A stretch of 32,744 nt of DNA from Selenomonadaceae bacterium (GTDB lineage Bacteria; Bacillota; Negativicutes; Selenomonadales; Selenomonadaceae). Within the stretch, counting starts at the first letter, position 1, and the number at the start of each line of letters is the position of its first letter. The DNA lies in the NCBI GenBank assembly GCA_017412925.1, contig JAFPVP010000083.1:1-32744 (forward strand), given 5' to 3'. Positions 1 through 32,744 of the stretch are shown here, one piece after another. The notes beneath the pieces are model-generated. The model had not been told where the DNA came from, made no database searches, and was given only the letters and a program-made list of their open reading frames with translations. The position numbers were made by a program, and so were the translations under genes.

Positions 1-1
1 C

Positions 2-928
2 ACCGGTGCCGCGCAGATGGACGGCGCAATCCTCGTCGTTGCTGCCTCCGATGGTCCCATGCCCCAGACTCGTGAGCACATCTTGCTTGCCCGTCAGGTC
101 GGCGTGCCGGCTATCGTTGTTTTCCTTAACAAAGTTGACCAAGTTGACGACGAAGAACTCCTCGAACTCGTCGAGATGGAAGTCCGCGAACTTTTGAGCA
201 AATACGAATTCCCCGGCGACGACATCCCCGTTATCGCTGGCTCGGCTCTCCTTGCCCTCGAAGGCGACGAAGAACAAGAGAAAAATATTCTTAAGCTCCT
301 CGACGCGGTTGATGATTACATTCCGACTCCTGCGCGCGACACCGATAAGCCGTTCCTTATGCCGGTTGAAGACGTCTTCACGATTACTGGACGCGGCACC
401 GTTGCTACCGGTCGTGTTGAGCGCGGCATGTTGAAACTTAACGAGCCTGTCGAAATCGTTGGTCTGCGCGACGAGCCCCGCAAGACTGTTGCCACGGGTA
501 TTGAAATGTTCCGCAAACTCCTCGACAGCGCGGTTGCCGGCGACAACGTCGGTGTTCTCCTGCGCGGCGTTGATCGTAAAGAAATTGAACGAGGTCAAGT
601 TATCGCCAAGCCCGGCACGATTCATCCGCACACGAAGTTTAAGGCTCAAGTCTACGTTCTGACTAAGGACGAAGGCGGTCGTCATACTCCGTTCTTCGCG
701 AACTATCGCCCGCAATTCTACTTCCGCACAACCGACGTTACGGGCGTCGTCAGCGACTTGAAAGACACCAACGGCGCGGCGGCTGAAATGTGCATGCCCG
801 GCGACCACATTGAAATGACGGTCGAACTTATCACCCCGATTGCTATCGAAAAAGGCTTGCTCTTCGCTATCCGCGAGGGCGGTCACACTGTCGGTTCGGG
901 TCGTGTTATCGAGATTCTTGAAGCGTAA
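2..928 (+). CDS. tuf: Elongation factor Tu, 5'-truncated by window edge
   Basis: EF-Tu is the GTPase that delivers aminoacyl-tRNA to the ribosomal A site in the cytoplasm. The open frame runs in from the left edge (codons begin at base 2), so about the first 90 residues, including the P-loop and the DCPGH motif, lie outside the window. What remains starts in the [13 protein letters not shown] segment just after DCPGH. It contains the guanine-specificity motif NKVD, the GSALLAL (G5) motif, and the whole of beta-barrel domains 2 and 3, ending in EILEA. An internal ATG at base 17 is not the start. Position directly before rpsJ matches the end of a str operon. Family assignment is certain; whether a second tuf copy exists elsewhere cannot be seen. 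Confidence 0.98.
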
Positions 929-1195
929 AAATTTTTTGACGCTCGGATAATAAATCGGTTAGGCGGTCGGTAGTCAGCCCAAAAACTGATTGCCGGCCGC
1001 CCGCTTTGAAAGCGGGAGAACAGCGTGCGCGATTCAGCTAATCGAAATTTCAACTAATCGCCGCGCTCTAACGTTTCAAAAATTTTTTAGGAAGCTGTGA
1101 CGTGGCAGATTGCTAGGCAGGAAAATTCCGCCTGTCGAGGGAACTGCTGCGGAGCAACGTTGGAAGCTTTGACTTCTGACTAAGGAGGAATTATT
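929..1195 (+). other. tuf-rpsJ intergenic leader with several hairpins
   Basis: This 267-bp gap holds no gene. It contains an A/T palindrome right after the tuf stop (AGCGT/ACGCT arms around an A5T6 core), a 17-nt palindrome at 1000-1016 belonging to a repeat described separately, and close to rpsJ two small hairpins: AGGC-A-GG with CC-GCCT at 1115-1133 and TGCT/AGCA at 1145-1156. No convincing promoter was found. The distal part could be a structured S10-operon leader. That role is an inference, since no regulatory motif was recognised. Confidence 0.45.
1000..1059 (+). repeat. Hairpin repeat, copy A
   Basis: A 17-nt palindrome (CCGCTTT/AAAGCGG arms, 1000-1016) is followed by GAACAGCG, a 17-nt variable spacer, then a CGAAATTTCAACTAATC block. 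The same order of parts occurs at 17599-17662 with an 18-nt spacer. The hairpin lacks a T-run, so a simple terminator is unlikely. Confidence 0.5.
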
Positions 1196-1507
1196 TTGGC
1201 AAAGCAACAAAAAATCAGGATTCGGCTCAAGGCCTACGATCACAAGTCGTTGGATCAGAGCGCGGCCAAAATTGTAGAGACCGCCAAGAAAACCGGCGCG
1301 GCAGTTTCGGGACCAATTCCCTTGCCGACGGAAAAAAACATCTACACAATTTTGCGCTCGCCCCACGTCAACAAGGATTCGCGCGAACAATTCGAGATGC
1401 GCACGCACAAACGCCTGATTGACATTCTCCAACCGACGCACAAGACAGTTGATGCGCTCATGCGGTTGGATTTGCCCGCCGGTGTTGACATCGAGATTAA
1501 GGTCTGA
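1196..1507 (+). CDS. rpsJ: 30S ribosomal protein S10
   Basis: S10 sits in the head of the small subunit and also acts as NusE in transcription antitermination. The 103-residue product has the usual family length and the conserved [11 protein letters not shown] start and RTHKRLIDI segment. Translation starts at TTG 1196, with AAGGAGG six bases upstream, and no ATG or GTG fits better. It is the first gene of the S10 cluster and is followed after 13 bases by rplC, so co-transcription is expected. Confidence 0.98.
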
Positions 1508-1520
1508 GGAGGTGGCAACA

Positions 1521-2171
1521 TTGGCAAAAACAATTTTGGGAATTAAACTCGGCATGACGCAAATTTTCACGGAGGAAGGGCGCGTCATTCCCGTCACCGT
1601 CGTTGAAACTGGCAAAAACGTCGTTATTCGCAACAAGACCGTCGACACGGACGGCTACTGCGCGGTTCAGCTCGGCTTCGGCGATGTCAAGGAAAGCAAA
1701 GTCAACAAGCCCGACATGGGACAATTCAAAAAGGCTGAAGTCAAGCCCGTGAAATTTATCCGCGAAGTTCGTCTGGCGGCGGAGTCCGAATACAAAATCG
1801 GCGACGTTATCGGCGTAGACATTTTCGCGGCGGGCGAACTCGTTGACGTTATCGGCACGTCGAAGGGCAAAGGCTTCGCCGGCTCAATCAAACGTCACAA
1901 CTTCGCGCGCGGTCCCATGGGTCACGGCTCCAAATCTCACCGCGAACCCGGCTCGACAGGCGCAATGCTCTCCGGTCCCGGCGGTCGCGTCATCAAAGGC
2001 AAGAGATTGCCCGGTCGCATGGGCGGCACTCGCACGACGATTCAGCGTTTGACGGTTGTTAAAGTCGACGCGGATAGAAATTTGCTCCTCATCAAGGGCG
2101 CAATCCCTGGTCCGAAAAAAGGTCTCGTCATCGTTCGCGAAACCGTCAAGCCGACTAGGAAACATAAATAA
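1521..2171 (+). CDS. rplC: 50S ribosomal protein L3
   Basis: L3 binds 23S rRNA early in large-subunit assembly, with a loop reaching toward the peptidyl transferase centre. The 216-residue protein begins [12 protein letters not shown] after the first few residues and contains the conserved [13 protein letters not shown] and RMGG segments of the central extension. The frame stays open upstream to 1419, but TTG 1521 is preferred: it follows GAGGAGGTG at the end of rpsJ and gives the standard N terminus. Confidence 0.97.
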
Positions 2172-2195
2172 AATTTGAAAGGAGGAAATGAGATA

Positions 2196-2822
2196 ATGCC
2201 AACTGTAGCAGTTTACGATATGACCAACAACAAAGTCGGCGACCTTGAACTCAGCGAAGAAATTTTCGGCGTCGAGATTAACGAAGGGCTCGTTCATCAA
2301 GCTGTTGTCATGCAAATGGCTTCGTGGAGACTCGGCACGCACTCGACCAAAACTCGCGCTGACGTTCGCGGCGGCGGCAAAAAGCCTTGGCGTCAAAAGG
2401 GCACCGGTCGCGCCCGCGCAGGCTCGCGCAGAAGTCCCCTTTGGCGTGGCGGCGGCACAATCTTTGGACCGCACCCCCGCGATTATTCGTTCTCCATGCC
2501 GCGCAAACAGCGTCGCCTTGCAATAAAATGCGTCCTCACCGATAAAGTCAAGGAAGGCAATTTAATCGTCCTTGATAATCTCAACTTCGATGAACCCAAG
2601 ACGAAAAAATTTGTCGAACTGCAAAAAACTTTCGGCGTCGACGGTTGCAAATCGCTCTTCATTACCCGCGAACTTATCGACAATGTAACTCGCTCGTCGA
2701 ATAATCTGCAGAACGCCAAGGCAATCGCCGCGCTCCAACTCAACGTCTATGACATTCTCAACAGCGATAAACTCTTCCTCACCAAAGACGCCGTCGCAAA
2801 GATTGAGGAGGTGTACGTCTAA
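2196..2822 (+). CDS. rplD: 50S ribosomal protein L4
   Basis: L4 is a large-subunit protein whose extended loop lines the nascent peptide exit tunnel; in some bacteria it represses its own S10 operon. The 208-residue product shows the tunnel-loop signature [16 protein letters not shown] and the [10 protein letters not shown] segment. ATG 2196 is chosen over the in-frame TTG at 2175 because AAAGGAGG lies just before it and L4 normally begins with a short hydrophobic strand. Its stop overlaps the start of rplW by one base (TAATG), which suggests translational coupling. Confidence 0.97.
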
Positions 2823-3103
2823 TGGAAGCCAGAGACATTTTGATTCGCCCGCTCATCACCGAGCACGGAACCGACCTTATGGCTCAAGGAAAATTCGTTT
2901 TCGTCGTCGACAAGCGCGCCAATAAAATTCAAATCGCGCAGGCCGTCAAAGAAATTTTCAACGTGACGGTCGAGGCAGTCAACACCATGAACTACAAGGG
3001 CAAGACCAAACGTCGCGGGCGCACGGTCGGCAAGACGGCAAGCTACAAAAAAGCTATCGTCAAGCTCAAAGCCGGCGAAACAATCGAATTCTTCAGCGCA
3101 TAA
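2822..3103 (+). CDS. rplW: 50S ribosomal protein L23
   Basis: L23 lies at the tunnel exit and is the docking site for trigger factor and SRP. The 93-residue product has the typical [11 protein letters not shown] start and the [18 protein letters not shown] loop that contacts rRNA. The ATG overlaps the rplD stop, and its ribosome binding site (GAGGAGG) lies inside the end of rplD. An A6T5 block follows its stop codon, a motif seen after several genes in this operon. Confidence 0.97.
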
Positions 3104-3133
3104 AAAATTTTTGACAAAGGAGGTAAAACGTAA

Positions 3134-3958
3134 GTGGGAATTAAATCTTTCAAGCCGTACACTCCCGGACGCCGCCACATGACGGTTTCGACGTTCGAGG
3201 AAATCACCACCGATAAGCCGGAAAAATCACTGCTCGCTCCGCTGAAAAAACACGGCGGCAGAAATCAGCAGGGACGTTTGACGGTTCGTCATCAAGGCGG
3301 CGGTCACAAGCGTCGCTATCGTATCATCGACTTCAAGCGCAACAAAGACGGTATCCCCGCCAAAGTCGCCACGATTGAATACGACCCCAACCGCAGTGCG
3401 CGTATCGCTCTGCTCCACTACGTCGACGGCGAAAAACGCTACATCATCGCGCCGAACGGTTTAAAGGTTGGCGATATGGTTGAATCGGGAGCCGAAGCCG
3501 ACATCAAAACCGGCAACGCTCTGCCGCTGAAAAATATCCCCGTCGGCACCATGATTCACAATATCGAAATGAAAATCGGCAAGGGCGGGCAACTCGTTCG
3601 CAGTGCGGGCGTCGCGGCTCAGCTCATGGCTAAGGAAGGCAACTACGCAACGATTCGCATGCCGTCCGGCGAAGTTCGCAAAGTTCACATCAACTGCCGC
3701 GCGACAATCGGGCAGGTCGGTAACCTTGACCACGAAAATATAACGATTGGTAAGGCTGGTCGTTCGCGCTGGCTGGGAATTCGTCCTGCTAACCGCGGCG
3801 TCGCAATGAACCCTGTAGACCATCCGCATGGCGGCGGTGAAGGTCGCTCGCCCGTCGGTCGCAAGCACCCCGTCACTAAGTGGGGCAAGTGCGCTATGGG
3901 CGCGAAGACTCGCAAGAAGAAAGCTTCCGACAAACTCATCGTTCGTCGTCGCAAGTAA
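3134..3958 (+). CDS. rplB: 50S ribosomal protein L2
   Basis: L2 is needed for subunit joining and peptidyl transferase activity. The 274-residue protein has full family length, the SH3-like and OB-fold core, and the C-terminal [13 protein letters not shown] signature, including the histidine (of HPHGG) implicated near the active site. Translation starts at GTG 3134 after AAAGGAGG. It lies 30 bases after rplW and 22 before rpsS in the canonical S10 order. Confidence 0.98.
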
Positions 3959-3980
3959 TTGACGAGGGGAGGAAAGAAAT

Positions 3981-4262
3981 TTGTCCAGGTCTGTTAAGAA
4001 GGGACCGTTCGTGCAGGAAAAACTTTTGGCGAAGATTGAAGCTCTCAACGCCGCCAACGATAAAAAAGTTGTCCGCACGTGGTCGCGCAGCTCAACGATT
4101 CTTCCTGCGTTCGTCGGACACACTATCGCCGTTCACGACGGCAGGAAACACGTTCCGGTTTACGTCACGGAAGATATGGTCGGGCACAAGCTCGGCGAAT
4201 TCGCACCGACTCGCACTTTCAAAGGGCACGCGGGCGAAGAGCGCAAAACTTCGCTCAAATAA
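3981..4262 (+). CDS. rpsS: 30S ribosomal protein S19
   Basis: S19 forms a complex with S13 in the 30S head and contacts A- and P-site tRNA. The 93-residue product shows SVKKGPFV at the N terminus, the RSSTI segment, the internal [10 protein letters not shown] motif and the [11 protein letters not shown] signature. The start is TTG 3981, preceded by GGGGAGG. Length and motifs are complete. Confidence 0.97.
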
Positions 4263-4292
4263 ATTAACCGTCTGAAGAAAGGAGGAGTTGAA

Positions 4293-4664
4293 GTGGCAGA
4301 AGTCAAGCAAGCCAAAGCAATCGCCAAGTATGTGAGAATTGCGCCGCGCAAAGTCCGTATCGTCATGGATTTGATTCGCGGCAAGGAAGTTGCCGACGCC
4401 TTCGCTATTTTGAAGTTCACGCCCAAACGTGGCGCGACGCTGATTGAAAAAGTTCTCAAGAGTGCCGTCGCCAACGCGGAAAATAATTTCGACATGGACG
4501 CCGATAAGCTTTTCATCTCGAAGTGTTTCGTTGACGGCGGTCCGACAATCAAACGCTATCACCCGCGTTCGCGTGGTCAGGCGTTCAGCATTCTCAAGCA
4601 CACCTCGCACATCACCGTCGTCGTCAGCGAAAAGCCCGGCGAAGAAATCGACGAGAAAAAATAA
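4293..4664 (+). CDS. rplV: 50S ribosomal protein L22
   Basis: L22 lines the exit tunnel together with L4 and is a site of macrolide resistance changes. The 123-residue protein has [19 protein letters not shown] at the N terminus and the beta-hairpin region near PRSRGQAF. It is about ten residues longer than the usual 110, ending in an acidic/lysine tail (EEIDEKK). GTG 4293 follows AAAGGAGG. The tail is probably solvent exposed. Confidence 0.97.
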
Positions 4665-4682
4665 ACGAAGGAGGGAAACGGT

Positions 4683-5360
4683 TTGGGTCAGAAGGTACAT
4701 CCGCACGGAATACGCCTCGGCATAGTCAAGACGTGGGACGCGAAATGGTACGCAGATAAAGATTTCGCGACGAATCTCCACGAAGACATTAAAATCCGCA
4801 AAGCGATCAAAACCGATAAGCAACTGGCGTCGGCGGGCGTCTCGCGCATTGAGATTGAACGCTCGGAAAAACGCCTTAAACTTACAATTCACACCGCAAA
4901 ACCCGGCATGGTCATCGGGCGCGGCGGCGCGGGCATCGAGGACATCAAAAATAAACTCAAGAAGCTCACCGATAAGCGCGTCGATATTAATATCATGGAA
5001 ATTCGCCAACCCGATTTGGACGCTCTGCTCGTGGCAGAAAATATCGCGTCGCAGTTGGAACGTCGTATCGCTTTCCGCCGCGCAATGAAACAATCCGTCG
5101 GCAGAACAATGCGTCTCGGCGCGAAGGGAATTAAAATCGCCTGTAGCGGTCGCTTGGGCGGCGCGGAAATTGCCCGCAGTGAATCCTATCGCGAAGGTTC
5201 AATTCCGCTTCATACACTCCGCGCAGATATTGATTACGGCTTCGCGGAGGCAAACACGACTTACGGGCGCATCGGCATCAAGGTTTGGATTTTCAAAGGC
5301 GAAATTCTCCCCGACAAAAAGGACAAGGGCGTCCGTCAAGCGGAAGGGAGTGACGCATAA
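4683..5360 (+). CDS. rpsC: 30S ribosomal protein S3
   Basis: S3 forms part of the mRNA entry channel and has helicase-like activity with S4 and S5. The 225-residue product begins [13 protein letters not shown] and contains the KH-domain loop [14 protein letters not shown] (a GxxG motif) and the C-terminal [21 protein letters not shown] signature. TTG 4683 follows AAGGAGGG. Its TAA overlaps the ATG of rplP by one base. Confidence 0.98.
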
Positions 5361-5908
5361 TGTTGATTCCGAAGAGAACAAAATACCGCAAACAATTTCG
5401 CGGTCGCATGAAGGGCAAAGCTAATCGCGGCAACACAATCGCGCACGGTCAGTACGGTCTGGTTGCGTTGGAGCCGGCGTGGATAACAAATCGTCAGATT
5501 GAGGCGGCGCGTATCGCAATGACTCGTTACATTCGCCGCGGCGGTCAAGTCTGGATTAAAATTTTCCCCGACAAGCCCGTCACCGCCAAGCCCGCTGAAA
5601 CTCGTATGGGTTCCGGTAAAGGCTCGCCCGAATACTGGGTTGCCGTCGTAAAGCCGGGTCGCGTGCTGTTTGAAATGGCTGGCGTTCCGAAAGAAATCGC
5701 CGCCGAAGCTATGCGCCTTGCCGGTCACAAGCTCCCGATTAAAACGAAATTTATCGTCAGCGATCATCAAGGCGACGTTTATGTCCCCGTCGTGAACGAA
5801 ACCTTAGCCGACGCAAAGAAAGCGGCTCATGCGGCTTACGAACAGGAACACGCGGCTGAGGCTCAATCGTCCGAAGCTAAAGAAGGCGGTGAATCTCATG
5901 AAGGTTAA
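5360..5908 (+). CDS. rplP: 50S ribosomal protein L16 with C-terminal extension
   Basis: L16 organises the A-site region of the large subunit. The core is canonical: [15 protein letters not shown] start, the [13 protein letters not shown] segment and the [25 protein letters not shown] motif. The protein is 182 residues, whereas most L16 proteins are near 135-145. The additional C-terminal part is rich in Ala, Glu and His and has low complexity ([12 protein letters not shown], then an E/S/G-rich end). The reading frame of the extension overlaps the first codons of rpmC by 11 bases, so the tail may partly reflect the way rpmC's ribosome binding site is embedded in this gene. Confidence 0.96.
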
Positions 5909-6098
5909 TGAAATTCGCGACATGTCTCCGGAAGAACAGGTCGAGAAAATCAAATCGCTCAAAGAAGAACTCTTCAACCTCCGCTTTCAACTCGCTACCG
6001 GTCAGCTCGAAAATCGTATGCGTATCCGCGAAGTCAAACGCTCTATCGCGCAGGTCAAAACCATTCAGAGCGAACGCGAGCTTAATATCAGACAGTAG
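5898..6098 (+). CDS. rpmC: 50S ribosomal protein L29
   Basis: L29 is a small helical-hairpin protein near the exit tunnel. The 66-residue product reads as two helices with the [19 protein letters not shown] signature. The frame is open upstream to 5829, but ATG 5898 gives the normal length and N terminus (KVNEIRDMS); it is preceded by GAAGGCGG inside the rplP tail. The 11-base overlap with rplP suggests coupled translation. Confidence 0.95.
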
Positions 6099-6109
6099 GA
6101 GGCGATAAC

Positions 6110-6373
6110 GTGAGCGAAGAAAAACGCAACGAGCGCAAAGTCCGCGTCGGCAAAGTTGTAAGCGACAAAATGCAGAAAACTATCGTCGTCGCGATTGAAG
6201 AGCTCATTCAACATAAACTCTACAAAAAATCCGTCAAGCGTACCGTCAAGTTCAAAGCGCACGACGAGAATCAAGAGGCTCATATCGGCGATAAAGTTTC
6301 TATCATGGAGACGCGCCCGCTGTCCAAAGAAAAACGTTGGCGGCTCGTCAAAATCGTCGAGAAGGCGAAATAA
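6110..6373 (+). CDS. rpsQ: 30S ribosomal protein S17
   Basis: S17 is a primary 16S rRNA binder with an OB fold. The 87-residue product contains [18 protein letters not shown], the [23 protein letters not shown] motif region and the [10 protein letters not shown] end typical of the family. The start is GTG 6110 after GTAGGAGG, 11 bases past rpmC. Confidence 0.97.
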
Positions 6374-6397
6374 TTTTTTCGGGGAGGAGGTTAAAAC

Positions 6398-6766
6398 GTG
6401 ATTCAGCAACAGAGCAGATTGAACGTCGGCGACAACACCGGTGCCAAGGAAATTATGTGCATTCGCGTGCTCGGCGGCTCGTTCCGTCGCTATGCCAATA
6501 TCGGCGACATTATCGTTGCGTCGGTTAAATCGGCGACGCCCGGCGGTCAAGTCAAAAAAGGCGACGTCGTCAAGGCGGTTGTCGTTCGTAGCAAAAAAGG
6601 TTTGCGCCGCCCCGACGGTTCCTACATTCGCTTCGACGAAAACGCCGCCGTCATCATCAAAGAGGATAAAACTCCGCGCGGCACCCGTATCTTCGGACCG
6701 GTCGCCCGCGAACTTCGCGAAAAAGATTTCATGAAGATTATTTCACTCGCGCCCGAAGTTTTGTAA
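6398..6766 (+). CDS. rplN: 50S ribosomal protein L14
   Basis: L14 forms an intersubunit bridge and is the docking site of the silencing factor RsfS. The 122-residue protein has the exact family length, with [22 protein letters not shown] at its start and the [25 protein letters not shown] end. GTG 6398 is preceded by GGGGAGGAGG. Confidence 0.98.
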
Positions 6767-6784
6767 AGGAAAGGAGGTGCCGAG

Positions 6785-7108
6785 TTGTCACTGATTAAAC
6801 TTCACGTCAAGAAGGGCGACACGGTCGTCGTTCTTTCGGGCAAGGACAAAGGCAAACAGGGCAAAATTATCTCCGCCATGCCCAAAGCCGGCAAGATCGT
6901 AGTTGAGGGCGTCAACAAGGTTAAACGTCACAGCAAACCCAGCTTGAAAGTTCCGCAGGGCGGCATCGTTGCTAAGGAAATGCCCCTTCACGCCTGCAAA
7001 GTTCAGCTCGTTTGTCCCGCCTGCAACAAGCCCACACGCATTGGTCACAAAGACGTAAACGGCAAAAATTCTCGCGTCTGCAAAAAATGCGGCGAAGTCA
7101 TCGAATAA
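6785..7108 (+). CDS. rplX: 50S ribosomal protein L24, zinc-ribbon form
   Basis: L24 is an assembly initiator that binds the 5' end of 23S rRNA. The N-terminal KOW domain is visible as [22 protein letters not shown]. The C-terminal half carries two CxxC pairs (CPAC and CKKC), which would bind zinc; many L24 proteins lack these cysteines. The 107-residue length is normal. TTG 6785 follows AAAGGAGG. Confidence 0.97.
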
Positions 7109-7120
7109 GGAGGTGTTATC

Positions 7121-7663
7121 TTGTCCAGACTTCTCGATAAATACAAGAACGAAGTTATCGGCGCAATGACGAAAAAATTTTCCTACAAGAACGTCATGCA
7201 GGTGCCGAAGCTTGAGAAAATCGTAATCAACATGGCTTGCGGCGACGCCGTCGGCAATGCTAAGGCTCTCGAAAGTGCAATCACTGACTTGACGCAAATC
7301 GCCGGTCAAAAGCCCGTAGTCACTCGCGCCAGAAAATCTCTCGCCGCGTGGAAACTCCGTCAGGGCATGGCTATCGGTTGCAAAGTCACTCTGCGCGGTC
7401 GCCGCATGTACGAATTCCTCGATAAGTTTATGAATATCGCCCTGCCGCGTGTTCGCGACTTCCGCGGTGTCAGCAGAAAATCTTTCGACGGGCGCGGCAA
7501 TTACGCGGTCGGTGTCAAGGAACAGCTCATCTTCCCTGAAATTGACTACGACAAAATTGATAAGATTCGCGGCATGGACATTATCGTTGTAACGACGGCT
7601 AAAACCGATGAAGAGGCTCGTGAATTCCTCGCGCTCATGGGTATGCCGTTCGCTAACGCTTAA
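7121..7663 (+). CDS. rplE: 50S ribosomal protein L5
   Basis: L5 binds 5S rRNA and contacts P-site tRNA in the central protuberance. The 180-residue product contains [16 protein letters not shown], the [21 protein letters not shown] rRNA-contact region and the [19 protein letters not shown] signature. TTG 7121 has AAGGAGG seven to eight bases upstream. It follows rplX by 12 bases. Confidence 0.98.
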
Positions 7664-7678
7664 GGAAGTGATTATCAA

Positions 7679-7864
7679 ATGGCGAAGAAAGCTTTAATCG
7701 AAAAATGGAGCAAGGAACCCAAATTCTCAACTCGCAAATACAATCGTTGTAAAATCTGCGGCAGACCGCACGGCTACATCCGCAAGTTTGAAATGTGCCG
7801 TATCTGCTTCCGTGTTCAGAGCTACGCCGGAGCTATCCCCGGCATCACAAAATCCAGCTGGTAA
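7679..7864 (+). CDS. rpsZ: 30S ribosomal protein S14, type Z (zinc-binding)
   Basis: S14 assembles late into the 30S head. This is the short 61-residue zinc form, with two cysteine pairs, CKIC and CRIC, and the C-terminal GxTKSSW end. The short zinc form is typical of Firmicutes and some other phyla, in contrast to the approximately 100-residue form of enterobacteria. ATG 7679 has a GGAAG site upstream. An A/T-rich block follows its stop. Confidence 0.97.
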
Positions 7865-7900
7865 AATTTTTTAAACTTGAAAGGAGGATATCGGTTTCCT

Positions 7901-8299
7901 ATGGCAATGACTGATCCTATTGCGGATATGCTCACGCGCATTCGCAATGCTAATTCCGTCTACCACGAAAAGGTGGAAATTCCCGGCTCGAAAATTAAAG
8001 TCGCAATCGCGGACGTGCTCAAGCGGGAAGGTTACATCAAGGATTACAGCTTCGCAGAGGACAACAAGCAGGGCATTTTGACTGTCAAGCTTAAGTACGG
8101 TCCCGAACGCGAAAAAGTTATCACGGGCATTCAGCGCATCTCCAGACCGGGGCTCCGGCAATACAGGCAAAAGAAAGACCTGCCGCGTGTGCTCGGCGGG
8201 CTCGGTATCGCGATTATCTCCACGTCCCAAGGCATCATGAGCGACAAGCAGGCTCGCAAGGCTGGGCTCGGCGGTGAGGTTATCGCTTACGTCTGGTAA
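7901..8299 (+). CDS. rpsH: 30S ribosomal protein S8
   Basis: S8 is a primary 16S rRNA binding protein and, in enterobacteria, the autogenous regulator of the spc operon. ATG 7901 gives a 132-residue protein, the usual length, starting [16 protein letters not shown]. The in-frame TTG at 7877 overlaps the AAAGGAGG ribosome binding site and is rejected. The C-terminal half contains [10 protein letters not shown] and the [20 protein letters not shown] signature. The 13-base spacing from AAGGAGG to the chosen ATG is longer than usual. Confidence 0.95.
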
Positions 8300-8323
8300 A
8301 AAAATTTTTTTGGAGGTGCTGTC

Positions 8324-8875
8324 ATGTCTCGAATTGGAAGAGCACCGATAAATATTCCCGCCGGCGTCACCGTTTCAGTCGGCGAAGATAATCTGGTGCA
8401 TGTAAAAGGTCCCAAGGGCGAATTGTCCCGCAAGATCTCCACGGAAATGAAAATAACTATTGAGGATGGCGTTTTAAAGGTGACGCGCCCCTCGGACGAT
8501 AAAACGCACAGAAGTCTGCACGGCTTGAGCCGCACGCTGATTAACAATATGGTCGTCGGCGTTACCCAAGGCTTCACGAAAAATCTTGAAATCGCCGGCG
8601 TCGGCTATCGTGCCGCTAAGCAGGGCAAGAACTTAAATCTGTCGCTCGGCTATTCCCACCCCGTGATTATCGAACCGCCCGCAGGAATTACCCTTGAGGC
8701 TCCCACGGCGACCACGATAACTGTTCACGGCATAGATAAGGAACTCGTCGGCGCAGTCGCTGCTAACATTCGCGGCTGGCGTGAACCCGAACCCTACAAG
8801 GGCAAAGGCATCAAATACGCGGGCGAACATATCCGCCGCAAGGAAGGCAAGGCCGGCGCGAAAGGCAAGAAGTAA
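8324..8875 (+). CDS. rplF: 50S ribosomal protein L6
   Basis: L6 lies near the sarcin-ricin loop, where translational GTPases bind. The 183-residue product contains both repeated domains, begins [14 protein letters not shown] and ends with the [14 protein letters not shown] signature followed by a lysine-rich tail. ATG 8324 is preceded by TGGAGGTG. It is the last gene in the usual order before the two inserted VOC genes; rplR would normally follow. Confidence 0.98.
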
Positions 8876-8893
8876 TCGGACGGAGGCATAATC

Positions 8894-9298
8894 ATGAATA
8901 TCGAACATGTTGCCATCTACGTAAACAACTTGGAAGTCGAACGAGAATTTTTCACGAAATATTTCGGCGCGAAGGCAAGCGAAAAATACACCAACTTCCG
9001 CAACGACTTCACCAGTTATTTTCTTACTTTCGACAACGGCTCGCGTTTTGAAATTATGCACCGCACCGGTATGTTTGACCCCAAGAAAGAAAAATATCGT
9101 TCCGGCTATCATCATATTGCGCTTAACGTCGGCGGCAAAAAAGATGTTGACGCACTTACAAGCAGATTGGAAGATGACGGAATGGTTATCGTGGTTGCTC
9201 CGCGCAAGACGGGCGACGGTTATTATGCAAGTATTGTGACTGACCCCGAAGGTAACGAGATTGAACTTCTTGCGGGCGGCACTGTTTACGACAACTGA
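8894..9298 (+). CDS. VOC-family (glyoxalase-fold) protein 1 inside spc operon
   Basis: This 134-residue protein has the vicinal-oxygen-chelate fold, built from two beta-alpha-beta3 modules. Candidate metal ligands match glyoxalase I spacing: His5 (EHVAIYV), Glu53 (RFEIM), His74 (GYHHIAL) and Glu124 (DPEGNEIELL). Glyoxalase I converts the methylglyoxal-thiol hemithioacetal; other VOC members are dioxygenases, epimerases or thiol transferases, so the substrate is not assigned. ATG 8894 has GGACGGAGG upstream and sits 18 bases after rplF on the same strand, so it should be transcribed with the ribosomal genes. A paralogue follows directly. Codon use resembles the neighbouring ribosomal genes, giving no sign of recent acquisition. 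Confidence 0.9.
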   Translation: MNIEHVAIYVNNLEVEREFFTKYFGAKASEKYTNFRNDFTSYFLTFDNGSRFEIMHRTGMFDPKKEKYRSGYHHIALNVGGKKDVDALTSRLEDDGMVIVVAPRKTGDGYYASIVTDPEGNEIELLAGGTVYDN

Positions 9299-9329
9299 AT
9301 TTCTTTTTTAAAGAACGGAGGTAATTACC

Positions 9330-9734
9330 ATGAAGATTGAGCACGTTGCCATGTACGTTAATGACTTGGAGGCGGAGAAAAATTTCTTCGTCAAATACTT
9401 CAACGCAAAAGCCGGTTCCAAGTACAGCAATTTCCGCAATGACTTCAGCAATTACTTTTTGAAATTCGATGACGGCTCGCGCTTGGAAATCATGACGCGC
9501 AACAGTGCAACCGATGCAGAAAAAACTCGTTATCGCACGGGTTTTCATCACATTGCAATCAGCGTCGGCGACAGGAAAGACGTTGACGACATGATGAAAA
9601 AATTCGACGCGGACGGCGTTATCGTTGTAAGCGGCGCACGCACGACCGGCGACGGTTATTATGCGGCGGTTGTCGTTGACCCCGAAGGCAACGAGATTGA
9701 AATTATCGCGGAAAATGCCGGTTTGCGCGACTAA
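9330..9734 (+). CDS. VOC-family (glyoxalase-fold) protein 2, tandem paralogue
   Basis: This second 134-residue VOC protein has the same length as its upstream neighbour and is about 57% identical to it by hand count without gaps. All four candidate metal ligands are kept (His5, Glu53, His74, Glu124), as is the block around TGDGYYA and DPEGNEIE. It differs most at residues 57-68, which may shape the substrate pocket. AACGGAGG precedes ATG 9330. A gap of 39 bases with an A6T5 block separates it from rplR. The pair looks like an old tandem duplication in which both copies have stayed functional. Confidence 0.9.
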   Translation: MKIEHVAMYVNDLEAEKNFFVKYFNAKAGSKYSNFRNDFSNYFLKFDDGSRLEIMTRNSATDAEKTRYRTGFHHIAISVGDRKDVDDMMKKFDADGVIVVSGARTTGDGYYAAVVVDPEGNEIEIIAENAGLRD

Positions 9735-9773
9735 AAAATTTTTGAAACTTTTACGGCGAAGGAGGAAGACGGA

Positions 9774-10133
9774 GTGCTTCTGAAGGCAGATAAAAATAAA
9801 ACTCGCCAAAAGAGACATTTGCGCGTTCGCAATCGTGTTGCGGGCACTGCAGAGCGTCCGCGCTTGAATGTGTTCCGCAGTCTCAAACACATTTACGCGC
9901 AAGTTATCGACGACGAAAAGGGCGTGACGCTTGCGGCGGCAAGCTCACTCGATAAAGACTTCAACGGGACGGGCGGCAACATTGCGGCGGCAAAAGCTGT
10001 CGGCAAAGCTATTGCGGCAAAGGCTCTCGAAAAAGGCATCAGCGAAGTCGTCTTTGATCGCGGCGGATATATTTATCACGGACGCGTTGCGGCGTTGGCT
10101 CAGGCGGCTCGCGAAGCCGGCTTGAAATTCTAA
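9774..10133 (+). CDS. rplR: 50S ribosomal protein L18
   Basis: L18 helps carry 5S rRNA into the large subunit with L5. The 119-residue protein has the basic N terminus ([17 protein letters not shown]), the [20 protein letters not shown] signature and the [21 protein letters not shown] end. GTG 9774 follows AAGGAGGAAG. Its displacement from rplF by the two VOC genes is the main irregularity of this operon. Confidence 0.97.
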
Positions 10134-10151
10134 AGCAAAGGAGGTTCTTTT

Positions 10152-10646
10152 ATGCCCCGAAATGAAACTGAAACTCCCGAATTCGAGGAGAAAGTTGTTT
10201 TTATAAATCGTGTCGCTAAGGTTGTCAAGGGCGGTCGCCGTTTTTCATTCAGCGCGCTGGTCGTCGTGGGCAATCGTAACGGCAAAGTCGGCGTCGGGCT
10301 CGGCAAGGCCGCTGAAGTTCCCGAAGCCATTCGCAAGGGCGTCGATGATGCTAAGAAAAATTTAATCGAGGTCGCCCTGAAAGACCGCTCCATTCCCCAC
10401 GGCGTCGTTGGCGTGTTCGGCGCAGGCAAAGTCCTCTTGCGCCCCGCCTCCAAAGGTACCGGCGTTATCGCGGGCGGCGGTGCTCGTGCTGTCTTGGAGC
10501 TTGCCGGCGTTCATGACATCTTGACTAAATCGCTCGGCTCCTCCAATCCCAACAACATGGTGCGTGCCACGCTTGAAGGTTTGAAAATGTTGAAGCGCGC
10601 CGAAGTCGTTGCCGAATTGCGCGGCTTGTCCGTTGCCGAACTTTAA
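10152..10646 (+). CDS. rpsE: 30S ribosomal protein S5
   Basis: S5 lines the mRNA entrance and contributes to decoding accuracy. The 164-residue product contains the double-stranded RNA binding-like N-terminal domain with [19 protein letters not shown] and the [13 protein letters not shown] motif, then the C-terminal [19 protein letters not shown] segment. ATG 10152 follows AAAGGAGG. Confidence 0.98.
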
Positions 10647-10659
10647 GGAGGGTTGTGAC

Positions 10660-10866
10660 GTGTTGAAAATTACTTTGGTAAGAAGCGTTATCGGACGTCC
10701 CGACACTCAGCGCAAAACCGTCCGCTCTCTCGGCTTGCGCAAGTTGAATTCCTTTTCCATTCTGCCCGATTCTCCCTCCATTCGCGGGCAAATTCAAAAG
10801 GTCGCTCATCTGCTGAAGGTTGAGGATTACAAGGAGGCTCAAGCTGATGAAATTGCACGAACTTAA
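10660..10866 (+). CDS. rpmD: 50S ribosomal protein L30
   Basis: L30 is a small large-subunit protein. GTG 10660, with AAGGAGGG eight bases upstream, gives a 68-residue product beginning [11 protein letters not shown] and containing the [14 protein letters not shown] signature; the family core is about 59 residues. The extra residues at the C terminus are encoded in the 20-base overlap with rplO. A longer frame from 10609 would run into rpsE and is rejected. Confidence 0.95.
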
Positions 10867-11287
10867 ACCTGCTGAAGGGTCTCGCAAGGATAAAACGCGC
10901 CTCGGACGCGGCACCGGCTCCGGTTGCGGCAAAACCTCCGGCAAAGGGCACAAAGGTCAGAAAGCCCGCAGCGGCGGCGGCGTTCGCCCCGGCTTTGAAG
11001 GCGGGCAGATGCCCATTTATCGTCGCTTGCCCAAACGCGGCTTTAAAAATATTTGGCGCAAAGAATATGCCGAAGTGAACGTTGGGACGCTGGAAAATTT
11101 CGAGGCGGAATCGACGGTTGACGCGGTCGCGCTGGTCGAAGCCGGTATTTTGAAAAACGTTCTGGACGGCGTGAGGATTCTGGGTGACGGCGAATTGACT
11201 AAGAAATTGAACGTCAAAGCGCAAGGGTTCACGAAGAGCGCGATTAAAAAAATCGAAGCGGCAGGCGGAACTATTGAGGTAATTTGA
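10847..11287 (+). CDS. rplO: 50S ribosomal protein L15
   Basis: L15 is an assembly protein with a long glycine-rich, basic N-terminal extension, seen here as [20 protein letters not shown] and [20 protein letters not shown] 10847 gives 146 residues and has AAGGAGG inside the end of rpmD; the upstream in-frame start at 10820 lacks a site. The family's C-terminal signature [13 protein letters not shown] is complete. secY begins two bases after the stop. Confidence 0.97.
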
Positions 11288-11288
11288 A

Positions 11289-12542
11289 GTGTCAGCACTA
11301 GCTAACATTTTCAAAATCCCCGAACTGCGCCAGCGAATAATTTTTACGCTGATAATGTTCGCGGTGTTCCGCATGGGGACGCATATCCCGGTGCCTGGAG
11401 TAGATCCGACGGCGATAGAACAGCTGTTCAATAACGGGAGTTTGTTCGGGCTGTTGGATTTATTTTCGGGCGGCGCGTTCAGCAAATTTTCGATATTCGC
11501 AATGAGTATCACGCCGTACATCAACGCGGCGATCATCATGCAGTTGTTGACGGTGGTCGTGCCGACTTTGGAGCAATGGTCTAAGGAAGGCGCGGAAGGC
11601 CACAAGAAGACGACGCGAGTCACGCGGAAATTAACGGTGGTGCTGGCGTTCGCGCAGGCGGTCGGTATGTCAATCGGGCTGAAGGCGGCGATTCTCAATC
11701 CCAATCCCGTGAACATCTTGATAATCGCGATAACGTTGACGGCGGGCACAACGCTGTTAATGTGGATAGGCGAGCAAATCACGGCTCAAGGGGTCGGCAA
11801 TGGCATATCGCTGATAATCTTCGCGGGGATAGTGGCGGCGTTGCCGAAGAATATCGCGACAATCTTCCAATATGTGCAAGCGGGGACGATAAATTATTTC
11901 AGCGTGGTGCTCTTCGCGGCGATAGCAATCGCAATGATTGTGTTCGTTATCTACGTCGAGGCGGCACTGCGGCGAATCCCGATAACCTATGCAAAGCGAG
12001 TGGTCGGAGCGCGGGCTTATGGCGGACATCAAAGCCATTTGCCGCTGAAAGTGAATCCGGCGGGTGTCATACCGATAATCTTTGCGTCGAGCGTGCTGAT
12101 GTTCCCGATAACGGTTGTGCAGTTCATTGACAATCCGACAATCCAAAAAGTGGCGGCGCACCTGCAATGGGGAACTCCTCTGCAAACTTTCCTGTACGTC
12201 GTGCTGATAATCTTCTTTACATATTTCTACACGGCGGTCACGGTGAAAATCGCGGACATGGCGGACAATCTGAAGAAATACGGCGCGTTCATACCTGGAA
12301 TAAGACCAGGGCAACCGACGGCAGATTATGTGGATTATGTGCTGACACGGCTGGTAACGGCGGGTTCGCTGTATCTGGCGTTTATCGCGGTGTTGCCGAA
12401 TTTGATAGGCGGCGCGACGCACATTCAAGGCGTCTACTTCGGCGGAACGGCGTTGTTAATCGTGGTGAGCGTGGCGTTACACACAATGCAACAAATAGAA
12501 GCAATGGTCGTAATGCGGCACTATGAAGGCTTCATGAGGTGA
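11289..12542 (+). CDS. secY: Protein translocase subunit SecY
   Basis: SecY is the channel of the Sec translocon in the cytoplasmic membrane. The 417-residue protein has about ten hydrophobic segments, the PGVDP motif in the first periplasmic loop, the plug-region [21 protein letters not shown] area, and the cytoplasmic loop with [14 protein letters not shown] 11289 starts one base after rplO, with GAGGT inside rplO as a likely ribosome binding site. Codon choice is unlike the ribosomal genes around it: by hand count about 20 of about 50 isoleucines are ATA, whereas ATA is almost absent in genes such as rplB. adk follows after four bases. Confidence 0.97.
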
Positions 12543-12546
12543 GGAA

Positions 12547-13197
12547 ATGCAAATAATTTTAATGGGAGCCCCCGGTGCCGGCAAAGGGACACAGGCGGCA
12601 AAATTGGTAGCGCGATTTAAAATCCCGCAGATTTCGACGGGCGACATGTTCCGCGCGGCTGTTAAGAGCGGCACGGAGCTTGGCAAGGCGGCAAAAGCTT
12701 GCATGGACGCGGGCAAACTCGTTCCCGACGAAATTACAATCGGCATCGTTCGCGAGCGGCTCGGAAAAGACGACTGCAAAGCGGGCTTTATCTTGGACGG
12801 CTTCCCGCGCACAGTCGAACAGGCGGACGCCCTTAATAAAATTCTCGACGAACTCGGCAAAAAAATTTCTTGCGTGTTGAACATAAACGTTCCGTCGGAA
12901 TACTTGATTGAGCGCGCGGTCGGACGTCGTGTCTGCAAAAAATGCGGCGCAACTTACCACGTCAAGTTCAATCCGCCCAAAGGTGACGCTTGCGACGAAT
13001 GCGGTGGAGAACTTTATCAACGCGCGGACGACAACGAGGCGACAATGAAAAACCGTCTGGCGGCTTATGAAGCGTCGACGCGCCCGCTGATTGACTATTA
13101 CAAGAACGCGGGAGTTTACAAAGAAATTGACGGCCGACAAGCAATAGAAAAAGTCACCGAAGATTTGATTAACGTCTTGACCTCGGTGAAAGATTGA
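12547..13197 (+). CDS. adk: Adenylate kinase, zinc-type
   Basis: Adenylate kinase interconverts ATP plus AMP with two ADP in the cytoplasm. The 216-residue protein has the P-loop GAPGAGKGT at residues 7-15, the AMP-binding STGDMFR segment and the GFPRT motif. The LID domain carries two cysteine pairs (CKKC and CDEC), the zinc-binding form common in Gram-positive lineages. ATG 12547 overlaps a GAGGTGAGG site at the secY end. In many Firmicutes map would come next, but infA follows after 16 bases. Confidence 0.98.
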
Positions 13198-13213
13198 ACC
13201 GGAGGCGACAACC

Positions 13214-13432
13214 ATGTCAAAGCAAGACGTAATCGAAGTTGAGGGCAAAGTCTTGGAGGCTCTGCCGAATGCGATGTTTCAAGTGGAGTTGCCGAACGGT
13301 CACAAAGTTCTGGCGCACGTTTCGGGGAAAATCCGCATGAACTTTATCAGAATTTTGCCTGGCGACAAAGTCACAATCGAACTTACGCCCTACGACTTGA
13401 GCCGCGGCAGAATCACCTATCGTTTTAAATAA
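13214..13432 (+). CDS. infA: Translation initiation factor IF-1
   Basis: IF-1 binds the 30S A site during initiation. The 72-residue OB-fold protein is of standard length, with [19 protein letters not shown], the [19 protein letters not shown] core and the RGRITYRFK end. ATG 13214 follows CCGGAGGCG. A 266-bp gap separates it from rpmJ, the largest inside this ribosomal cluster, and the gap carries a structured repeat. Confidence 0.98.
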
Positions 13433-13465
13433 AAATTTGAACACGAATTTGAAAGCGAAATCCGC

Positions 13466-13625
13466 AGCCGTCATGGATGACGGCTGTCCGTTCGCGCATT
13501 TGCAGGATGCAAATACCGCGAACGCCGAAACGCTGAAATTATCGAAAAGTGCGGGGAACGGACACTCGCCCCCGCGAGGCACCCTTTTCTTTGCTACTTT
13601 CTTTTGGGTGAGCAAAAGAAAGTAG
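13466..13625 (+). repeat. Structured intergenic repeat, copy 1
   Basis: This 160-bp element sits between infA and rpmJ, and a second copy lies at 29073-29235. It contains a perfect 8-bp stem with loop TGGA (13466-13485), a GTTCGCG/CGCGAAC stem with an inner ATTTGC/GCAAAT stem (13490-13523), a GCGGGG/CCCCGC stem, and a 13-bp stem with loop GGTGAG (13594-13625). GTCCGTTC (13486-13493) can also pair with GAACGGAC (13556-13563). Stem bases differ between the copies but pairing is kept, so the structure appears to be selected. No protein is encoded. Confidence 0.85.
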
Positions 13626-13644
13626 GTTAAAAACATAAAAAAAG

Positions 13645-13673
13645 TAGACAGCAAAGTAAAAACGTGATACATT
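13645..13673 (+). promoter_or_regulatory. Candidate promoter for rpmJ-rpsM-rpsK-rpsD-rpoA-rplQ
   Basis: A -35 box TAGACA and a -10 box TACATT are separated by 17 bases, directly after the structured repeat and 25 bases before the rpmJ start. It matches the sigma-70 type at 5 of 6 and 4 of 6 positions. If active, it would uncouple the alpha cluster from the upstream genes. Confidence 0.45.
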
Positions 13674-13698
13674 ATCGAATCGTTTAGGAGGCGGCAAT

Positions 13699-13812
13699 AT
13701 GAAAGTTAGACCGTCAGTCAAAAAAATGTGCGATAAATGCAAGATCATCAAGCGCAAGGGGCGCGTCATGGTCATTTGCGAAAATCCCAAGCACAAACAG
13801 CGTCAAGGTTAA
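13699..13812 (+). CDS. rpmJ: 50S ribosomal protein L36, zinc-binding
   Basis: L36 is a tiny zinc-ribbon protein of the large subunit. The 37-residue product starts [15 protein letters not shown] and has Cys11, Cys14, Cys27 and His32 in the classic CxxC-x12-C-x4-H arrangement. ATG 13699 is preceded by TAGGAGGCGG. It is the first gene after the repeat-bearing gap and lies 15 bases before rpsM. Confidence 0.97.
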
Positions 13813-13827
13813 GGAGGTGAAAAAATT

Positions 13828-14199
13828 ATGGCACGTATAGCCGGTGTAGATTTGCCCCGTGACAAGAGAATCGAATACGCTCTTACGTACATTTTCGGAA
13901 TCGGGTTGCCCACGTCGCAGAAAATTTTGGCGATGACGGGCGTCAACCCCGACACTCGGACAAAGGATCTCACGGACGACGAGGTTGTTAAACTTCGTGA
14001 TGCTATCGACCACAACTTCGTAGTGGAGGGCGACCTTCGCCGCGATATTCAGATGGACATCAAGCGACTCATTGATATTGGCTGTTATCGCGGACGCCGT
14101 CACCGTCTCGGTTTGCCTGTTCGTGGACAAAACACCAAAAACAACGCCAGGACTCGCAAGGGTCCCAAAAAACTCGTCCAGGGCAAAAAGAAGGAGTAA
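13828..14199 (+). CDS. rpsM: 30S ribosomal protein S13
   Basis: S13 sits at the top of the 30S head and forms an intersubunit bridge. The 123-residue product contains [20 protein letters not shown], the GIG helix-hairpin-helix, and the basic tail with [23 protein letters not shown] 13828 follows AAGGAGGTG. Confidence 0.98.
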
Positions 14200-14221
14200 T
14201 CCTTAAAGGAGGTTAAGACAG

Positions 14222-14614
14222 GTGGCAACAAAGAGAACAGTTCGCGCCAAAAAGAAAGTTCGCAAGAATATAGAATACGGCGTGGCGCACATCAGCTCCA
14301 CGTTTAACAATACGATTGTCACGCTCACCGACAAAAGCGGCAACGCAATTTCTTGGGCGTCGGCGGGCGGCTTGGGCTTCCGTGGCTCGCGCAAATCGAC
14401 TCCTTTTGCCGCGCAGATGGCGGCGGAAACTGCTGCTAAGGCGGCAATGGAGCACGGCTTGAAACAAATCGAAGTTTACGTAAAAGGACCGGGCGCAGGT
14501 CGCGAGGCGGCTATCCGTTCGCTCCAGGCTACGGGTTTGGAAGTCAACATGATTAAAGACGTGACGCCCATTCCGCACAACGGCTGCCGTCCGCCCAAAC
14601 GTCGCAGAGTTTAA
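14222..14614 (+). CDS. rpsK: 30S ribosomal protein S11
   Basis: S11 forms the 30S platform near the mRNA exit. The 130-residue protein has the family's [18 protein letters not shown] strand region, the [19 protein letters not shown] segment and the C-terminal [21 protein letters not shown] 14222 follows AAAGGAGG. Confidence 0.98.
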
Positions 14615-14629
14615 TTTGGAGGTGCAAAT

Positions 14630-15235
14630 ATGGCAATCGATAGAACTCCCGCATTGAAACGCTGCCGCGCACTCGGAATTGAACAGGCGGTTATCGGTCG
14701 TTCGCGCAAAGTTAGCGAAAAGAAACATCAGCAACAGCGCATGAACCGCAAAGTCAGCGAGTACGGCTTGCAGCTCAAAGAAAAACAGAAAGCAAAATTT
14801 ATCTACGGCGTGCTTGAACGTCAATTCCGCAATTACTACGAAAAGGCAAAGAAGATGCCCGGCGTCACCGGCGAAAATCTTTTAATCCTGCTCGAACGCC
14901 GCATTGACAACGTAGTCTTCCGCATGGGCTTTGCCAACACCCGCCGTCAAGCTCGGCAATTCGTTCGCCACGGTCACATCACCGTTAATGGTAAGCGCGT
15001 CGACATTCCGTCGGCATTGGTCAGCGTCGGTGACGTGATTGAAGTTTGCGAGAAGAGCCAGGGCAAGGAAGTTTTCAAGGCGATTAAGGAAGTCAACAAC
15101 GCCCTCAGCGCGCCGCCGTGGATCGATTCTAACCAAGCCAACCTTAAAGGCTCGGTTACTCGTTTCCCGACCCGCGAAGACATCAGCGACATTCCCGTCA
15201 ATGAACAGTCCATCATCGAGTTGTACTCCAGATAA
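14630..15235 (+). CDS. rpsD: 30S ribosomal protein S4
   Basis: S4 nucleates 30S assembly. The 201-residue product has the N-terminal helical region, here without the four-cysteine zinc cluster (only one cysteine is present there), and the S4 RNA-binding domain with [20 protein letters not shown] and [20 protein letters not shown] 14630 follows TTGGAGGTG. Its place between rpsK and rpoA matches the usual alpha-cluster order. Confidence 0.97.
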
Positions 15236-15277
15236 TTCGTCCCAACAGAAATTTTCTGTGAAAGGAGCGGATTTCTT

Positions 15278-16381
15278 GTGATTGACAACGATAAGAACGA
15301 AAATCAAAAGCCGCCGAAGATTGAGATGGTCGAAATCAGCGAGGACGGCAATTACGGAAAATTTGTCTGTGAACCGCTGGGACGCGGCTACGGAATTACA
15401 CTTGGCAACAGTCTGCGTCGAATGCTCCTTTCGAGCTTGGACGGCGCGGCGGTCACGTCGATTAGGATTGACGGCGTGCTCCACGAATTTTCTACGATTC
15501 CCGGCGTGCGCGAAGACGTGACTAATATCGTGCTCAACGTCAAAGAACTTTGCTTGAAGATTGACGAGGAGAAAAATAAATTGCCGCAGTATTTCGCGCA
15601 GGTCGCTTCCACGTTGCCGAGAACTTACACGCTTAGAATTGATGTTGACGTTGAGGAAGAAATTAAAAACGGCACGCATTCTGGCGGGCGCAGGGAAGTC
15701 ACTGCCGAGGATATTGAGTGCGACCCCAGCATTGAGATTTTGAATCCCGATTTGCACATTGCGTGGCTAAACGAGACCGGCAAACTCAAAATGGACATGA
15801 CGGCTCGGAGCGGGCGTGGCTACGATCCGGCTGAAAAAAATAAAAATCCCGACGACATAATCGGCACAATCCCAATCGATTCAATCTTCTCGCCTGTCCT
15901 GCGCGTCAATTACGACGTGACGGACACCCGCGTCGGCAACGAGATGGACTTTGACAAGCTGACTTTGGAAGTTTGGACGAATGGCACGTTGCGCCCCGAA
16001 GAGGCGGTTGCTAAGGCGGCGGCGGTTTTAATCGCGCACATGAAACTTTTCCAGAGCATGGACACCGTCGCGTTTGAGGAAATGGAAGAATCCGGCGAAC
16101 TTGCAGCTAAGGAGCCCGAAGACGAAATTTCCGTGACGATGGACAAAAATCTCGCCAAGCCAATCGAGGAGCTGGAGTTGTCTGTTCGTTCGCAAAACTG
16201 CTTGAAGCGAGCGGGCATTAACATCGTGGCGGATTTGGTCGAAAAGAGCGAAGAAGAGATGATGAAGTTCCGCAATCTCGGTCGCAAATCGTTTGAAGAA
16301 ATTAAGCAGAAAATGGGCGAGCTGGGCGTTTCCTTCAGGCAGCCGCCGAACGTACCGAACTTGAACATGCTGGACGAATAA
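15278..16381 (+). CDS. rpoA: RNA polymerase alpha subunit
   Basis: RpoA dimerises to scaffold RNA polymerase, and its C-terminal domain reads UP elements and activators. The N-terminal domain shows [20 protein letters not shown] and [16 protein letters not shown]. The C-terminal domain has [17 protein letters not shown] and the [16 protein letters not shown] helix. At 367 residues it is longer than the usual approximately 315. The extra length lies in NTD subdomain 2, between LCLKI and [12 protein letters not shown] (sequence around [13 protein letters not shown] and IKNGTHSGG), and in an acidic linker. GTG 15278 follows AAAGGAGCGG. Confidence 0.97.
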
Positions 16382-16404
16382 ATTCGCAGGAAGGAGGAAA
16401 TTTG

Positions 16405-16743
16405 ATGAGCTACAGGAAACTCGGCAGGAACAGCGGCGCACGCAAGGCGATGTTCAGAAGTCTGCTGGCTGCGATTTTCAAATACGAGCGCATTGAAACG
16501 ACGGAAGCGCGTGCTAAGGAGCTCCGCAAATTCGCGGAAAAAGTCGTGACGCTTGCCAAACGCGGCGACTTGAACGCACGCCGTCAAGCAATAAATCTCG
16601 TCGCGGACGTCGACGTTGTGCATAAAATTTTCGAGGAGCTCCCCGAAAAGTACAGCGAACGCGCGGGCGGCTACACCAGGATTTTGAAACTTGCACCGCG
16701 TCGCGGAGACGCCGCACCCATGGTTTTGATTGAGCTGGTGTAA
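16405..16743 (+). CDS. rplQ: 50S ribosomal protein L17
   Basis: L17 is a large-subunit protein near the exit tunnel. ATG 16405 (AAGGAGG seven bases upstream) gives 112 residues beginning [19 protein letters not shown], with [17 protein letters not shown] and a [18 protein letters not shown] end. The TTG one codon earlier at 16402 is also possible. It closes the ribosomal cluster and is followed by a terminator. Confidence 0.97.
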
Positions 16744-16764
16744 AATATTTTTGCTAATAAAAAG

Positions 16765-16796
16765 ATGCTGTCCGGTAAGACGGAGAGCATTTTTTT
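16765..16796 (+). terminator. Intrinsic terminator after rplQ
   Basis: The arms ATGCTGTCCG and CGGAGAGCAT pair (with a G-G mismatch) around a GTAAGA loop and are followed by seven T residues. It ends the ribosomal operon just 26 bases before the FHA gene start, so some readthrough into that gene is possible. Confidence 0.85.
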
Positions 16797-16821
16797 ACGC
16801 TTGTGGAAGGAGGCGGATAAA

Positions 16822-17592
16822 TTGAAATCGGCAAGCGCGATAATCGAACGACTGGCAAATTTTTTTCAGCGGCGCAGCGAAGTTGAGCCTAACGAATTGA
16901 TTAAAGCTTTGGAACGCGAAGTCGCTAAGCAAAAAAATAAGGAGAGCCTCGTCCCGAATTCTTACACGATTTATCTTTGCGAGGAAGATTGTCACCGCTT
17001 GAGCGCGTCGCGGCTGATTAAGGCTCTGCATGAGGCGATTGAGCGCAAAGTTATCCGCGAAGATTGTTTCATGGAAGGCGCGCTCACCGTCAAGATAAAA
17101 AAAATGACTGCCGACGACAACGCGATTGTCATTGTGTCGAGCTACGTCGACGAAGCCGCGCAGGAAGAGGACACGATTAACCTTGAAAACGACGTGCTGT
17201 CGCCGACGCTGATTCAAGACGCGGAGACATCTGACGACGACAAGACAATTATCGCCAACAAAACAAAAATCGTCGGGACAATGCGCACCGCCACGCCGCG
17301 AAAAGTTGAATATAATTTGGCACTGCTCACCGATTACAAGACGGCGGAAGTTGTCTTCGGTGAACGGCAAATTTATCTGGGGCGCAAGGAGACAAATGAT
17401 TTCGTCCTAGCCGACGAGAGCGCGTCGCGAATTCACGCTTACATTGCCTACGAGCGGCACCGCCATGTTCTCTACGACGCGGGCAGTTTGAACGGCACCT
17501 TTGTCAACAAGCGACCGATAAGCCGCCGCGAACTCAAGGACGGCGACAAAATTTTAATCGGGCGCACGACGCTAACTTACAAAGTCCTGTAA
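16822..17592 (+). CDS. FhaA-like protein (DUF3662 plus FHA domain)
   Basis: The 256-residue protein has an N-terminal region resembling the FhaA/DUF3662 domain (IIERLANFFQ, ELIKALEREV, VPNSYTIYLCEEDCHRL) and a C-terminal FHA domain, separated by an acidic linker with several Thr-rich spots (residues ~120-170). The FHA phosphothreonine-binding signature is intact: YLGRKETNDFVL, SASRIHAYI and SLNGTFVN. FHA domains dock onto Thr-phosphorylated partners of Hanks-type kinases, and such a kinase gene lies at 26439-27854. TTG 16822 is chosen because AAGGAGG lies eight bases before it. A frame opening at 16765 lies in the terminator and is rejected. Confidence 0.85.
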   Translation: MKSASAIIERLANFFQRRSEVEPNELIKALEREVAKQKNKESLVPNSYTIYLCEEDCHRLSASRLIKALHEAIERKVIREDCFMEGALTVKIKKMTADDNAIVIVSSYVDEAAQEEDTINLENDVLSPTLIQDAETSDDDKTIIANKTKIVGTMRTATPRKVEYNLALLTDYKTAEVVFGERQIYLGRKETNDFVLADESASRIHAYIAYERHRHVLYDAGSLNGTFVNKRPISRRELKDGDKILIGRTTLTYKVL

Positions 17593-17598
17593 AAAAAT

Positions 17599-17662
17599 GC
17601 CGCTTTAAAAGCGGCGGAACAGCGGGTATGCTTTCGAGTGTCCGAAAATTTTTCAATTAATC
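17599..17662 (+). repeat. Hairpin repeat, copy B
   Basis: The palindrome GCCGCTTTAAAAGCGGC (17599-17615) is followed by GAACAGCG, an 18-nt spacer and a CGAAAATTTTTCAATTAATC block. The same order of parts is present at 1000-1059 after tuf. Both copies lie just downstream of a + strand gene. Confidence 0.5.
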
Positions 17663-17672
17663 ACCACACAAA

Positions 17673-17706
17673 AATCCCTCGCAACTTCGCGGGGGATTAA
17701 TTTTTT
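17673..17706. terminator. Bidirectional terminator between FHA gene and brnA
   Basis: A 10-bp stem (AATCCCTCGC with GCGGGGGATT, one G-T pair) is flanked by an A-run on the left and a T6 run on the right, so it can stop transcription from both converging genes. Confidence 0.85.
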
Positions 17707-17708
17707 GT

Positions 17709-17930
17709 TCAGCTTGCAACGTTTTGAGATTTTTTTTGACGAAGCCGCGCCGGTTTAAATTTAGCGAGTTCTTCATCTGTCAACGGCGGAATGTCGCTGT
17801 AATCAATATCTTTGTCATATTCTTCATCGCTAATATTTTTTAATCTTTCAAGTTCAATCCGCGCAATTTCCTGCATTTCTTCATATGTATATCTCGGTTT
17901 TAAGCTACGTTTAATAAATAAATTGCCCAT
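17709..17930 (-). CDS. brnA: BrnA-family antitoxin
   Basis: The 73-residue protein has an acidic N-terminal half and the DIPPLTDEELAKFKPARLR segment that resembles BrnA antitoxins, which neutralise BrnT and autorepress the operon. It follows brnT and overlaps it by 20 bases, the usual toxin-first order of this family. The start ATG 17930 has GAGAGGTG ten bases upstream, inside brnT. The ribbon-helix-helix part is short and weakly conserved here, so the assignment rests partly on the neighbour. Confidence 0.72.
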   Translation of the reverse strand: MGNLFIKRSLKPRYTYEEMQEIARIELERLKNISDEEYDKDIDYSDIPPLTDEELAKFKPARLRQKKSQNVAS

Positions 17931-18210
17931 AATATTTTTTCACCTCTCTTTTATTTGCCAATCGGGCTGAAATGAGCCGATATTTTTCGCCGCGCTCTGT
18001 ATAAATCACCACAAGCACCTTATCAACCATTCCGATAACTTTTATTCTTTCTTCGTAGTAACTATGCTCTTCGTCGAAATCATCAATCAAAAATTCATCT
18101 AAAAAAATTTCCGCTGCCTTTTCAAAACTGATTCCGTGTTTTTTCCTATTAATCTCGGCTTTGTTGTCGTCCCACTCGACGATATACTCGCCAATTTCAA
18201 TTTCGCCCAT
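17911..18210 (-). CDS. brnT: BrnT-family toxin (DUF497 ribonuclease)
   Basis: BrnT toxins are RelE-fold ribonucleases that halt translation when free of BrnA. The 99-residue product has the family landmarks: YIVEWDDNKAEINRKKHGISFEKA near the start, an EERIKVIGMVDKVLVVIYTERGEKYRLISAR core, and a basic KREVKKYY tail. The ATG has GGAGATG upstream, and a promoter lies 19 bases further up. It appears intact and may be active. Confidence 0.88.
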   Translation of the reverse strand: MGEIEIGEYIVEWDDNKAEINRKKHGISFEKAAEIFLDEFLIDDFDEEHSYYEERIKVIGMVDKVLVVIYTERGEKYRLISARLANKREVKKYYGQFIY

Positions 18211-18228
18211 GCAATCATCTCCACGACG

Positions 18229-18257
18229 AGTTTAGCAAAAAGTTTTCGCGCCGTCAA
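18229..18257 (-). promoter_or_regulatory. Candidate promoter of brnT-brnA
   Basis: On the - strand a TTGACG box and a TAAACT box are separated by 17 bases, ending 19 bases upstream of the brnT ATG. This region would also hold the operator for BrnA autoregulation, though no clear inverted repeat was seen. Confidence 0.55.
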
Positions 18258-18260
18258 ACG

Positions 18261-18288
18261 AAAAACCCTCCGACTTTTGCCGAAGGGA
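18261..18288 (-). terminator. Terminator of the double-glycine leader gene
   Basis: On the - strand CCCTTCG pairs with CGGAGGG (one G-T pair) around an eight-base loop and is followed by TTTTT. It lies 28 bases after the stop of the peptide gene and just upstream of the brnT promoter. Confidence 0.8.
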
Positions 18289-18316
18289 TTTTGTTTGCTT
18301 GTGGTGCGCCGCCGAT

Positions 18317-18685
18317 TTACCAGTCCCAATCCTTCACGTCCATGAACTTATGGCAGTATTCCATTGCGTGCCTGCGTGCTTCACTTTGAGTGATTTTCTT
18401 TTCGCCGAGGTAGTATTCATTGCCGGTTATTGCTCCGTTGTGCGCGGTAAACGTGATTCCGACCTTTGCCCAACCGGCTTTAATTTCGTCTTGGATTTTG
18501 TTGCCAGGGGTAAATGCGATTCTGAGTGCGCCGTAGCGGTCGGTTGAGCCGTTCAAGCTGTTGAGGAAGCGACTGTCCGCCGCTGTTTCCGCCCAAGTGC
18601 CGCCTGCGACCTGTTCGAGTTCCTCATCGCTCATTGCTTCGAGTGCCGTGTCGATTTTTTTGATGTTGTCTTCTCTGGTTGCCAT
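18317..18685 (-). CDS. Double-glycine leader protein, possible secreted peptide
   Basis: The 122-residue product starts with a leader ending in AMSDEELEQVAGG, closely resembling the double-glycine leaders cleaved by peptidase-containing ABC exporters (bacteriocin or Nif11-type). Cleavage after Gly29 would release a 93-residue product with many aromatic residues, one cysteine (HAMEYCHKF) and a DVKDWDW end. ATG 18685 is selected because AAAGGAGA precedes it; the frame opens earlier at 18757 without a site. No exporter, immunity or modification gene is visible nearby, so its function is unknown. The single cysteine argues against a disulphide or lanthipeptide product. Confidence 0.75.
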   Translation of the reverse strand: MATREDNIKKIDTALEAMSDEELEQVAGGTWAETAADSRFLNSLNGSTDRYGALRIAFTPGNKIQDEIKAGWAKVGITFTAHNGAITGNEYYLGEKKITQSEARRHAMEYCHKFMDVKDWDW

Positions 18686-18762
18686 TTTTATCAGTCTCCT
18701 TTGATTAAATTTTGTTTTCTGTAGCTTATACGTGGGAGAACCGATTTCGTTACACAATCCGC

Positions 18763-18796
18763 AAAAAAAAATCCTGCAACAATTTGCATCGCAGGA
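18763..18796 (-). terminator. Terminator of leuS
   Basis: On the - strand TCCTGC pairs with GCAGGA and is followed by a run of nine T residues. It lies 19 bases after the leuS stop codon. Confidence 0.85.
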
Positions 18797-18815
18797 AAAA
18801 TTTTTAGTGCGGAAT

Positions 18816-21278
18816 TTATTTTACGACGATATTAATCAGCTTGTTCGGGACGGCGATGACTTTGATAATTTTTTTGCCGGCAGTGAGCTCGTCGAAGCGC
18901 GGCAACGTCGGCGCAAGTTTCTCCAAATCGTTTTTATTCAAGCCGACGGGAATTTTTACGTGGTCGCGAACTTTGCCGTTAATCTGAAGGACGATTTCAA
19001 TTTCCTCCTCGACAATCGCCGCCGCGTCGAAGGTCGGCCAGCTCTGCTTGTGGACGTCGCCGTCGAAAAATTTGCTCCACAGTTCGGCGGAAATGTGCGG
19101 CACGAACGGCGCAAGCATCAGCAACAAATCTTTTGCAAGCTCGCGGGCAAGGCTCGGATTAATCGGCTTGTCTTGGAAGGCGTGCATTGCGTTGACCAGC
19201 TCCATGAGCGCGCTAATCGCCGTGTTGAAAGCAAAACGGTCGCGGACGTCCTCCGTGACTTTTTTAATCGTCTTGTGCAACGTGCGCCGCAATGAAATTT
19301 CTTCCGCCATCAAAGCCTGCGCGACGTCGGGAGATTTAATCGCGTCTTCAAAAATATTTAAGATCCTCCACACGCGATTTAAAAATCTGAACGAACCTTG
19401 GACGCCGTCGTCGCTCCAATCCAAATCGCGTTCGACGGGCGCGGCAAACAATATAAATAATCTTGCGGTGTCCGCACCGTATTTGCTGATAATTTCTTCG
19501 GGGCTGACGACGTTGCCCAAAGACTTCGACATCTTCGCGCCGTCCTTGATGACCATGCCCTGCGTCAACAAATTTGCAAACGGTTCGTCGTAGTCGAGGA
19601 GCTTAGCATCGCGCAAAACTTTAGTAAAAAATCTGGAGTAAAGCAAATGTAAAATCGCGTGCTCAATGCCGCCGATATATTGGTCGACGGGGCTCCAGTA
19701 ATTCACCTTGTCGCGGTCGAAGGGCTTTTTGTCGTTGTGCGGGTCGGTGTAGCGCATATAGTACCAGCTCGAACAAATGAACGTGTCCATGGTGTCGGTC
19801 TCGCGGTGAGCGTGTCCGCCACATTTCGGGCAAGTGCATTCGTTAAATTTTTTGCTCGTGGAGAGCGGAGAGAGTGCGCCCTGCTTAAACTCCACGTCGT
19901 CGGGCAGGAGCACGGGCAAATCTTCTTCAGGAACGAGAACTTCGCCGCATTTGTCGCAGTAAATGACGGGAATCGGCGCGCCCCAATATCTTTGACGACT
20001 TATCAGCCAGTCGCGCAGACGATAATTAACTTTGCGCTTGCCGAAGCCTTGAGCCTCCGCCTCGTCCATAATCGCCTTAAAGCCCGCGTCAAAATCCATG
20101 CCCGTGAACTTGCCGGAATTAACCATAACTCCTTCATGTTCGACGTAAGCCGCGTCCATTTCCTCCAGCTTGAGAACTTTATCTTTCGGCTGAAGCGTCA
20201 AAATAATTTCAAGCCCGTATTTTTTTGCGAACATCCAATCGCGTTGGTCGCCGGAAGGAACGCCCATAACCGCGCCCGTGCCGTATTCAAACACGACGTA
20301 ATTTGTGACCCAAATTTGAACGTCGCGCCCGTTAAACGGATTGACGCAATAAACGCCCGTGAAAATTCCTTCCTTCTCCGATTCGCTACTCGTGCGTTCA
20401 ATGTCGCTTTGTGCGCGTGCGTGTTCGCAGAATTTTTTAATCTCGGCGGACTTAGGAGAGATTGCGCAAATTTTTTCAACAAGCGGGTGTTCGGGAGCCA
20501 GCGCAAGAAAAGTTATGCCGAACGACGTATCGGGGCGCGTGGTGTAGACGGAAATTTTTTCGTTGAGCGCGGGCACGTCCAAAGTAATTTCCAAGCCCTC
20601 GCTACGTCCGATCCAATTTTCCTGCATGACTTTGACGCGATTAGGCCAGCCCGTGAGTTTATCCAAGTCGGCTAAAAGTTCGTCGGCGTAGTCGGTTATC
20701 TTGAAGAACCACTGCGCCAAATTTTTTTTGTGAACTTCGGAATCGCAACGCCAGCACTTGCCCTCTATGACTTGTTCGTTAGCAAGCACCGTGCCGCACG
20801 TGTCGCACCAGTTAACTGACGCCTCCTTTTTGTAGGCAAGCCCGCGCTTGTAAAAAAGTTCAAAGAGCCACTGCGTCCAGCGATAATAATCCTCGCGGCA
20901 AGTTTCGACTTCCCTGTCCCAATCGTAAGCCAAGCCCATTGCCTTTTGCTGAGCCGTCATATTTTTGATATTGGCGAACGTCCAATCGCCCGGCTTGACG
21001 CCGTGAGCAATCGCGGCATTTTCAGCGGGCATTCCGAAGGCGTCGAAGCCCATCGGGTGCAGGACGTTATAGCCAGCCATCATTCGGTAGCGCGCCACCA
21101 CGTCGCCGATTGAATAATTTCTGACGTGACCCATGTGCAAATTGCCCGAAGGATACGGGAACATTTCCAGCGCGTAATATTTCGGGCGCGAGCTGTCTTC
21201 CGTCGTGCGATAATAATCCGGCGCGTCCCAAACTTGCTGCCATTTCTTTTCAATTTCTTGTGGATTGTACTTTTCCAT
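18816..21278 (-). CDS. leuS: Leucyl-tRNA synthetase
   Basis: LeuRS charges tRNA-Leu in the cytoplasm. The 820-residue class I enzyme has the HIGH-type motif HMGH at residues 48-51 after FPYPSGNL, the KMSKS motif near residues 581-585 ([10 protein letters not shown]), a CP1 editing domain region with TTRPDT and GTGAVMGVP, and a zinc-type insertion with CDTCG and CWRC. The C terminus is complete ([17 protein letters not shown]). ATG 21278 follows ACAGGAGG. A promoter and a short leader without T-box elements lie upstream. Confidence 0.99.
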
Positions 21279-21306
21279 TTAATCAGCCTCCTGTTAAACG
21301 CGCAAC

Positions 21307-21315
21307 ATTATATCA
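21307..21315 (-). promoter_or_regulatory. Extended -10 promoter of leuS
   Basis: On the - strand TGATATAAT gives an extended -10 element with a perfect TATAAT box 28 bases before the leuS start. The -35 region is weak, as is common with extended -10 promoters. It lies directly after the terminator of the upstream gene, so leuS is probably its own transcription unit. Confidence 0.65.
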
Positions 21316-21341
21316 GCCTGCGCGGGAAATTAAAAGTTTCG

Positions 21342-21372
21342 CAAAAAAAAATCAGCCCGCCGTAGCGAGCCG
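21342..21372 (-). terminator. Terminator after the Sel1-repeat gene
   Basis: On the - strand a GC-rich hairpin (GGCTCGC with GCGGGCT, one G-T pair, loop TACG) is followed by nine T residues. It closes the run of genes that starts near 26260. Confidence 0.85.
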
Positions 21373-21385
21373 AAAAATTTTTACC

Positions 21386-22240
21386 TTAACGCTCCAACAT
21401 GGCGGCGGCCTCTTCGCTGCCACGTTCAGCAGCTTGCCGCAGAAGGCGCAGACCTTTTTTAGTGTCTTGACGGACGCCAACTCCCTTGTAATAAAGCCCG
21501 CCGAGAAACGCCAGCGCATTAACATCATCTTGAGCAACCGCCGCGTTCAAAAGTTCAAAGCCTTTATCAAAATCCTGTTCGACGCCCATGCCCTGAATAT
21601 AGAACATGCCCAAATTGGTTTGCGCCGGCGGGAAACCCTGCGCGGCAGATTTTTCAAGCCACTCCAACGCCGCAAAAAATTCGTCGTCGGAGGCTTCCTC
21701 GTCCGCCAAATAATAATCGGACAAATTGAACTGCGCCAAAGCGTCGCCTGCGCGGGCGGCCTCCTCGTAAAGTTCAAGCGCAGTCTCCATGTCAGCTTCG
21801 ACGCCGTTTCCGTTCTGATAGCAGATTGCCAGAAAAGTTTTAGCGTAGGCGTCGCCGTGCCGCGCGGCTTTTGTGTACCACTTGACGGCTTTGGAATAAT
21901 TTTGCGCAACGCCCAATCCGTCGAAGTAGCAATCAGCGAGCCGCGTTTGAGCCGTCACGTTTCCTGACTCGGCGGCTTGCGCGTAAAACTCCGCCGCAGT
22001 CTCATGATCTACAGCCGCGCCGAACAAACCGTACATGCAAATATCGGCATAGGCAAGTTGGCTGTCGACGTTGCCAGCTTCTGCTTCGCGCCGGAGTTTG
22101 TCAATGTAAAGAACGTCATCAATCTCGCCGGATAACTGCGCCCATTGGTCGTGCTCACGTTGCATTTGCTGAATCCGCGCTTTGATGTGTGGAGGCACGT
22201 CCTTTTCGGAAACGACTCGCCTTTGAAAATCATCAGACAA
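21386..22240 (-). CDS. Sel1-repeat protein
   Basis: The 284-residue product is a helical solenoid of about six to seven Sel1-like repeats (signatures such as A-x-RLADCYFDGLGVAQNYSKAVKWY, FLAICYQNGNGVEAD and GMFYIQGMGVEQD) preceded by a charged helical region. Sel1 repeats mediate protein-protein contacts, often in membrane-associated signalling. No signal peptide is seen. TTG 22240 is chosen: it follows AAAGGA by nine bases and lies one base past the preceding stop codon. The open frame continues upstream but overlaps the neighbour. As the last gene of the AAA+ cassette it may scaffold the complex. Confidence 0.85.
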   Translation of the reverse strand: MSDDFQRRVVSEKDVPPHIKARIQQMQREHDQWAQLSGEIDDVLYIDKLRREAEAGNVDSQLAYADICMYGLFGAAVDHETAAEFYAQAAESGNVTAQTRLADCYFDGLGVAQNYSKAVKWYTKAARHGDAYAKTFLAICYQNGNGVEADMETALELYEEAARAGDALAQFNLSDYYLADEEASDDEFFAALEWLEKSAAQGFPPAQTNLGMFYIQGMGVEQDFDKGFELLNAAVAQDDVNALAFLGGLYYKGVGVRQDTKKGLRLLRQAAERGSEEAAAMLER

Positions 22241-22241
22241 A

Positions 22242-23165
22242 TTACTCAATCCTTTCGTCGATTTTAGTTGATTTGGCGTGGCGAACATACCAACGCCCCT
22301 TGTCCTTAGCCATGGTGACTTGCCCGTTGAAGACTTGAATTTTTATTCTGCCGTCGTGATAGCGGTCGCGCGCCGTCAACGTGTAGTCAAAGGTTTGCGA
22401 ATCTTCGTCGGAACTCACGAGCTTTATATCGCTGACTTCGCTGCTGATTGTGTCTTTAAAGCCCGCGACGTATGAATTAAAATCGCCGACGCGCTCCCGC
22501 TGTTTGTAGGATAAAGTTTCGTAAGCCGCGCGATAATTTTTTTCCGTAATCGCTCTGTGATAATTTATAAAAGTTTGCTTTGCGTCGTTGGCGTCGTCAG
22601 CGGTCGTTTCAGGCTCAGCGATTTCTATTCCGTTGTCCCAGTTGCTGTGAATAATTCTGCCGCTGGGAAATTTGTGAGTAAAGCGACCGTGCCGCTGTCC
22701 GTGCCGAAAAGTTCCCTCGTCGATTTGTTCGATTTGCCCGTCGAGATACCAGGTTGTTATCCCCGCGCCGTCAGCAAATTTATTGTTGCCGTCTTGAACG
22801 TAGCCGCCGCTCCACGTGATTGTCTCGCCGTCCTGCGGTTTCGGGTTCCAAAGATAAACGCCGTTGCCGTCCTTAATCCAATTAATTCCAAGCGACGTTG
22901 CGGGCGGCGGAGTTTCGTTTACAGGTTCGGGCTCCTTAATTTTAGTTTCCGTCTGCTCAACTTTGGGCTTCGGCGGCGGCGCAGATTTTTTTTCGTCATC
23001 ATCGCCGAATATAAAATTGAACGCGATAAAAAGTGCGACGACTATCGCGACAAGACAGCCGCAACCGACTTTGCCTTTGGGCAGTTGGGCTTCCAAGCTG
23101 GCGCGTTGTCTGCCGGGAATTTGGTCGAAGGAAACTTTTCGCTTGGTGCGTTCCTCGTCGCTCAT
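22242..23165 (-). CDS. Membrane-anchored MORN-like protein with NTF2-like C-terminal region
   Basis: The 307-residue protein has a cytoplasmic basic N terminus, one membrane helix near residues 33-54 (CLVAIVVALFIAFNFIFG), a proline-rich linker of about 35 residues, and a central region with MORN-like repeats (GNGVYLW, GTFRHGQRHGRFTHKFPSGR). The last 110 residues resemble an NTF2-like domain (FINYHRAITEKNYRAAYETL through DKGRWYVRHA). It would expose the MORN and C-terminal parts outside the membrane. ATG 23165 follows AAGGGAG; only three bases separate it from the previous gene. Exact function is unknown. Confidence 0.75.
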   Translation of the reverse strand: MSDEERTKRKVSFDQIPGRQRASLEAQLPKGKVGCGCLVAIVVALFIAFNFIFGDDDEKKSAPPPKPKVEQTETKIKEPEPVNETPPPATSLGINWIKDGNGVYLWNPKPQDGETITWSGGYVQDGNNKFADGAGITTWYLDGQIEQIDEGTFRHGQRHGRFTHKFPSGRIIHSNWDNGIEIAEPETTADDANDAKQTFINYHRAITEKNYRAAYETLSYKQRERVGDFNSYVAGFKDTISSEVSDIKLVSSDEDSQTFDYTLTARDRYHDGRIKIQVFNGQVTMAKDKGRWYVRHAKSTKIDERIE

Positions 23166-23168
23166 AAT

Positions 23169-23612
23169 TTACGACTCCCTTTTGCTCTTGGGAATTTTGC
23201 GTATCTCCGGTGATTCAGTTTGCGCAGAAGTTTTCGGCTCTTCGGGCTCGTCAATCTCGTAAATAATTTCTTTCTTGCCGCGCAGTTCCTCCAAAGCTTT
23301 CTCGTTTAAATATTCCGTGCTCTGCGGCTTGCTCTTTGCGCCCTTCTTAACGTAATCGCCGTCGCGGTCTTGGAAATAAAGTTCAAAGGAAAGATTAAAA
23401 ACTTTTTCATCGGCGTAGGAAATTTTAAAATTGCCGCCGACGTAGCTTAAATTTTTCGCTTGCTCGTCGCGAATAATCGAATCCAACTTTTTGGAATAAA
23501 TCGCGGCAAGCTCGTCAAGCTCCATGTTCGGCGAGATGATGACGCTAAGAAAAGTATCGATGACATTTGAAGTCGTCGCGCCGAAGGCTCCGAACAAATT
23601 TTTCAATGGCAT
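23169..23612 (-). CDS. Hypothetical protein of AAA+ cassette
   Basis: This 147-residue protein is not recognised. Its first part is hydrophobic or amphipathic (MPLKNLFGAFGATTSNVIDTFL), the centre is a mixed alpha/beta region with VGGNFKISYADEKVFNLSFELYFQDRDGDY, and the end is a charged, disordered tail rich in Glu, Pro, Lys and Ser. ATG 23612 is preferred over GTG 23621 because GAGGTG lies six bases before it. It follows the preceding gene by 10 bases and is followed by the MORN gene after three bases, so it is clearly part of the operon. No catalytic motif is apparent. Confidence 0.7.
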   Translation of the reverse strand: MPLKNLFGAFGATTSNVIDTFLSVIISPNMELDELAAIYSKKLDSIIRDEQAKNLSYVGGNFKISYADEKVFNLSFELYFQDRDGDYVKKGAKSKPQSTEYLNEKALEELRGKKEIIYEIDEPEEPKTSAQTESPEIRKIPKSKRES

Positions 23613-23622
23613 AATGTGCACC

Positions 23623-23973
23623 TCAATTCAATGACAACTGCAATTCCTCTTCGACCTCGTCGGTGACTTCCGTCTCGTGGTTGCGGATTTTCCTGCGAAT
23701 GTTGGGCGGGATTTCGCTCTCTTTAATCTTGCGCGTGGTAGTCTCCTCGATCCACTCGCCCTGCTCTTGATAGTAAAGTTTGTGCCGAATCGCCGCCAAG
23801 CCGCGCTCGACCCGCTCGATAAAAGCTCCTGCCGCGTGCGCAATTTTTTTCTTCAGCTCCGAGAACATTCGCCGCAGACCAGCCACCAGCTTTTTTAGCC
23901 AGTCCACAATTTCATCCCAAAAGGCGACGAGCAAAAGTCCGCCTATTCCCAATCCTATCAACAGTGGAAGCAT
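23623..23973 (-). CDS. Small membrane protein of AAA+ cassette
   Basis: The 116-residue protein has an N-terminal hydrophobic segment (LLIGLGIGGLLLVAFW, residues 4-19) followed by an amphipathic basic region (WLKKLVAGLRRMFSELKKKIAHA) and an acidic C terminus (ETEVTDEVEEELQL). ATG 23973 follows AAGGAG and shares its first base with the last base of the AAA+ gene's stop codon, so the two are translationally coupled. It is probably a membrane adaptor for the ATPase; the function is inferred from position only. Confidence 0.72.
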   Translation of the reverse strand: MLPLLIGLGIGGLLLVAFWDEIVDWLKKLVAGLRRMFSELKKKIAHAAGAFIERVERGLAAIRHKLYYQEQGEWIEETTTRKIKESEIPPNIRRKIRNHETEVTDEVEEELQLSLN

Positions 23974-24908
23974 TATATCGGCTCCTTTTCCTTAGTTTTA
24001 TTTAATTGCGATTGAACGTATTCCGCTGAAACTTTGCGCTTGGTGACGGTGACGCTGCCGACTTCGTTAGCTTTCCGGCTACTTAAAATATCTTCGACGG
24101 CTTCAAAAAATAAACTTTTGTCGACGAAGCGCATTTTCCGCCGCGCGGCTTTGAACGCCGCATTCAGCACGGCATTGGAAATATCGCTGCCGGAAATCCC
24201 GTCGAATTTTTCTGCCAGCTCGTCGAAGTCAACATTTGTCGGCAATTTTTTTGGAATGTACATTTGCCACAAACGCCGACGACAATCCAAATCGGGCAAA
24301 GTAAATTCAACGTGCATGGAAATTCGCCGCATGAACGCCGGATCAAAATTCTCAATAAAATTCGTGGCGAAGATTATAAAATCTTGGAACTCGTTCATCA
24401 GTATAAGCATAACCGAGCGCGTCTGATTCACGCTGACATCGGTTGCGTTGGACATGTTGGTCACGCGGCGGCTTAAAATCGCGTCCGCCTCGTCGAAAAA
24501 TAAAATGCTGTTGGAAGCCTTCGCCGCCTCAAAAACTTTGCGGATATTTTTGGGCGTCTCGCCGACGTACTTTGATTCAATATCGGCGTAGTTCACGGCA
24601 AGAATTTTTCTGCCCAAATGTTTTGCGATAGCGTGCGCCGCCATGGTTTTGCCCGTGCCCGACGCGCCGTAAAGATTGATTCCGATTCGCTTTGAATATT
24701 TGTGCGTTTCCGCTAAGCCCCACGTTTCAAAGACGAGCCGACTATTTTGCGCGTATTCTGCCACGTCCAAAATTTTTTCCTTCAGCGGCGCAGGCAAAAC
24801 AATATCCTCCAAAGAAAATTTCGGCTCTTCCGGAAGATAAATCGTTTCCTCCGCCTTCTTCTTTGCAGGTTCGTCTAAACTTTCCGTGACTCGTTTCCCT
24901 ATTCCCAT
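23973..24908 (-). CDS. AAA+ ATPase, classical AAA clade
   Basis: The 311-residue ATPase has Walker A GASGTGKT (81-88), Walker B ILFFDE (135-140), sensor-1 Asn in FATN (near 183) and paired arginine fingers in MRRIS (near 194-195). The pore-loop motif KYVGE (113-117) resembles that of katanin/VPS4/FtsH-type unfoldases, which thread substrate proteins through a hexamer. The N terminus is a short charged region without a large substrate domain, and no protease or zinc motif follows, so a disassembly or remodelling role is more likely than proteolysis. ATG 24908 follows AGGAGTG. A coupled small membrane protein is encoded next. Confidence 0.88.
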   Translation of the reverse strand: MGIGKRVTESLDEPAKKKAEETIYLPEEPKFSLEDIVLPAPLKEKILDVAEYAQNSRLVFETWGLAETHKYSKRIGINLYGASGTGKTMAAHAIAKHLGRKILAVNYADIESKYVGETPKNIRKVFEAAKASNSILFFDEADAILSRRVTNMSNATDVSVNQTRSVMLILMNEFQDFIIFATNFIENFDPAFMRRISMHVEFTLPDLDCRRRLWQMYIPKKLPTNVDFDELAEKFDGISGSDISNAVLNAAFKAARRKMRFVDKSLFFEAVEDILSSRKANEVGSVTVTKRKVSAEYVQSQLNKTKEKEPI

Positions 24909-24942
24909 GTTGCACTCCTAAACAAAATTTTTATTAGCTTCC

Positions 24943-25044
24943 TCATACAATCAAAAAAGCAATTACTCCTATTATCAGAGCAATCACGCGATAACCTGCA
25001 AGCCATAAAATAATTCCCAAAATATATAAAACCGCCGCAAACAT
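24943..25044 (-). CDS. 33-residue membrane peptide
   Basis: A short frame with GGAGGCG eight bases before ATG 25044 encodes 33 residues, nearly all hydrophobic (MFAAVLYILGIILWLAGYR, then VIALIIGVIAFLIV). It looks like one long or two short membrane helices with a central YR turn. It lies between the SHOCT gene and the AAA+ gene in the same orientation with 21- and 34-base gaps. Proper spacing of the ribosome binding site, the hydrophobic pattern and operon position support a real gene. Similar tiny membrane proteins often regulate larger membrane complexes. Confidence 0.6.
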   Translation of the reverse strand: MFAAVLYILGIILWLAGYRVIALIIGVIAFLIV

Positions 25045-25065
25045 TTAGGGTCGCCTCCGAAATTT

Positions 25066-25956
25066 TTATAAACGCCCCATCAATTCCGTTTTCTTGGATT
25101 CAAATTCTTCGGGCGAAATAATTCCCGCGTCTTTTAATTCTGCAAGCTGTTTAATCTTGTCAATTACGTTTTCCGAGACGCCGCCCGATTGACCTTTGGA
25201 TTGATTTCGTTTCATAATGACGGTGAGCACGGAGGCGACTTCTTCCACGCCTTTTTTGATTATGTCTTTGAACAAAACTTCTTTTCTTTCCAACGCCGGA
25301 ACGCCGCAATCATTTCCGATAAAGTGAATGTAGCGCGTGTTGTCGTTCATGTCGTCGAGGATAATTTTCATGGAAAGTTCTTTGCACTTTTTAATGTTGC
25401 TCGCGCTGAGTGCACCGAGCGCAGCGGAAATTAAGTCGCCGTCCAAAAGGTCGGCTGTCGCCCCAGCCGTTTCCGCAAGCACACTGCCTTCCGTTTTTCC
25501 GTCGTCGACCAACTGAAAACCGACAATGGCGGAGAACGGCACAACGTCGTCAGCATATTTTGTTTTGCTGAACAAGCCGCCCATGCGATATTCGGGGATG
25601 TTGATTAATTTTCGTCCTTCGTCAATTTCAAGATAAGGCAATTTATCCGTCAACCTGTTCAACACGCCGACCACTCGATATATTCTTTTTGTGGGAGTGA
25701 ACTCGTCGGGCGAAACCAAATTTTTTTCTTTGAACAGCTGCAAAAGGTCTGCCTTAGTCCATTTTTTCTTGAAGTCGGTGCTGTTGAATCCTTTTGCCAA
25801 AAAACACTCTTCGCAAATAAAAGTTTCGTCCTTCAAAGTGAAATCGGGCTTGCTGTAAATTGAGCCGTCCGATTCTTTGACCTCGGCAATCATCGGTTTG
25901 CCGCAACACATGCAGTGCCCGACTTCGCGCTCCACCGTCTTTGTAAAAAATCCCAT
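25066..25956 (-). CDS. Zinc-finger-like and SHOCT-domain protein
   Basis: The 296-residue protein starts with a possible zinc site (two CxxC pairs: Cys15/Cys18 in HCMCCGK and Cys48/Cys51 in FICEECF), resembling DUF4428-type modules. A middle region follows (IYRVVGVLNRLTDKLPYLEIDE through YIHFIGNDCGVP) that may be a PH-like sensor. It ends in a SHOCT domain (LAELKDAGIISPEEFESKKTELMGRL, about residues 268-296). SHOCT domains occur in oligomerising membrane-associated or stress proteins. ATG 25956 with GGGAGGG upstream is preferred over the long upstream frame, which overlaps the regulator gene. Confidence 0.8.
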   Translation of the reverse strand: MGFFTKTVEREVGHCMCCGKPMIAEVKESDGSIYSKPDFTLKDETFICEECFLAKGFNSTDFKKKWTKADLLQLFKEKNLVSPDEFTPTKRIYRVVGVLNRLTDKLPYLEIDEGRKLINIPEYRMGGLFSKTKYADDVVPFSAIVGFQLVDDGKTEGSVLAETAGATADLLDGDLISAALGALSASNIKKCKELSMKIILDDMNDNTRYIHFIGNDCGVPALERKEVLFKDIIKKGVEEVASVLTVIMKRNQSKGQSGGVSENVIDKIKQLAELKDAGIISPEEFESKKTELMGRL

Positions 25957-25984
25957 GCGTCTTCCCTCCCAAAAAAATTTTCGC

Positions 25985-26260
25985 CTAAACAAAATTTTTA
26001 TTGGCTTCCAAACACAGCCGATCCTCCTCCTCGCTGAAGGTGACCAGCGACGCCAAATCAACGCCCAAACCGTTAGCAATGTCGAGCAGAGTCGGGAGCG
26101 GAAAACCGCTGTTGTATCTGCCGCGCTCAATTCGCCCGATTGTGCTTTCGCTCATGCTGACTTTTTCGGCGAGTTCGGCTTGCGTCATCTGTCGAAGGTT
26201 GCGATAGTAAGCAATTTTCGCGCCGATTTGCCTGTAGATTATTGTGTTCTTCCTCTCCAT
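25985..26260 (-). CDS. XRE-family HTH regulator
   Basis: The 91-residue protein is a Cro/CI-type helix-turn-helix: IGAKIAYYRNLRQMTQAELAEKVSMSESTIGRIERGRY, then a leucine-rich fourth helix (PLPTLLDIANGLGVDLASLV). It is probably the regulator of the downstream genes up to 21386; the SHOCT gene begins 28 bases later in transcription order. ATG 26260 follows AAGGAA. The C-terminal codons (EANKNFV) are repeated as a relic at 24920-24943. Confidence 0.85.
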   Translation of the reverse strand: MERKNTIIYRQIGAKIAYYRNLRQMTQAELAEKVSMSESTIGRIERGRYNSGFPLPTLLDIANGLGVDLASLVTFSEEEDRLCLEANKNFV

Positions 26261-26383
26261 CTTGCCGTTTCCTTAATGATACGTTTTTTTTAGTTTACCA
26301 CAAAATTTTGAAGGAATTACGCTAATTTATGCCGTGTATCCGCCTATGTTGTTTGCGCAAAAATTATTGCCGTGACGATTGTA

Positions 26384-26436
26384 CAAAAAAAAATCCGCCG
26401 TGTAAGGTACCTTGCGGGTACCCCGGCGGAAAAAAA
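26384..26436 (-). terminator. Terminator after the kinase gene, symmetric
   Basis: The outer stem TCCGCC/GGCGGA encloses a GGTACC-containing inner stem and is flanked by A-runs to the left and right, so it is T-tailed on the - strand and partly symmetric. It separates the kinase gene from the regulator of the AAA+ cassette. Confidence 0.75.
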
Positions 26437-26438
26437 TT

Positions 26439-27854
26439 TTAATCGGCAATGTCGAACCACACGCACCAATAATGCTCGTCCATTTTGGATTCGTCGCCCT
26501 CCAGATAAATTTGTAGGCAAACGGAAAGTCTGTCCTTGTTCGGCAACTCGAACGTGTCGAACGAAATTATAAAATCAGTCGCCGCTCCAACCTCCAGCGC
26601 GGGCAAAGTTTTTGTTTCCTCCAATTTGTCGCCGCCCCAATTTGGCGTGAAAATAATTTTTATCGACGGATCTTGCCAAGCGGCGGCGGTGTCGTTGGTT
26701 ATGTGCAGTCGCGCTTGAGCCTGTAGCCACTCCGCGCGGGAGATTTTCTCCCTGTCGTTCTTGTGCTCGTCCTGATTGAACAGCGCGCCGTTCAGATAAA
26801 ATTGCGTCTTGAGGAGTCCCGAAAAAGTTTTTCGCGGCTTCGGTTCAAAAGTTATCGGCGCGGCGGAGCTTGACGCGGGCGGCGTTTCAGGTAATTTCAA
26901 ATCTTCCTCGGAAAAAATTTTTCGCGGCGGCGGTTTGTATTCTTTAGGCGCGGCATTCGGCAGAGAAATTTCTTTTTGCGGCGGCAAAATAATTTCGGGT
27001 AACTTAAATTCGATTGTCTGCGCGGGTGTGGAAATTTTTTCGACTGGCAATGTTTCGACCTGCGCGGCGATTTCCTCCGAAAAATTTTCGTCGCGGTTGA
27101 GTGGCGGCGAAGTCGCAAATAAAAAAATTCCCGCCGTCAACAAAATCAGCGACTTTATAAAAATTCGCGGTTCTTCAGCCGTGAGCGCGGTTTTTAGCTC
27201 GTCGACGCTCTGGAAACGGTTAATCGGGTCGTAGGCGGTGCATTTGTCTAAAATTTTTTTCAAAGGTTCGTCGCAATTTTTGCCGAGCAGAATTTTCATC
27301 GTGACGCCAAGGGAATAAATATCGCTGCGCGGGTCAGTCTGTCCGCTGCCGTATTGTTCGGGCGGCGCGTAGCCCTTCGTGCCCAAAAGTCGCGTGTCGG
27401 CTTGCTTGCCGTCCTTAAAAATCCTCGCCGCGTCGAAGTCAATCAATCGAACGCGCCCGCCCTGTAGAATCAAATTCGACGGCTTTATATCGCGGTGAAT
27501 TATGTTTTGCGCGTGAAGTTCCCTTAGCCCGTCGCATAACTGCAAAAGTATCGCCCGCGTCTCCGATTCGCTTAAAGGCTTTTTCCGTTCGTGAAGATTT
27601 TCGCCGTGGATAAATTCCTCAACGATGACCGTTTCCGCCGCGTCCTCCACACAATAAAAAATCCGCGCGGGCAACTTGAACGAAAAATCTTTTATCACGT
27701 CGTAAGGTAGACCCGTCGATAGAACGCGCTTTATTATGACCAGCTCGCCGCCCTGCCGCGTTTGTGCCAGCCACACTTCGCCGCGCTCCGATTGTTTGAG
27801 CAGTTTCAATTTCTCAAAGCGGAACTCCAAAAATTCCGCGACGTTTCCTTTCAT
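26439..27854 (-). CDS. Hanks-type Ser/Thr protein kinase, membrane-anchored
   Basis: The 471-residue protein has an N-terminal kinase domain (about residues 10-230) with ATP-anchoring Lys42 (VIIKRV), catalytic HRDIKPSN (120-127) and APPEQ substrate-loop motif (163-167). The metal motif reads DFD (139-141) rather than DFG. One membrane helix follows (about 233-249, SLILLTAGIFLFAT), then a proline-rich segment and an external domain of about 100 residues (WLQAQARLHITNDTAAAW to the C terminus). ATG 27854 is chosen with AAGGCAAGG upstream; a start at 27926 would reach past the divergent promoter. The FHA protein at 16822 and the adjacent HTH gene are plausible partners. Confidence 0.9.
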   Translation of the reverse strand: MKGNVAEFLEFRFEKLKLLKQSERGEVWLAQTRQGGELVIIKRVLSTGLPYDVIKDFSFKLPARIFYCVEDAAETVIVEEFIHGENLHERKKPLSESETRAILLQLCDGLRELHAQNIIHRDIKPSNLILQGGRVRLIDFDAARIFKDGKQADTRLLGTKGYAPPEQYGSGQTDPRSDIYSLGVTMKILLGKNCDEPLKKILDKCTAYDPINRFQSVDELKTALTAEEPRIFIKSLILLTAGIFLFATSPPLNRDENFSEEIAAQVETLPVEKISTPAQTIEFKLPEIILPPQKEISLPNAAPKEYKPPPRKIFSEEDLKLPETPPASSSAAPITFEPKPRKTFSGLLKTQFYLNGALFNQDEHKNDREKISRAEWLQAQARLHITNDTAAAWQDPSIKIIFTPNWGGDKLEETKTLPALEVGAATDFIISFDTFELPNKDRLSVCLQIYLEGDESKMDEHYWCVWFDIAD

Positions 27855-27863
27855 CAGTGCGCC

Positions 27864-27892
27864 TTGCCTTTCGATTGTCCTTGCGCTATATT
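27864..27892 (+). promoter_or_regulatory. Promoter of HTH gene, overlapping the divergent one
   Basis: TTGCCT and TATATT are separated by 17 bases, 24 bases before the HTH ATG at 27917. Its -10 box overlaps the -10 box of the oppositely directed kinase promoter. Confidence 0.55.
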
Positions 27893-27917
27893 TTACAAAA
27901 ATTGGAGGCGAATGCAA
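27890..27917 (-). promoter_or_regulatory. Promoter of kinase gene
   Basis: On the - strand TTGCAT and TAAAAT are separated by 16 bases, 35 bases before the kinase ATG. The -35 box extends to the first base of the HTH gene's start codon. Confidence 0.5.
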
Positions 27918-28348
27918 TGCCCGCAAAAGACACCGCGCAACTCGAAAATGAATTGGTCGAAGCCGCTGACATGAAAAAATTCCTCGATGATAACGAGGAA
28001 AATTTTCGTCGGTTCACGCTCGCCGAATATCTGCGCCGGTTGCTTGTCGAAAAAAATTTGTCGCAGGCGCAAGTCATAAAAAATTCTCAACTCGACGAGG
28101 GCTACGCGCACCATATTTTCGGCGGCAGAAAAAATCCGTCGCGGGAAAAAATTTTGTCGCTTGCCTTAGCTATGGAGCTTTCGCCAAAAGAGGCGGATTA
28201 TCTGTTATATTACGCGGGGCATAATCGGCTGTACGTTCGTGATGAGCGGGACGCCGTGCTTGCCTTTGCTCTGGAGAATCACAAAACGGTTTTGCAGACG
28301 AACGAACTTTTGGAGGAGCTGAAGTTATCGCCCTTGCTTGTCGGCTGA
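27917..28348 (+). CDS. HTH-domain protein divergent from kinase
   Basis: The 143-residue protein has a Cro/CI-like HTH core: FTLAEYLRRLLVEKNLSQAQVIKNSQL, then HHIFGGRKNPSREKILSLALAMELSPKEADYLLYYAG, with a C-terminal helical tail. The frame is open upstream to 27857, but ATG 27917 with TTGGAGGCG is preferred. It is divergent from the Ser/Thr kinase, which suggests it regulates or is phosphorylated by that kinase, and it overlaps the convergent comF by 24 bases at the 3' end. Confidence 0.8.
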   Translation: MPAKDTAQLENELVEAADMKKFLDDNEENFRRFTLAEYLRRLLVEKNLSQAQVIKNSQLDEGYAHHIFGGRKNPSREKILSLALAMELSPKEADYLLYYAGHNRLYVRDERDAVLAFALENHKTVLQTNELLEELKLSPLLVG

Positions 28349-29023
28349 AAAATTTTCGTCAAAGTCGGCGGCGAACGCCAGCACAGAAATTTTCGCCGCG
28401 CCGAGAGATTTTAAAACTTTGGCGCATTCTTTGCAGGTCGTCCCCGTCGTGAAGATGTCGTCGACGATTAAAATATTTTTGCCGCGCAGGTCAATCTTTT
28501 CTTTAGCCGCGAACGCTCCGCTTAAAACTTTTTCGCGCTCCGCCTTGCCGAGTTTGTAAAGTTTGGGCGTGGCTTGCGTCCGAATCAAAAAATTTCGTAG
28601 GGGAAGATTCTTTTTCGCGAGCCACTCGCCGAAAATTTTTTCCGTCTGATTAAAGCCGCGCTCGTTTAAACGTTCTTGATGAAGCGGCACGGGCACGGCA
28701 AAATTTATATCGTTTAAAAGTTTTGAAATCTCCGCGCATTCGGAAACGTCGTCGAGGATTTTTTTCAGCGCGGGCACGACGCCCAAATTATTATCAAACT
28801 TTAACTTGTGGAGGAGTGCGCGCGAGCCGTCGCGATATTTTGTCACGCGAAAAATTTCATCGAGCGGCGGAATTTTCCTGTCGTAAAAATCAACGCGCAA
28901 AATTTTTTTCACGCACGCCGCACAAAGTTGATAACGTTCGTCGACAATCTCGCGGCAATTCGGGCAGCGCGGCGGGAATAAAAAATAAATTACCGCCTGC
29001 CACAGCTCGCGCAAAAAATTCAT
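28325..29023 (-). CDS. comF: ComF-like phosphoribosyltransferase-fold protein
   Basis: ComF-family proteins have a zinc finger and a PRT domain and act in DNA uptake or in nucleotide handling. The 232-residue product has two CxxC pairs (CPNC at 20-23, CAAC at 34-37), the ComF segment VPLHQERLNERGFNQTEKI and the PRPP loop VDDIFTTGTT (187-196). ATG 29023 follows GGGAG. Its 3' end overlaps the convergent HTH gene by 24 bases. Confidence 0.92.
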   Translation of the reverse strand: MNFLRELWQAVIYFLFPPRCPNCREIVDERYQLCAACVKKILRVDFYDRKIPPLDEIFRVTKYRDGSRALLHKLKFDNNLGVVPALKKILDDVSECAEISKLLNDINFAVPVPLHQERLNERGFNQTEKIFGEWLAKKNLPLRNFLIRTQATPKLYKLGKAEREKVLSGAFAAKEKIDLRGKNILIVDDIFTTGTTCKECAKVLKSLGAAKISVLAFAADFDENFSADKQGR

Positions 29024-29072
29024 TGACTTACTCCCAAAAATTAAATCGAACTACCGAACCTACGTAATCAGA

Positions 29073-29235
29073 GGCCGCCATGGATGGCGGCCGTCCGTTC
29101 GCGCATTTGCAGGATGCAAATACCGCGAACGTCGGGACTTGAAATTAGGAAAATGTGCGGGGAACGGACACTACGCCCCCGCGAGGCACCCTTTCTTTTT
29201 GTAACTTTTTCTTTGGGTGAGCAAAGAAAAAGTTA
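29073..29235 (+). repeat. Structured intergenic repeat, copy 2
   Basis: This 163-bp relative of the element at 13466-13625 lies between comF and leuA. The 8-bp TGGA-loop stem at 29073-29092 differs from copy 1 at two base pairs, both compensated (A-T to G-C and T-A to C-G). The final stem (29202-29235, loop GGTGAG) differs at several pairs while staying fully complementary, and the GTTCGCG..CGCGAAC part is identical. Orientation relative to the window is the same as copy 1. Confidence 0.85.
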
Positions 29236-29302
29236 GTTAAGCGCAAAAAACTTTAAATCAAGAGGAGAATTCTTTGGGCACTTTCTAGTGAAAGAAAGGG
29301 GT

Positions 29303-30967
29303 TTAAGCCACCATGCGATTAATCGCGCTGATTAAAGCCTGAATCGACGCGGTGATAATGTCGGTGTCCATGCCCGCGCCCCAAGTGACTTTGCCGTCCG
29401 CGCCCGTGATTGAAATGTACGCGATAGCCCGCGCAGATTGTCCGATTTCCAGCGCGTGCTCGTTGTAAGTCAAGTTGCTGTAGCTGATGCCCAAATTTTT
29501 TTGAAGGGCGTTTGAAATTGCGTCGAGACGCCCGTTGCCGCGTGCCATGTAAGTTACACGCTCGCCGTTGACTTCCAAATCGACACTGCCGACACGCGCG
29601 CCGCCCGGCTCCTTGCGCAGGTGGAATTCAATCAGCTTATACGGCTTGTCGACGTTGACATATTGGTCGCTGAAAATCTGATAAATTTCGTCGGGCAAAA
29701 GTTCCTTGTGCTTGCGATCGCTGACTGCCTTGACGCAGTAGCCGAAGTCCTCGCGCATTTTCTTGGGCATTTCCACGCCGTATTTCTGCTCCATGATGAA
29801 GCCGACGCCGCCCTTGCCGCTCTGGCTGTTGATTCTGATAACGTCGCCGTCGTATTCGCGCCCAACGTCGTGCGGGTCGATTGGCAGATAGGGAACAGTC
29901 CAGCGGTCGGGATTTTTTTCGTCGCGCCAATGCATTCCCTTTGCAATCGCGTCTTGGTGACTGCCGCTGAACGCCGTAAACACCAATGCGCCGGCGTAAG
30001 GTTGGCGGTCGTGAACGTGCATTCTGGTGACGCGCTCATACATTTCGACAAGGGCGGGCATGTTCGTAAAATCAAGTTCGGGGTCGACGCCCAACGCAAA
30101 CATATTCATCGCCAAAGTTACAATGTCGACGTTGCCGGTGCGTTCGCCGTTGCCGAAAAGCGTGCCTTCAATCCTGTCCGCGCCCGCCAAAAGTCCGAGT
30201 TCACAATCAGCCACGCCACAGCCGCGGTCGTTGTGCGGGTGCAAACTCAAAACAACTTTATCGCGGAACTTCAGATATTTGTTGATGTAGGCAACCTGCG
30301 CGGCGTAAACGTGCGGCAAACTCATTTCGACGGTCACGGGAATATTTATAATCGGGCGGCGGTCGATGACAGGCTCCCACACGTCGAGAACCGCGTTGCA
30401 AACTTCCAGCGCGTATTCCGGCTCGGTGCCCGTGAAACTTTCCGGCGAGTATTCAAAGCGATAATCCGCGCCCGCCTTTTCCGTCAGCTCAAGCAAAAGT
30501 TTCGCGCCGTCGATTGCAATCTGTTTAATCTCGTCCTTAGACATGCGAAAAACTTGCTCGCGCTGGGCGACGCTCGTCGAGTTGTAAACGTGGACGATAG
30601 CATTTTTCGCGCCGTCGAGTGCCTCAAAAGTTTTCTTTATGATGTGCTCCCGCGCCTGCGTCAGGACTTGAACAGTCACGTCGTCGGGGATAAGATTATC
30701 TTCAATCAGCTTGCGAAGGAGCGCGTATTCGGTGTCGCTGGCGGCGGGGAAACCAACCTCAATCTCCTTGAAGCCGACTTTGACGAGCGTTTTATAAAAT
30801 TCAACTTTCTCGTCGAGGCTCATGGGGATAATCAGCGATTGGTTGCCGTCGCGCAAGTCGACGCTACACCACACGGGAGCTTTCGTCGGATATTCTTTGC
30901 TCGCCCAATCCAAAATTATTTCGGGCGGCATGAAGTAGCCTTTGCTGTATTTGGTATGATTCTTCAA
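29303..30967 (-). CDS. leuA: 2-isopropylmalate synthase (LeuA, actinobacterial-type)
   Basis: LeuA condenses 2-oxoisovalerate with acetyl-CoA in the first committed step of leucine synthesis. The 554-residue protein has the DLRDGNQ catalytic motif, SLHPHNDRGC metal ligands, the GNGERTGNVD segment and a C-terminal allosteric domain that binds leucine (QIFSDQYVN through the end). TTG 30967 is chosen: GAGGTG precedes it by five bases and the resulting KNHTKYSKGYFMPPE start fits the family. A later ATG (MPPE) has only AAAGG. A further-upstream frame reaches 31075, beyond the promoter, and is rejected. Confidence 0.95.
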   Translation of the reverse strand: MKNHTKYSKGYFMPPEIILDWASKEYPTKAPVWCSVDLRDGNQSLIIPMSLDEKVEFYKTLVKVGFKEIEVGFPAASDTEYALLRKLIEDNLIPDDVTVQVLTQAREHIIKKTFEALDGAKNAIVHVYNSTSVAQREQVFRMSKDEIKQIAIDGAKLLLELTEKAGADYRFEYSPESFTGTEPEYALEVCNAVLDVWEPVIDRRPIINIPVTVEMSLPHVYAAQVAYINKYLKFRDKVVLSLHPHNDRGCGVADCELGLLAGADRIEGTLFGNGERTGNVDIVTLAMNMFALGVDPELDFTNMPALVEMYERVTRMHVHDRQPYAGALVFTAFSGSHQDAIAKGMHWRDEKNPDRWTVPYLPIDPHDVGREYDGDVIRINSQSGKGGVGFIMEQKYGVEMPKKMREDFGYCVKAVSDRKHKELLPDEIYQIFSDQYVNVDKPYKLIEFHLRKEPGGARVGSVDLEVNGERVTYMARGNGRLDAISNALQKNLGISYSNLTYNEHALEIGQSARAIAYISITGADGKVTWGAGMDTDIITASIQALISAINRMVA

Positions 30968-30983
30968 ACTAAACACCTCATTG

Positions 30984-31018
30984 GTAATGCGTAATGCGAA
31001 ATGCGCAATGCGCAATGA
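30984..31018. repeat. Heptamer tandem repeat in leuA leader
   Basis: Five consecutive 7-base units, GTAATGC, GTAATGC, GAAATGC, GCAATGC and GCAATGA, cover 35 bases between the leuA promoter and its start codon, so they would be transcribed as part of the 5' untranslated region. Similar short heptamer arrays are known from other bacteria (for example cyanobacterial STRR repeats). Confidence 0.85.
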
Positions 31019-31031
31019 TTTTTTCGCGCCG

Positions 31032-31060
31032 ATTATATTCTTAACGCGGGGCAATGTAAA
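31032..31060 (-). promoter_or_regulatory. Promoter of leuA
   Basis: On the - strand TTTACA and TATAAT are separated by 17 bases, a strong sigma-70 type match. The predicted start leaves a leader of about 58 bases that contains the heptamer repeat. No T-box or leucine-rich leader peptide was seen. Confidence 0.8.
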
Positions 31061-31069
31061 GTTTCTTTG

Positions 31070-31097
31070 TTGCAAAAGATAAAGATTCGGTTATAAT
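31070..31097 (+). promoter_or_regulatory. Promoter for the 31133-32741 genes
   Basis: TTGCAA and TATAAT are separated by 16 bases, 35 bases before the TTG start at 31133. Its -35 box lies nine bases from the -35 box of the divergent leuA promoter, so a regulator could affect both. Confidence 0.75.
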
Positions 31098-31132
31098 ATC
31101 GCATTGTATAAATTAAAAGGGGTTGAAAAATT

Positions 31133-31672
31133 TTGCTGACGATATTAATTGGATTGTCGGTCGCGGCGGCAGTAGTAATTTTGACAGTCGCAATGTTCTT
31201 GAATGGTCGCAAGGAAAAAGTTGTTCCGAAGTTGGAAAGTCGCACGCCGTTTAAAATTGAATCGCGTGACGAAAAATCTGTGACGCTCTCCACGACGATA
31301 GAATTCCGCAACGAGGGCACGCAGTCCGCGATGATTGTCGACGCCATTTGCCACCCGCTGTTGCCGTTTGAACAATATGACGGAATGAACGTGCGCGGCA
31401 GGGCTGAACGTGAAGGCGTCCCGCGCGAAGACGATTATTTCGAGGCTTTGGTTATCGAACATCAACAGAGCGTCAATCTCGTGGCTAAGGTAACTTTGAC
31501 GGCGCGGAAAAATCTTTCGCTGGAGGAAGCCGTCGCGCACATGGTCGATTTCCCCGTCGAATTTATTTATCGCGAAGTCGGGCGCACGGAAATGCATTGG
31601 TCGATAGCCCGCGTGATTTTGACAGCCGAGGAACTTGCCAAACTTGTCGGCGTTAAACTTGTTGAGGAGTGA
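31133..31672 (+). CDS. Membrane-anchored hypothetical protein
   Basis: The 179-residue protein has an N-terminal hydrophobic helix (ILIGLSVAAAVVILTVAMFL, residues 4-23) and then a soluble beta-rich domain of about 150 residues that may lie outside the membrane or face the cytoplasm (PFKIESRDEKSVTLSTTIEF through REVGRTEMHWSIARV). No catalytic motif is recognised. TTG 31133 follows AAGGGG. It is first in a probable three-gene operon with the CofE-like and coiled-coil genes; the CofE-like gene follows after six bases. Confidence 0.7.
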   Translation: MLTILIGLSVAAAVVILTVAMFLNGRKEKVVPKLESRTPFKIESRDEKSVTLSTTIEFRNEGTQSAMIVDAICHPLLPFEQYDGMNVRGRAEREGVPREDDYFEALVIEHQQSVNLVAKVTLTARKNLSLEEAVAHMVDFPVEFIYREVGRTEMHWSIARVILTAEELAKLVGVKLVEE

Positions 31673-31678
31673 ACTTTT

Positions 31679-32341
31679 ATGAACGTGGAAATTATTCCGA
31701 TAACAACCAGAATTTTGACGCCGAAGGATGATATTGTCGACGTGATAGAAAAATACACCCGCGATAAAATCGGCGCGGACGACGTGATAACCGTTGCCGA
31801 GAGCGTCGTCGCGATAACGCAAGGAAATATCATTCGCCCTGACGAAATGCATATCAGCAACCTGGCGAAACTTTGTTGCAAATTTATTCCCGATTACGGA
31901 AGTCTCGCCACGCCGCACGGTATGCAAGCTTTAATGGAAAAGGAAGGTGAGTGGCGCGTTGCGTTCGCGCTGTTTGCGGGCTTTTTAGGTAAAGTCGTCG
32001 GTATGCGCGGGCTGTTTTATAAATGGGGCGGGCGTCAAGCGGCTCTAATCGACGACGTGACGGGCACAATGCCGCCGTTCGATAAATGCGTCGTCTACGG
32101 TCCGGAAAATGTCGATAAAGTTGTCGGCGACCTTAAAGCTCGGCTGAAATGTTTCGGCGCGATGATTGCCGATGTCAACGATTTAAAACGTTCGCGGATT
32201 GTCGGTGCGACGCCGGGCATGAACGCGCAACTTGCCTCCGATTTGCTGATTGATAATCCGTTCGGCAACGCCTCGCAGAAACGCCCGATTTGCATTCTGA
32301 AAAATTTCCGCTCGTATCAGGAGGCGCAAGGAGGTATTTAA
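31679..32341 (+). CDS. CofE-like (F420-0 gamma-glutamyl ligase fold) protein
   Basis: The 220-residue protein resembles the coenzyme F420-0:L-glutamate ligase family: [16 protein letters not shown] near the start, [31 protein letters not shown] and [19 protein letters not shown]. Members in organisms without F420 probably attach glutamate or another amino acid to a different substrate, so no specific substrate is assigned. ATG 31679 follows GAGGAG at the end of the previous gene. The C-terminal residues run to the start of the coiled-coil gene (two bases apart). Confidence 0.8.
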
Positions 32342-32342
32342 A

Positions 32343-32741
32343 ATGTCCGAAGCTCAATCAAAAGAAAACACTTCGCGGATCATACCTTTCACACCAGAAG
32401 AGCATATTTATCTCCAACAAAAAGATTTACGTGAAGAAGTTCGCGATTCGCGCAAGGAATTAAATTCTCGCATGGACAGAATCGAAGTTCGTCAAGACCG
32501 GCTCGAAACAAAAATTGATAAACTCGAATCAAAAATTGAAACTGTGCGAAAAGAATTGAACGTTCGCATGGATAAGCAGGACGAGAAATTTGATAGACTC
32601 GACGCAAAGCTTGAGAAATTAGCAGATAGAATGGATAAGTTTTCGGACAAAATAGATTCGATGAATAAGCACGGCAACATCATGACGGCAAGTGTTATCG
32701 GCGTTGCGCTCGGCGTGCTTTATGTGATTTTTTTCAAGTAA
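32343..32741 (+). CDS. Coiled-coil tail-anchored protein
   Basis: The 132-residue protein has a long heptad-rich coiled coil (about residues 25-107, with repeated RMDRIEVRQDRLETKIDKL and DRLDAKLEKLADRMDKF) and a C-terminal membrane helix (ASVIGVALGVLYVIFF). It should form an oligomer attached to the membrane by its tail. Alternating D/K/E heptads make it highly charged. ATG 32343 follows CAAGGAGG. It is co-oriented with the CofE-like gene and begins two bases after its stop. Confidence 0.8.
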   Translation: MSEAQSKENTSRIIPFTPEEHIYLQQKDLREEVRDSRKELNSRMDRIEVRQDRLETKIDKLESKIETVRKELNVRMDKQDEKFDRLDAKLEKLADRMDKFSDKIDSMNKHGNIMTASVIGVALGVLYVIFFK

Positions 32742-32744
32742 AGG

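Follow-up and report, generated by a model that had tools for sequence, protein, structure and literature searches.

Two paralogous VOC (glyoxalase-fold) genes, VOC1 and VOC2, lie inside the spc operon of a Quinella-like Selenomonadaceae bacterium from the rumen, between the ribosomal protein genes rplF and rplR. We regard it as probable (about 0.7) that a VOC gene was relocated into this ribosomal operon and thereby passed from inducible to growth-coupled expression. The window, by which we mean the whole stretch of 32,744 nucleotides that was analysed, comes from a 2.59 Mb, 94.9% complete MAG (G000), which among named genomes is closest to Selenomonadaceae and Quinella MAGs from ruminants. 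The insertion and its flanks are arranged in the window as follows.

8324–8875, + strand: rplF (L6), the upstream flank of the VOC insertion
8876–8893, + strand: rplF-VOC1 junction of 18 nt, holding, by sequence reading, the VOC1 ribosome binding site GGAGG
8894–9298, + strand: VOC1, a glyoxalase-I-like VOC protein of 134 aa; ATG start, intact ORF
9299–9329, + strand: VOC1-VOC2 spacer of 31 nt, holding the VOC2 ribosome binding site GGAGG
9330–9734, + strand: VOC2, a paralogue of VOC1, 134 aa; ATG start, intact ORF
9735–9773, + strand: VOC2-rplR junction of 39 nt, holding the rplR ribosome binding site GGAGG
9774–10133, + strand: rplR (L18), the downstream flank of the VOC insertion

An earlier note on this DNA had described two intact paralogues of 134 residues on the same strand between rplF and rplR, about 57% identical, both with good ribosome binding sites and both keeping His5, Glu53, His74 and Glu124. 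This description was borne out by the open reading frames at 8894–9298 and 9330–9734, by an identity of 60% over 127 residues (BLASTP) or 57% over the alignment, by the presence of the four residues in both proteins, and by the good Shine-Dalgarno sequences, cggaggcataatcATG and cggaggtaattaccATG, that place GGAGG ahead of VOC1 and VOC2. The pair were the sole relatives of VOC2 found in G000, and neither Rfam at gathering scores nor ARAGORN, run on the window, detected an RNA element or a tRNA at the VOC site. Elsewhere on the − strand of the window, by reading only, two small overlapping ORFs (17709–18210) resemble a BrnT/BrnA toxin-antitoxin pair, and a 146-aa ORF (18317–18757) has a double-glycine leader-like segment, SDEELEQVAGG.

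The rplF-VOC-VOC-rplR order, which the earlier note had suggested seeking in other genomes, proved to be recurrent. One or both VOC genes occupy the spc site in 25 genomes of a single Quinella clade, 14 with the tandem pair, 9 with VOC2 only and 2 with VOC1 only (G050 and G114), and the existence of VOC1-only and VOC2-only species indicates that each protein should work without the other. These MAGs derive from goat, sheep, red deer, roe deer and Quinella enrichments. Among 189 Selenomonadaceae genomes in which rplF and rplR were located, the gap between the two genes is 24–51 nt in 88 genomes that belong to genera other than Quinella; within the genus it is 21–127 nt in 26 genomes, 425–513 nt in 11 and 746–951 nt in 13 entries, and the loci that were read hold one VOC gene in the intermediate class and two in the widest. 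A quick species tree without bootstrap, built from 17 proteins of the spc-VOC operon itself, placed all carriers inside one clade of 29 rows, and on it the presence of spc VOC took three state changes, namely a single gain plus one loss each in G062 and G110. The str-S10-spc-alpha cluster of this clade thus holds a non-ribosomal gene that is absent from sister taxa. An assembly artefact was ruled out by the insertion in 25 independent MAGs, and pseudogenes by open frames and a dN/dS of about 0.1.

Two further features of these loci were observed. Two different spc-VOC clusters were present in each of the MAGs G072 (L041/L053) and G053 (L038/L060), probably reflecting mixed strains at a contamination of 4–6%. 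In addition, rplF-rplR gaps of ~90–150 nt without VOC genes (G057, G058, G061, G062, G064, G075, G076, G077, G088 and G089) are built of short degenerate repeats on both strands, for example ATTAGGAATT.../...AATTCCTAAT, whose sequence varies between species and which likely form hairpins.

VOC1 and VOC2 are under purifying selection, with median pairwise dN/dS values among orthologues of 0.10 and 0.07, respectively. The two genes are likely co-transcribed with rplF and rplR, because the junctions measure 18–39 nt and no + strand terminator or promoter signal rose above chance: in the scan of 8200–10200, sigma-70-like and terminator-like sites were no commoner than in shuffles, and the VOC junctions had neither kind of site on the + strand. 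Codon adaptation in G000 (CAI against ORFs from a sample of G000 contigs) placed VOC2 at the 99th percentile and VOC1 at the 73rd. VOC2 surpassed the ribosomal protein mean of its own genome in 21/21 genomes tested, and its adaptation above that mean set it apart from standalone copies (p 2e-5, uncorrected for relatedness), whereas VOC1 did not differ from them (p 0.33). Codon usage across genomes therefore argues, with moderate strength, for high expression of VOC2 only. The earlier expectation that both genes are made at ribosomal-protein rates agrees with likely co-transcription and with the ribosomal-protein-like codons of VOC2, but not with the ordinary codons of VOC1.

The probable source of the insertion is found in earlier-branching Quinella, where the same VOC subfamily is represented by a solitary gene, transcribed divergently from an AraC-type regulator. 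In a VOC tree of 129 proteins and 131 columns, so few that many forks are left open, a Quinella subfamily comprised spc VOC1 (18 rows), spc VOC2 (23 rows), and the tuf-rpsJ and standalone copies; the remaining proteins of the tree grouped with copies from Lachnospiraceae and other Bacillota. Within the subfamily, spc VOC1, spc VOC2 and the standalone copy of G110 formed one set with support 96/95, and the basal members were mostly divergent from AraC-type genes. A divergent AraC-type neighbour, with HTH_18/cupin domains by Pfam, was present at eight standalone loci (L172, L173, L180, L183, L184, L185, L186 and L188). The regulator gene was found in G110, G078 and G075, and in 0/16 of the spc-VOC genomes tested. 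At the old locus, the order is feoA-feoB-VOC(−)/AraC(+)-HMA in G110 and feoB-VOC-HMA in G062 and G069. What remains of this site in G000 is feoB and the HMA gene, which nearly abut (L254, 3399/3402), with VOC and AraC gone, and the two genes also abut in most other spc-VOC genomes tested. A standalone copy of the subfamily occurs in 3/3 clade genomes without spc VOC and in 1/25 with it (G069). The simplest history, with a direction that we infer from these comparisons, would be that the gene moved from the AraC-linked locus to spc and that the old site was lost thereafter. Counting against relocation, G069 holds an spc copy and a feoB-linked copy together. Furthermore, the G110 copy was placed beside VOC1 with weak support (93/57), so that it could also have moved out of spc.

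The relocation that we favor would have started from a single glyoxalase-I-type VOC gene transcribed divergently from a dedicated AraC-type (cupin) regulator. This gene would have moved once to the rplF-rplR site, in the common ancestor of a single Quinella clade; at that site it would be read through from the ribosomal-protein promoter, and its dose would then track growth rate and no longer an inducer. The gene would also have come to be present as a tandem pair, either copy of which was lost later in some lineages, and the old AraC-linked site would have disappeared. Growth-coupled supply may have been the benefit for which relocation was selected.

VOC genes have entered other core operons of Quinella as well. 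A member of the Quinella subfamily lies at the tuf-rpsJ site in G057, G076 and G098, a more distant VOC lineage lies at the atpG-atpD site in G066, G108 and G074 (loci L206, L207 and L208, around 2735–3326), and a VOC gene of this more distant lineage lies directly upstream of gpmI, a gene named from sequence reading, in G058 and G098; all of these copies are in sense. None of the ~44 non-Quinella homologous loci that were read has ribosomal protein, atp or gpmI genes adjacent, and an arrangement conserved across Bacillota was rejected on this sample. Phage or plasmid cargo was also rejected, the only matches being of <60% identity to 7 phage and 99 plasmid records, some of them from Listeria. 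We advance more tentatively, at somewhat less than even odds, the broader idea that Quinella repeatedly swaps AraC control of VOC enzymes for core growth promoters (spc, str/S10 and atp), together with a rationale in its niche. If so, this would be convergent expression capture: loss of the regulator, together with insertion into an essential operon, would lock enzyme dose to growth, and the rumen niche would turn the VOC substrate from an occasional threat into a constant one.

The ribosomal operons of Quinella carry passengers besides VOC genes. In other species of the genus, the following were found at other sites.

L181:15830–16552, L238:6071–6778 and L240:7885–8592: DeoC-like aldolase gene (PF01791 for L181) at rpmC-rpsQ in the S10 operon, three Quinella genomes
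L220:10382–10780, L222:12998–13351, L232:3522–3905 and L237:3443–3819: gene for 23S_rRNA_IVP (intervening-sequence protein; PF05635 for L220) at secY-adk, four Quinella genomes
L230:3468–4298 and L236:2167–2967: PDDEXK_2 (transposase-type nuclease) and DAPG-hydrolase-like genes at infA-rpsM

The gene for 23S_rRNA_IVP at L237 is split into two ORFs, and at the rpmC-rpsQ site G076 carries a membrane ORF of 105 aa. Small membrane ORFs likewise occur in the ribosomal clusters of these other species, and four outgroup ribosomal clusters that were read held no passenger genes. These passengers suggest that tolerance of insertions may be neutral: with selection on gene order relaxed, short sense genes would persist, the VOC genes would be bystanders, and their coupling to growth would bring no benefit. 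Intergenic gaps widened across the genus are consistent with such tolerance, as is the recurrent relaxed selection on the translation cluster inferred by Brandis 2021 (PMC8046335). However, bystanders would not be expected to be kept across 25 species-level genomes at dN/dS 0.07–0.10, to enter core operons repeatedly (spc, tuf-rpsJ and atpG-atpD) and always in sense, to lose their dedicated regulator, or, in the case of VOC2, to reach the codon usage of ribosomal proteins. We therefore consider neutral tolerance unlikely, although it is the strongest of the alternatives to growth-coupled relocation.

Both proteins matched Pfam PF00903 Glyoxalase (VOC1, E 3.9e-19, 69.6 bits; VOC2, E 3.8e-15, 56.8 bits) above its gathering cut-off of 20.6 bits. 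In the family alignment, H5, E53 and H74 are each present in 129/130 rows, a single divergent row being the exception, and E124 in 130/130; R104, T106-G107-D108 and E119 vary little or not at all. An AF2 model of VOC1 (pLDDT 90.9; element order E-H-E-E-E-E-H-E-E-E) has the paired beta-alpha-beta-beta-beta fold, and its top PDB matches are VOC proteins. The closest is 3e5d, Listeria LMOf2365_0426, a putative glyoxalase I from structural genomics that belongs to the same VOC subfamily (E 7.6e-35), is 48% identical in the fold alignment (TM 0.90, rmsd 1.1) and shares the ligand positions, but whose function is assigned no further than the fold. Next is the Ni-glyoxalase I of E. coli (GlxI/GloA, 1f9z), with which VOC1 and VOC2 share the fold and the four-ligand H-E-H-E set of glyoxalase I; the VOC ligands H5/E53/H74/E124 match what we take to be the E. 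coli metal ligands, H5/E56/H74/E122.

These ligands and PDB matches would suit a classical glyoxalase I, scaled to growth rate, in glutathione-dependent detoxification of methylglyoxal, but other evidence makes this role quite improbable. Identity to E. coli GlxI is about 24%, and the two proteins scored far below the NCBIfam cut-offs of the glyoxalase I equivalogs TIGR00068 (36.2 and 40 bits against 120) and NF050074 (34.9 and 35.9 bits against 165). The host is without methylglyoxal synthase and the glutathione and bacillithiol genes tested: methylglyoxal synthase (TIGR00160) was absent from 66 genus genomes while positive controls matched, and neither glutamate-cysteine ligase (PF04262, gshA-type) nor BshC was found in G000. 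The earlier note had proposed that the proteins could detoxify a by-product of growth; this found no positive evidence, and the gene content does not support a classical GSH glyoxalase. Fos thiol transferases, which are standard resistance proteins, were also rejected, with FosA, FosB and FosX models reaching at most 33 bits against cut-offs of at least 170. Our best guess is that the VOC proteins are homodimeric divalent-metal isomerases or thiol transferases acting on a reactive carbonyl or xenobiotic, and it is possible that their chemistry involves non-enzymatic methylglyoxal and other thiols.

The earlier note had alternatively suggested a role tied to ribosome supply, and this too found no positive evidence. 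That VOC proteins bind or protect ribosomes or ribosomal protein assembly is conceivable from their site between two ribosomal protein genes and, in a second lineage, near tuf. However, related copies are not confined to ribosomal genes but also lie beside AraC genes, within the atp operon and directly before gpmI, the gene is missing from many Quinella, and the enzyme ligands are fully conserved, which together make such a role very improbable.

A search of the literature found no earlier account of VOC genes residing in a ribosomal operon, although this is not proof of absence, and neither glyoxalase nor ribosomal proteins nor operons are mentioned in the main text of the Quinella genome paper. 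The gene order inside the spc operon is one of the most strongly conserved in bacteria. Dense sampling of one genus (66 genomes) provided a likely donor locus and empty sites, as well as tandem arrangements, single copies and losses, and makes it possible to test what brings genes into ribosomal operons and keeps them there. Quinella VOC would offer a natural case of a metabolic gene tied to growth; it also marks an uncharacterised VOC subfamily, for which the need in rumen Quinella seems to go along with growth.

Insertions of this kind fall under the existing concept of genomic hitchhiking. Insertions into the str-S10-spc-alpha cluster are known, among them bfd-bfr between str and S10, and, in the portion of Brandis 2021 (PMC8046335) drawn on here, they resemble Quinella VOC in that metabolic genes entered the translation cluster once and were then inherited. 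The insertions described in that portion lie mostly between operons, whereas the Quinella genes lie inside spc. Unlike those cases, as far as the same portion presents them, Quinella VOC is a paralogous pair that came, on our reading, from a regulator-linked locus since lost, and its relatives have inserted at tuf-rpsJ and in atp as well. What is new in Quinella is thus the position inside spc, the paralogous pair, the traceable donor locus, and the recurrence of one fold in several core operons.

Follow-up and report, generated by a model that had tools for sequence, protein, structure and literature searches.

A conserved AAA+ ATPase, small membrane protein and acidic protein trio and a short peptide tag shared with changing neighbours in a Selenomonadaceae operon

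The real unit of the operon at positions 21386-26260 of a 32,744-nt stretch of Selenomonadaceae bacterium DNA (the whole stretch being “the window” hereafter) is, as far as sequence comparison can tell, a trio consisting of an AAA+ ATPase (AAA), a small membrane protein (SMP) and an “acidic” protein (ACID). Comparison of related loci showed this fixed trio to be accompanied by a putative tag of about 22 residues, usually terminal, that is carried by AAA, by SMP and by a changing set of unrelated proteins. The common peptide on four proteins of the window suggests a “plug-in” code by which partners might be recruited to a machine, and we propose that rumen bacteria possess an uncharacterised three-protein machine made of a motor that unfolds proteins, an anchor in the membrane and a small adaptor. 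The features are collected in Table 1.

Table 1. Positions of the features of the operon and its surroundings within the window.
Feature	Positions	Strand	Basis or remark
Intrinsic-terminator-like hairpin after Sel1	21352..21373	-	terminator scan
Sel1 solenoid, variable client, N-terminally tagged, about 284 aa	21386..22240	-	Sel1 Pfam E 5e-45
Sel1 N-terminal tag DFQRRVVSEKDVPPHIKARI	22160..22231	-	genome scan; leave-out profile E 5.7e-5
“MORN”, variable client, N-terminally tagged membrane protein, 307 aa	22242..23165	-	family in few loci
MORN N-terminal tag ERTKRKVSFDQIPGRQRASL	23085..23153	-	genome scan; leave-out profile E 0.22
ACID, core 3, untagged, 147 aa	23169..23612	-	alignment A2; AlphaFold2
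SMP, core 2, 116 aa	23623..23973	-	alignment A1; AlphaFold2; 1-nt overlap with AAA
SMP tag ETTTRKIKESEIPPNIRRKIRN	23674..23748	-	genome scan; leave-out profile E 1.6e-6
AAA, core 1, single-domain classical AAA+ ATPase, tag at C-terminus, 311 aa	23973..24908	-	Pfam
AAA C-terminal tag TVTKRKVSAEYVQSQLNKTK	23982..24053	-	genome scan; leave-out profile E 6e-4
Direct repeat copy 1, insertion boundary	24917..24949		repeat comparison
33-aa hydrophobic ORF, inside SHOCT insertion	24943..25044	-	no relatives found
CxxC/SHOCT protein, inserted cargo	25066..25956	-	SHOCT E 4e-9; PHROG 888 E 2.5e-21
Direct repeat copy 2, insertion boundary	25984..26016		repeat comparison
XRE regulator	25985..26260	-	HTH_3 E 2e-11
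Ser/Thr protein kinase, recurrent upstream neighbour	26439..27926	-	Pkinase E 1e-28

AAA shows all that is expected of a classical AAA+ protein, i.e., Walker A and B, AAA domain, lid, pore loop and arginine finger (Pfam AAA, E 1e-30; AAA_lid_3, E 7e-10), with Walker A GASGTGKT, pore loop KYVGE, Walker B ILFFDEAD, the sensor-1 N and an RR finger being readable in its sequence, so that an earlier note on this DNA was right about the identity of the ATPase and its pore loop, as well as about its one-base overlap with the gene for SMP. A search of genome contigs yielded 481 confirmed relatives, and a paralogue 76% identical is encoded in the same genome; AAA queries against viral contigs gave no relative, nor did a DNA-level search of E. 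coli genomes give a match. SMP is predicted by AlphaFold2 (pLDDT 76) to consist of an N-terminal membrane helix, a long helix and a three-stranded sheet, and ACID (pLDDT 80.5; core above 90) to adopt an alpha-beta-beta-beta-alpha-beta fold, the two having a domain in common according to the comparison of their alignments (hhalign A1/A2 probability 81%, P 1.2e-5). Structure searches gave no convincing fold match for either (best Z of 5.2 for ACID and 4.5 for SMP in the PDB fold comparison; Foldseek E above 0.1), and neither these two nor the MORN/TM protein had a significant model in Pfam, NCBIfam or PHROGs.

Among 300 genomes sampled from the class, AAA was found in 33, ACID in 33 and both in 32 (compared by Fisher's test; 23 of these 32 come from one genus), which is to say that the two are together in 32 of the 34 genomes having either, even when unlinked. 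As AAA lies apart from SMP-ACID in about 11 of the 32, linkage alone cannot explain the co-occurrence of AAA and ACID. Where the genes are linked in related loci, they follow the order AAA-SMP-ACID with tight gaps (genes there were called by codon score, longest-ORF calling having produced artefact antisense ORFs). In a phylum-wide sample that is thin in the family concerned, SMP was all but missing outside that family (2 of 398). The trio is also plasmid-borne (one Moraxella and one Comamonas plasmid), the same trio of a Moraxella osloensis plasmid having both AAA and SMP tagged, and Moraxella phage Mcat5 encodes a tagged AAA; the tail of AAA in the window recurs on the Moraxella phage and plasmid AAA proteins. 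Type I restriction genes beside short AAA copies were treated as conserved local synteny and were not counted as functional evidence.

The tag, roughly TxxR[KE]VSEx[YE][VI][PK]xx[IL], is common to otherwise unrelated proteins and, within the window, lies towards the C-terminal end of AAA and SMP and at the N-terminus of MORN and Sel1. When a profile whose training excluded the four tagged proteins of the window was run against 733 six-frame segments, its top four were exactly these proteins, the MORN tag being the weakest (E 0.22; 15.7 bits by a matrix trained on AAA and SMP), and a genome-wide scan at E up to 10 returned only the same four and one SMP paralogue. With matrices trained solely on AAA and SMP tags, a score of 9 bits or more was reached by 23 of the 436 same-strand proteins of other families encoded nearby, against 2 of the 798 other genes (P 4e-9, a value overstating independence, as both gene sets contain related sequences). 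Matches near AAA span about 12 protein families, and the carriers elsewhere include Sel1/membrane, ACP-like, EcsC-like and small membrane proteins, while none of the 78 ACID proteins bears the tag. SMP is encoded in cis with 29 of 30 tagged AAA genes versus 14 of 49 untagged ones, and the sole tagged AAA counted as lacking it (L154) does have an SMP past a spurious antisense ORF; the many untagged, shorter AAA copies imply that the tag on AAA is dispensable. Its behaviour calls to mind SHOCT and SHOCT-like domains, short domains at either end of unrelated proteins that have been proposed as tethers in membrane complexes (PMC3581485, PMC11237479); the tag is likewise a short module at either end of unrelated proteins, yet its sequence has no SHOCT match, PF09851 being absent from the tagged proteins and SHOCT occurring solely in the untagged inserted protein.

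The explanation we favour, and to which we would give about an even chance, is a membrane-tethered AAA+ remodelling module, in which the fixed trio recruits tagged clients with the ACID/SMP beta-domain as the receptor. SMP would anchor the complex at the membrane, and the beta-domain, likely that of ACID, would receive the tag, probably by strand pairing: the SMP tag forms the last strand and helix of that very domain in the AlphaFold2 model and ACID is the only untagged core protein, from which the tag-receptor pairing was inferred by elimination. Tagged clients (the MORN/TM and Sel1 proteins here) would plug into this platform, and the AAA ring would pull on or release them in an ATP-dependent manner. 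Less certainly, the output could be envelope surveillance or anti-phage defence, dynamin-like GTPases being one output in some species. Somewhat more tentatively still, and a little short of even chances, this may be an undescribed bacterial “plug-in” system with a conserved membrane AAA+ core, interchangeable clients and one short terminal peptide code; the clients would comprise solenoids, acyl-carrier-like, EcsC-like and membrane proteins, as well as dynamins via domain fusion, with their genes lying in cis or at other sites of the genome, and the code would be kept in different phyla and travel on plasmids and phages. Should the tag be a docking code, it would offer a simple handle for predicting every client of the machine in a genome, proteins could be redirected to the machine, and the function of a widespread, unnamed AAA family becomes directly testable.

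As to the output, LeoA and LeoBC, the dynamin-like GTPases of Eleos, come immediately after the trio in four distinct related loci, the ACID domain is fused to LeoBC in one of these (L040/L041), and a tagged membrane protein has a C-terminal domain in common with LeoBC. The described Eleos does not include the trio, and the GTPase pair is found only in related loci, the operon of the window having none. These links make a role in envelope or phage defence plausible, if unproven, with the plasmid and phage carriage as further indirect support, and they suggest that an AAA+ platform is a working partner of some bacterial dynamin pairs, something that, to our knowledge, has not been described before. 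Against the favoured explanation counts that a recognised defence gene is missing from most related loci, and so do the weakness of the MORN tag, the dispensability of the tag on AAA and the share of one genus among the co-occurring genomes. It is possible, though we lean the other way, that the trio serves Quinella as a housekeeping machine for envelope assembly or quality control rather than in defence, which concerns the purpose and is compatible with the remodelling mechanism: the trio is near-universal in Quinella and is retained even where its genes are divided between two loci, whereas outside that genus it is patchy (about ten remaining genomes of the class sample), and plasmid and phage carriage, several paralogous loci per genome and variable clients fit such a purpose poorly.

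An unlikely alternative has the AAA pore itself reading the tag, as a degron or engagement signal, the tagged proteins being substrates for unfolding or turnover and ACID/SMP their delivery adaptors. It would account for the tag sitting at a terminus in most soluble tagged proteins and for the aromatic pore loop of AAA, and there is a precedent in Pvc15, an AAA protein that acts on payloads via terminal signal peptides and unfolds the cargo bearing them (PMC11495950), a precedent that also speaks for the favoured explanation. However, AAA's own C-terminus is tagged, the trio comes without a protease gene, and in short membrane proteins the tag is flanked by the membrane helix and another domain. 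AAA does resemble Pvc15/Afp15 of extracellular contractile injection systems (eCISs) in its classical AAA domain, Lys-Tyr pore loop and DEAD Walker B, but Pvc15 has tandem AAA domains, an N domain and disordered signal peptides of 50-70 residues, whereas at this locus a single AAA domain goes together with a membrane anchor and a tag that is short and conserved, and no eCIS sheath, tube or baseplate genes were found among the operon proteins. Pvc15 is a distant precedent, the relation resting on an identity of about 35% between AAA and AAA proteins of Serratia plasmids that we take to be Afp15.

It is considerably less probable that the tag has no recruiting role and is a fragment of the SMP/ACID beta-domain which partial duplication and fusion have scattered within these operons, as might be read from the tag being one strand and helix of that domain and from the tagged leader duplicated ahead of Sel1 in the sister locus L036; the occurrence of the tag at different termini in about 12 families, its retention on AAA across phyla, and its presence on two proteins not linked to AAA, one EcsC-like and the other a membrane protein of 64 aa, all argue otherwise.

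Two further known systems bear comparison with the proposed remodelling module. Vps4 with ESCRT-III (Snf7/PspA superfamily) likewise has an AAA ATPase that works with small membrane-associated proteins via short terminal motifs. Bacterial AAA/PspA links have been reported (PMC11237479), but in place of a Snf7/PspA fold SMP combines a true membrane helix with a beta-domain, and the operon proteins gave no Pfam match to a MIT domain on AAA or to a Snf7/PspA partner. The AAA domain also resembles models of IetA (PADLOC, 126 bits) from the IetAS anti-phage system, in which IetA is paired with the protease IetS; identity with IetA was rejected at 120.6 bits, far under the NCBIfam cut-off of 510, no protease domain was found in any of the eight proteins, and PADLOC returned generic AAA matches only for the window.

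The earlier note had read the eight ORFs as a membrane-associated AAA+ machine with “repeat scaffolds”. Its operon arrangement holds: the eight lie on one strand (minus), with short gaps (28, 21, 34, -1, 10 and 3 nt), and a 9-bp hairpin with a T9 tail (21373-21352) comes right after Sel1, a call that rests on its position, as the terminator scan gave 12 sites in total versus 9.4 in shuffles. Equally sound were the SHOCT domain, the Sel1 repeats and the membrane-associated AAA+ machine as a reading of the locus, and our literature searches likewise turned up no publication that deals with this set of genes. The MORN label hangs on a single sub-threshold repeat (16.9 bits versus a cut-off of 22.5) and the NTF2-like one on a match without significance, and the scaffolds are better described as variable clients with a common docking tag. 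As a conserved unit, the eight genes are largely refuted: independent occurrence in related genomes, named beforehand as what would speak against them, was found for SHOCT, the 33-aa ORF, MORN, Sel1 and XRE, and not for AAA-SMP-ACID, whose co-occurrence is near-perfect. One machine made of all eight is thus hardly credible, the single strand, short gaps and terminator being outweighed by a sister locus devoid of the SHOCT/33-aa insertion and by MORN, Sel1 and XRE being found independently of the trio.

The insertion is flanked by 33-nt direct repeats that are 88% alike and is missing from L036, whose sequence is 95% identical; the SHOCT protein, a relative of phage family PHROG 888, is by this comparison placed outside the conserved module, and the 33-aa ORF had no relatives in any related locus retrieved. 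The MORN family recurs in L036 and L037, with a fragment of it in L039, and the Sel1/TM protein of L038 contains a portion of it as well; among related loci a tagged relative of Sel1 was found in L036 only. The start of Sel1, as deduced from the junctions, is most likely TTG 22240, one nucleotide past the MORN stop, rather than ATG 22288. Relatives of XRE are present in many AAA loci, frequently as the gene immediately upstream of AAA. The earlier note had overlooked both the tag that four of the eight proteins have in common and the recurrent upstream Ser/Thr kinase; the kinase, likely starting at ATG 27854, belongs to a family present in several AAA loci.

Eight open reading frames on one strand had been proposed by the earlier note to form a single operon, and the strand, the 1-nt overlap between the genes of the AAA+ ATPase (AAA) and the small membrane protein (SMP), the short gaps and a terminator-like hairpin downstream of Sel1 are all borne out. 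The eight do not hold together as one unit, MORN being a family of very few loci and tagged Sel1 confined to the window and sister locus L036. Both the MORN and the NTF2 domain matches fall below threshold. At L036, ~95% identical at the DNA level in this region, AAA directly follows XRE, and in the window, from a rumen Selenomonadaceae genome whose closest relatives are MAGs labelled as Selenomonadaceae or Quinella, a ~1.07-kb insertion flanked by a 33-nt direct repeat lies between them, holding the 33-aa ORF and a SHOCT protein akin to phage family PHROG 888. XRE turns up in related loci more often than MORN or tagged Sel1, and so does an upstream Ser/Thr kinase.

What does recur, tightly spaced, is the order AAA, SMP and "acidic" protein (ACID), with mostly -4 to 22 nt between the first two and 1 to 22 nt between the last two (gene calls in related loci being heuristic, and most genomes MAGs). 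Within a class-level sample of 300 genomes, AAA and ACID were each found in 33 and together in 32 (Fisher P 9e-41, kinship among genomes ignored), SMP tracking the same genomes plus a few additional weak matches; genome G004 is devoid of all three. AAA lies apart from SMP-ACID in about eleven co-occurring genomes (e.g., G010, G301, G314), and the window's own genome likewise keeps its second AAA (untagged, contig 68) apart from its second SMP-ACID pair (contig 22). This pattern, in which all three genes are gained or lost as a set, is stronger evidence than neighbourhood. The model of SMP (pLDDT 76, pTM 0.45) combines a membrane helix and a second, long helix with a three-stranded sheet, and ACID is confidently modelled as a domain of the order alpha-beta-beta-beta-alpha-beta (pLDDT over 90 in its core); a profile comparison of the two (81%, P 1.2e-5) indicates a common domain, for which solved folds offered no convincing match.

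Side-by-side reading of the operon proteins revealed a ~22-residue "tag" in SMP (TRKIKESEIPPNIRRKI, forming the last strand and following helix of the model), at the AAA C-terminus (TKRKVSAEYVQSQLNK) and at the N-termini of MORN (TKRKVSFDQIPGRQRAS) and Sel1 (QRRVVSEKDVPPHIKAR). Matrices trained on AAA and SMP tags only scored at least 9 bits in 23/436 nearby same-strand proteins of other families versus 2/798 others (P 4e-9, both sets containing close relatives), and at least 14 bits in 19 versus 0. Searched with a 23-sequence profile, the whole genome gave matches at E up to 10 in just one SMP paralogue and the window's four proteins. As these four were in the training set, this demonstrates specificity rather than discovery. 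Trained without them, the profile placed exactly these four on top among 733 six-frame window segments (E 1.6e-6, 5.7e-5, 5.7e-4 and 0.22), followed by a ribosomal protein (E 0.31). None of 78 distinct ACID-only proteins carried the tag. Elsewhere, it is seen at the N-terminus of large Sel1/membrane proteins, at the C-terminus of an acyl-carrier-like protein, and on short membrane proteins and a membrane/zinc-finger-like protein (L152).

A Moraxella osloensis plasmid encodes AAA-SMP-ACID with tags on AAA (NHIVSEDYVKSQI) and SMP, Moraxella phage Mcat5 an AAA with terminal TRVVSEEYVKSQL, and a Comamonas plasmid a trio whose AAA tail is degenerate. Distant AAA relatives are partnered by small membrane proteins in cyanobacteria and a CHAT-domain protein in Streptomyces, and adjoin phage-tail-sheath-like genes in Aureibacter. 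The Eleos dynamin-like GTPases LeoBC and LeoA immediately follow the module in four distinct loci, with the ACID domain fused to LeoBC in one (L040/L041) and a C-terminal domain common to LeoBC and a tagged membrane protein in the others (L046, L055, L058); another dynamin-like protein precedes AAA in L049, L051 and L101.

Beyond the composition and co-occurrence of the trio and the existence of the tag, which are demonstrated, SMP may serve as the anchor and the ACID/SMP domain as the receiver of tags; clients would plug in, with AAA acting on the assembly. A functional precedent is Pvc15, an AAA ATPase of extracellular contractile injection systems, which requires its payload to bear a terminal signal peptide (PMC11495950), and bacterial AAA-membrane-stress links are on record (PMC11237479). 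Mobility, patchiness and the dynamin links make defence a reasonable guess; a housekeeping envelope role fits as well, the module being near-universal in Quinella.

Coordinates of the operon and of further features in the window and related loci
Locus	Position (strand)	Feature
Window	21386-26260 (-)	The eight ORFs
Window	22240	Most likely Sel1 start (TTG), 1 nt beyond MORN stop, judging from the junctions
Window	26439-27926	Kinase
Window	16765-17592 (+)	FHA-domain protein, FhaA-like N-terminus, immediately 3' of L17 gene; could be a target of the above kinase
Window	8894-9298, 9330-9734	Two tandem glyoxalase-fold (VOC) genes in ribosomal protein operon, between L6 and L18
Window	17709-18210 (-)	BrnT-type ribonuclease toxin gene (Pfam E 1.5e-25); small partner gene of unassigned family downstream
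Window	18317-18757 (-)	Protein with double-glycine (VAGG) leader; weak bacteriocin/Nif11-type leader matches
L036	9864-10139	Additional tagged protein (91 aa), encoded after MORN and before Sel1; duplicates the Sel1 tagged leader
L190	8260-8931	Tagged EcsC-like protein beside ruvA/ruvC-type genes, unlinked to AAA; possible client in trans
L185	6717-6911	Tagged 64-aa membrane protein, unlinked to AAA; possible client in trans
L199 (Streptomyces plasmid)	5892-11879	Two small proteins, related AAA, CHAT-domain protein; Shedu-type gene adjoins
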